A stretch of DNA of 64,000 nucleotides from Haloarcula japonica DSM 6131 (GCF_000336635.1 NZ_AOLY01000039.1:398131-462130); one strand, 5' to 3'. Counted from the stretch's first letter, positions 1 to 64,000 are shown. The notes: generated by a model not told the origin, from the sequence alone. Numbers and translations: made by a program.

Positions 1-18
1 GATGTGTATAAGAGACAG
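1..18. other. Nextera/Tn5 mosaic-end adapter remnant
   Basis: The window opens with GATGTGTATAAGAGACAG, the known 3' part of the Tn5 mosaic end used in tagmentation libraries. It replaces the expected continuation of cbiL, whose reading frame runs cleanly up to base 19. It is a sequencing artefact at a contig end, not a genomic feature. Confidence 0.95.
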
Positions 19-603
19 GGTCACGACCGTCTCGCCCTGTTCCATGAACAGCCGGCGGCCGTACACCACATCGTAGCCGGCCTCGACCAGTCCCTCGTGG
101 GTGGCCGGCGCGTCGGTCACCTTGAACAGGATCATCCGGTCGGGGCCGGTCGGCGACGCGCCGCGGTCGGCCTCTCGCAGGGCCAGGCTCGACCCCGCAG
201 TGATTTCGACGCCCAGCGCCGTCGCGAACGCGGACATGGCGCTGACACCGGGCACCACTTCGAGGTCGACTTCAGGGTGGAACGCGGCGAGGGTCCGCCG
301 GAGGTGGCCGAAGGTCGAGTAGACGTTCGGGTCCCCGAGCGTGACGAAAGCGGCGTCGCCGTCGCGGGCGGTCGGCGCGATTTCGGCGGCGGCTTCTTTC
401 CAGGCCGTCCGGAGCTTCTCCTCGTCACGTGTCATCGGGAAGTCGAGGTCGCCGATGCGCTCCTCGGGGACATGCTCAGTCGCGACCGACCGCGAGAGCC
501 GCCCCGGCGAGTACACCACATCGGCCGATTCGAGTGCGCGCTTCCCGCGGACAGTCACCAGATCGGGCTGCCCGGGACCGAGACCGATGCCGTAGAGCGT
601 CAT
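19..603 (-). CDS. cbiL: CbiL, cobalt-factor II C20-methyltransferase (3' end missing)
   Basis: This enzyme transfers a methyl group from S-adenosylmethionine to C20 of the corrin ring in anaerobic cobalamin synthesis. Translating the minus strand from the ATG at 603-601 gives a start MTLYGIGLGPGQPDL, the glycine-rich N-terminal motif of tetrapyrrole methylases. It then shows GDPNVYSTFGHL near residue 90 and VPGVSAMSAFA near residue 120, both typical of CbiL/CobI. About 195 codons are present against a usual 220-240, because the contig ends in adapter. The ATG overlaps the stop of cbiT (ATGA), so the two are translationally coupled. The family call is firm from the motifs. Exact substrate preference follows from the cbiT neighbour. 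Confidence 0.93.
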
Positions 604-1205
604 CGGTCACCTCCGTTCGTCGACTCAGTCTCGGTCGGCGACCCGCCGTCGGCGGCAACGTCCTCGCTGGCGCTGCCGACGAGCATGTAGACGGGGTTCT
701 CCGAATTGAAGCTCGTCGCGCCGGCGAGTTCGTAGCCGTGGCTCACCTGGAACTGGACGACCTCCTCCAGAATATCGCGGTCGCGGAAGGCCTCCGTCGC
801 CGCGCCGGCGACTTCGAGCCGCGAGACGTTCATCACGATTCGGTCGACGCCGGTCTCGACCGCGTGGTCGAGGATAGCCTCGTAGTTTCGCGACCCACCG
901 AGGAAGAGGGCATCGGCGTCATCAGGCAAGCCCTCCGGGGCCTCGGCCTCGCGCAGTTCGACATCGGCGTTGATGTCGTTGGCGGCGAGGTTCTTGCGAG
1001 TCACGTCGAGTCGACTGGCTTTCCGTTCGAGCGCAGTGACCCGCCCGGCCCGGCGCGCCGCCGTGATGGTGACGGCACCGGTACAGGACCCGACCTCCGC
1101 GAAGTGGTCGGCCCCGGTGAGAGCGAGTTTGCTGGCGAGGACGGCCCGGACCTCCGGCTTGGTGGGACCGGCCTTCGCGTCGTGTGGGAGCGAGACGCGT
1201 GTCAT
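600..1205 (-). CDS. cbiT: CbiT, cobalt-precorrin-6B C15-methyltransferase (decarboxylating)
   Basis: This is a class I SAM-dependent methyltransferase that methylates C15 and removes the C12 acetate carboxyl during corrin ring synthesis. The protein has about 201 residues, the usual CbiT size. It carries the SAM loop AEVGSCTGAVTITAAR near residue 37, an acidic ALERK strand end, and a VDRIVMNVSRLE segment as in other archaeal CbiT proteins. I chose the ATG at 1205 (MTRVSLPHDAK) over the longer start at 1217, because family members begin near this point. It precedes cbiL with an ATGA overlap. The C-terminal 20 residues are acidic low-complexity, as is common in halophiles. A cobamide operon probably continues beyond the window edge. 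Confidence 0.92.
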   Translation of the reverse strand: MTRVSLPHDAKAGPTKPEVRAVLASKLALTGADHFAEVGSCTGAVTITAARRAGRVTALERKASRLDVTRKNLAANDINADVELREAEAPEGLPDDADALFLGGSRNYEAILDHAVETGVDRIVMNVSRLEVAGAATEAFRDRDILEEVVQFQVSHGYELAGATSFNSENPVYMLVGSASEDVAADGGSPTETESTNGGDR

Positions 1206-1363
1206 CACGCTATACAACTACAGTAGCGCGTAAAACAATTTTGGTTGTATTAGTCCAAGTCGAGATTACAACGGGGTTGGAGACAGGTGCAGAAGCGAGT
1301 CGGCGGGCTGACTGGACGGCAAAGTGAACAAGAAATAGTACGGAACGAGAACCAGGAGCCGGG

Positions 1364-3424
<2,061 letters not shown>

Positions 3425-3629
3425 TACCCACACATCGGGCTGGACGGACTTGAGCCGCGTGGTTCACGTGGCAGTGAGTCCCACAATCATACATTGTAAA
3501 GCTGATAAAACGCTCCCGAAAACGGGGTCTGTTTCAGCCGAACAGGACCGAAAGTAAGCAAATCATTCGGGCCGGGAAGTAAGTGAACGGTCAGCCTGTT
3601 TTATTCTGTTTTATGATTAGATATCTGGT

Positions 3630-4223
3630 ATGGGTAAGACAGACACCGAATCCTCGACTGGGAGAGAGGCCGTACTCAACACTGGCCGCTGGTCGGTCGG
3701 GAACTGGGCAGTTATCGGCGTGTTCTTTCTCCTCACCGTCGTCGGCGTCGCAATGACTGCCGGCTTGTTCGGCCGGAGCCTCACGACGGAAGCAGTTGGC
3801 GGGGACGGGCCAGATGTCATCGTTCCGCTGGCCGTCTTCCTGTACGCGACCCTCGGTGCGCTGGGCTACGTGTTCACCAAGCTGATGACGTCGCTGCAGG
3901 AGTACGACAAATGGAGCGATTTCGAGAACCTCGCCGAGATGGGGATGCGGATTCCCGCGGCGTGGCTTCTGGCCGCCGGGGTGTATCAGTTCGGGAGTCT
4001 CGCAATCGGCTCGTCAGCACTGGAATCGACGCAGTTGGCCACTGGGATTCCGTTCCTCGTCGGACTCTACGTCAATGTCGCGTACGAGTGGCTCGGCGGA
4101 CTGGCCGACCGCCTGCTCGGCCGGCACCCGAACAGAGAGGCGTGGACATCGTCACGCGAGACCGGCAGTGGGTCCACGGATCAGCGACCGGACTCCGGTG
4201 AATCCGTCGGCAGGAACGACTGA
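3630..4223 (+). CDS. Four-segment membrane protein, haloarchaeal, function unknown
   Basis: I do not recognise a function. The 197-residue product has four predicted membrane segments at about residues 26-48, 62-84, 106-130 and 138-156. It has a short basic/polar N-terminus and a hydrophilic tail of about 40 residues rich in Ser, Asp and Arg. A TTTTATGATTAGA stretch lies just ahead of the ATG at 3630, so the transcript is probably nearly leaderless. The preceding gene uvrB is divergent. Coding is convincing from the amphipathic pattern and GC-rich third positions. Confidence 0.75.
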   Translation: MGKTDTESSTGREAVLNTGRWSVGNWAVIGVFFLLTVVGVAMTAGLFGRSLTTEAVGGDGPDVIVPLAVFLYATLGALGYVFTKLMTSLQEYDKWSDFENLAEMGMRIPAAWLLAAGVYQFGSLAIGSSALESTQLATGIPFLVGLYVNVAYEWLGGLADRLLGRHPNREAWTSSRETGSGSTDQRPDSGESVGRND

Positions 4224-4267
4224 CGCGCCGTCATATCGGGTTCTGGATACATGAGTGGAAAGCGGGG

Positions 4268-4879
4268 TCAACAGACCGGCTTCGGGTTCACGCCGAGGTC
4301 CTCAAGCGTCTCGAAGTACTCATCGTAGGCCGTCGAGATGACGTCGATAGCGGCTGCCTCCGCGGCGTCCCAGTCGTCGTCGCTCTCGCACACGGCATCG
4401 AGCAGTTCGGCGGCTTCGTCGCGGAGGTCCACCACGTCGCTGCCGGCGCTGCGGAACGTACTCGCAGTCTGTGGGTCCGCCTGACCGGTGAAGAAGCCAG
4501 TGTACTGCTCTTTGACCTTCTTATCGACGAGCGTCCAGCCGACGAAGCCACCGAGTCGCTCGACCGTCCCGTCAAGGTCGTCAAGCACGTCGTGCATCGC
4601 CGGTGTCCGGTCGGCGGGGTCGGCGTCGATGCTGTCACGCCGCTCGGCCGTTTCGGCCGCCGCGTCGGCAAACAGCGCGGCCGCGTCGTCGTTCGCGTCG
4701 GCGCTCCAGGCATCGAAGGTTTCGTGGGCCGCCTGCTCGCGGGCGGCCGCTGCCGCCAGCACTACGTCCGGTTCCATCTCGCCGCGGGTGTCGGCATAGA
4801 GCGTCTTCGAGGAGCCCAGTCGAGAGAGTTCCGTCTGCTGGTCGTCACGAACTGCGTCGATAAGGTCGGCTGCGGTCAT
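4268..4879 (-). CDS. Ferritin-like/rubrerythrin-type haloarchaeal protein
   Basis: This is a 203-residue, almost all-helical, acidic protein starting MTAADLIDAVRDDQQTELS. The spacing of Glu/Asp and the segment AAAAAREQAAHETFDAW resemble the four-helix ferritin-like proteins annotated as rubrerythrin family in haloarchaea. I do not see a complete di-iron ExxH pair in the usual positions, so a metal-oxidising role is not shown. The longer frame upstream of 4879 runs into the RNase P RNA region and is spurious, which fixes the start at the ATG at 4879-4877. It lies just downstream of rnpB on the same strand, with a gap of about 60 bp. Confidence 0.6.
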   Translation of the reverse strand: MTAADLIDAVRDDQQTELSRLGSSKTLYADTRGEMEPDVVLAAAAAREQAAHETFDAWSADANDDAAALFADAAAETAERRDSIDADPADRTPAMHDVLDDLDGTVERLGGFVGWTLVDKKVKEQYTGFFTGQADPQTASTFRSAGSDVVDLRDEAAELLDAVCESDDDWDAAEAAAIDVISTAYDEYFETLEDLGVNPKPVC

Positions 4880-4937
4880 ACTCTGGCCTGTGGCCGGCGC
4901 GGGCTTGTAACCATCGGACCCGCCGCTAGAAGGCACA

Positions 4938-5368
4938 TGTGGCTGCGGGGAGTAAGCCCCCTTCTGTTCGGGCCAGCATTCGGCTGAGCGGCCACGTCCA
5001 GCGCTTGCGCGCGGCGTCGGACTACCTGTCGACGCGGCCTTGCACCGGTGAGGTTTCGCCGTTCCATCGGTCCGTCGCCGGAGGCGTGGGGCATCGAAGA
5101 TGGCCCACAAAGCGCCCCGGAGTCACCGGGTCGCGACTGCCCTCGGTGGGTTACCTCTCCCTCGCTTTGGCGGCGTGCCACACCGTCTGGTGGAGCACGG
5201 GTCACCTCGCTCGGGATTCGCACACCTCATCGGTCCGGCGACGACGTGTCGTTGCTGTTCCAGCGCCGACGGTCTCCCGCCCCGGGCTTGCGCCCGGTCA
5301 CCTGTCCGACAGGTGGGGGGACTTTCCTCATGGCTTGCGCCACGGGAGCCGGCCTCCCGCTGCCACTC
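4938..5368 (-). ncRNA. rnpB: RNase P RNA
   Basis: This is the catalytic RNA of RNase P, which removes the 5' leader of precursor tRNAs. On the minus strand the 5' part has the conserved GAGGAAAGTC core (CR-I) following GCGCAAGCCAT. Near the 3' end is the partner ACAGAAGGGGGCTTA (CR-V), which forms P4 with it. The ends can pair as P1: TGGCAGCGGGAG near 5365 with CTCCCCGCAGCCA near 4940, with one mismatch and a bulge. The length of about 430 nt fits a type A archaeal RNA. Exact ends are estimated from P1. Reading frames on both strands here are chance consequences of the high GC content. Confidence 0.95.
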
Positions 5369-5689
5369 AACCCTACACTAGTGCGGCGAATAAGGCTTAC
5401 CAACGACCTTTTTCGGCGTCGGGTTCGCGCTTTGCGCGAACCGCTCCTTGAAAAACGTCGATGAAAAAAGCGCGAATCGCAACGCGATTCGCGTGAAACC
5501 GCTCGCTGCGCTCGCGGTATGCTCAGCGACGGCGACTACAAAACTTGTGTCTGATTCTCGGACAGACCTGCCCTTCCCCGAGTCGTGCGACGGAGCGCAC
5601 TCCCGGCCACAGGCAGATACGAAACTGAATCAAAACGCGGACGACCGCACGATTCGTCGAAGATCTAGACGAGATCCCAGCAGTGCGGC
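5369..5689. other. Intergenic stretch with two perfect GC-rich hairpins
   Basis: No gene is seen between nirA and rnpB. It holds two perfect inverted repeats: 5422-5442 (9-bp arms GGTTCGCGC/GCGCGAACC, 3-base loop) and 5471-5493 (10-bp arms CGCGAATCGC/GCGATTCGCG, 3-base loop). A less regular CGCTCGCTGCGCTCGCG element follows at about 5501-5517. The short runs of A near 5450-5468 lie between them. They could act as terminator or processing structures, or be REP-like filler. The rnpB promoter should also lie at the low-numbered end, near 5380-5400. Confidence 0.6.
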
Positions 5690-7453
5690 TCAGTCGTCGG
5701 ACGGCAGCGACTCGCCGGCAGCGTTGGTCGGCGCGGGCGAGGACTGCATGTCGTCGTCCTCTGCGTACGGGTACCACGTCATCTTCGTGTTGTGCATGTA
5801 CGGATCGTCGTAGTCCGTCTCTTCGGGTTCGACCATCTCAGCCAGCGTCTCCTCGTCGCGGTCCTCGACGAAGTCACGGAAGGTCTCGCCGCCCTCACGG
5901 GCGTCCTTGAAGTTGTTGACGAGGTTCTTGATCGCGCCGGGGACTTCGTCGGCCGGGACGCGCATCTCCACCCAGTCGGCGAAGCGTGGGTCGTCGCCGA
6001 GGCCGCCGCCGAGACCGATGTCGAGCGCCTCGACTGGTTCGCCGTCCTTGCGGGTCTTCATCCCGCGCAGGGACACGTCGGCGATCTGGGGCTGGGCGCA
6101 GGAGGCCGTACAGCCCGAGAGGTGGATGTGGAAGTCCTCGTGGTCTTCGGGCAGTTCGACGTTGTCCTTGAGCCAGCGGGCGTAGCGGACCTGACGGTTC
6201 TTCGTCTCGACGATAGAGAGCGAGCAGTACTCCGTGCCCGTACAGGCGATGGAGCCGCGCATGAACGGCGACGGCTCGGGGGAGTAGTTCTCGAGCAGTG
6301 GTTCGCTGGTGAACTCGTCGAGGTTCTCCTCGGGCACGTCGGTGACGATGATGTTCTGGCGCTGGGTCAGTCGGACCTCGCCGGAGCCGTACTCATCGGC
6401 GAGTTCGGCGAGTTCGAGCACGTCGTCGGCACCCATACGGCCGACCAGCACGTTCAGGCCGACGTAGTAGTTGCCGTCCTTCTGCTCGTGGATCCCGACG
6501 TGGTCGTTGTGCCCGTCCTGAGAGCCGGTGTTGTAGCTGTACTGGTCGCGCATGTCCTCGCCGGCAGTCGCCAGCTCGAAGTCGACGTAGTCCTCTTGAA
6601 GGACCGAGCGCATCTTTTCCGGGCCCCACTCGTCCATGAGGAACTTGATGCGGGCGTTGAAGCGGTCCTCGCGGTCGCCGTGGTCGCGGAAGAGCGCGGA
6701 CATGCCGTGAGCGACGTCGGCGGCCTGCTCCGGCGGGACCCACACGTCGATATCGCGAGCGAGGCGCGGTTCCTTACGGGAGAGGCCGCCGCCGATACGG
6801 ACGTTGAAACCGATTTCGCCGTCCTTCTCGGCCGGCTCGAAGGCGAGGTCGTTGATGTCGCCCTGGCCACAGCCCTCGTCACAGCCGGCGATGGCGACCT
6901 TCCACTTGCGCGGGAGGTTCGCGTAGTCGTCGTTGCCCTTGAACGTCTCGTGGAGGTCCTCGGCGACGGACCAGGCGTCGACGTGCTCGTGTTTGTCCTT
7001 GCCGGCGACGGGACAGCCGACGATGTTTCGCCAGGAGTCACCACAGGCCTGCTGGGTGCCCAGACCGACGGCTTCGAGCTTCTCGAAGATCTCCGGGATG
7101 TCCTCAATCTTGATCCAGTGGAGCTGGATGCTTTGGCGAGTCGTCCAGTCACAGTAGGCCTCGCCGAACTCGGGGTTGTCGACGGGACCGGTCGCGTACT
7201 CCTTCGCGACTTCGCCGATGACTTCGAGCTGACCGGGCTTGATGACGCCGTTCGGCGTCCCGATACGCATCATGAAATACGACTCCTGGCCGGAGCGCTG
7301 GTGGTACAGGCCCCACCACTTGAAGCGCTCGAACCAGGCGTCCTGTTCGTCCTCCGGAATGGACTCCCAGCCCTGCTCCGCGAACTCCATCAGATGCTCC
7401 CGTATCTCGTTGCCGTAAACCTCGTCTTTCCATCCTTCGACTTTACTGGGCAT
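5690..7453 (-). CDS. nirA: Ferredoxin-nitrite/sulfite reductase, NirA-like
   Basis: This is a sirohaem and [4Fe-4S] enzyme of the nitrite/sulfite reductase family, which carries out six-electron reduction with ferredoxin. The start is set at MPSKVEGW (7453), giving 587 residues, a normal length. It has the duplicated ferrodoxin-like halves and the cluster/sirohaem cysteines CTGTEYCSLSIVETK (about residue 400) and HLSGCTASCAQPQIADV (about residue 450). The N-terminus closely resembles the assimilatory nitrite reductase of Haloferax (VYGNEIREH, WGLYHQR, ESYFMMRIGTPNG). Nitrite is therefore preferred over sulfite as substrate, but no nitrate reductase or transporter gene lies in this window to confirm it. 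The tail after residue 540 is acidic. Confidence 0.85.
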   Translation of the reverse strand: MPSKVEGWKDEVYGNEIREHLMEFAEQGWESIPEDEQDAWFERFKWWGLYHQRSGQESYFMMRIGTPNGVIKPGQLEVIGEVAKEYATGPVDNPEFGEAYCDWTTRQSIQLHWIKIEDIPEIFEKLEAVGLGTQQACGDSWRNIVGCPVAGKDKHEHVDAWSVAEDLHETFKGNDDYANLPRKWKVAIAGCDEGCGQGDINDLAFEPAEKDGEIGFNVRIGGGLSRKEPRLARDIDVWVPPEQAADVAHGMSALFRDHGDREDRFNARIKFLMDEWGPEKMRSVLQEDYVDFELATAGEDMRDQYSYNTGSQDGHNDHVGIHEQKDGNYYVGLNVLVGRMGADDVLELAELADEYGSGEVRLTQRQNIIVTDVPEENLDEFTSEPLLENYSPEPSPFMRGSIACTGTEYCSLSIVETKNRQVRYARWLKDNVELPEDHEDFHIHLSGCTASCAQPQIADVSLRGMKTRKDGEPVEALDIGLGGGLGDDPRFADWVEMRVPADEVPGAIKNLVNNFKDAREGGETFRDFVEDRDEETLAEMVEPEETDYDDPYMHNTKMTWYPYAEDDDMQSSPAPTNAAGESLPSDD

Positions 7454-7545
7454 AGCTAATGTATTCTTCAACAAGTCTTACAGACTTATACACCACACTT
7501 TGCCGTCAACCGTCTCCCCCACTCCCCGAAACAAGAAATTGTTGC

Positions 7546-7887
7546 CTATTCCCGAGAATGGGAAAGCCGGGTTCGCTTCTCCGGAAAATGGACGCTCTCG
7601 TGGACAACACCGTAGAACTCGCCGGAATCGGGGTCTACGACACGCCCGACGGTTAGCCAGTCGGTAACGCCGCTTTCACCGCAGGCGATGCACTGTCCGG
7701 CTATTCGCGCCTGAATATCCGGGTAATCCACACCCACTTTCACGAACCCTTCAGCAAGGAAATCCGTCGTCTCACACCCACAGAAGTCGCTTCGAGCTAA
7801 CAACCACAGGTCTGAGACGTTCACTTCCCGCGAGTCGTTGACGGAAATCCAGGCCCCGTCGTCGAGCTGGTGAACGTCGGTCGTCAT
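7546..7887 (-). CDS. Small haloarchaeal protein with CxC and CxxC pairs
   Basis: The function is not recognised. The 113-residue product has a CGCE pair near residue 36 and CIACGE near residue 66. This spacing could bind one zinc or iron. The rest reads as a compact alpha/beta domain (GAWISVNDSREVNVSDLWLL, TDWLTVGRVVDPDSGEFYGV). The gene stands alone between nirA and an unrelated small gene on the opposite strand. Confidence 0.65.
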   Translation of the reverse strand: MTTDVHQLDDGAWISVNDSREVNVSDLWLLARSDFCGCETTDFLAEGFVKVGVDYPDIQARIAGQCIACGESGVTDWLTVGRVVDPDSGEFYGVVHESVHFPEKRTRLSHSRE

Positions 7888-8158
7888 TACATCTCATTAG
7901 ATTCCAGAGACACCTGAGGGCATCGGCGGTCGCAAGTATCACCGGGTCGGGTCGAATTCGCCACATTCATGCGGTGAGTACGTCAGATCTTAATGACCCA
8001 CCATTTGTTGGGTTCTGTACGAGATACAAACATATGTTGCCTGTAAGTCGCAGTGCGGGCCAAGCTTACAGGAGAGTCCGTGTTTAAGATAGTGGGGCTG
8101 TTACAAAGGAGTACGACACCACGTGGCGGCCACGCAGGTCGCTGCTGTGACAGAAACG

Positions 8159-8305
8159 ATGACGAACGCACAACAGACCCACGACGACGACGCCGAACGC
8201 GAAGAGCCGACCACAGACCACCTCGACAACGTCGAGGATGGCTGCGGTTGCACAGAAATCTGGGAGCACATGAGCGAAGAGCGCGAGAGCGCCTCTGACG
8301 ACTGA
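8159..8305 (+). CDS. Tiny acidic protein with a CxC motif
   Basis: This is a 48-residue acidic protein starting MTNAQQTHDDDAEREE. Its core DGCGCTEIWEHMSEER has a Cys-x-Cys pair and a short helix. Proteins of this size and core sequence recur in haloarchaea, which supports real coding despite the length. The ATG at 8159 is preferred to a GTG at 8123 because the extension lacks conserved features. No function can be inferred. Confidence 0.6.
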   Translation: MTNAQQTHDDDAEREEPTTDHLDNVEDGCGCTEIWEHMSEERESASDD

Positions 8306-8432
8306 TACAGACTGTTGTGACTGCGTATTAATGCGCCGGCCCGGGTCGGCGAAATCCCGGCATGACTTACAATAGCCTGTATGACATCCCTGTACGGGAT
8401 ACTTTTGTGCGGCGCTCCCCAAACACGTACCG

Positions 8433-9110
8433 ATGCCTGAGGGGCCCGACAATTACGTTCCATCGACCGACCGTGAATCACCGGTCGGTAAACCGGTCAT
8501 CCGCGGGGACCCGGCACTCACTGGCCAGCGACCCGAGGAGGCTATCGAGTTCGATCCCGACGACCCCGAGAGCCTCGAGCTCGCCGCCAGAACGGTCGAG
8601 AAGTTCTCCGAGAACACCGCCGGCGCCGACGACAATGTGTTTATTCTGCGCGGCGCGGCCGCGTGTGCAGCCCTAGTCCGTGGTGAGGGGTCCTACAAGG
8701 CCGCTGCCGAACGGGCCGGCGGGGAGGCGTCGGTCTCGTTCATCCGCAAGTGGTCCCGCGTGCACGATCTCCCGCGATCCGTCCGTATTCACGTCGCCAA
8801 GGGAGAAATCGCGCCGACAGCGGCCAAACACATAGCCAGAGTCTCCGGCGAATCCCGCCTCCTCCTAGCGTGGGCTGCCCTCGATCACGATCTCACCGTC
8901 CGTCAGATCCGATCCGTTGCCAGCAGTGTCAACGACGGCGCGTCCGTAGATGCGGCACTCGCCAGAAACGGGTACGCGCTGGGCGAGTTGCGGACACAAC
9001 TCGACCGCGACGCCTACTGCCGACTCCGCCGGCAGGCTGCACTCGATGGGGCGTCCCCAGGGGAAGTCATCAGCGAGGCTATCGAATCGTACTTCGACGA
9101 CGGACCGTAA
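8433..9110 (+). CDS. Haloarchaeal DUF7119-like protein with ParB/HTH flavour
   Basis: A 225-residue protein without a firm function. The centre (SYKAAAERAGGEASVSFIRKWSRVHDLP and IAPTAAKHIARVSGESRLLLAW) reads like the helix-turn-helix region of ParB-type DNA-binding proteins. The C-terminus (DRDAYCRLRRQAALDGASPGEVISEAIESYF) looks like a ribbon-helix-helix-type tail. It resembles a widely conserved haloarchaeal family, which I believe is DUF7119. It lies directly upstream of tRNA-Lys on the same strand. Confidence 0.65.
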   Translation: MPEGPDNYVPSTDRESPVGKPVIRGDPALTGQRPEEAIEFDPDDPESLELAARTVEKFSENTAGADDNVFILRGAAACAALVRGEGSYKAAAERAGGEASVSFIRKWSRVHDLPRSVRIHVAKGEIAPTAAKHIARVSGESRLLLAWAALDHDLTVRQIRSVASSVNDGASVDAALARNGYALGELRTQLDRDAYCRLRRQAALDGASPGEVISEAIESYFDDGP

Positions 9111-9144
9111 GGTCTTAATCGCCGCTCCCCCGAGCGAATAGCGA

Positions 9145-9218
9145 GGGCCGGTAGCTCAGTTAGGCAGAGCGTCTGGCTTTTAACCAGATGGTCGGGGGTT
9201 CAACTCCCTCCCGGCCCG
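9145..9218 (+). tRNA. tRNA-Lys (UUU anticodon)
   Basis: A complete cloverleaf: acceptor GGGCCGG/CCGGCCC with discriminator G, D-arm GCTCAGTTAGGCAGAGC, anticodon stem-loop TCTGG-CTTTTAA-CCAGA, and T-arm GGGGG-TTCAACT-CCCTC. The anticodon TTT (UUU) reads Lys codons. There is no intron. The 3' half of the gene is partly repeated about 118 bp downstream. Confidence 0.96.
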
Positions 9219-9314
9219 TACAGTGAACCGATGAGCGACGCGAATCGGGCAGGAAGGAATTGAACCCTGCCAGTCGCGCGCAATGAACGAATGTGAGTGA
9301 GCATGTCTTCCTCC

Positions 9315-9329
9315 GGTTCAACTCCCTCC
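9315..9329 (+). repeat. Partial copy of the tRNA-Lys T-arm
   Basis: GGTTCAACTCCCTCC matches exactly bases 9197-9211 of the tRNA-Lys gene. Between the two copies lies a further T-arm-like string on the minus strand (GGGTTCAATTCC, around 9259-9270). The pattern looks like leftover tRNA 3' ends from past integration or tRNA duplication. A chance match of 15 bases this close is unlikely. Confidence 0.5.
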
Positions 9330-9417
9330 GAGCCTGCTGTTTTATCGATAAAAGCGGCGCGACAGTGCATAGCCCGAGACCGGTTAATTTACCACCGAGA
9401 CAGCGAATGTCACCAGT

Positions 9418-9645
9418 ATGGACGGAACTACCGGTACGGTTCAGCGCGTACTTACGCAGCCGTTGCGCCCGCTAGGTGTCACTGTCGGTGTATTGCTCGT
9501 CGTCGCAACACTCGCAGCGGTTGCCGGCACGCCGTGGCAGACACACGCCTCAATGGCAGCGGCGATTGTACAGATGGTTGCGGCGGTCCTGATGAGTGTA
9601 ATCGGTATCGGACTGGCGTACATCACCTGGGCAGCTGACGCGTAA
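9418..9645 (+). CDS. Small two-segment membrane protein
   Basis: A 75-residue protein with two hydrophobic helices at about residues 18-38 and 45-70, linked by a short polar stretch (GTPWQTHAS). It has no catalytic motif. It resembles many small haloarchaeal membrane proteins of unknown role. The ATG at 9418 is the only reasonable start. Confidence 0.65.
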   Translation: MDGTTGTVQRVLTQPLRPLGVTVGVLLVVATLAAVAGTPWQTHASMAAAIVQMVAAVLMSVIGIGLAYITWAADA

Positions 9646-9680
9646 TCCGGTTGTCAAAAAGCCGAAAACAGACGCCGTTG

Positions 9681-10550
9681 TTATCCGCGAACGGGCATAT
9701 ACGCCATCCCTAGCATCAGTACGGCAGCGATGCCTGAAAGGATCGAGATGCCCCAGATGCCGTTCTTGCGCTCGTGGAAGTAGTCCTGCTGGTCGAGTGT
9801 CTCCTGGTACTGACCGTACTGCTGAATCGGGACGATCTGGACGGTGTGGTGGTCGGGGAAGTGAGTGAAGAACCGCCGCTCGTTCAGCGTGACGTTCCCA
9901 CCCTCCGAAAGTTCGACCGTGTTTTCGCGCGCGGCAAACCATTCGAGCGTCGCGCCGCTGTCGGTCACTTCAGAGACCGTGGTCTCCTGGGTGCCGCTGT
10001 CGGTCGCGTACGGGTAGGTATCGCCGGTGGTGAACGACACTGTCTCCGGCTCTGGGAGCCACTCACTTAGCGGGACTTGCGTGTTGTTCGACCGGTAGAC
10101 CACGTACTCAGTCCCGTTCTGGGTTGCCAGCGTGTTCTTGACCGAAGAGTCCTCGGCGAGGAGCGCACTGACATTGATTTCTTCTTCGAGGGTCACCGAA
10201 CTCTCGTTGCTGTCAGTGTGCACGCGGTAGGTGTCGTTCTGGTAGGTCGTCGTGGCGTTGTGCTCTAACGTCGCAGTATACTGTGACGATTCGTTTGTCC
10301 ACGAGAGGTCAGCTGCCATACTGCCACCGCCACCACCGCCGTGGCCGCCACCGCCGCCGCCGGACATGTGGATGTTTGTGGCTGTGTATTCCGTTCCGTC
10401 GACAGTGAACGTACTCTCGTTGGTCAGTTCGGCGTCAGCGTCGAGCGACACCGCCGGCCGCTGACTCTCCGCGACGCCGATGTAGGCGTACGCAGCAACA
10501 CTGATAACGAGGAAGAACGCGAAGTACGCCGCCGCGGCTCGTCGTTGCAT
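9681..10550 (-). CDS. Membrane-anchored extracellular protein with a Gly-rich hinge
   Basis: The function is not recognised. The 289-residue product has an N-terminal membrane segment at about residues 7-26 and a C-terminal one at about 263-285. Between them lies a large outward-facing domain rich in Asn-x-Ser/Thr glycosylation sites (NES, NAT, NVS, NNT, NVT). A glycine/histidine run at about residues 64-77 (GGGGGGHGGGGGG) looks like a flexible linker. The overall plan, two helices with the domain outside, fits a surface protein of a haloarchaeal cell. Confidence 0.7.
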   Translation of the reverse strand: MQRRAAAAYFAFFLVISVAAYAYIGVAESQRPAVSLDADAELTNESTFTVDGTEYTATNIHMSGGGGGGHGGGGGGSMAADLSWTNESSQYTATLEHNATTTYQNDTYRVHTDSNESSVTLEEEINVSALLAEDSSVKNTLATQNGTEYVVYRSNNTQVPLSEWLPEPETVSFTTGDTYPYATDSGTQETTVSEVTDSGATLEWFAARENTVELSEGGNVTLNERRFFTHFPDHHTVQIVPIQQYGQYQETLDQQDYFHERKNGIWGISILSGIAAVLMLGMAYMPVRG

Positions 10551-10661
10551 ATCAGGAGGGTCAGTCGCCGCGCCGTTTAATGATTACTTTTCGAGTGTAT
10601 CGGTACGCTGGTGGCACGGGCCTCTTGTCCCGGCAACGGCGGTGTCGATGTATCGCATCGG

Positions 10662-10994
10662 TCAGGCTGTCTCAGACTCGCCAGCGAGGACGTCGTAGCT
10701 GTCGAGCGTTCCTGCCATCGACGGGGCATCCGGATCGTCTTTCCGCTGTGTACCGTAATCCATCCACACGCCGCTCGTGTAACTGTACATCTCGAAGCCG
10801 GCGTCGGTCTCGACGACGATGTCGATGACTGCGTCCTCGGGGGCGTCGTCGAGAACAACAGCCGACCGAACGTCGTTGTCGTGGTGCATCACCCAGACCG
10901 CGACAGCGCCGTCAATGTCATCCAGCAGGGCACTGGCTTCGGCCGGCGAGAACGGCCGGTGTGGCCAGTCTTCGACGGGTTCTGGTTTGTCCAT
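10662..10994 (-). CDS. Hypothetical acidic haloarchaeal protein
   Basis: A 110-residue alpha/beta protein starting MDKPEPVEDWPHRPFS at the ATG at 10994. A GTG-type start at 11036 would add 14 residues without clear support. The segment GAVAVWVMHHDNDVRSAVVL followed by VIDIVVETDAGFEMYSY suggests a small beta-rich fold. No known family is recognised. Confidence 0.55.
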   Translation of the reverse strand: MDKPEPVEDWPHRPFSPAEASALLDDIDGAVAVWVMHHDNDVRSAVVLDDAPEDAVIDIVVETDAGFEMYSYTSGVWMDYGTQRKDDPDAPSMAGTLDSYDVLAGESETA

Positions 10995-11055
10995 GTCAAG
11001 TAGGACGGGGCGGACTGGTATCGGTGTTCCCCCCATTCACAGCCTCGCCTGACCG

Positions 11056-11244
11056 TCAGTCGGCGAAGTAGCTGGTGAAAAAGCCGGAGAGGAACGACGA
11101 AACAGCGACGGCCATTGCCATATCAGTCAGGCTCCAGGGCGCGTCTTCGTCATCAGCCAGCCAGACAGTAATAGCAACACTGACGACCAGCGAGACAATT
11201 CCGTTGAGGAGGTGCTTGTTCTTGAGCAGACTCATACGATTCAT
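11056..11244 (-). CDS. Small two-helix membrane protein
   Basis: A 62-residue product starting MNRMSLLKNKHLLNG. It has hydrophobic helices at about 16-31 (IVSLVVSVAITVWLA) and 40-57 (MAMAVAVSSFLSGFFTSYF). The region upstream of 11244 in the same frame lacks conserved character. No function is recognised. Confidence 0.55.
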   Translation of the reverse strand: MNRMSLLKNKHLLNGIVSLVVSVAITVWLADDEDAPWSLTDMAMAVAVSSFLSGFFTSYFAD

Positions 11245-11346
11245 TGTTGGTGTGGGATTCGTATAGAGATTACCCACGGGCGGTGTATCCGTTAGTTGAA
11301 ACTGAGTCACTGAATTCGGTTGAGGGTGGCCCCGGCGCTGGGACAG

Positions 11347-11655
11347 TTAGCCGTCACAGCAGACCGTATACCGAACGTCAGTCCGGACAAGCGATTCGGC
11401 CCTCTCGACAGCGCTATCGATGGTCTCGAACTGCCCGAACTTGCTGACGACCGCACCATCCGCGCGTAACACGACTGTCCATCGGCATCCATCCGGGTCA
11501 TCGCGCTGTTCGAACACGAACTCGCGGTCGGGTAGTCGAGCGACGACCGGGCCATCAGTGGCAACCGTCCACGACACGGTATCAGCGAGCGTGCTTTCCA
11601 GTGCCGTTTCGAGTCGTCGGGCGAGTCTGGCCATCGGTTCGTCCTGTGCGCCCAT
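11347..11655 (-). CDS. Hypothetical haloarchaeal protein
   Basis: A 102-residue protein starting MGAQDEPMARLARRLETALE. It has an N-terminal helix followed by beta strands (SWTVATDGPVVARLPDREFVFEQ, CRWTVVLRADGAVVSKFGQF). It ends with Cys-Cys-Asp-Gly. It is divergent from the gene starting at 11690, with 34 bp between starts, so the two probably share a promoter region. The function is unknown. Confidence 0.6.
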   Translation of the reverse strand: MGAQDEPMARLARRLETALESTLADTVSWTVATDGPVVARLPDREFVFEQRDDPDGCRWTVVLRADGAVVSKFGQFETIDSAVERAESLVRTDVRYTVCCDG

Positions 11656-11689
11656 ACAGAACCGTCGAAGCGGAGAGGTATAAGCAGTT

Positions 11690-12148
11690 ATGACACGACA
11701 CAACGTTCAAACGGCCCAAACCCGTACAGTAGATGTGACTCAGTCGCTTCTCGTCTACGACGGCAGTACCGACCTGTTCCGGCGCGCTGCCGAGACGATT
11801 ACCCGCTGTGCCAGGGATATCACGCCAGTCCCCTGGGAATCCGACGCGATTCAGGCGTTTCTCCGGGCGCAGTTCGACGACCCACCGTTCGCGTTCATGC
11901 TGATCGAAGGTGAGTCCGTCCACGTCGGCGAAGCGGCTGTGAAGGAAGCGCTGGAAGGACTCGATATCTCGGCCCCTGTCGCCCGATTGGCCGAGCAGGT
12001 GTATCCAACCGCCGCTGCGCCGTTCGGGCGTCTCGTCCACGGCCAGGTTCCGGCCGACATCCACGGGACCTTTCCGCTGGACGAGGCGGCGAAAACACAC
12101 ATCGAACCGCTCCGACAGGTCCATACGATATCTGTCGAAACAGAGTAA
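11690..12148 (+). CDS. DCC-like (DUF393) protein lacking the cysteines, tentative
   Basis: A 152-residue protein. The core QSLLVYDGSTDLFRRAAETI, then ITPVPWESDAIQAFL and PPFAFMLIEGESVHVGEAAVKEAL, follows the plan of DCC thiol-disulfide oxidoreductase-like proteins (YDGxCxxC, a middle strand, then a conserved G-x-x-A helix). The catalytic cysteines of that family are absent: the expected CxxC is STDLF. If the relationship holds, it would not be a redox enzyme. The call is from pattern only. Confidence 0.5.
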   Translation: MTRHNVQTAQTRTVDVTQSLLVYDGSTDLFRRAAETITRCARDITPVPWESDAIQAFLRAQFDDPPFAFMLIEGESVHVGEAAVKEALEGLDISAPVARLAEQVYPTAAAPFGRLVHGQVPADIHGTFPLDEAAKTHIEPLRQVHTISVETE

Positions 12149-12149
12149 T

Positions 12150-12764
12150 CGAGACGGTCAGTGGGATAACCGACCAGAACTGGCCTGCCGCGTGGTCGAC
12201 ACACACCTGAGAGACCACTGCCATCTCAAGTCGACCGGACGTCTGGCCGTGTTCCGAATCGATACGTCGAACGGTTTCGGCTGCGCGACTGACATTCAGC
12301 GAGAACGGAACGGTCAGACGCTCACCTGCAGCGACTGCACAGTGCCTTGTGTCAGTGGTCGCTTGACCTCCCAGCAGACGAGCTCTCCGTTCTGGGTTGA
12401 TTCGACGGACCGGTACTGAACGAACACGTCAGCCGAGGCAGTAAGATCGCTTTCGTTGCTGGTGGTGTACGTATACGTGAACGCACCGTCCAATACGGGG
12501 GCGACCTTCCGGAGATACACAGGTTGGTGTTCGAGTCTTTCCCCTCTGAAAACGCTGAGGTCCGTTGCGCACTGTCGCATTGTGGGAGAGTGATCCGGAC
12601 GACTGCCACGACGACACCTGCCGCGTAGTTGTGTCCGTTCCCCGGGCAACGTGGCCTCTATACCTGAGATATCCGCCAACCGCAACGATGGCGACTAGAC
12701 AAATAAGTAGCAGTTCGTAGTTGTCGACGACTTTTCGTCGTGTTTCCCGTCCCAACAACCCCAT
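12150..12764 (-). pseudogene. DUF5305-family membrane protein, frameshifted twice and truncated
   Basis: Three pieces in different frames line up as one DUF5305-type protein. The N-terminus from 12764 (MGLLGRETRRKVVDNYELL, then a membrane helix and TTTRQVSSWQSSGSLSHNATV) shifts frame near 12580. It continues as FRGERLEHQPVYLRKVAPVL, then FTYTYTTSNESDLTASADV and WEVKRPLTQGTVQSLQ. A second shift near 12320 leads to GERLTVPFSLNVSRAAETV and then MAVVSQV. The second membrane helix and tail of intact members are missing. Two sequencing errors could mimic this, but the truncation would still remain. Confidence 0.75.
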
Positions 12765-13156
12765 TGCAACTGTAATACTAGTGCCGACAGATGAGATTTG
12801 ATACCGGGTTAGCGGCGGCATCCATCTTTCTTCGCCGCCCCATCTCCGCTAACTCCAACTTCGAATGTCCCGGGAACCAGTTTGTGACCGTATCATTAGT
12901 TCGTGCGATCCCGCTACAGCAGTCGTTGCCCCGTTGGAAACGGATTTCATGAGCGGCCTGATCGTACTGTATTCTTCGATAGAGTCTTGTCCTGTGCTCA
13001 GCCGCTTTCGAGCAACAGTTCACAACGCTGAGCCTACAAAGAAGGGCAGGTAGCAGTCACTTACCGGCACTTCTTGGAGGGTTAAGAGGCTAAGAAGCCA
13101 AGGGCCGGCTTTAAGGCTAAGCCCTAAAGCCCTGCGTATAAAACATATAAGCACAG
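12765..13156. other. Intergenic stretch at the edge of the mobile zone
   Basis: No convincing gene. Short frames here (around 12778-13053) have no recognisable content. The right end holds the promoter and palindromic element of the integrase starting at 13157, described separately. This stretch marks the change from chromosomal genes to recombinase-rich DNA. Confidence 0.5.
13107..13131. promoter_or_regulatory. Nested 25-bp palindrome upstream of integrase A
   Basis: The element reads GGCTTTA-A-GGCT-A-AGCC-C-TAAAGCC, an odd palindrome with only one mismatched pair. A related half (GGCTAAGAAGCC, 13088-13099) lies just upstream. It ends 5 bp before a TATA-like TATAAAACATATA (about 13137-13149) and 26 bp before the integrase ATG. 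The position suits a repressor operator or an integrase arm site. Confidence 0.6.
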
Positions 13157-14461
13157 ATGGGAACAAGAGACCAAATCGAGAATCTGAAAGAACGAGTCAA
13201 GAAACGGTCAAGTCTGACTGATGAGCCGCCGGAAGACGAGGATGCACCAACAATCTCCGAAGACGATGCAGAAGCACTTCTTGAGTTCAGCCGCCAGCTT
13301 GACCTACTCAGTTCGAAGTACGGTGATTACAGACACCTCAAACTTCTCCGCCACAGCGTCATTATGGCGGAACAAGTGGGCGGACTGGCAGACGCATTAG
13401 AAAGTCGAGACGCTGCCGAAGACATCGTCGTGTGGATCAACACAGAACGAGGGGTTCCGGAATACAGCGAAGAGACAAATCAAGATTACCGTGTCGCACT
13501 ACGGATCTTCGGGAAGCGAACCCTCAAGATGGCCGACGACGAGGTACCGGACTCGTTAGGGTGGGTCCCGACAGGCACGAGCAGTTCGTACGATCCATCA
13601 CCCAGTCGAGCGGATATGCTTGACTGGGATGAAGCAAAGGAGATGTCTATTGAGGGCACAGAGAACTCGCGGGACAAGGCACTCATAACGGTTTCCCACG
13701 AACTCGGCCCCAGAGGGGAAGAGATGCACGGGGTCCGGATTGGGCAAGTGACCGATGCCGACCATGGGATACAAATCAGTCTCAACGGGAAACAAGGTGA
13801 ACACTCGGTTACCCTAATCAACAGCGTCCCCTACCTGCAACAGTGGCTCAACGATCATCCTGCTCCAGATGACGACGAAGCCTACCTCTGGTGCAACCTC
13901 AACGATCCGCACGATAACGCGAGTTATCAGACGTTTCTGGAACGGTTCAAAGAAGCGGGACGACGGGCGGACATAGACAAACCTGTCACCCCCACAAACT
14001 TCCGGAAGTCGAATACGTATTGGCTCGCCAAGCAAGGAGCGAACGAGTCGTTCATCAACGAGCGCCAGGGCAGGAAGCCGACCTCAGACCACGCGCGACG
14101 ATACATTGCAGAGTTCGGCCCCGAAAACGAGAACAACCAGTACGCGGAGCTCCAAGGGCTTGATGTCGAGACGGAAAAGACGGAAGACCGGACACCGATC
14201 ACCTGCCCCCGGTGCGACAAGGAGACTCCCCGCGATGAGCCGTTCTGCGTCTGGTGCCACCAAGCGATGGAACCCGAGGCCGTAGATGAACTCGAAAAGG
14301 AAGAATCCGAGCAACGCCGTGAGTTACTCCGAATTGCCAAGGAGAACCCTGAGCTGTTAGAGGCAGTAGAGGAGCTTGAGCCCCTGATAGAATCCTTAGG
14401 CGGAGATGCACAAGTCATCGATACTGCCAGACAATTCGTCGAAGCAACTGAGGGAAGCTAA
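13157..14461 (+). CDS. Tyrosine recombinase A with C-terminal zinc ribbon
   Basis: A 434-residue phage-type integrase that would cut and rejoin DNA at att sites. Residues 1-130 form a SAM-like core-binding domain (RHLKLLRHSVIMAEQVGG). The catalytic domain has ArgI in SHELGPRGEEMHGVRI (about residue 187), the second Arg box TPTNFRKSNTYWL (about 282) with Asn in place of the usual His, and the likely nucleophile in ARRYIAEFG (about 315). A zinc ribbon follows (CPRCDKETPRDEPFCVWC, about 350-367), then acidic helices. It is the largest of five recombinases in this zone. The nested palindrome at 13107-13131 sits directly upstream. Its gene ends 6 bp before the convergent small gene at 14468. Confidence 0.88.
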   Translation: MGTRDQIENLKERVKKRSSLTDEPPEDEDAPTISEDDAEALLEFSRQLDLLSSKYGDYRHLKLLRHSVIMAEQVGGLADALESRDAAEDIVVWINTERGVPEYSEETNQDYRVALRIFGKRTLKMADDEVPDSLGWVPTGTSSSYDPSPSRADMLDWDEAKEMSIEGTENSRDKALITVSHELGPRGEEMHGVRIGQVTDADHGIQISLNGKQGEHSVTLINSVPYLQQWLNDHPAPDDDEAYLWCNLNDPHDNASYQTFLERFKEAGRRADIDKPVTPTNFRKSNTYWLAKQGANESFINERQGRKPTSDHARRYIAEFGPENENNQYAELQGLDVETEKTEDRTPITCPRCDKETPRDEPFCVWCHQAMEPEAVDELEKEESEQRRELLRIAKENPELLEAVEELEPLIESLGGDAQVIDTARQFVEATEGS

Positions 14462-14467
14462 GTCAAT

Positions 14468-14710
14468 CTACTCTTTCAGTCGCTTCACGAGGTCCCCCAC
14501 CTCAACATCGCCGGCGTCGACCGACTCAGTCCCTTCTTCTCTTTCTGTTCCCGGAACCTCGACATCTTCGTTCACGACAGGTGTCTGCCCCTGTCGGTCG
14601 TGCAAGGCCCGTTCGGCATCCCCGAACGTTCCGGGCATCGACTCACCGATGATATGTCCGTCGCCGCCTCGGTATCCCCAGCCGTTCGCGTCCGTGTTGT
14701 CGTGATGCAT
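14468..14710 (-). CDS. Small acidic hypothetical protein
   Basis: An 80-residue polar protein with no known motif. The N-terminus (HHDNTDANGWGYRGGDGH) is Gly/His/Asp-rich and the C-terminus (VDAGDVEVGDLVKRLKE) is helical. It is the last gene of a minus-strand cassette (16589 down to 14468) and lies 24 bp after the preceding gene. Proteins like this are common in haloarchaeal plasmids and proviruses. Confidence 0.5.
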   Translation of the reverse strand: MHHDNTDANGWGYRGGDGHIIGESMPGTFGDAERALHDRQGQTPVVNEDVEVPGTEREEGTESVDAGDVEVGDLVKRLKE

Positions 14711-14734
14711 AGTGTCTAAGTTGATGTTGGTCGC

Positions 14735-15037
14735 TTACTCTGGCCGCCAAAACTCGTTCGCCCAAGACTTTTCGACCAGTTTGAGCTGGATCTCCTCACG
14801 CTTCTCGTAGGTCCCGTCAACCCCACCGAGGTAGTAGCCGACACCCTTCTCAAGCTCGATGTCTGCAGTCCAGACCGTGCAGACAACAGGTTCCCGTGTT
14901 GTGTCGTCACTAAGCCTCACACGCTGGCGCGGCTGATGGGACGCGACATCTTCGACCCAGTTGACGAACCCTTTCGTCGTCACCCACCCGTTCGTGCCAT
15001 CGAGATCTCCGAGTTCTACGAAAGGTGGCCCGCTCAT
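14735..15037 (-). CDS. Small beta-rich protein, possible OB-fold
   Basis: A 100-residue product starting MSGPPFVELGDLDGTNGW. Alternating strands (RVRLSDDTTREPVVCTVW, VGYYLGGVDGTYEKREEIQLKL) suggest an OB-like nucleic-acid-binding fold, but no motif proves it. The ATG overlaps the stop of the upstream zinc-ribbon gene (ATGA), so they are co-translated. The start at 15106 in the same frame would overlap that gene deeply and is not used. Confidence 0.55.
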   Translation of the reverse strand: MSGPPFVELGDLDGTNGWVTTKGFVNWVEDVASHQPRQRVRLSDDTTREPVVCTVWTADIELEKGVGYYLGGVDGTYEKREEIQLKLVEKSWANEFWRPE

Positions 15038-15429
15038 CGCTCTCCACCTCTCACCAGCGTCACCCCGCTCGTTGTCTGTCGGGTTGGGAGCGGTGCGTCG
15101 CACCATCGGCAGGTGCCGTCTGAACGGAGCGGGTCGTAGAGTCCCTCACAGCTTGGGCAGGTCGAGAGGCCGTTCCGATCGATACGGCCGTCATTGTGCA
15201 GTACTGTTCGAAGGACACCTGCTCGTTCAACGAGGAGCGCATCGTAAGGGACATACAGACGTGTGCTATCGGCGTCGCACTCGGGAGCATGGACCGGGAC
15301 AGCCGACTTCCAGGCTTCCACGAACGGGAGCTCAGCGGGCGTACGGTCGTTCCACTGGTCGATGGCGTGCGGGCGATTGATAGGCGGTACGTACGACTGA
15401 TCGTGTACGTAGTGGTTTGGGTCAAACAT
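15034..15429 (-). CDS. Zinc-ribbon protein of the mobile cassette
   Basis: A 131-residue protein with a C-terminal zinc ribbon (CPSCEGLYDPLRSDGTCRWC, about residues 91-110). The N-terminal half (PTELPFVEAWKSAVPVHAPE-like segment, then RLYVPYDALLVERAGVLRTV) is unrecognised. It is coupled to the next gene by an ATGA overlap. Single-ribbon proteins of this kind accompany haloarchaeal virus and plasmid replication genes. The role here is unknown. Confidence 0.55.
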   Translation of the reverse strand: MFDPNHYVHDQSYVPPINRPHAIDQWNDRTPAELPFVEAWKSAVPVHAPECDADSTRLYVPYDALLVERAGVLRTVLHNDGRIDRNGLSTCPSCEGLYDPLRSDGTCRWCDAPLPTRQTTSGVTLVRGGER

Positions 15430-15944
15430 CGGTGGATGAAGATTCCCTGTGCTTCAACGGGGGCACTCAGCCAGTTATCACGGGATCGCTGGACAGCGTC
15501 GCCACTGGGCGTGAAGACTAAAGTCGGAGAGAACAATCGCTATCGACGACTGTTGGTCGTCAGCTTAGTCACGGCTCTTCGGGATGAGGACGGTGCTGAG
15601 TACCGACTGTTGAACACTTACGGGGTACATCGCGCGGGAATCAGGCGCGCGTGTTCACAAGTACAATTCGCGGATAGTTGCTGACTCGCCGAACCCCCTT
15701 GAACAGGACTTTCGTGCGGGCGTATTCAACCGTGTTAAGTGGTAGACTCAAAAGGTGAATTTCTTGAAGCCGTAAGGCTTCAAAGGGGTTGGCCATTTCG
15801 GCCGCGATAAAGGCCGGCCAGAGACTTCCCCTATCGGGGAACCACTCTGACCGAACCGCCTCAATCACGCATATTGTCGCAAGAAATACTTAAAGAAATA
15901 CCAACACCCCCTCGAAAAGGACAGGTCGAACAATCATATGAGAA
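15430..15944. other. Intergenic stretch with hairpin cluster and a doubtful small frame
   Basis: No firm gene. A minus-strand frame from GTG 15868 to 15641 (75 residues, starting MIEAVRSEWFPDRG) covers the hairpin cluster at 15764-15841. A TTTAAGTA box (minus strand, about 15886-15893) lies roughly 25 bp ahead of that GTG. The box could serve a leaderless small protein or a structured RNA. Bases 15430-15640 show nothing else. Confidence 0.45.
15764..15841 (-). ncRNA. Candidate structured RNA (three hairpins in a row)
   Basis: Three inverted repeats lie end to end: TTGAAGCC-GTAA-GGCTTCAA (15764-15783), a nested TGGCC/GGCC...GGCC/GGCCA element (15790-15820), and TTCCCC-TATC-GGGGAA (15826-15841). 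On the minus strand they follow a TTTAAGTA promoter-like box. The density of perfect stems in 78 bp is more than expected for coding DNA. A plasmid or virus origin is an alternative. Confidence 0.35.
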
Positions 15945-16589
15945 CTACCGAAGGGGCTGGTTCTCCCGGTCGAAATACCCGATTCGCTTGAGTTCCGCTT
16001 TCACAAGTTGGGTCACACTGTAGTGGTCGTCACCGGAGACCCCGTACTGTGTGCAAAGGTCTTGGAAGTCTTTCTCCTGGCTGAATCTTTTCGGAAACTC
16101 CTGCTGGTCCACCTTGGAGAGATCGACTTCGGTTGGGTCGTTTCCTTGCAAGAAGTAGCGCCTTCGCTCACGATCAACGACGATCCCAATTGTACAGAGG
16201 GCCACCTTCTCAATCTGCTTCTGCTGGCCGAAGCGGTCAAGATTCATCTGGCTCATCGCAGAGACAGCCCGACGTTTCTGATAACTCGGAACATCAAGGG
16301 TCGAACAGAACGACTCAGTAATGCGTTTCTTATCGCGTGCGGCTTCACGCGCACTGTGGTCACCGTCACTGTGGTGTCGACCCTCGTTCAGTCTGACGAG
16401 GCGTTCAATATTCCCGTTCGCTGTTCCGATCCCGACTCGTGTTTCACCAAAGGGGTCATATCCAGTCGTGTAGGCATCGGGTTGATGGTCACGCAGTTGC
16501 TGTGCTGACGGAACCATCTCCGGTTTTTCATCGATCTCTTGGTCAGTCTCGCTCGTCTGTTCATTAGCCTGTACACGTTCACGAGTCAT
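15945..16589 (-). CDS. RNA-polymerase-subunit-epsilon-like protein in the mobile cassette
   Basis: A 214-residue protein. The last two thirds (ITESFCSTLDVPSYQKRRAV, SQMNLDRFGQQKQIEKVALC, IGIVVDRERRRYF, QYGVSGDDHYSVTQLVKAEL) match what I recall of the haloarchaeal protein annotated as DNA-directed RNA polymerase subunit epsilon. The helical arrangement also recalls a TFB cyclin repeat. The N-terminal 80 residues are polar and variable. It would be an accessory copy carried by a mobile element and might alter transcription, which is inference. It heads the minus-strand cassette. AT-rich sequence upstream (TATATAAATGGTATA, about 16651-16665) could hold its promoter. Confidence 0.5.
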   Translation of the reverse strand: MTRERVQANEQTSETDQEIDEKPEMVPSAQQLRDHQPDAYTTGYDPFGETRVGIGTANGNIERLVRLNEGRHHSDGDHSAREAARDKKRITESFCSTLDVPSYQKRRAVSAMSQMNLDRFGQQKQIEKVALCTIGIVVDRERRRYFLQGNDPTEVDLSKVDQQEFPKRFSQEKDFQDLCTQYGVSGDDHYSVTQLVKAELKRIGYFDRENQPLR

Positions 16590-16914
16590 CGGAATTTCCG
16601 TACTTTCTGTTGGGAACTAAGGCAGTCAGCTTAATTTTGGCCATAGCTATTATATAAATGGTATATTTGAGTGCTTCAACCGGTTAGCTACCTTGCAAGG
16701 ACTTCAGGACTGCAGAAGGGCTGTTAATCATCTACTCTATCACAGATGCTTGTGATTCGAGGGTCTTGGAGAAATTGGCCCTGTTGTAGAAGCGACTGAG
16801 TAATCAACAACGATCACTCTGGTCCGGAACGCGATTGACTACTGCTTGCTGTTAGGCATCGAAATATAGAGAAAATGAAACTTGGTTCGCCAGTTCGCTG
16901 CAGAAAACGGCTTA
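16590..16914. other. AT-rich intergenic stretch
   Basis: No gene is seen. An AT-rich block (about 16645-16670, TATTATATAAATGGTATA) lies about 60-80 bp upstream of the gene starting at 16589 and may be its promoter. The remainder, between this block and the end of recombinase B, shows no repeat or motif. Confidence 0.5.
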
Positions 16915-17598
16915 TCAGCGACTAAGCCCACACCAGATACAGGGTCGGTTTCGTAGAGTCCATACTCCACAATTTGGACACCTGATACAGAGTTGGGGTC
17001 TACTGTCTTCATCGAGGTCACCATCTTCGGCTGTTTCTATGAACTCCTTTGGCACCTGGAGTCCCCATCCGAATAGCTCCCGAAGGCGGTGAGCTCTCAG
17101 ACCCGATTGGGCGATCAGCAGTTTCGCTCGTGATCGACGAATATCATGCAACGTGAACTTTGTCGGGACATCAGAGCGTTCACAGGCACGATTCGTAATG
17201 TCATATAACATCATATAGGGAATACGTTTGTTTGAATCGATTTGTGTCCAGATTGGCATCTCCGAGGAAGCATCCTCTAGTGGGTCGGCATCCGGAGCAA
17301 GCCATTCAGTTACTGGATGTTCTGCTTGTACCCACTGTTTGAAGTACGGCATCGATTCGTCGAGAGTGAGTAATCGTTTCTGACCATCTCGACGAGTAAT
17401 CAATATGGCAACGTGGTCGCCTCTGTCTTCCACGTCACCGAAGGTGAGCCGGTGAAGCTCAGATGGTCGTGCGTGCGACTCCCACGCGACTGCTACGAGC
17501 GCTTTATTCCGGATGTGGATGTCCGGATGTTCGAGGATCGGTGCGATGTGGTCTTCCCAGCGGACCATAGTCCCCTGGTCGTCATTCGGTTCTGTCAT
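16915..17598 (-). CDS. Tyrosine recombinase B, catalytic domain only, Tyr replaced by Phe
   Basis: A 227-residue recombinase-family protein without the N-terminal core-binding domain. It has ArgI in AWESHARPSELHRLTFGDV (about residue 45) and the HxxR box TLHDIRRSRAKLL (about 150). It ends in a zinc ribbon (CPNCGVWTLRNRPCIWC) like recombinase A. Where recombinase E has FGWVPGSRVPGRYVHLSG, this protein has FGWGLQVPKEFIETAED: the nucleophile position reads Phe. It is therefore probably unable to cut DNA and may be a regulator or a decaying gene. The ATG at 17598 (MTEPNDD) is chosen over one at 17613. Confidence 0.8.
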   Translation of the reverse strand: MTEPNDDQGTMVRWEDHIAPILEHPDIHIRNKALVAVAWESHARPSELHRLTFGDVEDRGDHVAILITRRDGQKRLLTLDESMPYFKQWVQAEHPVTEWLAPDADPLEDASSEMPIWTQIDSNKRIPYMMLYDITNRACERSDVPTKFTLHDIRRSRAKLLIAQSGLRAHRLRELFGWGLQVPKEFIETAEDGDLDEDSRPQLCIRCPNCGVWTLRNRPCIWCGLSR

Positions 17599-17748
17599 AA
17601 CGCACCCTATCATTCGACCCGGGGGATAATTCCCAATTCGTGAGTGAAATCACTTCAGCAACAAAACATTTAAAAACACACGGGTCGCCGTGTCATCTTT
17701 CAGTGATAAAAAGCATCAATATACGAGTCATTCGCCAGGTAATGGACA

Positions 17749-18147
17749 TTATGAGGACTTAGAATCGGTATTTGGCACGTAATGGTCAACATTTGCTGTA
17801 TCGGCATGTGATACATCTGGACTGTTTCTGTCTCGGATTCTATTTTTCTGAAATTGAGACAGCGATGAAGTACACAGTTCCCATCGTTTATTTCCCTCAT
17901 TATCGAGTTTGTGATTAACGATGCCTGCATCTTCTGCTGCTGAAAGTAGCGAACTCAAGGATGCAGTAGAATACTCTCCGCCTTCAATTATTTCCTCGGC
18001 ACCGTATGAGTCATCTGCAGTGATCGCATTGACTTCGTCTCGTAGTTGATTAAACGCGCAACTGTGATCTTCTGCATTCAGCAATACTTTCAGCACGACC
18101 TGTGCGTATTTGTACTCCATTACTTTCTCGAACCCACTATTGTCCAT
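17749..18147 (-). CDS. Probable winged-helix protein
   Basis: A 132-residue protein. The first 95 residues alternate helices and a hairpin as in winged-helix regulators (YKYAQVVLKVLLNAEDHSCA, STASLSSLLSAAEDAGIVNH, KLDNEGNKRWELC). The C-terminal 35 residues are polar. Local base composition is AT-rich, like the recombinase C region to its right. It could regulate the neighbouring recombinases, which is inference from position only. Confidence 0.5.
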   Translation of the reverse strand: MDNSGFEKVMEYKYAQVVLKVLLNAEDHSCAFNQLRDEVNAITADDSYGAEEIIEGGEYSTASLSSLLSAAEDAGIVNHKLDNEGNKRWELCTSSLSQFQKNRIRDRNSPDVSHADTANVDHYVPNTDSKSS

Positions 18148-18384
18148 TATAATTCAATTTATCAAGTCTATACGTAAATAAGCTAGCCAGATGTGGGATT
18201 GGTGAGTCCGAAGACGATCCTGTACGGCCCCTAGAAATACTTGGGAATATCATAAATTCACCGGGGCATATTCTGTGGTTAGAGAGGTTCTCTGTCATGT
18301 TTTTATCTCAAACATAAATACATTACTTTGGTGAAGTCACTTCTTTCTGATAACTCAGAATACTACACCTCTCCTAATTAGAGT

Positions 18385-18591
18385 ATGACCGAATACGAGG
18401 ACAGCAGCCTCTCACCGGGTGAATACGTACGAGAAAACAAAGAACAACTCGAACGGTTGATCAAACACAGTAACAACGATTTCGTTCGGGCGTTAGCGAT
18501 AGCGGCATTCGTCGAATACGGAGAGGATGCATCAGTAGAGTCCATCACGAAAGATTTGGAGCGAATCAAAGAGTTGGAAGAGGTTCAGTAA
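18385..18591 (+). CDS. Small helical partner of recombinase C
   Basis: A 68-residue, mostly helical acidic protein (LSPGEYVRENKEQLERLIKH, FVRALAIAAFVEYGEDASVE). It ends 2 bp before the start of recombinase C, so the two are an operon. Recombinase C lacks its own N-terminal domain. This product might supply a separate DNA-binding or regulatory part, but it is too small to be a full core-binding domain. The function is unknown. Confidence 0.55.
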   Translation: MTEYEDSSLSPGEYVRENKEQLERLIKHSNNDFVRALAIAAFVEYGEDASVESITKDLERIKELEEVQ

Positions 18592-18593
18592 AG

Positions 18594-19382
18594 ATGAGGT
18601 TGGCCCCCCACTCCAACTCAGACGGCTATCGAGTCTTTATGGAGCCGCATGAATATGAGACAATCATCGAATGCGCATCCCGTGATCGAGCGGAGATCGC
18701 CTTTCGACTAGGTGGAGAATGCTCCCTGAGAAAGAAAGAGGTTCTTGAGGTAACGCTTGATAAGATTCAGAAATCCCGAAGCCCCGGTGTAGAGATTTTC
18801 TTTATGCGCGTATGGGGAAAGGAAACACGGAAAGAAAATAGCAAGAAGCCACGGAAACCCTGGGTCCCCAACTCATTACGTGGGGACATCGAACGGTACA
18901 GCAAACGGAAAAACATTAGACCGTCATCTCCTCTCTATCCGAACTCCAAAGGAACTCTTCAAAACGATATGGTGGATGCACGGGAACTGGCAGCCAACAA
19001 AACCGGTGATGATGATTTCCTCGAAGTGACGTTCCATGACTTCCGGCGATACTTTGCAACCAACCTTTTCTACAGAAAGGGGATCAATATCGAATTCATC
19101 GCAGCACTCGGCGGGTGGGAAGATCCAGATTATATGAAAGAAGAGTATCTGGACCCCTACTTCGATGACGTTATCGAACGACACCTGGCCCAGAAAGGAG
19201 TGCTCGACATCGAGACTGACCATCAGTCTGACTTCGAAAAAGTACTCAGCAAGATGAACGAGCTGGAAAATCGAATTGATACTCTTGACCGAACCTTAGC
19301 AGCAGACACTATAGAGGTCGGATCTGAAGAGCTGGAGACGGAAGAAAGCGATGGGGACCACTCGTTGGAAGAGTTCCTCTGA
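18594..19382 (+). CDS. Tyrosine recombinase C, catalytic domain plus coiled coil
   Basis: A 262-residue protein that begins almost at the catalytic domain. ArgI is in FRLGGECSLRKKEVLEVTLD (about residue 42). The second box is TFHDFRRYFATNLFYRKG (about 145), followed by ALGGWEDPDYMKEEYLDP, where the Tyr in EEY is the likely nucleophile. Residues 208-240 form a heptad-like coiled coil (KVLSKMNELENRIDTLDRTL), then an acidic tail. The core-binding domain is absent, as in recombinase B. The 68-residue gene just upstream is in the same operon. Confidence 0.8.
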   Translation: MRLAPHSNSDGYRVFMEPHEYETIIECASRDRAEIAFRLGGECSLRKKEVLEVTLDKIQKSRSPGVEIFFMRVWGKETRKENSKKPRKPWVPNSLRGDIERYSKRKNIRPSSPLYPNSKGTLQNDMVDARELAANKTGDDDFLEVTFHDFRRYFATNLFYRKGINIEFIAALGGWEDPDYMKEEYLDPYFDDVIERHLAQKGVLDIETDHQSDFEKVLSKMNELENRIDTLDRTLAADTIEVGSEELETEESDGDHSLEEFL

Positions 19383-19477
19383 TGTCCTTTTCCTGAGTAA
19401 CGTCACCGGGAATCTACTCCCAACAAAACCCCGACAGACTTGTCTCCGTAGATCAAACTCAGAATGACCGCACAGAA

Positions 19478-20437
19478 GTGGGAACAGAACGACCGGATCT
19501 TGTTACCAGGTTAGGAACTACTCAACACCGCGATCTGGCGTTAGAAACCGTGTGGGCGGAAGGTTTACCGCCGGTCCCGCAGGCCTCTAGAATGATGACT
19601 ATACTGGAAGGAGCGACGCGCTGGGGCTCTGGCGAACCGACAACTGTTCAGGATGCTGCCGTCACCTGCTCAAACTGTGGCGAAACCGTCTTTGCGCAAA
19701 CGGTCGGCGATGTGACGTGCGATGCCTGTGACGCCGCGTTCTATGCCACCGATCATCGTTCGGAAACGTGCTCAGCGGTAGAGTGTGCAGATTGCGGGGA
19801 AGTAATCTCGTTTATCCAAGAACATCGATGCACCATTGGCGAGTGGGACGCGTATCATTGCCACCACTGTACGAAAAACATCGCCATCGACACCGACAAC
19901 GGGCCACAGCCACCAGAGAAATTATTACAAACAGACTGGGTGTTGACTGGCCAGCTGCCGGATGATCCAGGAACAGATGTCACCTACGGGGTGTGGATGA
20001 CGCGCCCCCGAACTGCACGAGAGGAATTTGCAACGAAAGTCCTGAATGCCGAAGCGAAGGCGAACGATTCCAGCTTTCACGCCTACGTCCCTGGGGAGAC
20101 AAACGCACATTTGTGTTTCAATGGGGAATACTGTATCGGCTACATCACATGGAACTACGATAGCGACCAACCGGAACTCGGGCAGTTATACATCTTACCG
20201 GAGTTCCGTGGACAGGGTATCGGATCTGCATTCGTTGAAGCGTGGCTGGACGACATCGCCAATTCGGATGCACGGTTCAACGTCAATAATCCGAATGCCA
20301 ATATGTTCCGGCTGCTACGAAGCATCGGCGCAATTGAGGTCACCGAGGAAGGAATGGAGTTCCATAGATGCGACATTACAGGCCACTGGTTTGATGTGCC
20401 TGATGAATGGAAAAATCAGTCACCTAGTACAGACTGA
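19478..20437 (+). CDS. GNAT acetyltransferase with N-terminal zinc ribbons
   Basis: A 319-residue protein in two parts. The first half carries three Cys/His clusters (CSNCGETV, CDACDAAF, CADCGEVISF and CHHCTKN, about residues 65-135). The second half is a Gcn5-related N-acetyltransferase fold with the acetyl-CoA loop GQLYILPEFRGQGIGSAF (about 238-255) and the downstream NNPNANMFRLLRSIG. It would move an acetyl group from acetyl-CoA to an unknown amine. The GTG at 19478 is assumed as start. An ATG at 19464 is in another frame, so the exact start is unsure. It lies among recombinases in the mobile zone. Confidence 0.75.
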   Translation: MGTERPDLVTRLGTTQHRDLALETVWAEGLPPVPQASRMMTILEGATRWGSGEPTTVQDAAVTCSNCGETVFAQTVGDVTCDACDAAFYATDHRSETCSAVECADCGEVISFIQEHRCTIGEWDAYHCHHCTKNIAIDTDNGPQPPEKLLQTDWVLTGQLPDDPGTDVTYGVWMTRPRTAREEFATKVLNAEAKANDSSFHAYVPGETNAHLCFNGEYCIGYITWNYDSDQPELGQLYILPEFRGQGIGSAFVEAWLDDIANSDARFNVNNPNANMFRLLRSIGAIEVTEEGMEFHRCDITGHWFDVPDEWKNQSPSTD

Positions 20438-20993
20438 ACTATTGAACCCAAACCGTTGAAAGATCTCTATGGCACCCTCACCATCAGGCTGTCCAGTAGC
20501 AGAGAAAGTGGGTCATCATCAGGAACGCTCAGAGTTTAATACGAATGGATTAGCGGAAGTTAAAATAAGAATACATTAGGACATTCTGTCATATATTGCA
20601 ACCGGCCGAATGACGTGTTTACGTGGTCACTCATAATATAGAGAAATGCAAAAACTGCCCGAAGAGGCCGACCCAAATCAGTTTTGTATTCTCCTATATT
20701 ATCGAATTATAAACAACAATAGGGGCGCTATCTCCCAAATTATTCATTTTTCTCTCTTGTAGACAACACGGGATGAATAAAATAACCAACATATATTCGA
20801 AGAAGGGTTTTGTATAGTTTATTGGTCTAATGATAGGCCACCAGCAGATAGATTGAGTGCTGATTATCTATTCCGAATCGTCCAAAGCGCTACGGATTGC
20901 GCTGGATGGACGGCCGGTCAATTCCACAGTCGACCGGTGAAATAGTCATTCGTAAAGGGTGGGAGACACCGTTCAGTTCACACCAGTCATATC
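20438..20993. other. Long AT-rich intergenic stretch
   Basis: No supported gene. A 38-residue frame starting at 20646 (MQKLPEEADPNQF) is the longest with an ATG and is not convincing. The stretch is AT-rich (for example 20700-20800) compared with flanking genes. This suggests decayed or foreign DNA between the GNAT gene and recombinase D. Confidence 0.5.
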
Positions 20994-21025
20994 AACTTTG
21001 GAGTTTATTTATGGACTCCAAAGTT
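20994..21025. promoter_or_regulatory. Perfect 11-bp inverted repeat upstream of recombinase D
   Basis: AACTTTGGAGT and ACTCCAAAGTT face each other across a 10-bp spacer (TTATTTATGG). A third exact copy of ACTCCAAAGTT lies at 21087-21097, inside the first codons of recombinase D. A TATATAAAG box (about 21050-21058) sits between the palindrome and the gene. Either an autoregulatory operator or recombinase-binding arms would fit. Confidence 0.7.
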
Positions 21026-21070
21026 AAGGTGGTCGAGACGCATAACAGTATATAAAGAGGTGCTACCAGA

Positions 21071-21688
21071 ATGAGTGAATCTGCAAACTCCAAAGTTCGG
21101 GCGAAAGTCTGGATGACACCAGATCAAGTCGAGACACTCCGCTCGGCATCCTATCGGACTGGAACAGAATACCTACAGCAACGGAACGAAGCCATCATCG
21201 CGTTTATGTACGATACTGGGCTGCGGGTCGGGGAACTCGTTCAAGTCGACGTGAGCCTGCTACGGAACGGAAATACGGATCTCTATCTTCCTACGGAGAT
21301 TCAGAAAGACTACCCGAACGAGAACTCGCCCCCACCAGTAACACTCACCCTCTCAAACGATACCACGAGACTCCTCTCAGCGTACCTCAATACTCGGTGG
21401 AAGGATTCACCGGCACTCTTCCCGTCTCGTTCTGCAGATCGGATCTCCGAGCAAGGCGTGCGGAATATGCTACACAAGATTGCTGACGAGGCCGGTGTCC
21501 AACCCTACAAGGTCGATGGTAGTCGGGGCGACGCCAGTGACGTAACCCCACACGCTCTGCGACACAGCGTGGCATATCGAATGATGAACGAGGAAAAGGG
21601 GAACACGCTCTATGATGTTCGGAACCGACTGCGCCACGGAAGCATTCAAACGACTGAGCGAATCTACGACCACCTACTGAAAGTCTGA
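21071..21688 (+). CDS. Tyrosine recombinase D, short and catalytically complete
   Basis: A 205-residue recombinase of the XerC/D type with little more than the catalytic domain. All expected residues are visible: Arg in YDTGLRVGELVQVDV (about residue 53), HALRHSVAYRM (about 157), the His in RLRHGSIQTTERIYDHLL (about 183) and the nucleophile Tyr in the same string. It is therefore likely active. A perfect inverted repeat lies just upstream and a third copy of its arm is within codons 6-9, so the protein may bind its own gene start. Small XerA-like recombinases like this occur in haloarchaeal plasmids and proviruses. Confidence 0.87.
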   Translation: MSESANSKVRAKVWMTPDQVETLRSASYRTGTEYLQQRNEAIIAFMYDTGLRVGELVQVDVSLLRNGNTDLYLPTEIQKDYPNENSPPPVTLTLSNDTTRLLSAYLNTRWKDSPALFPSRSADRISEQGVRNMLHKIADEAGVQPYKVDGSRGDASDVTPHALRHSVAYRMMNEEKGNTLYDVRNRLRHGSIQTTERIYDHLLKV

Positions 21689-21714
21689 TTCACCTGCGAA
21701 ATCAACGTAGACAT

Positions 21715-22062
21715 ATGTGTACAGACGGGGAATACCGGGTTCGAGAAAACACCGGAAAGACATCGCATCCATCGATTGACGCAGTCATCGACCTCGCGGT
21801 CGAACGAGCTGCTGATCCACGGCCCCGCAACCATCCAGACGCTCATTTCGACCAGTACATCTCCAACGCCATCACCCAATTCGGAGAGGACGACGTGGCG
21901 AGCTGTATCCGGCATACCCTCGTCGACGGCTACACGCACCGCATGGCCGGGACGGCCGCCTTCGGTGAGGATGACTATGTCTGGGGGATCAACGTCGGTG
22001 TCGCCGCAATCGCCTATCTCAGAGAACTCCACCAAGAGAAAGGGTCATCTGACAATTCATAA
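21715..22062 (+). CDS. Hypothetical protein downstream of recombinase D
   Basis: A 115-residue, mostly helical protein (SIDAVIDLAVERAADPRPRN, FDQYISNAITQFGEDDVASC, YVWGINVGVAAIAYLRELHQ). It follows recombinase D by 26 bp on the same strand and ends 2 bp before the convergent nucleotidyltransferase gene. No family is recognised. Confidence 0.5.
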   Translation: MCTDGEYRVRENTGKTSHPSIDAVIDLAVERAADPRPRNHPDAHFDQYISNAITQFGEDDVASCIRHTLVDGYTHRMAGTAAFGEDDYVWGINVGVAAIAYLRELHQEKGSSDNS

Positions 22063-22064
22063 CG

Positions 22065-22901
22065 TCATTCGGTGAACGCATCTCGCTTGCCCGTATCAAC
22101 AAAGCCTGAATCACTCTGCTCGACATACCCGTACGCTTCGAGTTGATCCAACTGCTCGACGACGTGCTCCAGATCGAGGCCACGTTCCTCTGCAATCGCC
22201 TCAACGGACATCGGCTCGTCTTCACTCAACACGAGTCTGACTTCTAACTCATCCATATACTGCGCGTAGTACTCATCAATGACCTCTTCAAGCGGTGTTT
22301 GAACCTCGTACTGGTCGTATAATTCATCCAGCGATTCTCGGATGTGGGTCGTAAATTGCTTCCCATTCAGCAACTCGATCTGTGCTGCGGTTTCATGCTC
22401 GATGGCGTCGAAGTCGAGATTCGTTTGTACCAGTGTATTCATGTCATCGATGTCGTCAGGGCGCTTTGCGACTGCTTTGAATAGGATGATGTCTTCCAGC
22501 GCCGTTAACCGGACGGACAACTGCCCAGATGAGAGATGGTCCTCACTCCGGTGTTGCATCCCATCGCTAAAGATGAGTTTGTTGGCAACCTGCCGATTGA
22601 ACACATCTATCCGACACCCATCGTCGTTCTCGACACATAACCTCGCCCCCAACTGCTGGTACGTCTCGTCAAGGTCTGAGACTTCCTCGTATCCCTGGTT
22701 ATCTAATGCGGCGAGTAATCGGTCGAACTCCACCTCGGTCGTGACGACCAAGTCGATGTCCTTGGTCGTGTCCTTCAGTCCTCGGAATGCCATCGCCCCG
22801 CCACCGATGAGAAAGGCTGTAACCTCGGTGTTCAGCGCCGCTCCAAGTTCCTGCAGTTCGGCCTCGATATACGCGGCATCGAACTGGGGGCGAGGCGTCA
22901 T
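22065..22901 (-). CDS. AbiEii-like/DUF6036 nucleotidyltransferase, probable toxin
   Basis: A 278-residue protein of the DNA polymerase beta-like nucleotidyltransferase superfamily. The active-site pattern is present: FLIGGGAMAFRGLKDTTKDI (about residues 30-49), then DLVV with the paired aspartates, and RIDVFNRQVANKL near residue 96. AbiEii-type members modify tRNA or other acceptors and act as toxins with an HTH antitoxin. The C-terminus looks like a winged helix (MSVEAIAEERGLDLEHVVEQ). Its ATG overlaps the stop of the upstream HTH gene (ATGA), the normal antitoxin-toxin arrangement. Housekeeping use cannot be excluded. Confidence 0.75.
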   Translation of the reverse strand: MTPRPQFDAAYIEAELQELGAALNTEVTAFLIGGGAMAFRGLKDTTKDIDLVVTTEVEFDRLLAALDNQGYEEVSDLDETYQQLGARLCVENDDGCRIDVFNRQVANKLIFSDGMQHRSEDHLSSGQLSVRLTALEDIILFKAVAKRPDDIDDMNTLVQTNLDFDAIEHETAAQIELLNGKQFTTHIRESLDELYDQYEVQTPLEEVIDEYYAQYMDELEVRLVLSEDEPMSVEAIAEERGLDLEHVVEQLDQLEAYGYVEQSDSGFVDTGKRDAFTE

Positions 22902-23848
22902 ACAGATATGTCGTAATCAGCCGCGGTCGATTTGAACGTGTCCCATTCAGGAAGCTTCTCCCCAGCCACATCACCGCTGGTTTCGAGGTACGTACAGAGA
23001 GCCTGAACGGTTTCAGTGAGGTTGAGGTCGGATTCTTGATCGTACCGGCCTGCAGTCTCCGTGAGTGCCTCTGCACCAATCTCACAGGCTGTGATCAGTA
23101 ATAGACAGTACGATCGGTACCGTGCGCCATCATCGATGAGGAGCAAGTGGCACACGAGGTCTTCTGGAGTGAGTTCAGTTCGATCCTTGGAGCGGAAATA
23201 GTACTGCTCTTCACGCGTTAACAGCGGTATCCCGTATTGTTCGAGTACATCCGGACCAGTCCGATGAAAGAGTGACGCAGTCACATCCGTCCGGCAACTG
23301 AACAGGTACTCATCAACACCCATCCAGATGAGACGGACGCCAGTAGCGTGGTCGCGTGCTTCCTGTCGATGCATATGGCGTACCAGCGACCGTGCAAACG
23401 CAGCCAATCCCTGGAACTGACTCGTCAGTGCAAATCGGCTATCGCGTTTCGTGACAATACCGACGTTTCGTAACTGTTTGAGTCGCCGGTAGACCGTTGC
23501 ACGACTCACATCAGTCCAATCCGTGAGTTCCGCAGCCGTTCGTTCAGTATCCAAATGGTACAGGAGTTGGATGGTCGACCCAGCAATCAGGCCAGCGAAA
23601 TCGACGTGCGGGAATTCACGTGCGAGGTCTGCAAACCGTTCAGCCGGTTCAGCGTTCGACAACGAAACGCGGTATCGACCGTGTTGCTGCTCTCTGGTAA
23701 TCAGCCCGAGCTCGGCAAGGGTCGAGACCACGCGAGACGTGTGACTCGGATCCCACTCAAGCGCATCAGCTAACTCCCGCTGTACCACGCCATCCACTCC
23801 CTCGGTACTGAGGTATGAGAGGACGGTGAGTTCCGGTTCAGAGATCAT
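22898..23848 (-). CDS. HTH partner of the nucleotidyltransferase, probable antitoxin/regulator
   Basis: A 316-residue protein with two winged-helix segments: residues 1-65 (ELTVLSYLSTEGVDGVVQRE, SHTSRVVSTLAELGLI) and about 92-140 (LLYHLDTERTAAELTDW, SRATVYRRLKQLRNVGIVTK). The remaining alpha/beta half is of unknown role. It precedes and overlaps the nucleotidyltransferase gene, which fits an AbiE-like type IV system where the HTH protein represses the operon and counters the toxin. The counteraction is inference. An AT-rich box (about 23868-23882, TATATATAAATATC) lies just upstream and is the likely promoter. Confidence 0.7.
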   Translation of the reverse strand: MISEPELTVLSYLSTEGVDGVVQRELADALEWDPSHTSRVVSTLAELGLITREQQHGRYRVSLSNAEPAERFADLAREFPHVDFAGLIAGSTIQLLYHLDTERTAAELTDWTDVSRATVYRRLKQLRNVGIVTKRDSRFALTSQFQGLAAFARSLVRHMHRQEARDHATGVRLIWMGVDEYLFSCRTDVTASLFHRTGPDVLEQYGIPLLTREEQYYFRSKDRTELTPEDLVCHLLLIDDGARYRSYCLLLITACEIGAEALTETAGRYDQESDLNLTETVQALCTYLETSGDVAGEKLPEWDTFKSTAADYDISV

Positions 23849-24004
23849 CTTGTCTCAAATAACGCAACTTATATATAAATATCTTGCTTGTTTTGAGATA
23901 CAGTCTATCCAGCGATGTCGTGAACCCAGCTAAAGCAGAAATAATTCAGCGCCCCATAGATATATATCGTCAGAGCAAGTAGCTACAGCAACGGACCCCC
24001 ACAC

Positions 24005-24580
24005 ATGGATCTCACAGACATCCCCGGTGATGCATACGACGGCGAGGAGTCACCGCCTGATCTCGACGCATTAGAATCGCCTGACTCGCTCCTCAAAGGT
24101 GGATCAATCCGAGAGCGGCTCCTCGACGTTGTCATCGGACTGCGGACGCCGACGAAGGTCTCGACGATCGCCGATCGTGCCGATTGTGACACCGAGACAG
24201 CCCGGGACTACCTAGAGTGGTTCGACGAGATGGGGATGGTACAGCGACACGACGGTCGTCCAGTCCGGTACGAACGCAACGACGCGTACTTCCAGTGGCG
24301 ACGCATCGACCGGATCCGCGAGGAATACTCCGAGCAGGAGATCGTTGACGCCCTCGACGACACGCTCACCCAGATCGAAGACTACAGAGCGCAGTTCGAT
24401 GCAACGCACCCGGACGATGTGTCCCTCGTGGACGCCACCCAGGAGCAGAATCTATCCACCGAAGCAGCTTGGGAAGCGCTCTCCGAGTGGGAGACACTCG
24501 AACAGCGAGCCGCGCTCCTCGACGAAGCACGCGGAAACAATCCAGTCGCCGGTAGCAAGCCCGGTCCAGTCGATGCCTGA
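24005..24580 (+). CDS. HTH protein, probable TumA-type antitoxin
   Basis: A 191-residue protein with an HTH in the first half (RERLLDVVIGLRTPTKVSTI, ADCDTETARDYLEWFDEMGM, VQRHDGRPVRYERND) and helical coiled segments after it. It resembles a haloarchaeal family annotated as DUF7342. The gene overlaps the next one by 8 bp, so both products are made together. The partner looks like a TumE toxin, so this would be the DNA-binding antitoxin. It is divergent from the AbiE-like pair at 22065-23848. Confidence 0.65.
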   Translation: MDLTDIPGDAYDGEESPPDLDALESPDSLLKGGSIRERLLDVVIGLRTPTKVSTIADRADCDTETARDYLEWFDEMGMVQRHDGRPVRYERNDAYFQWRRIDRIREEYSEQEIVDALDDTLTQIEDYRAQFDATHPDDVSLVDATQEQNLSTEAAWEALSEWETLEQRAALLDEARGNNPVAGSKPGPVDA

Positions 24581-25010
24581 GGACACGGCAGACCCACCCA
24601 GTCGCGGCCCCATCGATGCAGAAATCCTCGATCGGATTGCTGCCCACCTCGCCCGTAGTGATCGGTTCGACGACATCCAGACACGACCGGAATACGCGCC
24701 GAACGCAGTCGTCGCTGACTACGATCTCGGATACTTTCCAGGCGGCGTCACCCGTGCGTATCTACGGATCCGCTGGTTCGAGACCGACGACTTCAGCATC
24801 CATTATTCGGAGCAATACCAGACCGGTAACGAGTGGGAGTGCCGATGGGATCGGCACCCCAATGACCATAACACCCGCGAGCACTTCCATCAACCCCCAG
24901 ATGCGTCGACACCCGGAGAGGATGCCGACTATCCCGACGACTGGCGAGACATACTCGCAACCGTTCTTACCGATCTCGATGACCGAATCAAAGCCTTCTG
25001 GGACGAGTGA
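24573..25010 (+). CDS. TumE-like (DUF6516) protein, probable toxin
   Basis: A 145-residue alpha/beta protein starting MPEDTADPPSRGPID at 24573. The beta-rich centre (VADYDLGYFPGGVTRAYLRI, WFETDDFSIHYSEQY) followed by a His/Asp-rich stretch (CRWDRHPNDHNTREHFHQPP) matches the plan of the DUF6516 family. Some members are the TumE toxins of TumE-TumA systems. Toxicity is not shown by sequence. The overlap with the HTH gene supports a two-gene module. Confidence 0.65.
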   Translation: MPEDTADPPSRGPIDAEILDRIAAHLARSDRFDDIQTRPEYAPNAVVADYDLGYFPGGVTRAYLRIRWFETDDFSIHYSEQYQTGNEWECRWDRHPNDHNTREHFHQPPDASTPGEDADYPDDWRDILATVLTDLDDRIKAFWDE

Positions 25011-25041
25011 CGATCCGACGGGGGAAAACGCCTACAGCGCA

Positions 25042-26040
25042 TCAAGCACTCGGCGCTATTGACCCGTCTGCTTCTGGGAGACGCGTATAGCCAGGGTTCT
25101 CAAGCATCGATACATACGCCTGGTCAATATCCCGGCCAGACAGGTGTACATATCGTCCTGGGACTCGGGAGCCTGGAACCCATCCGAACCACGCGCACAT
25201 CTGCGCTTCAGTGAGGTAATTCGCCAGGTACGTCGCTCGGCTATGTCTGAAGTGATGCGGATTCACCGGTTTCTGAATCCCGGCTTGTTCGCTAGCACGA
25301 TCTAAAATCCGCAAACGAATGTACTGGTAACTGATTGTCTCATCTGGAGACCCTTGCTTCGTGTCGATTTTACACCAGAGTGGTGCGTCAGGGCGTTGGT
25401 TCGGGTGTGCTGTTAGCCATGACTCAAGATACGATTCAGATTCGAGGAGCAAGAGTCGGCGCGACCCGGTTTTCCCCGAGACAACCATCTGTTTTCCGAG
25501 TGCCGTCTGTTCGATATGCCCAACTTCTAGGTCGATGAGTTCTCCGATCCGCGCTCCGGTTTCCCATAAGACGGCTACAAATGCACGATCACGGTCGTTA
25601 TGACACGCTTCCAATAGGGCTTGAACATCTGCTGGAGTGAGCAGACTCTGGGGTAAAATCCGTTTTTGTTCTACGGGGCCCCGTCGAATCCACTTCGTCT
25701 CCTCAGGGTCTTCTCCATCATTCAACCACTTCCAGAACTGCTTGATCGCTTGCTTGTAATCAACGACAGTAGAGGAAGACGTTCCGCGTGTGTACAACCA
25801 CGCGACTAAATCAACGATCGCCTCTTTGTCCAGATCCACGAACCGTGTTTGCCCCACGTGATCTGTGATGATCTTGAAATGGGCAAGCACCTTCTGCTGT
25901 TGCGCCGAACTAATATCTGCAAGAACCATATCCCGGTGATACTCGGCTATGAGCTGCTTATTTTCGGGGTGGATGTGGGTGGCCGACTCGATATACGCTA
26001 ATGTTCGATTCACCGCTGCCTCATAATCCATCGTAGGCAT
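25042..26040 (-). CDS. Tyrosine recombinase E, complete XerD-like integrase
   Basis: A 332-residue recombinase with both domains. The N-terminal core-binding domain covers about residues 1-120 (HFKIITDHVGQTRFVDLDKE, VDYKQAIKQFWKWLND). In the catalytic domain ArgI is in ETGARIGELIDLEV (about 170), Lys in VVSGKTGSRRLLL (about 195), the HxxR box is HHFRHSRATYLANY (about 265) and the Tyr is in GRYVHLSGRDID (about 296). All catalytic residues are present. A second ATG at 26031 is equally possible. It closes the recombinase-rich zone and borders the defence island. Confidence 0.88.
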   Translation of the reverse strand: MPTMDYEAAVNRTLAYIESATHIHPENKQLIAEYHRDMVLADISSAQQQKVLAHFKIITDHVGQTRFVDLDKEAIVDLVAWLYTRGTSSSTVVDYKQAIKQFWKWLNDGEDPEETKWIRRGPVEQKRILPQSLLTPADVQALLEACHNDRDRAFVAVLWETGARIGELIDLEVGHIEQTALGKQMVVSGKTGSRRLLLLESESYLESWLTAHPNQRPDAPLWCKIDTKQGSPDETISYQYIRLRILDRASEQAGIQKPVNPHHFRHSRATYLANYLTEAQMCAWFGWVPGSRVPGRYVHLSGRDIDQAYVSMLENPGYTRLPEADGSIAPSA

Positions 26041-26214
26041 ACCGCTCGTGAAGGTATCTATGGAGATAACGCGCGCGGTGAATACCTTTCTCGTGTTCGA
26101 CAGTTCAGGGCGCTACAATCGAATTCTTCCCCAGATATAGGCGAAACTGATTCTCAACGTCGACCTACAGCGATAACCGTCTCAAAGAGGGAGCAATCCG
26201 TCATTGTAGGAGTA

Positions 26215-28503
26215 TCAGCTGAACAATCCTCGGACGCGGCCAATCACCCCGCCACTACTCTCTGACTCACTTGTTTCCGCTCCTGTTTCTTCACTCACCC
26301 GTCCATCCAATTCAGCGCCAGCTGGCGGCTCTCCCAACCAGTCGAGGAACTCGGCAGGTGATTTGATCAGCAGATCGCGTCCACGGCGTTCAACACGCGC
26401 AACGGTGGGCGGATCCCGCGCATACGTGTAGGTATCCGTCGACATCTCTTCAGGGAACGATACACGAAGCCGATCGCCTTGGTCTTCCGTCGTAATATCC
26501 TCTCGCTTAAGCAGATCGAACCAGCGGTCACGACCCGCATCATGCTCTTGTTCGGCGGGGCGTCGTGGGAACCACTCCGGTACGTCACGACCAGCATACT
26601 CGTAGAACTCCAGCATCACGGCACGTGCCGTCCGTAACGCATCGTCATCATTCGAAAGCGTCAGCTCTCGGGTCAGCATTTCGTGGGTGAACCAGAGGAA
26701 CAGCGGATTATCCTGCTCGATCAGCCGGTTGACCTCGGCCTCACCCTTGTAGCTTGTGTCGAAATTCACGTTGAAATGCAAAATCTTCGAGCGATTTCGG
26801 AACCACTCATCCGGCCGTTTGTCGTTACTAATGAATGCGAACAGCGGGAAGCTCGCTTCCGGCGTCCAGTTCCCCCAGTAGTTTCGGAACGTATCCAACC
26901 GGTTCACGGTATCTTTCGTGATGTCGTCGACGACGACAGGGAACGCAGTATTCGCAGACCGCATTCCCCGTACTTTCCGCTTCCCGACCTCGTCGGCATC
27001 AACCGGATTCACGACTCGCCCCCCGCTAATCATCGACAGCACGAACTGTGCGAATGTTCCTTTCCCGGCGTCCGACTCACCGTAGATGTAGAGGTTCGGA
27101 AGCGCCTTGTCAAGGTCAATCCCGTACTGATCGTAGAATGCTGCATCACGGTTCGCAAACGGAGCCCAAAACATCCACAGCAACGCCTCGGTCATGTGCG
27201 CTTTCACGGCGTCTTCATCGTTGCAATTCCCGTACTTGTCGACCGTCTCAAAATACCCCTCTAAATCGGACAGGGCGGTATCAACGACATCTGGATCGTC
27301 AGGCAGCGGCTGTCCTACCCGGTAGACCCGCCCATCAGTATGGAAGCTCAGTGCACGCCCGAATTCAACCGGAGCATTATCACCTGTTTGCGCACGCTGG
27401 ACACGCATTGTCGGCACCTCATAGACATCGCGCTTGTACTGCTGGACCGCCTGTGGCGTCGTCGTCAGTGAATCACCGGAGAGAGACGCGTCGTAATCAG
27501 TCATTCGAGACAACGCCTCAATCGCATCCTCGCTATGCCCCAGCAATGAGAGGTTGATTCGCGTCTCACTCTCCTCACCCGGATCTAAATCCTCTGCTGA
27601 TCCCTCACTCACACCGTCATCTGACTCGTGTTGCTGCTCGTCGACTTTCTCTTCAGCACCCTCACTCAGCTCCGTCTCATCGCCCAGTACCAGATCGACT
27701 TCATCCACCTCTGACTCAATCCGCTCATCAAGCCGTCCGTGAAGCTCGCCTACTTCATCACGGGTCTTCACCTTCCCCTCAGTGTACAGCGAGACCACCT
27801 CTGCCCGGTCATCAGATGTCCGTTCCAACCGCTCCGTAAGATCATCGAGAAACGGGCCGTCGTTATTGTAGGACCGGTGCTCTTCATAGAAATCGACGAG
27901 CTCGCCCCACAGCGATGTGTCCGTCGCCGTTTCGAATACGACCCCGGTATTCGCCTGCCGCGTCCACGCGTTACTCGACAAGTTCGGGGACCCAACGATC
28001 GCCGTCGCTGGCCGCACCGTCTCTGTCTCCGCAGCATCCTCTGACTCGTCTATATCAGTTCCACCGCCACTTGCAGTCGAGTCCGAATCGGTCCACTCGA
28101 AAGTTTGCTGGGATGCATCAGTCTCGTCACTCCCGTCCGAGTCGTCACTTTCAGCGCTGTATTCGATCAGGTAGAGTTTGCTGTGTACTTCTTTCGTCTC
28201 GCAAAGATAGATCACTAACTTATCGTCTCGTTTGAGCTGTTCAAGCCGATCTGCAAGTTCTGGTTTATCGATGAGTCGCTCCCGATAATCCGCAACGTCA
28301 CCCACGACTACTTCCAATTGTTCAAGCGACTCAACGCGGTCAAACAGTTCAAGGATGAACTCCGGGGAATCACAGTACGTGACGACACGCATCCGGACAG
28401 CGTCCTCAAAGTACGTTTCGAACCGCCCGTAGCTCCTGAAGAGTTCAACGTGTCCCGTTGTTTCAGACCTGCCGCCCAGCGGGAGATCAAACTGCTCCGC
28501 CAT
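26215..28503 (-). CDS. PLD-family nuclease fused to a P-loop ATPase, RAMP-system associated
   Basis: A 762-residue protein starting MAEQFDLPLGGRSET. The N-terminal phospholipase-D-like domain has a single HxK signature (EVHSKLYLIEY, about residue 106) and the matching SPNLSSNAWTRQAN (about 172), so it probably works as a dimer nuclease. A long acidic insert and linker follow. The second half is a P-loop ATPase with Walker A GESDAGKGTFAQFV (about 474), Walker B-like FPVVVDDITKD and a polar sensor FAFISNDKRPDEW, resembling SF3/viral helicase ATPases. The C-terminus GVIGRVRGLFS after acidic low-complexity matches the tail of the helicase ending at 59402. I infer it belongs to the derived class 1 system in this island, which is reported to use such nucleases. 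Confidence 0.8.
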   Translation of the reverse strand: MAEQFDLPLGGRSETTGHVELFRSYGRFETYFEDAVRMRVVTYCDSPEFILELFDRVESLEQLEVVVGDVADYRERLIDKPELADRLEQLKRDDKLVIYLCETKEVHSKLYLIEYSAESDDSDGSDETDASQQTFEWTDSDSTASGGGTDIDESEDAAETETVRPATAIVGSPNLSSNAWTRQANTGVVFETATDTSLWGELVDFYEEHRSYNNDGPFLDDLTERLERTSDDRAEVVSLYTEGKVKTRDEVGELHGRLDERIESEVDEVDLVLGDETELSEGAEEKVDEQQHESDDGVSEGSAEDLDPGEESETRINLSLLGHSEDAIEALSRMTDYDASLSGDSLTTTPQAVQQYKRDVYEVPTMRVQRAQTGDNAPVEFGRALSFHTDGRVYRVGQPLPDDPDVVDTALSDLEGYFETVDKYGNCNDEDAVKAHMTEALLWMFWAPFANRDAAFYDQYGIDLDKALPNLYIYGESDAGKGTFAQFVLSMISGGRVVNPVDADEVGKRKVRGMRSANTAFPVVVDDITKDTVNRLDTFRNYWGNWTPEASFPLFAFISNDKRPDEWFRNRSKILHFNVNFDTSYKGEAEVNRLIEQDNPLFLWFTHEMLTRELTLSNDDDALRTARAVMLEFYEYAGRDVPEWFPRRPAEQEHDAGRDRWFDLLKREDITTEDQGDRLRVSFPEEMSTDTYTYARDPPTVARVERRGRDLLIKSPAEFLDWLGEPPAGAELDGRVSEETGAETSESESSGGVIGRVRGLFS

Positions 28504-28627
28504 AATGTTCGTTACCACTTACACAACTTGGTCTGATAACCGTTCACCTCAGAGTGGAACAAATGATCGGAGCCAAAACACTCTCAATCCAGGAAGCCGG
28601 GTTCCGTGAACTACTCGGTATCCGCCT

Positions 28628-28987
28628 CTACCTGTACGAAGACGACTGGCGAAGGCATTGTTCCGCCCGATATTTCAGAGTCTCGCGGGCATAGTACGCG
28701 TCATCCCGCTCTCTTTCCGCAACTCGCTCAAACAATTGCCGCGAAATCTGCTTCGTGACGATCTCACCATCCTTAACCATCCAAGCGAACGGTTCGTTCG
28801 GATCAAGGCCCCACCGTCGGAGTATCTCCCCGTCGACCCGCAACGATTGGACAAGCTTGTCACCATACTCACTGGCTTTCTCTCGGCTCAAAACCAAGGT
28901 ATCGAGAACCCCATCATCGTGCGGCTTCGGCGTCGCCCACTCAACGGTCCATTCCGAGTCAAGGTCGTTCATCACTTTATCAGACAT
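28628..28987 (-). CDS. Hypothetical helical protein
   Basis: A 119-residue protein starting MSDKVMNDLDSEWTVEW. No family is recognised. The segment DTLVLSREKASEYGDKLVQS resembles an AbrB/SpoVT-like or small DNA-binding strand-helix unit, but this is weak. It lies between the PLD-ATPase gene and a divergent membrane-anchored protein. A longer frame to 29041 has no support. Confidence 0.5.
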   Translation of the reverse strand: MSDKVMNDLDSEWTVEWATPKPHDDGVLDTLVLSREKASEYGDKLVQSLRVDGEILRRWGLDPNEPFAWMVKDGEIVTKQISRQLFERVAERERDDAYYARETLKYRAEQCLRQSSSYR

Positions 28988-29048
28988 CTGATCTACAAAA
29001 CGAGCGGGCCACAGTACATATAACCCGATTGCTCTCCTCACGGCTCGT

Positions 29049-29579
29049 ATGCCAGCAACACAAACAATCGACGTGTTTGACGGGTTAGAATTTTATGTCG
29101 AACCCGCCAAAGCACCGGACCCGGTCTACTATACGAGCGACAAACCCGAATTCGACGTACACATCCGGAACAAGGACTCAAAATACGATTTCAGTGAAGA
29201 AAGCGCGTTCACATGGACAATTGAAACGAACCCGATGCAAGTAGTGCATACCAACGAAGTCGAGTTCGGCCCCTTGGGCCGTGGAGAGGAAACGACGGTT
29301 ACTGTCGGTGGGAAAGTTCTAGCGTACGAAGGCCACGGGGTTTTCGGTATTGCTACCGGTGGGGCGTCAGGAAAGAGTGGTTCCGACCGCCGAGAATTAA
29401 AATCCGGACGTGCAAAATCAGCTGACCCAGCGTACAGTTTCCACGTGTGGGACAATTCGCATTACGACGCGTCGATCCGGCAGCCGAAGCGGCTGCAGTT
29501 AGCTATGTTCGGCACTTCGGTGCTGCTAATCTTATTCGCGGTTGTTCAGGTGCTACTAGCCATAGGGATCGTGGGGTAG
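29049..29579 (+). CDS. C-tail-anchored beta-sandwich-like protein
   Basis: A 176-residue protein with a beta-rich domain (VDVFDGLEFYVEPAKAP-like start, FTWTIETNPMQVVHTNEVEF, TTVTVGGKVLAYEGHGVFGI) and one C-terminal membrane helix at about residues 152-175. The domain would face the cytoplasm if it is tail-anchored. No signal peptide is visible. The function is unknown. Confidence 0.6.
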   Translation: MPATQTIDVFDGLEFYVEPAKAPDPVYYTSDKPEFDVHIRNKDSKYDFSEESAFTWTIETNPMQVVHTNEVEFGPLGRGEETTVTVGGKVLAYEGHGVFGIATGGASGKSGSDRRELKSGRAKSADPAYSFHVWDNSHYDASIRQPKRLQLAMFGTSVLLILFAVVQVLLAIGIVG

Positions 29580-29600
29580 ACGCCGGTTGGAACGCGACGG

Positions 29601-30131
29601 TCAGCGTCGTTCGAATTTCCCGAGTTCGAGATCCACGTGCTGATGTACTCCGTACGGATCGATGAATTCCATTTTCCTGGTGTCGATGAACCGACTTACT
29701 TCGCCGTGCCTAGGTCCCCAGTGAGCGACATCAATCCCGAGCTCTGATTCGAGCACTACTCCCCCGACGAAGTTCACTGTCCCTGCGACGAGCAACGCGA
29801 GCCACCAATCCGTTGGTGCCGCGAGGATAACGACCGCGACCGGGAGCGACGCGTACATCGTGAACGCCGGTACGCGGTACAGCTTCCCGATCTCAGCATT
29901 TACAAGATACGCAAGCATCCCGTACACTCCAAGAATCAATCCGAGGTCACCGTACCAAACGAGGAATCTTGGTGCTGTCTCTAAGCCCAGAAACGACATA
30001 TTCAACGCAAGAACGTTCGTGAATGTCGTTACTCTGGACACGTAGTATTTCTCGACCACGATCCCAACGAACAGCAAGGCGAATATCGGGAGATTAGCCC
30101 CGAACACCCTAGTAAGCGCGTCAATCAGCAT
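29601..30131 (-). CDS. Multi-span membrane protein
   Basis: A 176-residue protein with four or five hydrophobic segments in residues 10-150 (ANLPIFALLFVGIVV, LALNMSFLGLETAPRFLVW, LILGVYGMLAYLV, MYASLPVAVVILAAP, ALLVAGTVNFVGGVVL). It has a hydrophilic C-terminal tail of about 45 residues. It is convergent with the tail-anchored protein at 29049. The function is unknown. Confidence 0.6.
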   Translation of the reverse strand: MLIDALTRVFGANLPIFALLFVGIVVEKYYVSRVTTFTNVLALNMSFLGLETAPRFLVWYGDLGLILGVYGMLAYLVNAEIGKLYRVPAFTMYASLPVAVVILAAPTDWWLALLVAGTVNFVGGVVLESELGIDVAHWGPRHGEVSRFIDTRKMEFIDPYGVHQHVDLELGKFERR

Positions 30132-30438
30132 ATTTGCTGATCTCTCTCATAGATGCATTATTGTTGGGCAGTGATGATAGAGTGAGATTGGCAGCTCACG
30201 CCGATGTTGGCTGTGCTGGATATATCCTTGTATTTCCCACACCACCTCTATCCGTTCGTGGGGCTTTCAACAGAGCCGAATATAGCTCACTAATAGACGC
30301 GGGTTGAGGATCAAGACGCTCTACATCAAATAGTAATCCCACATAGAGACGGGTGTCCGGTTCTACAGAACGAAGTCTAACCGAAGTCGCCTCGTGTCAG
30401 GGAAACTGATTACTGTCGTCCCAGTATACCTCGTCCCG
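30132..30438. other. Intergenic stretch, no gene seen
   Basis: It separates two divergent genes and should hold their promoters. I see no repeat, hairpin or RNA gene in it. A longer frame for the next gene could start at 30394, but the ATG at 30439 fits the zinc-binding protein better. Confidence 0.5.
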
Positions 30439-30819
30439 ATGCCCCAGATATTCGAGTTCCATTGTACGAACCCGGACTGTGAGTTCGAGATGCCGTCCGG
30501 CTGGGGATACTATATGTACGCAATCGCTGACGACGGCGAACGCATCCATTGTCCACACCCTGGAGAGATGGGACGAGCGCGAGACGTGATCGGCGAGGAC
30601 GCGTCCCAGGAAGAGATCGACCGTCGCACCGGGTTCAATACCTACTGCTTCTGTATCCACTGCGAAGCGCAGGTGGATTTAGATCTCGACCGGGATGAGA
30701 AGGCGTGTCCGGAGTGTCGATCAAACGCGGTCAAGACCATCGATGAACTTGTTGACGAACAATGCCCGGTCTGCGGAGAAGGGACATTCGTCGCTGAGGA
30801 TACCGGTGCGATAGCGTAG
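30439..30819 (+). CDS. Multi-zinc-ribbon protein
   Basis: A 126-residue protein starting MPQIFEFHCTNPDCEFEM. It has three Cys clusters: CTNPDC with CPHPG near residues 9-40, CFCIHC with CPEC at about 70-92, and a C-terminal CPVCGEG (about 111). Such proteins bind zinc and often contact nucleic acid or another protein. No defined family is recognised. Confidence 0.6.
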   Translation: MPQIFEFHCTNPDCEFEMPSGWGYYMYAIADDGERIHCPHPGEMGRARDVIGEDASQEEIDRRTGFNTYCFCIHCEAQVDLDLDRDEKACPECRSNAVKTIDELVDEQCPVCGEGTFVAEDTGAIA

Positions 30820-31022
30820 TTGCACCGGTAGGATATTATAAACGAGTGCCCGTTTCCATATGAAGTTTAACTGGATAGCGAAACGGAGAGTTCTCTATGG
30901 AAAGTGAATCGAACACCCGGGTATTTCGGCGCAGGATCTGAGAATACAGAAGGGCCGATAGCAGAGTCACATTCGGGCAGCCAGACTCACAGCACGCCTG
31001 TATCATACATATCCCGGGAATA

Positions 31023-31355
31023 TCAGGCGTATTCACTAAGTGAGTGATTGTGGCGCGTTTGTGGACGGCCTCGTACCAACAGCTCATATTCCCCCATCGG
31101 CACTGGCAGTGCCCCCGTCCCAGATAGCTGAGAGAGTTTCACGGCAGTGAGCGGTTCTTGGGCCAGTGCGTACCCTGTTGCCATACTCACCGGTGCGACA
31201 GCGACGATCGCCTCGTCAGGCGTTGCCTCAATCAGTTCTTCAGCATTCGCATTACGGACAACTGCATCGGTCGGGAGTGAAGAGACGGGAAACAGATCGG
31301 ATGCCTCGTCGTATGGAATACTATCATATACGAGGTATGGATGCTTGTTACGCAT
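31023..31355 (-). CDS. Hypothetical protein
   Basis: A 110-residue protein (MRNKHPYLVYDSIPYDEASD start). The middle DAVVRNANAEELIEATPDEA followed by IVAVAPVSMATGYALAQEPL suggests a small alpha/beta fold. It is divergent from the CBS-HEPN gene, with starts 75 bp apart. The short frame at 30836-31087 on the same strand is not supported. Confidence 0.45.
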   Translation of the reverse strand: MRNKHPYLVYDSIPYDEASDLFPVSSLPTDAVVRNANAEELIEATPDEAIVAVAPVSMATGYALAQEPLTAVKLSQLSGTGALPVPMGEYELLVRGRPQTRHNHSLSEYA

Positions 31356-31430
31356 CTATACAGTCCTATTAATTTTTGAAGGTAATAAATCTAACGTCGG
31401 TATTACAGCACTCCCCTCACACGACAAACC

Positions 31431-32210
31431 ATGACCAACGGTTGCACCGCGGACAATATTGCTACCGCAAACCCAGAAATATGCCCGGCAGACGACGTTC
31501 CGACGGCAGCAGACTGGCTTTCAGAACGCGACTACGACTCAGCACCGGTGTTCGAGGATGGCCGCCCAATTGGCTACGTGACACGAGACGCCGCAGAGAC
31601 AGCCTCGCCAGACACGTCACTCGCAGAGATTACAGAACCGCTCACAGTCGATGTCCTCATCGCCAGCGACTCCCCACTCGACACAGTTCTCGAAGCACTC
31701 TATGACCGCCCGTTCTACTATCTCGCGGACCGAAACCAAGTCACGGGTATACTCACCCGTGCAGACCTCAACACCGAGCCAGTCTACCAACACCTCTACA
31801 CCAAACTCTCACAACTTGAACAAGCCTTCCGAAAGACAATCCAGGAACACGTGCCAGATTGGCGCGACACCACGCCGCTTCACCCAGACATATTGGACGC
31901 CATCGACGAACGCCTCGCTGATGCGAAAGACGCCGGCGTCGCACTTGACCCGATTCACTACGCCCAATTCTCAACACTCGTGACTATCATCGGAAACAGC
32001 GACGCTGCATCACAAGCACTCGACTTCGATGCCGGGCATCAAGCAAGCAGCCAACTCGACCCAATCACGGATCTCCGGAACGATGTCGCCCATTCAACAC
32101 CGGTCATACAGAACACAGACCGCGGCCTCACAGAATCCGGGCGAACAATAACCCATCTCCTCGACCAGTACCAACTTATTGAGGAACTACTTGCCACCCA
32201 CAACGAATGA
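31431..32210 (+). CDS. CBS-pair plus HEPN-like fusion protein
   Basis: A 259-residue protein. Residues 1-115 form two CBS motifs (CPADDVPTAADWLSERDYDS, APVFEDGRPIGYVTRDAAE; then DTVLEALYDRPFYYLADR, VTGILTRADL), which in other proteins sense adenosyl nucleotides. The C-terminal helical half ends in DPITDLRNDVAHSTPVI, an Rx4H pattern as in HEPN ribonucleases. The design suggests a nucleotide-sensing domain controlling an RNase, which would fit abortive-infection defence. Active-site competence is inferred from this motif alone. Its stop overlaps a 39-residue frame (ATGA). Confidence 0.7.
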   Translation: MTNGCTADNIATANPEICPADDVPTAADWLSERDYDSAPVFEDGRPIGYVTRDAAETASPDTSLAEITEPLTVDVLIASDSPLDTVLEALYDRPFYYLADRNQVTGILTRADLNTEPVYQHLYTKLSQLEQAFRKTIQEHVPDWRDTTPLHPDILDAIDERLADAKDAGVALDPIHYAQFSTLVTIIGNSDAASQALDFDAGHQASSQLDPITDLRNDVAHSTPVIQNTDRGLTESGRTITHLLDQYQLIEELLATHNE

Positions 32211-32326
32211 CACGGCGAGAGTCATACACGGCCCGCGTCGGAGACTACGTCGACGAGAAACCATTTGTTCGATGGCTTCGCCTGGCTCTAAGAAGAGGCG
32301 CCCCTGCGTACGACTGTGCGAAATAA
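32207..32326 (+). CDS. Possible 39-residue protein coupled to the CBS-HEPN gene
   Basis: The ATG at 32207 overlaps the CBS-HEPN stop (ATGA). The frame runs 39 codons (MTRRESYTARVGDYVDEKPF, then VRWLRLALRRGAPAYDCAK). The overlap type is typical of real haloarchaeal gene pairs. No similarity is recognised and the size makes chance possible. If it were an antitoxin of the HEPN protein, co-translation would make sense. Confidence 0.3.
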   Translation: MTRRESYTARVGDYVDEKPFVRWLRLALRRGAPAYDCAK

Positions 32327-32345
32327 TTGTTCGACCGGCAAATCT

Positions 32346-32480
32346 ATGAGTGAAAGAATGGCCCTGAAAGCCATCCCAACCGTTGATGAACTGGTCGAAA
32401 CGACTGGCCAGTCCAAAGAGCAGCTTCTCAAGGATCGTGAGGCTGCGGCGAAGATGTCGGGCGACTCTGCCGACGAGTAG
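32346..32480 (+). CDS. Possible 44-residue acidic protein
   Basis: The frame starts MSERMALKAIPTVDELVETT and continues with a helical KEQLLKDREAAAKMSGD. The amphipathic pattern and GC-rich third positions support coding. It follows the 39-residue frame by 19 bp and could belong to the same transcript as the CBS-HEPN gene. The function is unknown. Confidence 0.4.
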   Translation: MSERMALKAIPTVDELVETTGQSKEQLLKDREAAAKMSGDSADE

Positions 32481-32922
32481 CAGTATCCCTGATAGGCGAA
32501 GTTGGTTCTACGAACACGATCGGTTACTAGAATCAATGAGAGAATTCGAAAGCATCGGAGAAATGCTCGCGGCAGAGGATGAAACTGTTTACATTAGTGG
32601 TAATAGTCTAAGTGAGACGGCCTGTGTTAATGTTAAGTATAATTCATTTCTCACTGCGGGGGGACTTCGCAGACGAAATAGAATATCGAAAGCGGAAGCA
32701 GTCCACCGTGGATTATCCCCTTTCCCCAAGGGTATTTAAGTCACGATCCGATAGTTACTATTGTTTCAGAGCTCCCTTTGGCGATGGAAGCCCGCAGTAA
32801 CCCTGCGTAGCCAGTAGACTACCACTTGTAGGTAGTCGTGAGACTGTCTGGATACGCACACGTTTCAGTACACCCACAGGGCACCCCTCGCACGTTGCTA
32901 ACAAGACAACAACCCAACAGCT
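32481..32922. other. Intergenic stretch with one clear hairpin
   Basis: No supported gene. Frames crossing 32383-32800 show no recognisable protein. A perfect 7-bp inverted repeat GACTACC/GGTAGTC lies at 32817-32837 with a 7-base loop, about 85 bp before the next gene. It could be a terminator-like or regulatory structure. Confidence 0.45.
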
Positions 32923-33489
32923 ATGACGCTAACAACAACCATCGAAACAAACGGCACAGAAATCGAAGTCGACCTTGATGAACTCGATAAATATGGCTAC
33001 TATTACCTTGATGAGGCTCGAAACCTCATCATTAGAGCGATCGTGTATACTCACGGCACGAAAGACAGCCGCTGGGTAGAAACATCAGAGATTGGGACAG
33101 ACTACACGATCAGTGAAGTTGAGGTTGATATTGACGAACTCAAGAGATTCGTCAACGCAGAACTCAACCTCACGCTCACAGACGAAGAAGCTGAGCACAT
33201 CGCTACATACTACCAAGAACAAGGCCATGAAGTAGTCAGCCACTGGATGGATGATTTTAGCGGAGACCGAATCCTATCCAAAGCCGATTACAAGATCATC
33301 TCTACAGATGTGGAAGAACCACTTCTCGGCTGGGAGTTTGAATTCGAAGACCTAATCACCCGTATCGCCGCGATAACAGAACTTCCTGATCGAGAAATAC
33401 AGTGGAAACTCTTCAACGCTGCCCGAAGCGCATCACCTGGAGACTTCGAGTACAGCGCTAAAGTCGAACTCACCGGAACACCACTCTAA
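32923..33489 (+). CDS. Hypothetical acidic protein
   Basis: A 188-residue alpha/beta protein (TTTIETNGTEIEVDLDELDK start; SEVEVDIDELKRFVNAELNL; HIATYYQEQGHEVVSHWMDD). It resembles phage- or plasmid-borne hypothetical proteins but no family is assigned. It lies convergent to the HNH gene of the RAMP operon. Confidence 0.55.
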   Translation: MTLTTTIETNGTEIEVDLDELDKYGYYYLDEARNLIIRAIVYTHGTKDSRWVETSEIGTDYTISEVEVDIDELKRFVNAELNLTLTDEEAEHIATYYQEQGHEVVSHWMDDFSGDRILSKADYKIISTDVEEPLLGWEFEFEDLITRIAAITELPDREIQWKLFNAARSASPGDFEYSAKVELTGTPL

Positions 33490-33610
33490 CCGGAATTCGC
33501 ACTCCCAGTGGAACCTGTTTCAGCGAACTCAAGATTGGATTCAAATCCCAGGGTGATAGAAACAACGTTGAAAACAGGAATTTGACCGCGTATCGTCCGT
33601 TCTTAGACGA

Positions 33611-34702
33611 CTACAGCTCTGCGTTGATCCGCTGTAGCGCCGCAATAGCTGTCTGTAACTGCTCGCGGACCATTGCGTTTCCCTCGTCCGGTGTCGACTC
33701 ATCCCTATCTTCTTGATCGCCCTGAACGGACTCTCCTAGTCCTGTAGGGTCAGACGGAGTACTGTCTCCGACACCGTGGCCAACGGAATCCAGCCGTTGT
33801 TGCTCATCGGAACTACTCGAATTCACGTCTGCCTCGTCGGCTGTCTCACTCGTGGTGTCACCACCTGGATGCTGCCCACCGCGACCACCGCGGCGAAACG
33901 CATCCAGGGGGAAATCATACGCACACGCTCGCTTCTCTTTGTGGAACGTCGTCCGCCTAGAAATGTCAAGCACGTCCATAACCGTCTGCCGGTTACAACC
34001 GCGTTCTAAGGCTTGCCGGACCTGCTCGTCTTCAACCCGCTGAATCAACGCTTGCGGATCCGACGGGATGTGACCACGCGCAGAATGCTCGATTTGGCCT
34101 GTCAAGCCCCACGCACCCGTCTGGACATCCTGATCAACGATCTGCCGGTCACGCGTCTCGACCTGGTTGTCAAGCCCCATCAGGACTGCAAGGCGTTCAC
34201 GGACCGTCGTTGGCGACAACTCCGCCGTTAACGAGTCCGCGATCTTACCAGTCTGCGCTGGCCCCTCGTCAGCCAAGTACCGTAAGATCTCGATGTCCTG
34301 CGGAAGCAGCACACTGAGATCGGCTTCTGTGAGTGTCACTGGAGCGTCTGCGCGCGTCGATTGCTGGTGAATCCAACTGTGGCAGGATCGGCACAGCGTC
34401 GTTAGATTCTCCAGATCGTTTTCACCGACTTCGTCAGGGTCACGCTCGATATGGTGGACGTGTAACGTCGCCAGACCACCTCGCTCCGGACCTTCTCGCC
34501 CGCATACTTGGCAGCGATGACCGTCTCGTGCCAACACGTCGGCCCGCGTCTCGGGAGTCACCGACTCATTCTCACGGCTCTGCTCGTAGTCGTGGCTCGC
34601 CGCTGAGTCAGACGTACGCGTCTCCGCGTCGTCTGCCTCGCCTGTCGTCAATTGCTCGTTCGGTTCGTTGCTGAACTCGTGGTGTCCGTCAGCTCGTGTC
34701 AT
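33611..34702 (-). CDS. HNH endonuclease-domain protein of the RAMP locus
   Basis: A 363-residue protein. The HNH zinc nuclease core is at about residues 52-112 (RADVLARDGHRCQVCGREGP, LHVHHIERDPDEVGENDLEN, LTTLCRSCHSWIH), with both CxxC pairs and the catalytic HH. A winged-helix region follows (LLPQDIEILRYLADEGPAQT, LSPTTVRERLAVLMGL). A second HTH comes next (RGCNRQTVMDVLDISRRTTF), then a long acidic tail ending in a helix. It is the distal gene of the minus-strand RAMP operon. An HNH nuclease could replace the missing interference nuclease of the derived class 1 system, which is inference from location. Confidence 0.8.
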   Translation of the reverse strand: MTRADGHHEFSNEPNEQLTTGEADDAETRTSDSAASHDYEQSRENESVTPETRADVLARDGHRCQVCGREGPERGGLATLHVHHIERDPDEVGENDLENLTTLCRSCHSWIHQQSTRADAPVTLTEADLSVLLPQDIEILRYLADEGPAQTGKIADSLTAELSPTTVRERLAVLMGLDNQVETRDRQIVDQDVQTGAWGLTGQIEHSARGHIPSDPQALIQRVEDEQVRQALERGCNRQTVMDVLDISRRTTFHKEKRACAYDFPLDAFRRGGRGGQHPGGDTTSETADEADVNSSSSDEQQRLDSVGHGVGDSTPSDPTGLGESVQGDQEDRDESTPDEGNAMVREQLQTAIAALQRINAEL

Positions 34703-34835
34703 CAGTTTCTGTTAGCTTCGGTCGCTTGCTCGATTGGTTCGCGCGGTTCCGGCCAGCATATGGATGATCGCTTCAATCAGATCGACCGCTTCCATCGCTC
34801 CCCGTCAGACTCGGTGTTGCACAGTTACGCGAGCA

Positions 34836-35528
34836 TCACCTCTGCACCGTCGGTGACAGTGACTTCACCGAGAACTCTGATTTCGAGCAATACCACTGAG
34901 CAAGCCGTCCGAGATCACGGGTCCGAAGCACATCAGCGACGTTATGAGTCACTAGGTCAGCGAACCGTCCCTCATTGAACGCTGTGACTGCTTCACCACT
35001 CTCGACGAACGGATCCACGTCGCTGTACCGGCCATCACACAGCACGTCATAGACGCCTGCTAAGTCACTCTGATCATCAGACACGACATCACCGTCACCA
35101 CCATCACAGGATGTGACGGTCGTATTGAATCGCCGCGTTAAGACCGGCAGAAGATCCGCGTACGGGAGCTCACGGAACGGCCACTCAATCTCCAACCGTG
35201 CCAAGCGCGTCCGAAGGAACGGGAGATCGAACCCGCCCTTCCATCGTTCTCCGTTGAACGCCACCAGCAACACGTCATCATCCTGGAGCCGGTCCGCAGT
35301 GAACGATCCCACTGCTTCAAACAGCGCTCGCTCCGTCGGATGCGTCGTTACCTGCACGTGTACAGGCACGCGATCACTAACATGTCTCTCCACACCGTCG
35401 GCATCCCGACTACCAGTCTGGACGAACACGCGGACGCCCATCGGCACCGCGAATCCGATTACAGTAACCTCGTCGTCGACACCGAACCCAGTCGTCTCAA
35501 TATCGAACGCGACCAGTTCCAGCACCAC
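34836..35528 (-). CDS. DnaQ/YprB-like 3'-5' exonuclease of the RAMP locus
   Basis: A 230-residue protein of the RNase H-fold DEDD exonuclease group. Exo I is AFDIETTGFGVDDEV (about residue 7), Exo II is AFNGERWKGGFDLPFLRTRL (about 88) and Exo III is LVTHNVADVLRTRDLG (about 198). This gives the acidic residues D, E, D and D, with His in place of Tyr. The layout is closest to the YprB/RNase_H_2 family. The GTG start overlaps the Cas5-like stop codon by 1 base, so the genes are coupled. It would be a second nuclease for the system. Confidence 0.78.
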   Translation of the reverse strand: MVLELVAFDIETTGFGVDDEVTVIGFAVPMGVRVFVQTGSRDADGVERHVSDRVPVHVQVTTHPTERALFEAVGSFTADRLQDDDVLLVAFNGERWKGGFDLPFLRTRLARLEIEWPFRELPYADLLPVLTRRFNTTVTSCDGGDGDVVSDDQSDLAGVYDVLCDGRYSDVDPFVESGEAVTAFNEGRFADLVTHNVADVLRTRDLGRLAQWYCSKSEFSVKSLSPTVQR

Positions 35529-36556
35529 TACGCTTCACCCCCTGAGACATCTGCCTTCTCAACGTCGTGTATCAGCTCGGCACGATCCGGGATGCGATCA
35601 TCGCTCGCCGGGCGGACTCGAAGCTCACCGAATCCGAACCGGGAATGCGTTCCAACCCGTGACACCCCGTTCTTCGCCGTCTTGACCGGGTCCGATCCGT
35701 CGTACCCGACAATCTGTCCGTGGTCAATCGTCGCTAGGTCATACACGTCTCCATCGTCGACGAGCCGTTCCGTCCGTCGCCGTAGCCCGGATCCTCTCGC
35801 TTCACTCACCTCACCCTCATTGTTACGGTCACAGTCAGCCGCACTCGACGGCGCAGCTGGGCGGGACACATCCCACCACCACGGCACGGACTGATCATCA
35901 GCACCGGGGTAGTCAGTCGCTATGACGAACGGCGACACCAACTCAATGGTGTGCTCATCAGCTGCTGCGATCCGGTCGTAGTCCAACGCCTCAAGATCGA
36001 TCAGTTGTGAATCGACGATCGACAACTGACCGAACCCGTAGTTCCGCGCGCCGCCGACCTGCAGGCCATCCAGCGTCTCGTCTGCGACGGGAAGCACCGA
36101 CTTCGAGTGCGAACCAGTCGTAGACAGGTAACACTGGACGAACCACCGAACCGATCGTTTCGAAGTCTGCATCTCTGGCGGGCGACCAAACCACGCGACC
36201 GAATCGAACGCAAGCCGCCCACCGTGCGACTGGACAGGATGGGCGTTATGCGCGTCCCGCGGCCGCGACGACTTCAACCAGCGCTGCGCCGAATTTCGCA
36301 GCAAGAACAGATCATCATACGCCTCGACCGGGGGTAGTGACAATCCAACCTTCCCTAACGATTCCTGAGAGTACCACGATGGCGGCGTCCCGTACGCCTT
36401 CGGCAGGAACACACCGTTGCTGACACACAGCCCTCGCCGCATCGACTCATCGACACGCTGTGCTAGTGCCTGATAGAGCGCATTCCCTGTCACGAAGTAC
36501 GGGTGCCCCAGATACCCTGTCTCCAGCTCGAACAGTACCTGCTGAATTCGTGTCAC
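35528..36556 (-). CDS. Cas5-like RAMP protein (derived class 1 CRISPR-Cas relative)
   Basis: A 342-residue protein with two RAMP glycine-rich signatures: LDGLQVGGARNYGFGQLSI (about residue 170) and VGTHSRFGFGELRVRP (about 306). The N-terminus FELETGYLGHPYFVTGNALY resembles the ferredoxin-like start of Cas5/Cas7 proteins. The assignment as Cas5-like rests on the published haloarchaeal locus with diverged Cas5 and Cas7 and on its neighbours. A Cas7-type identity is a possible alternative. The GTG start overlaps the stop of a doubtful frame covering the repeat-bearing gap upstream. Confidence 0.7.
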   Translation of the reverse strand: MTRIQQVLFELETGYLGHPYFVTGNALYQALAQRVDESMRRGLCVSNGVFLPKAYGTPPSWYSQESLGKVGLSLPPVEAYDDLFLLRNSAQRWLKSSRPRDAHNAHPVQSHGGRLAFDSVAWFGRPPEMQTSKRSVRWFVQCYLSTTGSHSKSVLPVADETLDGLQVGGARNYGFGQLSIVDSQLIDLEALDYDRIAAADEHTIELVSPFVIATDYPGADDQSVPWWWDVSRPAAPSSAADCDRNNEGEVSEARGSGLRRRTERLVDDGDVYDLATIDHGQIVGYDGSDPVKTAKNGVSRVGTHSRFGFGELRVRPASDDRIPDRAELIHDVEKADVSGGEA

Positions 36557-36632
36557 GCTGACTCACCCCCTGCGTTTCCACTCCAGATCCCGAGTAATCT
36601 CCGAGACTGAAGCGCCACGGACTGCGGTCCAG

Positions 36633-36653
36633 ACACACCCTGTTTCCAGTGCC
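36633..36653 (-). repeat. RAMP-locus repeat R1
   Basis: Plus-strand core ACACCCTGTTTCCAGTGCC. It differs from R3 at two of 21 positions. It starts 142 bp before R2. Confidence 0.65.
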
Positions 36654-36774
36654 ACGAGCCGTACAGCGCCGCTACCGGCGCAATACAGGGGTCAACGGGG
36701 ACACCTATCGTCCGCCAATCTCGAAGCGGCACCGCATCTCGCAGCAGTGATGCCGCCCCTCTGTCTCGACAACC

Positions 36775-36795
36775 ACACACCCCGTTTCCAGTGTC
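36775..36795 (-). repeat. RAMP-locus repeat R2
   Basis: Plus-strand core ACACCCCGTTTCCAGTGTC. Read on the operon strand it contains CACTGGAAAC, recalling the GAAAC ends of many CRISPR repeats. It starts 48 bp before R3, leaving a 27-bp spacer-like interval. Confidence 0.7.
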
Positions 36796-36822
36796 TTCAC
36801 AGGAACACCTACACCACGAGGC

Positions 36823-36843
36823 ACACACCCCATTTCCAGTGCC
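36823..36843 (-). repeat. RAMP-locus repeat R3
   Basis: Plus-strand core ACACCCCATTTCCAGTGCC. It has two differences from R1 and two from R2. It is nearest to the end of the upstream gene (stop at 36924). Confidence 0.7.
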
Positions 36844-36923
36844 CCGGGCAGGAGACCCGTCTATACCGTCGTATTCCGGCATCGACACAACCCTGCGACG
36901 AAGAGATTCGAAGCGTCTCATCG

Positions 36924-37790
36924 TCACGGCCACCCCCGGTTTACATCGGCAGCACCAGCATCAGGCATACCACGCCACGCAACGAACTCCTCAATGTACT
37001 GTAGCGCCGTCGACCACGACCGAAGCCGGCGAAGCTGCGCATCCAACACCATCCATTCTCGCGCCTCGTCCACATCGAACGGTTCCTGCGACAACCGTGA
37101 CCAGACATCCGCAAACGATCGGGCTGGTTCCGGCCCGAGCCTCGCCGCCGGCCGATCGCCCGGATCACTCGTCACAGCCAGCGTCACCAACGGCGACCAC
37201 AACACGGTTCGATGCGGCGACACCACATCACTCTCTAACGCCGCTTCGACACCGGCATCAGCGGCCGACGACTCACCTGGATGCACCGCCAAATAAAGCT
37301 CGTCGAAGGTCCGGCCTGTTCGGTACTCGGACAACAGCGCCGCCGTCAACAGCACGTGGTACTTCAGCGACGTGTACGGATAATACACGGATTCGTTGAA
37401 CGCCGCCGCCACGTCGCTCGTCAGCCACGTTGCGTGTAGTCGATGCGCATCATCAGATACCACCAACGATCGGAACCCGCCATCCGCTGCCGCCTCGATC
37501 CGGTCAGATTCAGTCGCAGACTCACCCGTCAACAGCGACAATCGGTATGGAGACGAGTGATTTGCCACCATCTGTTCCGGCTCGCCCGACGGCCGACTGA
37601 GCAACGCCGCATCACTATCCGCACCACGCGGTACGGCCTCGTTCACCGGCACACCGTGGTACACCTCAGCACCCGACCCGTGCCGCCGACCATTCATTTT
37701 GTGTACATCGTGGCGATACACGGCTACCATCGGATCAGCAACTGTCTCACCGACTGCATCAGCATCCACCATCTCACGAGCATCAGCCAT
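36924..37790 (-). CDS. Uncharacterised conserved protein of the derived class 1 locus
   Basis: A 288-residue protein with no known domain. It is rich in helices in the second half (DVAAAFNESVYYPYTSLKYH, VLLTAALLSEYRTGRTFDEL, RSFADVWSRLSQEPFDVDEA, WSTALQYIEEFVAWRGM). The published haloarchaeal locus has an uncharacterised conserved protein next to its Cas5 and Cas7 homologues, and this gene occupies that place. A large-subunit-like role in a RAMP complex is a guess from position. Its ATG overlaps the Cas7-like stop by one base (TGATG). Confidence 0.65.
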   Translation of the reverse strand: MADAREMVDADAVGETVADPMVAVYRHDVHKMNGRRHGSGAEVYHGVPVNEAVPRGADSDAALLSRPSGEPEQMVANHSSPYRLSLLTGESATESDRIEAAADGGFRSLVVSDDAHRLHATWLTSDVAAAFNESVYYPYTSLKYHVLLTAALLSEYRTGRTFDELYLAVHPGESSAADAGVEAALESDVVSPHRTVLWSPLVTLAVTSDPGDRPAARLGPEPARSFADVWSRLSQEPFDVDEAREWMVLDAQLRRLRSWSTALQYIEEFVAWRGMPDAGAADVNRGWP

Positions 37791-38785
37791 CAGAGATCAC
37801 CTCGCTCTCCCTCATCGGCACCCTCTGGCCGATCAATCGGAGCATCCAACTTACCATCAGCACCGCTTACACGCTCCTGCAGCGCCCGCGTGAACTCTTC
37901 GCGGTACGTCTCCCGCCACTCATCGTCTTTCTCCTGCATCGCTGTCGTCGCGTTCTGCGCCCGGTTGTACACGCGACGGATCTCTCGCTCGGTGTACAAC
38001 GGATTCACCACACCCACATCTGCAATCCCTGCACCGAAATTCCGCGCACCACCCAGCTGGAACTCGAACGTATCACTCTTCGAATTGAGCAACGAAACCG
38101 CTTCCAGCAGCAGCCCGACGAACTCCGGATTCAACGACCGCAGCGACAACAGCCACGTCCCTTCGACGTTGCCAACCACGTCCCGAGTCGCGTGCCGCAA
38201 CGGCTGCCCACCGTCTTCATCGTTCCGCGACCGAACCTGCGTGTGCAGTTGCCGGAAATGCGCCTCGGCTTCACCACGCAGCACGTCAACTTGGGAGCGA
38301 ACCGGCGAGAACCGAATCGGCCGACGCAACAACTCGCCCGGCTTGTCACCAAATCCACCGAACAACTCGTAGACAACACAGCCAGCGTCGGTATCGCCTG
38401 CCTCAACGCAGGCTCCTTTCTCGTGGTACCCCTGGCTCAGGTCACGATCATACACATCCGCACGCATATAATCCGCATTCGGTTCACCCGGATGGCACGC
38501 CGTCATCCCAGCAATCTGCAACACGCGTTCACAGCCGTGCCGTAACCAGCCCGACAGCGTGAACGGCGAAATCTGCCCGCGAATCTGATTCATCGCATCA
38601 TCCGCCTCGTACCGATCCGCAGACGCATGATGCCGATCAGTCACGACACCGTCACCCGGCGCAAGCAGATCAACCTCAAAATCCAAGTAGAGATCTGGGA
38701 GCGTTGACTCATCGACAGGTGGAAGCTCGAACTCACCGTCAAGGTGCCCCACCGAGAATGACGGGGACTCCGATCCCCCCGTCAT
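37790..38785 (-). CDS. Cas7-like RAMP protein (derived class 1 CRISPR-Cas relative)
   Basis: A 331-residue protein with the Cas7/Csm3 plan. An RNA-binding-fold start is seen in DLYLDFEVDLLAPGDGVVTD. A selection-loop-like QIRGQISPFTLSGWLRHGCE (about residue 80) takes the place of the usual lipid-like IPGSSLKG motif. ELFGGFGDKPGELLRRPIRF (about 150) follows, and the G-rich loop FQLGGARNFGAGIADVGVV is at about 245. In class 1 effectors such proteins line up along the guide RNA. It overlaps the small zinc protein gene upstream by 4 bp and the unknown gene downstream by 1 bp. The C-terminus is charged and disordered. Confidence 0.78.
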   Translation of the reverse strand: MTGGSESPSFSVGHLDGEFELPPVDESTLPDLYLDFEVDLLAPGDGVVTDRHHASADRYEADDAMNQIRGQISPFTLSGWLRHGCERVLQIAGMTACHPGEPNADYMRADVYDRDLSQGYHEKGACVEAGDTDAGCVVYELFGGFGDKPGELLRRPIRFSPVRSQVDVLRGEAEAHFRQLHTQVRSRNDEDGGQPLRHATRDVVGNVEGTWLLSLRSLNPEFVGLLLEAVSLLNSKSDTFEFQLGGARNFGAGIADVGVVNPLYTEREIRRVYNRAQNATTAMQEKDDEWRETYREEFTRALQERVSGADGKLDAPIDRPEGADEGERGDL

Positions 38786-39291
38786 TGCGAACCACCACCG
38801 TCACACCACGACGACGGCTGCTCACGGCCAGATGACTCCGTCACCACACCCGAATGAGTCACATCAACTCCGGCACCCTCACCATCGGCACCGGAATCCA
38901 GATCAGTACCATCCGGCGTGTACGCCTCTATCGAGTTTACCGGACTGACGACAACCGGCTCAGGGTCAAGCAATACCGGCCACGACGACTGCGTCGCCGT
39001 ATCGGACACAGATCCAACACGCCCCCGAACAACCAGCTCCCGGAGTGACCGATCCCACGAGCGACTATACTCATCTCCGTGACCACGGCAAAACACATCG
39101 TCAATCTTAAATTTCGAACTAGACTCCGATAGAAAAGCGGACACAGTAATGCGTCCGCCTTCACGAATTCGAGAGTTGCAAACTTGACAGATAACGGCCC
39201 CTTCCGCCAAATCTGACAGTTTCAGTTTGTTTATGTCTTCAATAAGCTCGCTGTCGATACTTTCTTGATTTGGTGGTGTTGATTTCGTCAT
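38782..39291 (-). CDS. Small zinc-binding protein heading the RAMP operon
   Basis: A 169-residue protein starting MTKSTPPNQESIDSELI. It has a CQVCNSRIREGGR pair at about residue 36 and a later VFCRGHGDEYS (about 66), a possible zinc site. The last 70 residues are acidic and disordered. It overlaps the Cas7-like ATG (ATGA), so it is the first gene of the operon. Small zinc proteins occur with type IV large subunits (Csf1), but I cannot show that relationship here. Confidence 0.6.
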   Translation of the reverse strand: MTKSTPPNQESIDSELIEDINKLKLSDLAEGAVICQVCNSRIREGGRITVSAFLSESSSKFKIDDVFCRGHGDEYSRSWDRSLRELVVRGRVGSVSDTATQSSWPVLLDPEPVVVSPVNSIEAYTPDGTDLDSGADGEGAGVDVTHSGVVTESSGREQPSSWCDGGGSQ

Positions 39292-39387
39292 GGGTTCGAG
39301 ATTGGTTATTCTGAACCCAGCCTGGGTGCTACCACACCCGGGCGTTTCCTGATTAACGCCCGATGGCTGAGCTTCCATCCAATAGTC

Positions 39388-39403
39388 ATGCCGCTAATGG
39401 CAT
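39388..39403. promoter_or_regulatory. Short palindrome in the RAMP operon promoter
   Basis: ATGCC-GCTAAT-GGCAT lies about 97 bp upstream of the operon's first ATG. It touches a minus-strand TTTATGCC element (39401-39408) that may serve as a TATA box. It could be an operator for the divergent winged-helix gene at 39475. Confidence 0.35.
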
Positions 39404-39474
39404 AAACCTTTGGACGTTCGACTAATGGATGCCGTCCCAGCACTCATTAGTGAACCGGGGTCAATATCGGAGAT

Positions 39475-39711
39475 ATGGGCGATCGGAAGCGTGACGAAAA
39501 CAGTGGTCGGTTTAGCGAGGAGTATCCTCGGGATGATTTTCTCCGGGTCCTTGAGGAACTCGGTGCAGTCGGGACGACCGACGTTGCTGAACACGTGGGG
39601 TGCGACCGAAGAACTGCTTATCTGAAGCTCCAAAGTCTCGAAGAGGAAGGCGATGTCGAGAGTCGAAAGGTCGGAAACGCTCTGCTGTGGGAATTAGTGG
39701 ACGAATCTTAG
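39475..39711 (+). CDS. Small winged-helix regulator
   Basis: A 78-residue protein with a classic winged helix: DDFLRVLEELGAVGTTDVAE (helices 1-2), VGCDRRTAYLKLQSLEEEGD (recognition helix), VESRKVGNALLWEL (wing). It lies between the divergent RAMP operon and the 3' end of brxL. It could control the RAMP operon across the 180-bp gap, or BREX. A polar string of the same length in another frame (39394-39633) is a shadow. Confidence 0.7.
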   Translation: MGDRKRDENSGRFSEEYPRDDFLRVLEELGAVGTTDVAEHVGCDRRTAYLKLQSLEEEGDVESRKVGNALLWELVDES

Positions 39712-39721
39712 GGAGTATGAA

Positions 39722-41749
39722 TCACTCTAGTTCAATCGCCTTACTAGCCGCATCAAGGGGATTAGTGTAGAACACGAGTTGGAGCTGGTCGAGGAGTTCG
39801 TCGGGGATTTTCGGCAAGTCTTCTTTGTTCTTCGCTGGAAGGAGCACCGTTTTGGCTCCAGAATCCGCAGACAGCTGGAGTTTATCGATCAACGAACTCA
39901 CGGAGACTAATTCGCCCATCAAACTCATCGATCCCAGTACAACCGTTTGTGGCCGAACTGGCCGGTCAAGAATTCCCGAAACAATACCTACGAGTAGCCC
40001 GACGCTCGTTTCACCACCCTCATTTGCATCAGAGGGGTTGAGAACCTGGACATTGATGTCGTATTCATCTAGGGTCTCTTCACGACTGAGTTCCCGCATA
40101 TTCGCCTGGAGATAGTCACAGGCGGTTTCGAACGACTCTTTCATCCGTTTTCCGGGTGTGCCAGAAATGTTCGTCTTGCCTGACCCCGGGAGCGTCTGTG
40201 TCTCGATTCGGAAGGGTGCGTGGCGTCCTTCGCTCTCACCTATTGTGTAGACCGTTCCTGCCTGCTGTGTTCCTGGGGGAATGAGTGACTCGTCTGCTTC
40301 TTCGGGTACTGAGACATAGATCTCCTCTTTCGTCTCCAGGTCAAGGTAGGAGAATTCGACGGCGCGATATTCCATACCGCCAATCCGCTTCAATTGCTCC
40401 TTGACTCGACGACGACCTTCCATAGCGAATTCGAGATACTCTCGGAGCTCTTCTTTCGTGTAGTGGCCATGTGGGTGAAGTAGCTTGAGTAGACCAGAGA
40501 CTGTCTTTCGTACTGCCTTTTCGTCTCGTTGGTTCAGATGGTCACCAAACGCGAACTCCTCGTTAATCGCGTCACCGTACGACTCCTTGCGAAGTTCGCG
40601 GACGAATTCAGCGAAGTAGTCGACGATGAATCCAAACTGGTCGCCAAAGAACTCGGACCGCATCTTCGGGACTTCCCACCCTGGAAGGTAGTAGTGGAAT
40701 CGGTCGATGAGCGCGAGATCCTGCATATCCTCGGGGAACGGTTCAAAGAGGTGTGAACTCTTGAGAACGCCTTCAACGTCGAGGTCAATGTTTCCGACGT
40801 AGACCATCGAGGCTTGGGCAGTCAGCTCTTCAGTCCCACGAGAGAAGCTTCCGGACTCCATGTAGTCTTTGAGCATCTGGACGGCTTCCGAATCGCTGAA
40901 CTGGAGTCCCCCGACCTCGTCGAATGCAACGACATCCCAGCGACCGACGAGGCCGATTCGTCCCGTATTCAGGTTCAAGAAGAGCTTTGCTACGGTGGTT
41001 TTACCGCCAGAGATGAGGATTGAATGGGGACTGATTTCGCGGTAGAGATAGCTCTTTCCCGTCCCACGTGGTCCCAATTCGACGTAGTTGTAATTCGACT
41101 CGACGAGTGGGATACACCGAGCCAAGAAGAGGAATTTCTCGCGGTCGCTAAATGAAGAGGGGTCGTAGCCGACAGTCTGAAGGAGAAGGTCCATCCATTC
41201 GTCGCGCGTGAAATCTTTACGTCGATCTTTCAGTTGGTCAAGGTCAAGATTCGATACCTGAATGGGTTTGAACGAGTCGATGCCGAAGAGGCTCTTTGGA
41301 CTGTTCGCATTATCGGGGAGATATTCCAAGTCGATGATAGCCCAGACGCCACCACCGAGGAGCTTTGGATGCTTGCTGACGAGATGTTCGTTAATCTCGA
41401 CATCGCTCAAACCGAGATTGACGAACGAACCGATGTAGGCATCCTGTTGCTCATCGAGCCTGACGGTGACCTTATCAATGACGCGATAGCGTCCTCGTTC
41501 TCGAACCTCGCTCTTGACGAATTCGGCTTCGTCGGGACGAACGTAGTGCTTCGACAGGATCTCTTTGACCTTTTCGAGGCCCTCTTCCAGAGATTCCTCG
41601 TCATCAGTCGCACAGTACTGTCCAATCAGATATTCGAGAACGTAGGTAGGGACGTTTACCCCGGATTTGATGTCCTGAACAAGGTCTTTCCGGACGACGC
41701 GCCCGGAGAAGACATCCAGGGCCTTCCGATCTACGTCCTCAGTCGTCAT
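39722..41749 (-). CDS. brxL: BrxL, Lon-like protease/AAA+ protein of BREX
   Basis: A 675-residue protein matching BrxL of type 1 BREX. The AAA+ part has Walker A ELGPRGTGKSYLYREI (about residue 228) and Walker B VVAFDEVGGLQF (about 273). The C-terminal Lon-type protease domain has the serine region EGGETSVGLLVGIVSGIL (about 580) and the lysine region SLIDKLQLSADSGAKTVLLP (about 622). BrxL assembles on DNA and is needed for defence in type 1 systems. It is the last gene of the pglX-tbp-pglZ-brxL unit, 121 bp after the pglZ stop. Length and motifs are intact. Confidence 0.93.
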   Translation of the reverse strand: MTTEDVDRKALDVFSGRVVRKDLVQDIKSGVNVPTYVLEYLIGQYCATDDEESLEEGLEKVKEILSKHYVRPDEAEFVKSEVRERGRYRVIDKVTVRLDEQQDAYIGSFVNLGLSDVEINEHLVSKHPKLLGGGVWAIIDLEYLPDNANSPKSLFGIDSFKPIQVSNLDLDQLKDRRKDFTRDEWMDLLLQTVGYDPSSFSDREKFLFLARCIPLVESNYNYVELGPRGTGKSYLYREISPHSILISGGKTTVAKLFLNLNTGRIGLVGRWDVVAFDEVGGLQFSDSEAVQMLKDYMESGSFSRGTEELTAQASMVYVGNIDLDVEGVLKSSHLFEPFPEDMQDLALIDRFHYYLPGWEVPKMRSEFFGDQFGFIVDYFAEFVRELRKESYGDAINEEFAFGDHLNQRDEKAVRKTVSGLLKLLHPHGHYTKEELREYLEFAMEGRRRVKEQLKRIGGMEYRAVEFSYLDLETKEEIYVSVPEEADESLIPPGTQQAGTVYTIGESEGRHAPFRIETQTLPGSGKTNISGTPGKRMKESFETACDYLQANMRELSREETLDEYDINVQVLNPSDANEGGETSVGLLVGIVSGILDRPVRPQTVVLGSMSLMGELVSVSSLIDKLQLSADSGAKTVLLPAKNKEDLPKIPDELLDQLQLVFYTNPLDAASKAIELE

Positions 41750-41870
41750 TATATAACGGCAATGTTGCCGGGGGCATATTGGTGTCGGTCATCAGGAGTG
41801 AGAACTCAAGATAGTGAATGAGTCCTGCTCGGATTCGACTACGTCAGCCCGTTGTTGTATCCGAGATCAC

Positions 41871-44297
41871 TCACACGTCAAATCCCATATCGTCATCTCC
41901 GAAGAGTAAATCTAGGCTCACAGTCTGTCTCGTGATCGTCTCTCTGGTGTCAGTATCGACGACTTCGAATTGGACCATATCTTCACCCGAGATGGCTCCC
42001 TGTTTGAGCCGAACACGGGTGCTATTGTCGCCAGGGGAGATCTCCATCGTAACAGGATCTGCGACTGGCTCACCATCGATGGTTGCACGAACCTCTAATA
42101 TTGGTGCGGGGTCGAAGGCGACTTGCCCACTCTTGGCCTCAATCTCCACGGTGAGTATGGAGTTTGTAATCGGATCAGGGATCGAGACATCGTAGCTGAT
42201 CGACGCGCTCTCTTCGATTTCGCCCGTGGTTACAGTGAGACACGGGACTAGGAGTTCTTGAAGCGAAATCCCACCGTGGAAGTAGCGCATATTCCCACCT
42301 CGTGACTTGAAGCACGCGACACTACGGGGGAATAGCAACTTGATCTCGGAGCCATCAATGCCGAGTTTCGACAGTGCCTCGTGACCGATTTCGACGAACT
42401 CATCAGTATCGACAAGTGGCGTTTCACGGTCGGTAGCAGCGAACCGGCGTTTGACGACCGGAGCAAGGTCAGGGGCCTCGACTTTGTGATCGTCATTCAG
42501 CCGGTCCGTATACAGGAACCCGTGATCGCTGGTGATCACGAAGCGAGTATAGCCGGCCTGTTTGAGACGCTGGACAGTCCGTTCAACATCGTCGACGTGA
42601 GACGCAACCTGGCTGAATGCAGCATCGTCGTCAAGACTCTCGCCGAGTTTGTCTATCGTACCGGAGTAGACGACACGCGGAACGGGGTCGGACTCGGTCA
42701 GCTCTTCCAGTGAAATGTCGCCCACCTCGTCCATATCGACGACATCGAAGCCCGCAGCACTGAGTCGTTCGACGCGCTCGGCCTTTCCAGCCATTTCCTC
42801 ACCACCGCTGGTGACGACGAGTTCGTCGTCGTCGAGCGAGAGTCCGAGTTCACCCGGTAGATGTGCAGCCATCCCAACCTCGGTGATCGACGGAAGTGCA
42901 GCACTCACTGCGGAGAGATCCTGTTCGAAGTCGGTTCTTCGTCCAAGATTTTCACGGATGGCTTCAGCAAGTTCGTAGCGGAGCCCGTCACAGATAATGA
43001 TCGCCGTTCCGTCTTCGACCTCAGCGAATTCCTCGTAGAACGAGGTCTGTGGCGTTCCGAGTGTCGGATCGTCGCTCAAAATCTCTGCCAGAGGCCGGTT
43101 GACGCCCTGAAGGAAGGCCATGTAGTGGTTAGTGACCTGGCGTTTCACCGTGGCTTCCTTTGGGTACGGGAATGTGGCTTTCTGGGTCGCGTTGATGTAA
43201 CGCCGATAGGCTGCGTCAACCTGCCACCAGCCATCGTCACTCGTGTACTGTCCTGCGAGTTCCATCGAACCCATCGCTTTCGCGTCGTCGACATCGACGG
43301 TACCGATCTGACGAAGCGTCTCTACTGCCAAAGCAGGCACCGACCAATCAACGAGATCCTCGTTGCTCCAGAAGCTGTCCCGACGTTTCGTAACTGTCCG
43401 ATTGAGTTCCGCCGCGATCTCCGGAAGATCGGCATACGTTTCCTCAGCAAGTCGATCCATCACGAGCCGAATCAGACCAGTGTCGATACCCTTGAACGCA
43501 GTAGCGTTCCATCGGGTTTGATCGGATTCGATCACAGCCTCTGTGAGATCGTAGTCAGCTTCGATCTCCCGTGAATAGCGAGTGAAATCGGCGGGAGCGT
43601 ACTGCTGCCAATCGTCGCAGAACTTCGCCGCTGCTTGGGCGTCATTCGCGGCGAGATTATCGTACTGTGCCGCTGGAGCACGACTCGTCACCTCACCGAA
43701 GAGGAGTTGGGTCGCCAGTTCTTTCGGGTCCAGTCCAGCATCGATGCCGTACTCCTCGCGGAGCTGTGCATCCCAGGCATCAGCCATCGCGTTATCTTCG
43801 ATGTCTTCGCGGTATTCCTCAGGATCAGTGAGATAGTCACGGACCCACTCGTCGATTGCTGGGCCTACAGTCTCGAAGAGCACGCAAAAGAACGCCAGTC
43901 GTTGGTATTCGCGGTTCTGTCCCCAGTCCTCGTAAGCGTCCGGGATCTCTTCGTCGTGTTCGACGAGGAACTGTGTTACCGGTGTGTCGTCGATGTCCTG
44001 GCCGACGCGGTACTGTCGGCCAAGCGCGTGGACATCGCGGAACCACTCGGCGTCGTTTCGAGACTCGGGGATATAGAACAACCAATTCTTCTCGTAGTCC
44101 GGATCCTCGTTTCGGAGACGGAGCTTTAGCTCGAAGTAACTGCCGTCGTAGCGAGCCAATGTGACATCGTCGAGTTCAGCTTCGACCTGGTTGAGGACGC
44201 CCTTGTACTTCTCCTGGGCGTCGTACCACACCCAGACCGGGTGTCGGTCGAATTTTTGTCGAAGTTCCGTGATGATGCTGTCCGCGAGATCTCCCAT
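41871..44297 (-). CDS. pglZ: PglZ, alkaline-phosphatase-like BREX protein
   Basis: An 808-residue protein with the PglZ domain. The N-terminus FDRHPVWVWYDAQEKYKGVL is the typical BREX start. The phosphatase-superfamily metal site is visible as AIIICDGLRYELAEAIRENL (about residue 432) and FVITSDHGFLYTDRLNDDHK (about 587). A beta-rich C-terminal domain follows (residues 700-808). PglZ is essential for BREX defence and methylation, though its substrate is unknown. It is complete and sits between tbp-1 and brxL. Confidence 0.93.
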   Translation of the reverse strand: MGDLADSIITELRQKFDRHPVWVWYDAQEKYKGVLNQVEAELDDVTLARYDGSYFELKLRLRNEDPDYEKNWLFYIPESRNDAEWFRDVHALGRQYRVGQDIDDTPVTQFLVEHDEEIPDAYEDWGQNREYQRLAFFCVLFETVGPAIDEWVRDYLTDPEEYREDIEDNAMADAWDAQLREEYGIDAGLDPKELATQLLFGEVTSRAPAAQYDNLAANDAQAAAKFCDDWQQYAPADFTRYSREIEADYDLTEAVIESDQTRWNATAFKGIDTGLIRLVMDRLAEETYADLPEIAAELNRTVTKRRDSFWSNEDLVDWSVPALAVETLRQIGTVDVDDAKAMGSMELAGQYTSDDGWWQVDAAYRRYINATQKATFPYPKEATVKRQVTNHYMAFLQGVNRPLAEILSDDPTLGTPQTSFYEEFAEVEDGTAIIICDGLRYELAEAIRENLGRRTDFEQDLSAVSAALPSITEVGMAAHLPGELGLSLDDDELVVTSGGEEMAGKAERVERLSAAGFDVVDMDEVGDISLEELTESDPVPRVVYSGTIDKLGESLDDDAAFSQVASHVDDVERTVQRLKQAGYTRFVITSDHGFLYTDRLNDDHKVEAPDLAPVVKRRFAATDRETPLVDTDEFVEIGHEALSKLGIDGSEIKLLFPRSVACFKSRGGNMRYFHGGISLQELLVPCLTVTTGEIEESASISYDVSIPDPITNSILTVEIEAKSGQVAFDPAPILEVRATIDGEPVADPVTMEISPGDNSTRVRLKQGAISGEDMVQFEVVDTDTRETITRQTVSLDLLFGDDDMGFDV

Positions 44298-44428
44298 TAT
44301 GTTCTCCTTTCAAGCGAGGACTGATTGTTGTTTTGGGAAGTTATGCTGGGAGATGAAATAGCTGGCTGGTCAAGATATATTCTAAGAGCACTCCCCAGCG
44401 TTAGCGGACGTGATGATTCAGTCAATTG

Positions 44429-44977
44429 CTATACACCAGTTGTAGATAATTTCTCATCTATATTTTGATAAGCATTTTCAAGCAGGTCTATGTCTGGAGT
44501 CCCATCAATAATAATTGAACCAGTCGCAAACAAGATTGAAAACCAATCCCGATCGTCTGGCCGGTAAAATAGCCCTGGGAATTGCTCAGGTTCGTACTCT
44601 GTCTCATCAATTCCAAAGGCTAGTGCAGCAGCAGAGAGATCGATTTGCCGTCCGAGATCGCCAGTTGTAACGAAGTATCGTATTTCCAATTCTGGATGTA
44701 TCTCAAGTCCTGTTTCAGTTGTAAGACTGGAACAGAATTTGTTAAATAGCTCTCTCGTGTTAGAAATCGACTTGCCGCCTGCAATATTAAATTTGCCAGA
44801 GCGGTGTAAAATCACCGTGGGTTCCAAATTATTATGGCGAAACACGACGCCAGGAAATGATTCTGGCTCATATTGAGTTCTAAACGATTCAAACTCTGTT
44901 TTGGCTATCGAATATAGATCAATTTCTGTGCCGATGGTTCCCCCACCAACAACATTCTGGATAGTAAGTTCACTCAT
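44429..44977 (-). CDS. tbp: Divergent TATA-binding protein homologue, TBP-1
   Basis: A 182-residue protein made of the two TBP repeats and nothing else. Repeat 1 has TIQNVVGGGTIGTEIDLYSI, YEPESFPGVVFRHNN and TVILHRSGKFNIAGG. Repeat 2 has RYFVTTGDLGRQIDLSAAAL, YEPEQFPGLFYRPDD and SILFATGSIIIDGTP. Standard haloarchaeal TBPs are about 186 residues and have the same spacing. The EPE-FPG phenylalanines that insert into the DNA minor groove are kept in both repeats. The second Phe of repeat 1 is His (ILHRSG). It lies between pglX and pglZ on the same strand, 66 bp after pglX, with AT-rich codons. A role as a dedicated initiation factor is inference. Confidence 0.88.
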   Translation of the reverse strand: MSELTIQNVVGGGTIGTEIDLYSIAKTEFESFRTQYEPESFPGVVFRHNNLEPTVILHRSGKFNIAGGKSISNTRELFNKFCSSLTTETGLEIHPELEIRYFVTTGDLGRQIDLSAAALAFGIDETEYEPEQFPGLFYRPDDRDWFSILFATGSIIIDGTPDIDLLENAYQNIDEKLSTTGV

Positions 44978-45043
44978 TACACTTCACATATCATAGTCAC
45001 AATATCTTTAACAGGCTATTCTATTCAGGGAAGTGCATCTGAT

Positions 45044-48000
45044 CTACCTGGAGTAGCTTGATTTCAGTTTTGGGAGTCCAGTTTCAAGAATTTCGTATTG
45101 GTCCCATTCTTTGATATTCTCCCAAATCCCTTTCTCCACATCAACGGTAACGCCGTCGTCAATCATTTTGTCGATCGTATCTCGGAATTCTTTGGTATCA
45201 TTGAGATCTTTTTGGACTTTCTCTTTCCGGTTTAGAAGATCCTTGTCTGGGTTATTGCCACTAGTCTGGGCATTTAGGGTTTCAAGTTCGTTTTCGAGTT
45301 CGTCAATACGTTGATCAAGATACTGGCCGCGAAGTTTTGGAAGTGTGTTCGAGTCTATTGCGTGATAGTAAACGAAGCAACTGAATGCACCATCCGGACT
45401 TTCGAGTTGCCAGTAAATCGGAATGCGCTGACCTCGACGACGGTATTCCTTGCAATGATGGTATCGGAAGAAGGATTCACGTAGCCAATCTTCCAATGAA
45501 GTTCCTAGGGAATCTTCAAGAGACGACTGCACACTCGAACCATCGTCAAAAACCGTTTCCAAACAGCTCGAAATTTGCTCACTTACATTTTGATTGGCGC
45601 TCTCGTTGAAACTTATTATTCCATCATCAACAGTTTCTATATCTTTATTGACATCCCACCGCCCGAAGAGTAACCCTAGACAGAATGACAGAACATAACC
45701 GACAGATTGTTCGAGTCTTTCGTCATCATAGAGATTCTTAATGTACCGGGCATCTGCGATTGTTAGAGGCGATATTTCCAAATCTTCCGCTGCGTCACGA
45801 ATGTCTTCTGGGCCTTCCGAAATGTCTGAGAGCAAATTCTCATATTCATCCAGTGTTAGGGTCTTCTTGGGAACCTCATCACCGAAGGTTCCATAATTCG
45901 TTTCTAAGTTTTCTACGATAGGATATGTTGAGAGATTATTGGGCAAATTATTGTATAGTCGGTCCCTTTCTTCTGTTGGGATTGAGTATTCGTCATAGAT
46001 AACTGGGTCTATAAGCCCGTGGATCAAACCCACTTCTGCATTGAGCTGGTCTTTATGATACAGTAGTTCTCTCACTCCACCTTGGACGCAGTCGGTGAAG
46101 AGTTCCGGGTCAAACTGATCACTAGTTTCATCTAGCGATACTAATCGCTCCCTGCGTTCCAATGCCTGGTTAACGAGATCCTCTACTTTTTCTTGTTCCG
46201 CCGGTTCCGGATCAATTGGTAGTCGCTTCACGTCACCGACTTCGAAATTCAACGACGGATTGATTCCGTTCAAAAGGAACCGAACCAACGTGGAATTACC
46301 ATAGCCAAGTAGATACTTGTCACTTATTTCCGGTGAGTAAACGAAGTGCGATTTGTGATAGAAGATAGTGTCATCTGGCTTTTGGCGAGCAACTGCATAA
46401 TTTCCGAAACCTCGGAATGAGATGCCCTCTCGGAAGTAGTAATCTGGATTTTGAGGGCGGCTTCCGCTATATTCTTTCACCTCTTTACCATCATTTTCCC
46501 AGTCAAGATAATCACGTTGAGTATCATAGTAAGGAGAAGAAGATCCACTTTTCTGATATGGAACATAATAGCTTTTTAATTCCTCAGAGGGTACTTCCCA
46601 ATGTTTTCTAACAAATCGGTCATCATCCCCGGTGGCTAGTCCCTGTTTCACTTCTACTGACTCTTCTATCGCGGGATATTGGGAGAAGAGGTTGAGAAGG
46701 GAATCACCAAACCAGTATAAGAATGGCTGTCGACCAATCGATAGAAAATCATTCGAATTGATTATATAAATGTCGTCTGGGTCATCACCTTTTCTGATTT
46801 GTTTGACTAAGTAGTTCAAGCCCTGTATTTTCTTTTCGTAGTTCTCGTATTGATCTTGTTCGTGAGTCATACGGTAGAAGCGTGTTTCAGTAAGCTCCCC
46901 CGGCTCACTATTTCGAAGAAGGAATGGGATAGTGTAGGCGTCTTTTTGTTGATCAAATCCATAACGGGAGAGATGGACCCCTTCGACAAATTGATGATTC
47001 TGAAGTAGAATCCGACGAAGCTTCCGATAGCTGTACGAAAACATATAGTTCTCTGGGGTGACTAGTGAAGCATATCCATCATCCTTAGCGAACTCCCAAG
47101 ATCGCTGAATGAAGGCAGCATACAAATCGCGGGTTCCAACATATCCGTCTTTCACATATTGTTTTAAATTATCCCCCATTTTCGCGCTACCCATATAAGG
47201 TGGATTAGCGACCACCACGTCGTAATCACGAATTAGAACGTCAAGAAGTTCAACTGTCTTCGATACCTCTGAGGCAAACATTTCGTCAATTGGGTTATCC
47301 TCGTTAAGGGCGATTCGAGCTATTTCACGGGTGTTCTCAAGTAACCGCTCTTTCACAGCGTCCCATGATTCCGATTCATTATCCGAGAACGAAACAACGG
47401 AAGCCTGTTTTTCAAGTCCCCCACTTTGCGTAAACTTGGATTGACCTGCTGCTTCGAGTTCGTCCCGGTATTCATCGATAATCCCCTCGATACGCTCTTC
47501 TACTCGGACAAGACTCCCCCACTCACGAATATGTTCAAAACTAGTCCAAATCTGTTCCAGAATTTCCTTTTCGAGCTCCGATTGTGATCGGTTAAGGACT
47601 TCCTGCTTTTTTTCACCATTTATCAAGACTGCATCTGCCGAGACAATATTAATTTGGTCAACATCGATATTTGGAGCCCGTGCTTTCGCTTTAAGATATA
47701 GTGACAGGGCCGCGATTTGTGCTGCACCAGAGTCAATATCGATTCCGTAGAGGTTGTTGCGGAGAATCTCACGTGGAATGTATTTTTCGGGGATCTCTCC
47801 TTCCTCTAAATACATCTGGTAGAGCACATCAAAGGCGTAGAATAGCATATGACCGCTGCCACAAGCAGGGTCAAGCACAGTAATGTCCTCAACTGCTTTG
47901 GTCTCTCGTTCAATCAAAGAGTCTTGCAGCGGGGAGAGATAGAAGCAATTCTTCTCATCGTCAATATTTGTTCGTTCGCCCTGCATTTCGAGCCACGTTC

Positions 48001-48769
48001 GACCCAATGAGTTGTCAACCATCCACTCAACGATGTACCGTGGAGTGAACAACTGAGTCTTCGTGGCTATATCCGTCCCAGCAATCTTGTAGTTCTCTTC
48101 ATCGATACGCTCATCAATGTCTTCGCGTTCTTCCTCACCGAAATACTGGTATACCCAACCCAGTGCTTCGTCGCTCTCCCATGCTTCGTCGTCGATTAGA
48201 TCTAGATCATCAAGGACTTCCTCGCGTACCTGCGCATCAAGGTCGATAGCGGTGTGTTCAGATTCCTCGAAAATCATCCGAATCTCTGCACCGATCTCCT
48301 GATACGCGAGATCGAGTGTGGCACCGAAGCCGTCGTCGGGTGCGTTAGTTAGCTCGCCGGCGATTTCAGCGACGGTGTGATGCATATATGATCGGTTACC
48401 GTACTCGGGTCGCTCGGTGATTGTTTCCTCGACGAGGCCACGAACTTCGATAATTTTCAGCGCAACGAATCGATTTAGGTAGGTCTTCGTCGCTTCGTGG
48501 ACGTAGTTGGTTATCGACCGCTCCAAGTCGCCCTCAGTCGATTCGAGCTCTCGTTGGATAGCCGCATTAAGAGTACGTCGGGTGTGAATCTCCTCAACGG
48601 AGAGGTGTGTCAGATTCTCAAGTGGGAGTTTCTTGTCCTCGTAGATGCCGTACTTTTCGAGCTGGCGTCGAAGCTCATCTTCGAGCGTATGGCGCGTACT
48701 AAGAATCGCACTTCGAATGTTCGAGCGCTGATCCGACGAAAGACCGGGTTGACCGTGTGTTGTGGACAT
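45044..48769 (-). CDS. pglX: PglX, BREX adenine-N6 DNA methyltransferase
   Basis: A 1241-residue protein with the large PglX layout. A helical N-terminus comes first. The methyltransferase core has SAM motif TVLDPACGSGHMLFYAFD (about residue 299) and catalytic VVANPPYMGSAKMGDN (about 520). Long target-recognition and C-terminal helical parts follow. PglX marks the host genome at an asymmetric site so that BREX can tell phage DNA apart. I chose MSTTHGQPGL at 48769; the frame opens at a TTG 28 codons earlier without conserved residues. Codons after about 48000 become visibly AT-rich, unlike brxC. A TATATAAG-like box on the minus strand near 48880 is the likely promoter. The gene is intact. Confidence 0.93.
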   Translation of the reverse strand: MSTTHGQPGLSSDQRSNIRSAILSTRHTLEDELRRQLEKYGIYEDKKLPLENLTHLSVEEIHTRRTLNAAIQRELESTEGDLERSITNYVHEATKTYLNRFVALKIIEVRGLVEETITERPEYGNRSYMHHTVAEIAGELTNAPDDGFGATLDLAYQEIGAEIRMIFEESEHTAIDLDAQVREEVLDDLDLIDDEAWESDEALGWVYQYFGEEEREDIDERIDEENYKIAGTDIATKTQLFTPRYIVEWMVDNSLGRTWLEMQGERTNIDDEKNCFYLSPLQDSLIERETKAVEDITVLDPACGSGHMLFYAFDVLYQMYLEEGEIPEKYIPREILRNNLYGIDIDSGAAQIAALSLYLKAKARAPNIDVDQINIVSADAVLINGEKKQEVLNRSQSELEKEILEQIWTSFEHIREWGSLVRVEERIEGIIDEYRDELEAAGQSKFTQSGGLEKQASVVSFSDNESESWDAVKERLLENTREIARIALNEDNPIDEMFASEVSKTVELLDVLIRDYDVVVANPPYMGSAKMGDNLKQYVKDGYVGTRDLYAAFIQRSWEFAKDDGYASLVTPENYMFSYSYRKLRRILLQNHQFVEGVHLSRYGFDQQKDAYTIPFLLRNSEPGELTETRFYRMTHEQDQYENYEKKIQGLNYLVKQIRKGDDPDDIYIINSNDFLSIGRQPFLYWFGDSLLNLFSQYPAIEESVEVKQGLATGDDDRFVRKHWEVPSEELKSYYVPYQKSGSSSPYYDTQRDYLDWENDGKEVKEYSGSRPQNPDYYFREGISFRGFGNYAVARQKPDDTIFYHKSHFVYSPEISDKYLLGYGNSTLVRFLLNGINPSLNFEVGDVKRLPIDPEPAEQEKVEDLVNQALERRERLVSLDETSDQFDPELFTDCVQGGVRELLYHKDQLNAEVGLIHGLIDPVIYDEYSIPTEERDRLYNNLPNNLSTYPIVENLETNYGTFGDEVPKKTLTLDEYENLLSDISEGPEDIRDAAEDLEISPLTIADARYIKNLYDDERLEQSVGYVLSFCLGLLFGRWDVNKDIETVDDGIISFNESANQNVSEQISSCLETVFDDGSSVQSSLEDSLGTSLEDWLRESFFRYHHCKEYRRRGQRIPIYWQLESPDGAFSCFVYYHAIDSNTLPKLRGQYLDQRIDELENELETLNAQTSGNNPDKDLLNRKEKVQKDLNDTKEFRDTIDKMIDDGVTVDVEKGIWENIKEWDQYEILETGLPKLKSSYSR

Positions 48770-48988
48770 GGATTCTAAAGGATGACACGCCGCCGCGAAA
48801 CGGATGGGATGGCGGCGTACTTTGTCATAGATCCCACCCGTGAGGACATACAACCAGCAAGCGCTCGGCAGGTCTTATATTGTTGGGGTTATTGTTCGTT
48901 CCGTAGTTAATCGACACCAATCACGGGAGATTGACTACGTCAAGATCAACGGAGTAAGTAATAGGGAACCTGAATATATGTCTAAGTA
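48770..48988. promoter_or_regulatory. Divergent promoter region between pglX and tbp-2
   Basis: A minus-strand AATATAAG element at about 48876-48883 can serve pglX with a leader of roughly 80-100 bases. On the plus strand GAATATATG lies at about 48971-48979, only 10-18 bp before the tbp-2 ATG, closer than usual. Another AT-rich string (ATTATAAATATAG) is inside the first tbp-2 codons. The true tbp-2 start may therefore differ slightly. Confidence 0.45.
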
Positions 48989-49537
48989 ATGATTCGAATT
49001 ATAAATATAGTTGCTTCAGGAGATCTTGGTCAAGAATTCGATTTGGTTTCCCTTTCCGAAGATCTAGATCTACCTCATATTCAGTACGAGCCCGAAATAT
49101 TTCCCGGTGTTCAACTTCGGCTATCACCCAAAGGTGCCGTTATGACCATCTTTTCGACGGGTAGTTATACTATCACTGGAGTACAAAGTGAATCAGAGTT
49201 GAGATCTATATTCACCGAGGTTGTCTCCGCCATTAATGAGATATTGTCAGAAAGTGTGAAGCCAGAATATCCTACGGTTAACAATCTTGCCTGTAAAGCT
49301 GCGTTGGAGAGAGAGTTAGATCTTGCAGCAGTATCGATTGGTCTTGGTACAGAACATACAGAATATGAGCCCGAGCAATCACCATTTGTTTATTATCGCC
49401 CAGACAATACTAACTGTGTGATTACGATAGCTAATAACGGCAAAGTAGTTATTACTGGAGTAGAGGAGAAAAAAGAGGCGGAACGGGCTTTCAGTTATTT
49501 ACAAGCCGAAATAGATCGCTTGTTTTCTAATAGTTAA
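48989..49537 (+). CDS. tbp: Divergent TATA-binding protein homologue, TBP-2
   Basis: A 182-residue two-repeat TBP-like protein, on the opposite strand to the BREX genes. Repeat 1 reads NIVASGDLGQEFDLVSLSED, YEPEIFPGVQLRLSPKG and VMTIFSTGSYTITGV. Repeat 2 reads LACKAALERELDLAAVSIGL, YEPEQSPFVYYRPDNTN and VITIANNGKVVITGV. The second repeat has lost both minor-groove phenylalanines: EPEQFPG is EPEQSPF and the LLF strand is TIA. Bending of a normal TATA box by this protein is doubtful. Its 3' end faces that of brxC, 57 bp away. The two BREX TBPs are clearly different from each other. Confidence 0.86.
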   Translation: MIRIINIVASGDLGQEFDLVSLSEDLDLPHIQYEPEIFPGVQLRLSPKGAVMTIFSTGSYTITGVQSESELRSIFTEVVSAINEILSESVKPEYPTVNNLACKAALERELDLAAVSIGLGTEHTEYEPEQSPFVYYRPDNTNCVITIANNGKVVITGVEEKKEAERAFSYLQAEIDRLFSNS

Positions 49538-49594
49538 AATAAATGAATCCAACCACAGGATCGGATTAGAGAGAAATCTGACGATCTATGTCAA

Positions 49595-52500
49595 TTATCT
49601 AAATCGGATCTCTATGTCTCCATCCTGATCAAGAAGTTCTTCGGTCTCTGCGCGAAGTTCTGAGATCGGTTGATCGATGTCGTCCGGATCGGTGACGACG
49701 ATGGATCCGAAGATGGAGTCGATGTCCACGCTTTCTCGAACAGTGCCGTCGTCCTCATCATCTTCCAGGTCATCAATCTCGGCCTTCGCAGCGTCTTCGT
49801 ACGAATCAACGGTCTGGATATGCTCGATGAGCCGTGGAAGCGACGGTGTCGGATTGATGTGCTCCTCATTGGAGATATTCAGATCGACCGACCCATCCCC
49901 CTGTCGTTCCGTCAGATCGGACAGAGCAGTGTCAAGATCGGTTTCATCGATGTCGGATCCAGCATACGCCCGAACCAATTCGATGGACTCTGTGTACGTC
50001 TCGTGGCGTTTCTCGTACAGGGATTCGTACGTGGTCGTGAAGGCTTCGGCGGTAGTTCGGTAGTCAGTCTTGACATTGTTCCACTGGCTGATGACACCTT
50101 CCGTGTCTAACGTATCAGCAACGCGGCGGGCCGCCTCACGCGCTTCATCGCTGATGTCGACAAGCCCAGCGTGGTCATCGGCCTCGTCGACGAGAGACTC
50201 CCACTCGGTCGTGATGAACCGCTGAATGGTTTCGTAGGTCTCCAACCGGTTTTGGCCGCCGGTCTCACCGCAGAATTCGGCGACATCCTTCGCGGTTTTC
50301 GTGAGGCCTTCGAGTTCGTCTTCGAAGTCGACGAACTGTTTGATACGCTTGGCCGACGTGGGTTGTTGCAGCAGATTGTTTAATCGCGTCTGGAATTGCT
50401 CTACGTCGTCTGCCAGCGGGAAGTCGACCCGCTGGAGTTGCGAGAGGAGTGTGCTCGTGGTTGAAACCCACTCGTTTGCTGCCTCTCTGATTCCCTCGTC
50501 GACGGCCTGGTCGGTCGATTTGACCTTCCGGTCGAAGAGTCGGTCGAGGAGTTGCTTCGCATCGGTTCGTGTTTCGACATCGACGGTCTCCCGCTCATCG
50601 AACGACGTGGACTTGAATTTCGTGACTTGCGTGAACAGCTCCTGTGCGCCGTCCTCGGAATACGTCTCGTACGTTCGCTCCTTGTGTGTCGGAATGACGG
50701 ATCCGTTTCTAAAGAGCACGGCAGCGGCCAGGCGAACGACTTCCCGGCTCCACCCGTACGGTGGTTCAGCGAAGTGGTCGATCAGATCGCTTCCAGAGCG
50801 GGACTCTCCGGCTTTCTCGCGTCGCTGAATTTCGTCTTCGACCTCGGAAGCGATGCGGGCCTCTGCGATGAGATCGCCGTCTTGGACGACGCCGAGGTCC
50901 GAGAACACAGATGGGTTCGACGAGCCTTGGAGATCTTCGAATATCTGCTCGATGTGACGATCTTTGACCGTGGCTGACCCGTGTTTGAAACTGGAGAAGA
51001 CTTTGGGAATGGCGTTGTCCGTCTTCCGGGACACGAGCGAGCTAAGTGAGGTGCTTGTCGTGTCGAATTCTTCGGTGTCACCGTTGTAGATGAGTGTGCC
51101 GCGCTGGAAGCTCCGTTTGAACTCGCGTTCGACCTCGTTCCGGAGACGCTGGAGATCTTCTTGCTTCTGCCCGAGGGCTTCCTGCTCCTCTTGGCTGAGT
51201 TCGTTCCCTCGTTTTGACTTGACGACGGTATTGATCTGGTAGATCGATTTTAGCTTCTCGTAGATGCTGTGTTGCTTCTCGCCGTCTGCAATCCAGTACA
51301 GCGTATCGTCTTCACTGAAACTCTGTGTCTTCAGCCCATCCGGGTCAAGGTCTTCGTACCGCTGGTGGATCGGTGAGTAGGTTTTGAGATCGACGTGTCC
51401 GTTCGACGTGATGGTTTCTCCGTCGATACTCAGATTCAACTGGAACGTTTTCCCTTGGTAATTGACGCGGGATGTTTCGTCAAGGATGTCGTTCAGGAAG
51501 CGCTTCGAGGAGCGACGGATGTCGCCGGGGCCGACCTCGATGCTTTTGATTTCGTTTTCGAGTTCACGCTCGGTCTCTCGAAGGAACCGGTAGCCCTCTT
51601 CGCTTCGCCCGACGAGCCCGGCTTCGACGAGTGCATCAAGCGTATCTTGTACGTCGTTTTCTAACTGCTTCGTGGGGCCGAGCTCCGTCTGGAGTGAGGT
51701 TGCAATGTTGTCGGCGGTGTTCGGGATCCAGGGGAGTTGTTGGAGTAGATAGAGTGACTTGAGAACGCGGCTGGCGATTTCTGGATCGGCGTTCTTTGGT
51801 GTGGCTTCCCGGATGGATTTGACATCGTTGCTCGGGATGTCGTTGCTGATCTCGTCGAAGATCATATCGAGCGTGACGAGTGCCCCGAGTTCGTCGTTGT
51901 AGAGATGGGCCTCGTCTTTCAGCACGCTCTGTGTGACATCGATGAGCGTTCGCTCGCTGCCCGCGAGTTGGTCATCCGAGCCTTTGCCAAGTGCCTTGAA
52001 CATCTCCGGGAGAATGTCGAGCTGGTACGGAAGGAACGGGTAGCAGTCGATAAAGTTCTCTCTCGTGATTGGCTTCAGACTCTGACCGGAATCGAGCTTG
52101 TACCTGGCGGAAAGGATGCCTTCATGCTGATCGTACAGATTCCCGATGGCTTCCCTGGCGTCGCCTTTCTTGCTGAGAACACGGTCACGGACGACCTTGT
52201 CGAGGTTTTCGGACGTGAGGTCGAACCGGTGCGGGAATCGATCGATGACTTTCGATTCCTCGGCTTCTTTTTCGAGCACACCGGGGATGAGCTGCTGGAG
52301 CTGTTCCTGGGACGTGACTCCGAGATATACCTTCCCCTTGCCTTTCTGGCCGAACTCCTCGACGATACTCTGGAGTTCCAAGAGGAGCTGTCCATCATCT
52401 CCGATGAACTGGGAGATTTCGTCGATGAAGACGAAGTATCGGGAGTTGTTCCCCGTTTCGCGTTCCTGCTGTTCGACGTATTCGACGATGTCTTCCGCGA

Positions 52501-53239
52501 GGGTCGAAGCGTTGATCAGAACGTTGTCCTGAACGTCATCGATCGCACGGGCTGCGTCGTCTTCGTCGTCGAACTCGTCTGTCGCTTCTACCAGCGCAGT
52601 CTCCATATCCGACCGCACGAACATCGCATCTTTACGGGCCTCTGTCCAGTCTTTCCCGGTGTTTGACTCGATGGTAGCGACGAAGTCATCGTACACGCCT
52701 CGTGATTCGAGTTCCTGTTCCATCTGGGCGACCCAGGGCATGGAAGCGTACCCGCGGGACGTGTTGAATTCACGGTGAATGATCTCGGTGATGGATTCGC
52801 TTCCAGATGCATCGGCCTTCGCGCCGATCTGGAACATCAACACCTCGGAATCGAATTTGTTCGTGACCGACGAGACGGCCCCGTCGAGCATCTCGTTGCC
52901 CTCGATCCGATCGCGGAACATCTCCGCCGCATACGTATCCCCGAACTCCCGGTTTTCCAAGACGTGCCCGAGGATCTTCATGAAGTGGCTTTTCCCGGAT
53001 CCGAAGAATCCGGAAACCCACATCCCAACGTCCTCTGTTTGGGCGTGTTCCGTGTCGATGACGGCCTCTAGGGCGTCCGAGAAGTGCCGTTCGAGTTGCG
53101 GTGTGAGGATGTACTCTTCGAGTTCTTTCTTGACGACGCTCGGGTCATCGTTATCGACTTTGACGACCCGGTCGATCTTCCGATTGATCGGCCGGTAGAA
53201 GATCTCGTTGATTTGGTAGGTAGAAGTAGTGTCACTCAT
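49595..53239 (-). CDS. brxC: BrxC, BREX P-loop ATPase (DUF499/PglY-like)
   Basis: A 1214-residue ATPase. It starts NEIFYRPINRKIDRVVKVDN, the hallmark BrxC N-terminus. Walker A is WVSGFFGSGKSHFMKILGHV (about residue 77) and the Walker B region RYFVFIDEISQFIGDDGQLL (about 270). Long helical, coiled regions fill the middle and C-terminus. BrxC is core to BREX and is thought to remodel the complex with ATP. It begins within the end of brxB (8-bp overlap). Its third-position GC is high, in contrast with the adjacent AT-rich tbp-2 and pglX. Confidence 0.93.
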   Translation of the reverse strand: MSDTTSTYQINEIFYRPINRKIDRVVKVDNDDPSVVKKELEEYILTPQLERHFSDALEAVIDTEHAQTEDVGMWVSGFFGSGKSHFMKILGHVLENREFGDTYAAEMFRDRIEGNEMLDGAVSSVTNKFDSEVLMFQIGAKADASGSESITEIIHREFNTSRGYASMPWVAQMEQELESRGVYDDFVATIESNTGKDWTEARKDAMFVRSDMETALVEATDEFDDEDDAARAIDDVQDNVLINASTLAEDIVEYVEQQERETGNNSRYFVFIDEISQFIGDDGQLLLELQSIVEEFGQKGKGKVYLGVTSQEQLQQLIPGVLEKEAEESKVIDRFPHRFDLTSENLDKVVRDRVLSKKGDAREAIGNLYDQHEGILSARYKLDSGQSLKPITRENFIDCYPFLPYQLDILPEMFKALGKGSDDQLAGSERTLIDVTQSVLKDEAHLYNDELGALVTLDMIFDEISNDIPSNDVKSIREATPKNADPEIASRVLKSLYLLQQLPWIPNTADNIATSLQTELGPTKQLENDVQDTLDALVEAGLVGRSEEGYRFLRETERELENEIKSIEVGPGDIRRSSKRFLNDILDETSRVNYQGKTFQLNLSIDGETITSNGHVDLKTYSPIHQRYEDLDPDGLKTQSFSEDDTLYWIADGEKQHSIYEKLKSIYQINTVVKSKRGNELSQEEQEALGQKQEDLQRLRNEVEREFKRSFQRGTLIYNGDTEEFDTTSTSLSSLVSRKTDNAIPKVFSSFKHGSATVKDRHIEQIFEDLQGSSNPSVFSDLGVVQDGDLIAEARIASEVEDEIQRREKAGESRSGSDLIDHFAEPPYGWSREVVRLAAAVLFRNGSVIPTHKERTYETYSEDGAQELFTQVTKFKSTSFDERETVDVETRTDAKQLLDRLFDRKVKSTDQAVDEGIREAANEWVSTTSTLLSQLQRVDFPLADDVEQFQTRLNNLLQQPTSAKRIKQFVDFEDELEGLTKTAKDVAEFCGETGGQNRLETYETIQRFITTEWESLVDEADDHAGLVDISDEAREAARRVADTLDTEGVISQWNNVKTDYRTTAEAFTTTYESLYEKRHETYTESIELVRAYAGSDIDETDLDTALSDLTERQGDGSVDLNISNEEHINPTPSLPRLIEHIQTVDSYEDAAKAEIDDLEDDEDDGTVRESVDIDSIFGSIVVTDPDDIDQPISELRAETEELLDQDGDIEIRFR

Positions 53240-53801
53240 GTCCGATCACCTTTGCGCGGTAATATGTTCCCTCAGATTCGTCGAGGAATCTTAAACTCTT
53301 GTCATCAACGGTCGCAGGATAGCAAAACACGATCGGGGTCTCATCCGGTGTGTTCGTTTCCAACTGCCCCATCAGAGTCGATGCACTAGCGAACGGGTAC
53401 AGGATACCCATTCGATACACGATAACGGTGTCTGCGTCTTCAGCCTGCGTGGCAATAGCCGATGCCAGTTGTCCCATTTCGCCGTCGTCGAGTAGTGAGG
53501 ATTTCAATCCGCTGAGCAGCTGTTCACGATCTCGACGTTCGAGGTCGATTACGTTGTCGAGGATGCCTCGCTCTTCAAGCACGCTGAAGACGAGGTCACG
53601 CATATCGATCGCGGCAACCGTTTGGTCGTGGTACTCCAGCTTCTCGATGAGACTCCGAATTTCCTCATCGACTTCGATTTCGTCGGCTGGATCGTACGTG
53701 AACACGATAAACGGAACTCCCGCTCGCTTTCCGACTTCTTCTCTATCCTCACGAACGAGTCGTTCGACTTCTTCGAGTCGTGTTTGAAAGTCAGAAAGCA
53801 T
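53232..53801 (-). CDS. brxB: BrxB (DUF1788) BREX protein
   Basis: A 189-residue protein of the DUF1788 family. The core VPFIVFTYDPADEIEVDEEI, DTVIVYRMGILYPFASASTL and TPIVFCYPATVDDKSLRFLD is typical. BrxB is required in type 1 BREX, but its activity is not known. The start lies 11 bp inside the end of brxA, and its stop overlaps the start of brxC. The three are one transcript. Confidence 0.92.
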   Translation of the reverse strand: MLSDFQTRLEEVERLVREDREEVGKRAGVPFIVFTYDPADEIEVDEEIRSLIEKLEYHDQTVAAIDMRDLVFSVLEERGILDNVIDLERRDREQLLSGLKSSLLDDGEMGQLASAIATQAEDADTVIVYRMGILYPFASASTLMGQLETNTPDETPIVFCYPATVDDKSLRFLDESEGTYYRAKVIGHE

Positions 53802-54603
53802 CGATCAACTTGTCTACCGTCTCGTGTTTCATTCTCAATCGTTCTGTCGATCCTCGTTTCTCATAGTTTATGTACTGTGGCGAAATGTCGCGGATTCGGC
53901 GCTGGACTTCGGATTCATCCATCAGGAATAGTTTCCAGTCATCGTGTTCGATCACGTCCGATGCGGACGTAGCTTCTTCGTCGAAGAGACGATACACGAC
54001 GTACGCGATCGTTTCGTCAGGGATGTAGGTGACTGCGAATTCCTTTCGCTGTCTACCTTCTAACAGGCCGAAGTTTCTGAGTGAAGTGAGATACTTCGTT
54101 GCTGCCTCATTGATCGTAGAGTCGGAGCGGTCACGAAGGTCAGCATAGTCGTCCTTGATTGATTTGATGAACGTGACGATGTCTTCGGCCTGGATAGAGA
54201 GAGTGCCGCGCTGAAACTCGGGATAGAGGAATTCGATCGTGATGAGGCGGATGAATGGGTCTTGGGCGAACTCGTAGTAGAGACACCAATCGGCTACATC
54301 ACTCCGAACGTCAGCTGAAAGTACCCGCATTAGCGGGGTCTCGGTGTAGTCTTCTTTACTCGGGATGTGTCTCCGGGTTACTTCGCGGAGAATGTTCGTT
54401 CGGTACTCGTCCGTGTTTTTGTTCAGGATGTTGTCTTCGACCACCATCCGCTCCAGTTCATCGTACGATTCAGATTCGGTATACGCCTGAAGGATTCGCT
54501 TGGTCTCGTCGATGTAGGTACTGTGATGGGCGATTTTTGGGTCAAGACTCGTGGCTTGATCGTCGTTGTCTTCGTCTTCAGGCTCCAGGTGCTCGTTGCT
54601 CAT
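53791..54603 (-). CDS. brxA: BrxA (DUF1819, NusB-like) BREX protein
   Basis: A 270-residue helical protein. It has an acidic 30-residue N-terminal extension, as often seen in halophiles. The DUF1819 core follows: DETKRILQAYTESESYDELE, WCLYYEFAQDPFIRLITIEF, INEAATKYLTSLRNFGLLEG, FAVTYIPDETIAYVVYRLFD. BrxA is a NusB-fold DNA-binding protein in characterised systems. It lies 9 bp after the BrxE-like gene and overlaps brxB. Confidence 0.9.
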   Translation of the reverse strand: MSNEHLEPEDEDNDDQATSLDPKIAHHSTYIDETKRILQAYTESESYDELERMVVEDNILNKNTDEYRTNILREVTRRHIPSKEDYTETPLMRVLSADVRSDVADWCLYYEFAQDPFIRLITIEFLYPEFQRGTLSIQAEDIVTFIKSIKDDYADLRDRSDSTINEAATKYLTSLRNFGLLEGRQRKEFAVTYIPDETIAYVVYRLFDEEATSASDVIEHDDWKLFLMDESEVQRRIRDISPQYINYEKRGSTERLRMKHETVDKLIDAF

Positions 54604-54612
54604 ATGGAGTCC

Positions 54613-55260
54613 TCACGCGCTTTCCGATTTAAGTTCCGAGTTGAGTGGATAATACGGGACGTGTAGCCGTTCCGTATTTTGGCCGTAGCCACGCAACAGA
54701 GTGGCCAGCAGTCGCCATTTCTCTGCCTCAATCTCGGACTGGTCGAATCCATCTTCGCTGATACGATATGACTCACTCCCCGGATCAGAGAGTGAAATGG
54801 AAGCGACGGAGATATTCGATGCCATCTGTTCAATAATCGGGTCCGCCCAACCGGTCTCTAGAGACTGGACAGAGAGATCCTCAAGATCAGTCAATAACGG
54901 TTCATCGGGAGCGTTGAGATCTTCGATGGCAGCTCCGAGTTGTGCTTCGAGCTTTGGACCGAACGAAAACAGCGAGATGGAATCAGCAGGGAGTACATCC
55001 GATTCTGCTTTCCGCCCGACCTTCATTGCAAGGTTGACCTGAGACTGCAGCCGGGTTTTAGGAGTCACTTCTTCCAGTCTTGCTCGGCCAGTTTCTGAGA
55101 GGACACGTGAGTCCCACCATCCTCGATTATTCGATTCACCAACGCGTTCGATCAATAACCGGGACCCGATGAGATCTAGAAAGAAGTCATCTTCCAGTCC
55201 CGCCTCGCGGAGATTCTGCCGTGTTGAGGTAAACACCTCGACGAGATCGTGTGAAGTCAT
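54613..55260 (-). CDS. brxE: BrxE-like protein heading the BREX operon
   Basis: A 215-residue protein. The N-terminal third FLDLIGSRLLIERVGESNNR, GWWDSRVLSETGRARLEEVT and PKTRLQSQVNLAMKVGRKAE follows the pattern RLGE...GWW...FPRT that I know from the BrxE family of type 6 BREX. Its place next to brxA fits. The C-terminal half, probably a winged helix, is unassigned. The symbol is tentative. Its ATG abuts the upstream frame of the divergent metallophosphoesterase. Confidence 0.6.
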   Translation of the reverse strand: MTSHDLVEVFTSTRQNLREAGLEDDFFLDLIGSRLLIERVGESNNRGWWDSRVLSETGRARLEEVTPKTRLQSQVNLAMKVGRKAESDVLPADSISLFSFGPKLEAQLGAAIEDLNAPDEPLLTDLEDLSVQSLETGWADPIIEQMASNISVASISLSDPGSESYRISEDGFDQSEIEAEKWRLLATLLRGYGQNTERLHVPYYPLNSELKSESA

Positions 55261-55377
55261 ATGTACATCCTCAAGTTGGGATGGCTTAGAACCAGCGCCT
55301 CAACTCTTGGAGCACGTAGTAGTATCTGGCTCGGTACGGAACAAATATCACCGTACGGCAGGGAGTTGTCGAGTACG

Positions 55378-56694
55378 ATGGGTGCTGGGAACGAGTTGGT
55401 GGAGTTGTATGACGGTCTTTCGGTTCTCTATAGCTCGCTGCCTGAGGAGACGGAGTTGGAGTGGAAGCGAGCGGTGAAATCAGTCTTGTACGGTGGAGAG
55501 CTGTTGGCTGAAGAAGCGTCGTGTTATGGGGAACAGCAGAATAAGCGGAACCACAAGAAGCGGAAAGAGTACGTCCGCCGATATGGAGATGGGTCACGGA
55601 TTACGGAGTTTTCAGCCATCACAGTGGCGGAGCCACGGCCACAAGATCGACAGTATGTTCCGTCCGGTGCGGTGATCCCGGTTGCACCGGAGTCTGGAGA
55701 GGTGCTCCCGGTACAGGTCTCGACGAACGAAGTCGATCAGGCCATCTCGTTATTGGCAGAGTTCCCAGCCGAGCCGACAGCGGATCGGTTAGGTGAGGGT
55801 GTTGACGTGCTGTTAGACCCGGTTCGAGTTCGTCGTGCTCGAAAGAATGCAGGGAGAGGGATTGGAGATGACAAGGTAACGGTGCTATTTGTGAGTGATA
55901 CGCACCTTGGGTATGAGAACCGGGTCGTGACGGGGCGCGGCAAGACGGTGTCGTGGATCAGTGAGGTGTCGAGTACCGACGCGTTCACACGAATCGTAAC
56001 GATTGCGATTGAGCAGGATGTTGATGCGGTTATTCATACGGGCGATATTGTCGATCACGAGGTTGACCGGGAAACTCTCGACAGCGCTGCGGCGAGGTTG
56101 GAGCTATTATCCAAGGTAGGGATCCCGGTCTACTGTATCATTGGCTCACACGACCGAGATTCATACACACCGCAACACACGAATTCGGAGAATGGGATCG
56201 CGTGGTTACAACAGCAGGTTAGAAAGGGTACTCTCGTGGAACTCTCGACGAGTCCGACGCCGGTTGCGGGCGGGCCGCTTGACGCGTATGGGATTCCAGC
56301 GGGAAATACAGGGATCGACGACGTTGCGAAGTTCAAGCCTCTGGGATGGGAGCCATCCGATATGCAGTTCGAGTCGTCGTCATCCGGGCCGAACGTACTC
56401 TGTCTCCATGACGGCGTCACACCGTACCGGGATCGATCGACTGCTGATATTGATCTGGATCAGTTGCTTAGCCGATCCGGAGTCTCGTTCGATTGTGTAT
56501 TGATCGGGGATGAGCATCGACCGAAAGACGATGACTTTGATAGCGGGTATTCATTCCAAGCGAGAGACGGTACGCCAGTACTCTACACCGGACCAGCTAT
56601 ACGGATTAGTGAGCCATACCGTGATCACGAGTCATTCGTGACGGAATTGACGTTCGCTGCTGATGGAGTCATTACGACTCAACACTCAGTGTGA
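55378..56694 (+). CDS. Calcineurin-like metallophosphoesterase, Mre11/SbcD-type fold
   Basis: A 438-residue protein from the ATG at 55378 (MGAGNELVELYD). A longer frame from 55261 would begin 1 bp from the divergent brxE start and leave no promoter. Residues 1-160 are a unique helical domain. The phosphoesterase motifs follow in order: FVSDTHLGYENR (about 173), VIHTGDIVDHEVD (about 215), IIGSHDRDSY (GNHD-type, about 255), CLHDGVTPYRD (about 340) and IGDEHRPKDD (GHxH variant, about 376). Two-metal DNA or nucleotide phosphodiesterase activity is likely. It precedes the SF2 helicase by 116 bp on the same strand, and I infer joint work. Confidence 0.8.
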   Translation: MGAGNELVELYDGLSVLYSSLPEETELEWKRAVKSVLYGGELLAEEASCYGEQQNKRNHKKRKEYVRRYGDGSRITEFSAITVAEPRPQDRQYVPSGAVIPVAPESGEVLPVQVSTNEVDQAISLLAEFPAEPTADRLGEGVDVLLDPVRVRRARKNAGRGIGDDKVTVLFVSDTHLGYENRVVTGRGKTVSWISEVSSTDAFTRIVTIAIEQDVDAVIHTGDIVDHEVDRETLDSAAARLELLSKVGIPVYCIIGSHDRDSYTPQHTNSENGIAWLQQQVRKGTLVELSTSPTPVAGGPLDAYGIPAGNTGIDDVAKFKPLGWEPSDMQFESSSSGPNVLCLHDGVTPYRDRSTADIDLDQLLSRSGVSFDCVLIGDEHRPKDDDFDSGYSFQARDGTPVLYTGPAIRISEPYRDHESFVTELTFAADGVITTQHSV

Positions 56695-56810
56695 GTGTGG
56701 AATCGTCCCTTACAGTGATACAGTCCTAGTTAGAGGCTTCAACGAACTGTGCGATCGTGAGAGTGAGACGCACCATCACACATATATGACACCGTCCAAG
56801 ACTATTCGTA

Positions 56811-59402
56811 GTGCGACGATTTGGGGATCCTGAGTACTGGTTATTCACTGAGTACCGCGAGGATTTCCTTTCAGACCGCCCTACTATTGAGCAGCTGGCG
56901 ATACTTGATGAAGAAATTGTCAATAAGGCGCTTCTGTCACGGTACCAAGGCCCGATCGGCCCGAACGAGTGGTCCTTTCTCGGGGGGTACTACGGTGAAC
57001 TCTTCGGGAACTTCGTATCTGAGCGTGTTGCAGGGCTTATCGATACGAGACCGATTGAAACCCGGGAAGATCAGTTCCACGCGTTCAGGAAGGCGATCAT
57101 CAGTTTGAATCAGCAGTTGTCGTCAGGTAGGTCTCCGGACGGCACGACGATTTCACGTCCAGCGGAACGCGTGCTCCTAAAACGGCTACGACAGGAGCGG
57201 TACGATCCGTCTGATCTGGACGTGTCTCATATTAGTCGTGGCAGCGGGCTGTATTTGCTTGAGTTGTTCGCAACGGCAGCCCAGCAGTCAGTGACGACCG
57301 AGACGGACCTGCTCGAAACGTTGCTGGCGCAGACTACTGCGTTCAAGGAGCTTGACGAAGCGGACGCCCGTGCGTTACTGACCCGGCCTGTGCTTATGGT
57401 ATCTCTCTGGGAGAATCAGCGGGAAGGGCTTGACCACTGGCTTGCGAGCGACGGCGAGGGCATCCTTGAGATGGCGACGGCGACGGGGAAGACGGTTGCT
57501 GGCATCGCAGCGATCGCTAACCTGTGCGGTGACGTGCCGGAGAACCCTGAGCAGACACCGCAGACAGACGATGCGGAGATTATGATCGTCGCGCACTCGA
57601 ACGCGATCCTCAGTCAGTGGGAGCGAGAAATCCGAGACAAGCTTGGGCTGACGACTCGGGCAGGCAGCGGTAGCGGACGCCCGGACAGGTTGTCGTTTTC
57701 GACGGCGACGGTGGAGTTTTACACCGCTCAATCCCTGCTCCCGCGCTACGACCGTGATTTAGCCGATCAATACGACCTCGTGATTTACGACGAGGTGCAT
57801 CACTATTCGAATCTTGACGGTGGGTACGGCGAGGCGATACGCCGGCCGAACTACGATAGTGCGATGGGACTGTCTGCGACCATCGGTGAACAGACAGACC
57901 CGAAGCGGGACCGGCTTGAAGAGATCCTCGCACCAGTCGTCTATACGTATGACCTACAGGACGCTCAACGTGATGGAGTGATCCCGGATTTCGAGTGGAC
58001 TGTTCATCCGATTGGGTTGGATCCGTATGAGCGCGAGGAGTGGGAACAGGCGACTGAGTCGATCACGAATCAGTTCCGGGCACTCAAACACGACGACACG
58101 ACAACGAAACTGCTTCGCCAGCTGAGTGTGCCGTTCACCCAGCTTGAGGACCTCGGTGACTTCATCCGCGCACACCGGGCGGCAGAACTCGAACTCGACG
58201 ACGTGCCGGACTCGTGGGGGCAGCTCCAAGCGGCGATTCAGAGTCGTAACTGGATCCGGCACCGATCACAGCCAAAAATAGAGGGTGCAGTAACGCTGGC
58301 TCGTGAGTACCTCACCGGCGTCGATGACGGAGTCAAGCTGGTGATGTTCGCCATGGACATCGACACCGCAGAGCAACTTGGTGAGGAGTTGGCCGACGCG
58401 ACAGAGAACGTGTTCGTGGTACACAGTAAAATCGCTGCCTCTAGTAATAAGAAGGACCGGATGGTTAATCGCCGGATTGAACAGTTCTCAGCGGCTGATC
58501 ACGGTGTCCTCATCGCGCCAAAGCTTCTCGACGAAGGGATTGACGTTCCGGATGCAGAAGTCGGGATTAACGTCTCGGGGACGAAAACGAAACTGCAACT
58601 CGTACAGCGGATGGGTCGAGTACTCCGCCGCCACGGCGATCAGGAGCCGCACTTTCATCACTTCGTCGCTGTGCCCGAAGGTGATGACCACATCGCCGGG
58701 TTAGATGACAAGCAGTACGTCCAGCAACGGCACTGGGTGCGTGAACTCGGTGAAAAGATCGGGCAACAACCGACGATCGACGAGGCGAACGTCGACGATG
58801 CGTTGCTCGCTCGTGCTGAGGCCCGCGGGAACGAACTGTGGGCACAGGATCTGCTTGATGATCTTGAAATCGAAACCGTTCAAGGGTCGGTTCGGATGGA
58901 CGAGATTGTCGAGGGACTAACGTCATCAGCGGTGGAAACGCTACTCGACACCGTTGATTTCGACCACGATACTGTCGTTGAATCTGACTGGGAAACAGCA
59001 ATGACTCTACTCCGCACGAATGAGTCCCTCACCCCGAATGCACTGCAACGGACATGGTGGCTGTTCCCGGTCTACCGTAACCGACCGGACGAACTCCAGG
59101 AACTGCTCCGTAAGGTAGCTCAGTACCGTACTGCGTCTGATGCAGCTGACGACTCCAGTACACCAACAGAAACGACGAGCGAGACGAGCACGCACAGAAC
59201 CAGCGAAACGTCCCAGGAAGGCTCAGAGAACACAGACGATACAGAGGAGCCGTCAAGCAGAGGTACTACCGAGACATCTGACTCGCCAGCGACGGATAAC
59301 AAGAGGGCTTCCGTCGAGCCTGATAACCAGGATGCTGATGATTCTGGAGAGCGATCCGATGACGGAAGTGTCGTTAGTCGAATCAAGCGTCTTTTTTCGT
59401 AG
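56811..59402 (+). CDS. SF2 helicase, probable component of the RAMP system
   Basis: An 863-residue helicase with an unusual N-terminal domain of about 200 residues that starts FGDPEYWLFTEYREDFLSD. Motor motifs are ILEMATATGKTVAGIAAI (Walker A, about 220), VIYDEVHHYSNLDGG (DEVH, about 326), MGLSATIGE (about 349), LIAPKLLDEGIDVPDAEVGI and LQLVQRMGRVLRRHGDQ (about 598). This order is that of XPB/DEAD-like enzymes. The GTG start follows an ATATATG box by about 23 bp, so the message is probably leaderless. The tail SVVSRIKRLFS after acidic low-complexity matches the end of the PLD-ATPase at 26215-28503. I infer both belong to one system split by BREX. Confidence 0.83.
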   Translation: MRRFGDPEYWLFTEYREDFLSDRPTIEQLAILDEEIVNKALLSRYQGPIGPNEWSFLGGYYGELFGNFVSERVAGLIDTRPIETREDQFHAFRKAIISLNQQLSSGRSPDGTTISRPAERVLLKRLRQERYDPSDLDVSHISRGSGLYLLELFATAAQQSVTTETDLLETLLAQTTAFKELDEADARALLTRPVLMVSLWENQREGLDHWLASDGEGILEMATATGKTVAGIAAIANLCGDVPENPEQTPQTDDAEIMIVAHSNAILSQWEREIRDKLGLTTRAGSGSGRPDRLSFSTATVEFYTAQSLLPRYDRDLADQYDLVIYDEVHHYSNLDGGYGEAIRRPNYDSAMGLSATIGEQTDPKRDRLEEILAPVVYTYDLQDAQRDGVIPDFEWTVHPIGLDPYEREEWEQATESITNQFRALKHDDTTTKLLRQLSVPFTQLEDLGDFIRAHRAAELELDDVPDSWGQLQAAIQSRNWIRHRSQPKIEGAVTLAREYLTGVDDGVKLVMFAMDIDTAEQLGEELADATENVFVVHSKIAASSNKKDRMVNRRIEQFSAADHGVLIAPKLLDEGIDVPDAEVGINVSGTKTKLQLVQRMGRVLRRHGDQEPHFHHFVAVPEGDDHIAGLDDKQYVQQRHWVRELGEKIGQQPTIDEANVDDALLARAEARGNELWAQDLLDDLEIETVQGSVRMDEIVEGLTSSAVETLLDTVDFDHDTVVESDWETAMTLLRTNESLTPNALQRTWWLFPVYRNRPDELQELLRKVAQYRTASDAADDSSTPTETTSETSTHRTSETSQEGSENTDDTEEPSSRGTTETSDSPATDNKRASVEPDNQDADDSGERSDDGSVVSRIKRLFS

Positions 59403-59488
59403 TTACAACGAATAGAAGTGTCCTAGAACTATTCGAAAGGAGCCTACTCACACCGGCAAACATGGGTCACCCATCAGAACGCGCTTGC

Positions 59489-59932
59489 CTATCGGTCGTC
59501 AGGAGTAGGGGTGAAAGCACTGAACTGACGGCCGGATATTGCGGTCGGTTCTAAGCGGTAGTAGTCCATTGTGAATTCATCTGGGGTCGTTTCGGTGTAA
59601 ACATTCAGAGTTGGAATAGAAGCATTTTCTGCGATTGCTGTGGCGGCCTTGGTTTCGTCCTCTCCAGGGACAGGTTCAATCGAACCCTGAACAAGGACGC
59701 TTCTTGTAGGGTTTTCGTCGTAGACCGTCAACGTCGCTGTCTCTGTCGTTTCGAGGAATCTCATCTTCTTGCTATTAGCGGTATAGACAAACTGAAAATA
59801 CACTTTCTCACCGTCGTAGCCGAACGATTCTGGAATCGAATACGCTTCTGTACCGTCAGTAAGTGCGAGTACACCAACTCCCGACTCGTAAAGTAGTGTG
59901 TTAATCTCTTCCTGCGATAATTTATCAGTCAT
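59489..59932 (-). CDS. Pyridoxamine 5'-phosphate oxidase-family flavoprotein
   Basis: A 147-residue split-barrel protein. The motifs GVGVLALTDGTEAYSIPESF, VYFQFVYTANSKKMRFLETT and ATLTVYDENPTRSVLVQGSI are those of haloarchaeal PPOX-class proteins that bind FMN or F420. A redox or resistance role is likely, but the substrate is unknown. The gene is complete and stands alone. Confidence 0.82.
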   Translation of the reverse strand: MTDKLSQEEINTLLYESGVGVLALTDGTEAYSIPESFGYDGEKVYFQFVYTANSKKMRFLETTETATLTVYDENPTRSVLVQGSIEPVPGEDETKAATAIAENASIPTLNVYTETTPDEFTMDYYRLEPTAISGRQFSAFTPTPDDR

Positions 59933-60091
59933 ACTAACACGTAGTCGTCATCTAACCGAATATGTTTTGCTTATAGCTTGAACTGCGAGTGGTAACTCGC
60001 CTCAATTAACAGAAAGAAGGTCAAATCGGTCTCTGTCAGAGCACTGGTCCAAAAAGTTATTTGATAGCCTGCGAACCGCTTTTTTATTGGA

Positions 60092-61762
60092 ATGATGGAA
60101 CCCCTTCTTATTGCTCACATCACGATTTTCGCGCTGTCTGCGATTGCCTGTGTGGCTGCGATTCCTCAAGCACGGAAGATCCAGCATCCGGGGACACGGG
60201 AAGGGTTCGTTGTTTTCCTCGGTTCTGTTGCTCTGTGGTCTGGTGGGTATCTCGGGTATCTACTCGCACCGACACGGTCGGGAAAAGTTGCGTTCTATAT
60301 TCTTGGGTTTGTGTTCGCATTCGTCGCTGTCGCGGCCTGGCTCTACTTTTGTGCTGCCTATACTGGCCGCCCACCGCGACACGCCCCGTTCCGGAATCTT
60401 ATCCTCGGGACGTTCCTCTTTTTCATCGCGCTCAAAGTCACGAATCCACTCCACAATCTCTATTTTACGACCGAATGGGTCACTGAGCCGTTTCCACATC
60501 TCGTTATTCACCATGAACTGCTCTACTGGATCGTCTTAGGACTGTCATATGCCGCCATCACTGTCGGATTCTTTGTCCTTATGGAGCGATTCTATCATAC
60601 TGGCAGTGACAGCCGTCCGCTCGTCGTGCTCGTTGGACTTTCAGGGCTCCCAGCTGTTGCAACGATCATTGGCGGCCAGATTGACTGGCTGCTCCCATTA
60701 ATGTATGAGCCGCCTGGCGTCGCGCTCTTCGCCGTCGGAACGCTGTTTTTCTATAGACAGCGGTTTGAGGGGATCCGCCTCACTGGCGAATCAGACGAAC
60801 CGGCGATCTTCCTCGATCAGGATACCTGTGTCCGGGATTACAACCAAGCAGCCCGTAGACTCTTTCCGGGGCTTGAGGAATCGTTTGGCAAACCTCTAAC
60901 TGCTGTGAATACAGCACTTGCGGATCATCTCACGAAGCAAGACGTGCTGGCGATTACGCAGAATGACGAGACACGATATTATGATGTGTCAAGCACGCCG
61001 TTCTTAGCTGGTGAGGTGACGACGGGCCAGTTGGTGACAGTTACCGACGTGACCGAACGTGAGTCGTATCGGAAATGGCTCGAAGAGAAAACCGAACAGC
61101 TTGAAGCCTTGAATCGCGTGGTTCGGCATGACATCCGGAACGATATGGCGGTGATTCTGGGATGGGCCGAAATCCTGGAAGACCATGTCGATGAAGATGG
61201 AGAAGAAGCCTTAGAGCGAGTCTTACAGAAGTCCCGGCACGTGATTCAGTTCACTGAGGTTGCTCGTGACTTCGTTGAGTCACTCTCAGAGGATGCGGAT
61301 GCTGAATTGGAACCAGTCAAACTACAGCCGCTTCTGGACGCGGAACTCGCCGCAGTACGTGATTCGTTCCCGGATGCTCACTTTCAGGTATCGGGTGAAC
61401 TCTGCGACGTATCAGTACTGGCAAACGAGATGCTCTCCTCGGTCTTCCGGAATATCCTCGAAAATGCGGTTCGACACAACGACAAAGAGACTCCTGAAGT
61501 CACGATTAGTTGCGAAGAGGATTCAGACACAGTTCGTGTTCGGATTGCAGATAATGGGCCTGGTATCCCCGATAACCAGAAAAAACCGATCTTCGGGAAG
61601 GGAGAAAAGGGGTTAGATAGCCCCGGATCTGGGATTGGTCTGTATCTCGTTCATCTCTTAACCAATCAATTCGGTGGTGAGGTGTGGGTCGAAGACAACG
61701 ATCCCAATGGTTCGGTCTTCGTCGTTGAGCTGCCGATCCATACACCGTCGAATAAGAGCTGA
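60092..61762 (+). CDS. Membrane histidine kinase (7TM-PAS-HisKA-HATPase)
   Basis: A 556-residue sensor kinase. Residues 1-220 hold seven membrane segments of the haloarchaeal N-terminal 7TM type. A PAS domain follows (ESDEPAIFLDQDTCVRDYNQ, about 235-335). HisKA has the phospho-acceptor in RVVRHDIRNDMAVILGWAEI (about 350). The ATPase domain has N box ILENAVRHNDKE, ADNGPGIPDNQKK and SPGSGIGLYLVHLL. It would autophosphorylate on His in response to a membrane or cytoplasmic signal. No response regulator is next to it, as is usual for haloarchaeal orphan kinases. The ATG at 60092 (MMEPLL) follows a TTTTTTATT box. Confidence 0.9.
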   Translation: MMEPLLIAHITIFALSAIACVAAIPQARKIQHPGTREGFVVFLGSVALWSGGYLGYLLAPTRSGKVAFYILGFVFAFVAVAAWLYFCAAYTGRPPRHAPFRNLILGTFLFFIALKVTNPLHNLYFTTEWVTEPFPHLVIHHELLYWIVLGLSYAAITVGFFVLMERFYHTGSDSRPLVVLVGLSGLPAVATIIGGQIDWLLPLMYEPPGVALFAVGTLFFYRQRFEGIRLTGESDEPAIFLDQDTCVRDYNQAARRLFPGLEESFGKPLTAVNTALADHLTKQDVLAITQNDETRYYDVSSTPFLAGEVTTGQLVTVTDVTERESYRKWLEEKTEQLEALNRVVRHDIRNDMAVILGWAEILEDHVDEDGEEALERVLQKSRHVIQFTEVARDFVESLSEDADAELEPVKLQPLLDAELAAVRDSFPDAHFQVSGELCDVSVLANEMLSSVFRNILENAVRHNDKETPEVTISCEEDSDTVRVRIADNGPGIPDNQKKPIFGKGEKGLDSPGSGIGLYLVHLLTNQFGGEVWVEDNDPNGSVFVVELPIHTPSNKS

Positions 61763-61987
61763 TTATTTGCAGGGTCTCCACCAGACGCGTCCGGATCCGA
61801 CTTTCTTAGTGCGGAGTTCACCTATGGATTCGAGGTCTTGTAAATAATTCCGAGCGGTATTGCGGTGTATATCGGTCTGAAGTTGTTTTGCGATTTGCGG
61901 AGCGGTAAATGGTTCGCACTTGTCGGAGTTGTCTTCGAAGATTGCTAATACGTCGTCTGTTGATGTGCTTGGAGTCCTTCCCGGCAT
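61763..61987 (-). CDS. Small winged-helix protein
   Basis: A 74-residue DNA-binding protein starting MPGRTPSTSTDDVLAIF. The winged helix is clear: FTAPQIAKQLQTDIHRNTAR (helices), NYLQDLESIGELRTKKVGSG (recognition and wing). It is convergent with the histidine kinase, whose stop codon is adjacent. A longer start at 62026 would overlap the divergent HalOD1 promoter. Confidence 0.75.
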   Translation of the reverse strand: MPGRTPSTSTDDVLAIFEDNSDKCEPFTAPQIAKQLQTDIHRNTARNYLQDLESIGELRTKKVGSGRVWWRPCK

Positions 61988-62134
61988 AATGTCGCCTTGC
62001 ACAATACAGAGAATGGCAACTCGCACTCCGGAGATCTGTATGTGCGCATCGACAAAAATTAGATTCAGGCCTCAAGAAGCCGAATATCAGGTTTTATGCC
62101 ACACGGGTACATATCTACGGGCAGATGCGTAACG

Positions 62135-62377
62135 ATGAGTGAATACGGAACTTCTACGGAACCGGCACCAAGTACGAAAGTCTTTGAGGCCGTCGCTGAT
62201 GAATTGGATGTCGACCCGACTGAACTGGAGACTCCGCTTGCAGAAGCGATTGATACGGATGCGTTAGATAATCTCTTCAAAGGCCCGGGAGACTCCGTTG
62301 TGATTAGCTTCACTTACTATGGGTACCGAGTCGCCGTCGACGAAGATGGCAACGTTACTCTGACTGAAGACAGCTAA
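62135..62377 (+). CDS. HalOD1 output-domain protein
   Basis: An 80-residue protein of the haloarchaeal HalOD1 type, with the pattern KVFEAVADELDVDPTELETP, LAEAIDTDALDNLFKG and VVISFTYYGYRVAVDEDGNV. Members are small signalling or output proteins found in large numbers in haloarchaea. The ATG at 62135 is preferred over 62096. Confidence 0.8.
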   Translation: MSEYGTSTEPAPSTKVFEAVADELDVDPTELETPLAEAIDTDALDNLFKGPGDSVVISFTYYGYRVAVDEDGNVTLTEDS

Positions 62378-62486
62378 CAGCAGAGGATGTCATAGAACGA
62401 TTCCCAAGGTGTTGTTTACACCCGTAATTAGGAGAGTTAGTCGTTAGAAAGAACCTGTATATTTAGTGGCGGTCCCCCACAGATCG

Positions 62487-62765
62487 TTAGCCTTCCCTCA
62501 TCAGATGGCGGAGATTCTGCTGAGTGTTCATGTCCTCGTTGAATTCAAAGTCGGTTGCTTCGGAGATTCTCCGCATCGCATTTCTCGTATGTCCTACACA
62601 GATTTCGAGCTCTGCGATTGAACGAGTGTCTTCGCTTGGTTGTTTCTTGAATACGCGGCCGCTGTCATCCTCGAACTGGATTACAAGGTAGTGGCCGCCT
62701 TTATCGTCGCTGAATTCTTTGAACGAGTCTAACTTCTCCACAAAATCGTTCGCGTCACTTGGCAT
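62487..62765 (-). CDS. Hypothetical small acidic protein
   Basis: A 92-residue protein (MPSDANDFVEKLDSFKEFSD start). A beta part (KGGHYLVIQFEDDSGRVFKK) precedes helices (SIAELEICVGHTRNAMRRIS). No family is recognised. It stands alone. Confidence 0.5.
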   Translation of the reverse strand: MPSDANDFVEKLDSFKEFSDDKGGHYLVIQFEDDSGRVFKKQPSEDTRSIAELEICVGHTRNAMRRISEATDFEFNEDMNTQQNLRHLMREG

Positions 62766-62914
62766 ACCAGAGCCATATCTACTCTAACAACTTAGTGAAT
62801 GTCATACAAAGACTCGCATACCACTATTGGACTACGGATGAATCGATAGTTTCAGAGGCTGTACTGAGCGATTCCTATTTAATATGGGAAGTCTTCTGTG
62901 ACCCTCTCAACAGC

Positions 62915-63676
62915 TTAATCTAAATCTGAGGGGGAACGATAGGCCATTCGTTGCGGTGGGGTCGCGTCGGCGTCGTCGGTGAGCAACCAGAACTCATTCT
63001 CGGGTGCAGTTGCAGTATACATCGCTGCGAGGGCATCAAGTACGTCATCGACCTCGATCCCGGCAGCATCGTCGATATTGTCTTTGACTGCAGTGAGTGT
63101 CGCGCCAACGAGTACTGCTGCGTTGTCAACGACCGTGTCGAGGGCTTCGATACGTTCAGCGGCACCGTGGGCAGTCGTCTTGCTATACTGCGGTGGTGAT
63201 CTGGAGAACGCGGTGAAGCACAGTTCTGGGTGAACTTCGTAGAGTTTGTCCGTGGTATCCTGTGTACAGTCGTCGATGAAGTTGTTCACTTCGAGGATCT
63301 GGTTGCGGATGGCGTAGGCAGGTGGTTGGACGCCGACACCGTCTGTTTCTTCGGTTTGCGTAGCGGCACGACTTTTCTGGTTTACTTCCTCAGGAGTGTC
63401 AGCTTCGAGGGCTTCACGAACGGGGACACGAAAGACGGTTGAAGTACGGTCAAGATGCGATCGGCAATCCTTGTCGACGGCACGTTCGTTCGGGCCGGTT
63501 GGTAACCCGATCGGGATGTCGATACAAAGACGGTCAATATCGTGTCCATCATCGTAGTCTTCCCACACGTCTTTGATTGAGTCGTACGTCTCTGGATGTG
63601 GTGCAGCAGAGTTGGGTCGGTGTTCGAGGCAAAGCCAGTGGTCACCGGCCCAGTCGACCCCGAGCGAGGCGCTCAT
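62915..63676 (-). CDS. DUF429 protein, predicted RNase H-like nuclease
   Basis: A 253-residue protein of the DUF429 family. The RNase H-like fold start SLGVDWAGDHWLCLEHRPNS, the strand RLCIDIPIGLPTGPNERAVD and the later YEVHPELCFTAFSRSPPQYS and DDVLDALAAMYTATAPENEF carry the expected Asp/Glu residues. Members are predicted nucleases of unknown role. The gene is complete. Confidence 0.85.
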   Translation of the reverse strand: MSASLGVDWAGDHWLCLEHRPNSAAPHPETYDSIKDVWEDYDDGHDIDRLCIDIPIGLPTGPNERAVDKDCRSHLDRTSTVFRVPVREALEADTPEEVNQKSRAATQTEETDGVGVQPPAYAIRNQILEVNNFIDDCTQDTTDKLYEVHPELCFTAFSRSPPQYSKTTAHGAAERIEALDTVVDNAAVLVGATLTAVKDNIDDAAGIEVDDVLDALAAMYTATAPENEFWLLTDDADATPPQRMAYRSPSDLD

Positions 63677-64000
63677 AAGTTGTACTATTACACAGTATTC
63701 GTATCAGTCTGTCCGGCGATCATCCTATCCCCACAAGGCATATAAATGAGGTTCCGTTTTTCACGAATGTAAGCACACCACCGGACACCTAACCCCAACT
63801 AATCCCTGGATGCAGAATCCCCGCATCCATAGTAATTTTCGGGAGCAGTCCGGATCCCACCCCCACCCCCGGGTACGGCTGCCGCTTCCAAGCGGAGTCA
63901 ATACCAGCGGACGGGCAATCATACGCGTCCGAACATCAGAAGGGCCGATACTCATACAGACCGGCAGATGAACAATCGAGAATCACAACAACAAACTATG
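63677..64000. other. Terminal stretch, at most a gene start
   Basis: A TATA-like CATATAAATG lies at about 63739-63748. An ATG at 63968 opens a frame of 11 codons to the window end (MNNRESQQQTM), which might be the start of a gene. The minus-strand frame at 63761-63955 has no recognisable content. I see no repeat here. Confidence 0.4.

Follow-up and report, generated by a model that had tools for sequence, protein, structure and literature searches.

A complete type I BREX locus carries divergent TBP genes on both sides of pglX

The window analyzed here is a stretch of 64,000 nt from Haloarcula japonica DSM 6131 (GCF_000336635.1 NZ_AOLY01000039.1:398131-462130). Pfam and PADLOC scans identified brxA, brxB, brxC, pglX, pglZ and brxL, showing that a complete type I BREX system is present. 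The gene order (brxA-brxB-brxC-pglX-pglZ-brxL) and the protein families are those of type I BREX, but the slots on either side of pglX carry genes coding for TATA-box-binding proteins (TBPs), which are foreign to the described system. The features are listed below in window coordinates.

39722-41749, minus strand: brxL (Pfam, PADLOC)
41871-44297, minus strand: pglZ (Pfam, PADLOC)
44340-45049, no strand: accessory slot 2 at the pglX-pglZ junction, which holds TBP-A
44429-44977, minus strand: TBP-A, 182 aa, on the same strand as pglX and 66 bp 3' of the pglX stop codon
45044-48769, minus strand: pglX, adenine-specific DNA methyltransferase (PADLOC PglX, E 5e-157)
48873-48879, minus strand: pglX TATA box, TATAAGA, with CCC upstream (alignment of 15 haloarchaeal BREX loci)
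48888-49601, no strand: accessory slot 1 at the brxC-pglX junction, which holds TBP-B and its own upstream region
48989-49537, plus strand: TBP-B, 182 aa, transcribed away from pglX and towards brxC
49595-53239, minus strand: brxC (Pfam, PADLOC)
53232-53801, minus strand: brxB (PADLOC)
53791-54603, minus strand: brxA (PADLOC)

The start codon of pglX is the ATG at 48769; the longer ORF, as listed, begins with a TTG at 48853. Directly 5' of brxA lies a 215-aa gene (54613-55260, minus strand) that is kept in haloarchaeal BREX loci with 33-98% identity and for which Pfam and PADLOC scans gave no match. Divergent genes beyond the BREX operon code for a metallophosphoesterase (55261-56694, plus strand), which adjoins many other BREX loci as well, and a ResIII/DEAD-type helicase (56811-59402, plus strand).

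TBP-A and TBP-B are genuine divergent two-repeat TBPs. PF00352 matches both proteins above its curated cut-off, with two repeats in each (E 2.5e-32 and 3.5e-39, respectively), and their best sequence relative in the PDB is the TBP of M. jannaschii (2z8u, E 2.8e-25 and 4.3e-24, respectively). An AlphaFold2 model of TBP-B (pLDDT 94.5) superimposes on the archaeal TBP 1mp9 with a TM score of 0.87, and solved TBPs gave TM scores of 0.8-0.9. The two proteins share 30% identity, and each shares 36-38% with the canonical TBP of the same genome. Hence the first-pass annotation, which had reported two dissimilar TBPs around pglX inside BREX, was correct on this point, as it was in placing TBPs outside the described system, since no PADLOC TBP model matched.

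At the DNA-intercalating positions, TBP-A carries F,H/F,F and has lost one residue of the N-terminal pair, and TBP-B carries F,F/S,A and has lost the pair of repeat 2. Both keep the TFB-contact motif EYEPEQ. Phylogenetic analysis grouped TBP-B with TBP27b of the same genome (SH-aLRT 99) and with the first TBP of locus L128, inside the divergent set. TBP-A formed a long branch near the base of this set in a quick tree that did not include named TbpC proteins, and a search of the genome contigs with TBP-A alone as the query returned no relatives. Together, these residues and groupings indicate that TBPs altered in opposite halves occur as pairs in the window, L013 and L128.

H. japonica encodes six TBPs. 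One is canonical (contig C36), and the other five are all found at defence-like loci: two in the BREX locus of the window, two on contig C27 (L013) around a BrxHII/DrmD-like SNF2 helicase gene adjoining a DrmMI-like methylase gene, and one on contig C11 (L014) beside a truncated SNF2 helicase gene and a DUF1156 methylase gene.

TBP genes occupy accessory slots in other haloarchaeal BREX loci

The first-pass annotation had proposed to look for TBP neighbours in other archaeal BREX loci. A search for BrxC in 146 genomes of the family and 392 of the order yielded 20 BREX loci in which brxC-pglX-pglZ is complete, including the window and counting two copies in one genome as one. Six of these 20 loci hold a TBP gene in the pglX-pglZ slot (the window, L027, L029, L030/L031, L034 and L058). 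The BREX TBPs come from at least three lineages, as they require five label changes on the tree, at least three of which are forced by starred branches. The remaining 14 loci lack a TBP gene; therefore, TBPs are dispensable for BREX as such.

Nucleotide alignment delimited two exact slots, at the edges of which homology to other BREX loci breaks and resumes (48888-49601 and 44340-45049). The brx genes of L026 share 94.9% nucleotide identity with those of the window right up to the slot edge, and by comparison TBP-B sits on a clean insertion of about 714 bp. In other BREX loci, slot 1 consists of 70-90 bp or contains a different gene, and slot 2 contains TBPs of other lineages, a 172-aa gene without Pfam match, or a gene for a RecF/SMC-like ATPase, a GmrSD protein or a HAD protein. 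Overall, the cargo of BREX slots includes Mrr-type and NucS-type nuclease, GmrSD, RecF/SMC-like ATPase and HAD genes, often in loci devoid of TBP. TBP-A, TBP-B and pglX have a GC content of 0.40-0.46 versus 0.51-0.56 for the rest of the locus. The junctions beside both pglX and pglZ were also seen to act as cargo slots in L050, L055, L057, L059, L061 and L062. L030 and L031 are near-identical BREX copies on one contig in which brxC, pglX or pglZ is broken into overlapping frames, possibly due to sequencing errors or decay.

The core promoter of pglX (TATAAGA and the upstream CCC) is invariant across 15 BREX loci with or without TBP. Between this TATA box and pglX lies an upstream ORF of 24 codons (48775-48849, minus strand), which starts 30 nt from TATAAGA and stops 5 nt ahead of the pglX ATG. 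Its length and spacing are identical in 13 of the 15 loci, an earlier ATG having been chosen by the script in the other two, and its codon-position pattern gave no sign of protein-level constraint.

Divergent TBPs are linked to diverse restriction-modification genes

A profile built from nine non-canonical TBPs (A1) and searched in the genomes of the family revealed 19 further loci (L065-L081, L084 and L093), all 19 of which have a restriction-modification (R-M) or methylase gene in the same stretch. A second profile built from 26 TBPs (A2) was searched in 392 haloarchaeal genomes. Sixty loci picked on score alone (L098-L157) were compared with 20 control loci bearing ordinary-type extra TBPs (L158-L177), using a threshold of at least 50 bits for R-M matches. 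Of the 60 divergent TBPs, 50 had an R-M gene within 5 kb, versus 0/20 control TBPs (Fisher p = 8e-12), and 43 had one within 500 bp, versus 0/20 (Fisher p = 4e-9), although these counts are not fully independent, as some controls come from a single plasmid context and many divergent loci represent a single cassette. Additional Pfam matches to a methylase in L104 and L140 and to a NotI-family nuclease in L142 raised the number of divergent TBPs with R-M neighbours to 53/60. Given that N6-methylase matches occur about 5 times per ~4 Mb in the genomes of the family, adjacency would be expected by chance in about 1% of cases. These proportions, together with the occupation of the same slot in other BREX loci, exclude that the TBP genes lie beside pglX by chance.

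The partners of divergent TBPs include type I, type IIG and DISARM-like systems with a methylase and an SNF2 helicase, and are also found on plasmids. Pfam confirmed HsdM/S/R, N6_Mtase, Eco57I, McrBC, NotI and DUF499 among the neighbours. This diversity on the TBP tree answers the non-independence of the counts: there are about 31 changes of partner type, and a single clade with a support of 99 (L014, L101, L103, L108, L111, L119 and L140) associates with DISARM-like, type I, IIG and N6 partners. Close TBP relatives are thus found with unrelated R-M types, suggesting that the TBP is a portable companion. Such switching of partners fits a controller that moves between systems better than a dedicated subunit of a single machine.

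A restriction of the class to BREX was rejected on the basis of the R-M genes found within 5 kb of most score-selected TBPs. The earlier interpretation, centred on BREX only, is therefore partly right and too narrow, BREX being one case among several R-M types. Outside haloarchaea, no match above 183 bits was found in the 247 genomes of the phylum sample. TFB genes lie near three divergent and three control loci, showing no enrichment, and a dedicated TFB partner was accordingly rejected. Our search of the full-text literature found no report of linkage between TBP and R-M genes, and a survey of haloarchaeal R-M systems (PMC6471742) does not mention TBP.

Related TBPs are also encoded by haloviruses. 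Annotated phage records contain two distinct TBPs of the divergent kind: the gene in Halorubrum virus HRTV-9 lies directly 3' of a type IIG R-M gene, and that of Haloarcula virus HJTV-2 adjoins genes for an N4-cytosine methylase and an Eco29kI nuclease. A third is located after a IIG-type gene on an IMG/VR contig. Hence, all three haloviral TBPs with an altered repeat 1 adjoin R-M genes. On other contigs of lower GC content, viral TBPs with four intact phenylalanines were not accompanied by genes matching the R-M reference set. The position of the altered viral TBPs next to viral R-M genes suggests that they are R-M accessories, and is no proof of a strategy for virus takeover.

Divergent TBPs share an altered first repeat and resemble TbpC

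The intercalating residues are F,F/F,F in all 35 control TBPs examined. Conversely, 64 of 102 divergent TBPs carry Y,Y/F,F, and most of the remainder show other losses, while 94 of the 102 retain EYEPEQ in repeat 2. Fixed differences between the two classes (F42Y, V46Y, A55L, L57T, F59Y, V65I and F83L) are confined to repeat 1, and EYEPEQFPGL in repeat 2 is invariant in the same comparison. In the TBP structure, the differing positions include residues of one half-saddle that intercalate into DNA or contact the minor groove, and TFB/TFIIB is contacted by the YEPE glutamates. Furthermore, dN/dS values of about 0.07-0.15 in the measurable pairs, which do not include TBP-A and TBP-B, indicate purifying selection in those pairs.

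The TbpC clade of haloarchaeal TBPs was described by sequence as having lost the N-terminal phenylalanine pair; its transcript was not detected in the conditions tested, and it was left as possibly nonfunctional or very specialized (Becker et al. 2014, PMC4230888). The parts of that article on which we draw make no mention of a linkage to R-M or BREX. As far as the clade is defined there, most members of the divergent class resemble TbpC in combining two TBP repeats with loss of the N-terminal phenylalanine pair and retention of the C-terminal one. This pattern is seen in TBP11, TBP27a and many R-M-linked relatives, and a member from Halobacterium DL1 is annotated as TATA-box-binding protein C. 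TBP-A and TBP-B do not show it and are more divergent relatives rather than clear members of TbpC. On pNRC100, VNG_RS12735 carries Y,Y/F,F and lies at the end of a methylase-helicase-TBP operon in which the methylase gene is split by ISH27. Its signature and location, rather than a name match, suggest that this gene is the tbpC of Halobacterium NRC-1. Deletion of NRC-1 tbpC produced no apparent phenotype (PMC2121645), perhaps because the linked methylase gene is interrupted in that strain.

Divergent TBPs as candidate controllers of methylating defence systems

The presence of divergent TBPs beside many restriction systems, even in viruses, suggests that they control or serve those systems. 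On balance, we think it probable from these comparisons that the modified TBPs form a haloarchaeal class travelling as accessories of DNA-methylating defence systems, and that they act as transcriptional controllers of the adjacent system. Transcriptional control is favored by the retention of the TFB-contact motif, by portability, by selection, and by the presence of the class on plasmids and in viruses. Counting against it are the 14 complete BREX loci devoid of TBP, the lack of a consistently linked TFB gene, and the absence of an apparent phenotype on loss of NRC-1 tbpC, although the methylase gene linked to the latter is split. A modified TBP would bind a TATA promoter with one half-saddle altered and still recruit the general TFB, thereby raising or damping expression of the methyltransferase or defence operon, for instance to time it after entry into a new host. 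In the window, TBP-B is divergent and lies immediately 5' of the pglX core promoter, which is unchanged; pglX is therefore the likeliest target. Both the direction of such control and its target promoter, as well as any joint action of the paired TBPs, are inferred. More tentatively, half-modified TBPs could be plug-in controllers of many methylating defence systems in hosts and viruses alike, with pairs bearing opposite defects cooperating at some loci. The first-pass annotation had suggested that the TBPs may give BREX its own promoter selection. Transcriptional control is retained as the best explanation, but selection of promoters specific to BREX is only partly supported because the TATA promoter of pglX is the same with or without TBP, and no special motif was found.

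Bacterial R-M controller (C) proteins are small DNA-binding proteins encoded next to the methylase and portable between unrelated R-M systems; they are helix-turn-helix repressors or activators with defined C-boxes. By analogy, the divergent TBPs, which are likewise small, methylase-adjacent and apparently portable across unrelated R-M systems, could be functional counterparts of C proteins derived from a basal transcription factor. However, TBP-A and TBP-B have the TBP fold instead of a helix-turn-helix, and no operator was found.

Alternatively, the TBP could be a non-transcriptional partner, a subunit that bends or marks target DNA in concert with the methylase or helicase, for example in a TBP-SNF2 pair resembling Mot1-TBP or as a promoter mark on incoming DNA. 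Overlapping operons of methyltransferase, SNF2 helicase and TBP genes do recur in many genomes, and HsdR of type I systems is likewise a SWI2/SNF2 ATPase. TBPs are also part of the TOTE/TALON conflict systems (TPR, OB, TBP, effector), of which TALON is rare, largely confined to Chloroflexota, and includes a TPR-CSD fusion, a NERD nuclease and a YprA helicase (PMC12458937). The window resembles these systems in having TBPs within a defence locus, but Pfam and PADLOC scans of its BREX proteins gave no TPR-CSD/OB, YprA or nuclease match. We regard a non-transcriptional role as unlikely, since many loci with a methylase and a TBP lack an SNF2 helicase (e.g. L084, L131 and L135), none is present beside BREX, the partner enzymes are unrelated machines, and such a role would not require the TFB-contact motif to be kept.

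The loss of one intercalating pair in most members, the opposite alterations of the paired TBPs and the existence of haloviral relatives would all fit half-defective proteins that fill TATA boxes unproductively and only damp host or viral transcription, as an abortive infection-like effector or a decoy for viral takeover. The altered viral TBPs themselves adjoin viral R-M genes, which argues against such a brake, and we hold it to be quite improbable. Finally, surplus TBP paralogues carried by plasmids and islands might land near R-M genes simply because both are mobile, as the AT-richness of TBP-A, TBP-B and pglX compared to the rest of the locus and the acceptance of other cargo by the slots could suggest. 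Control TBPs, too, are accessory genes that often reside on small contigs or plasmids, yet none adjoins R-M genes; this, the adjacency within 500 bp of most divergent TBPs and purifying selection disfavor hitchhiking and leave it very little probability.

The role of surplus haloarchaeal TBPs has been in question since the genome of Halobacterium NRC-1, and TbpC, in the description cited above, was left as possibly dead. Its association with R-M, DISARM-like and BREX loci now suggests a concrete and testable function for the TbpC-like class. If this is confirmed, a general transcription factor would have been turned into a mobile regulator of defence, a novelty for archaea.

Conserved motifs upstream of TBP-linked operons

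R-M operons with linked TBPs did not differ significantly in TATA type, and no convincing clade-wide promoter motif was common to them. Motif matches in clade C1 were rejected as a special promoter element because they reflect homology in the region 5' of the TBP gene itself. The palindrome TAGTCTAAGTAAAGACTA is conserved in the promoter of DISARM-like operons (L065, 2345-2362; also L066, L067, L069, L070, L073 and L013). The first gene of these operons codes for a 63-aa putative AbrB-like protein; consequently, this product is the likelier ligand, and TAGTCTAAGTAAAGACTA was dropped as a TBP site. A near-palindrome, TCAAAACTCGATTTTGA, is conserved about 45-60 nt before the start of the N6 methylase gene beside the TBP gene in L072, L074, L109, L121 and L127.
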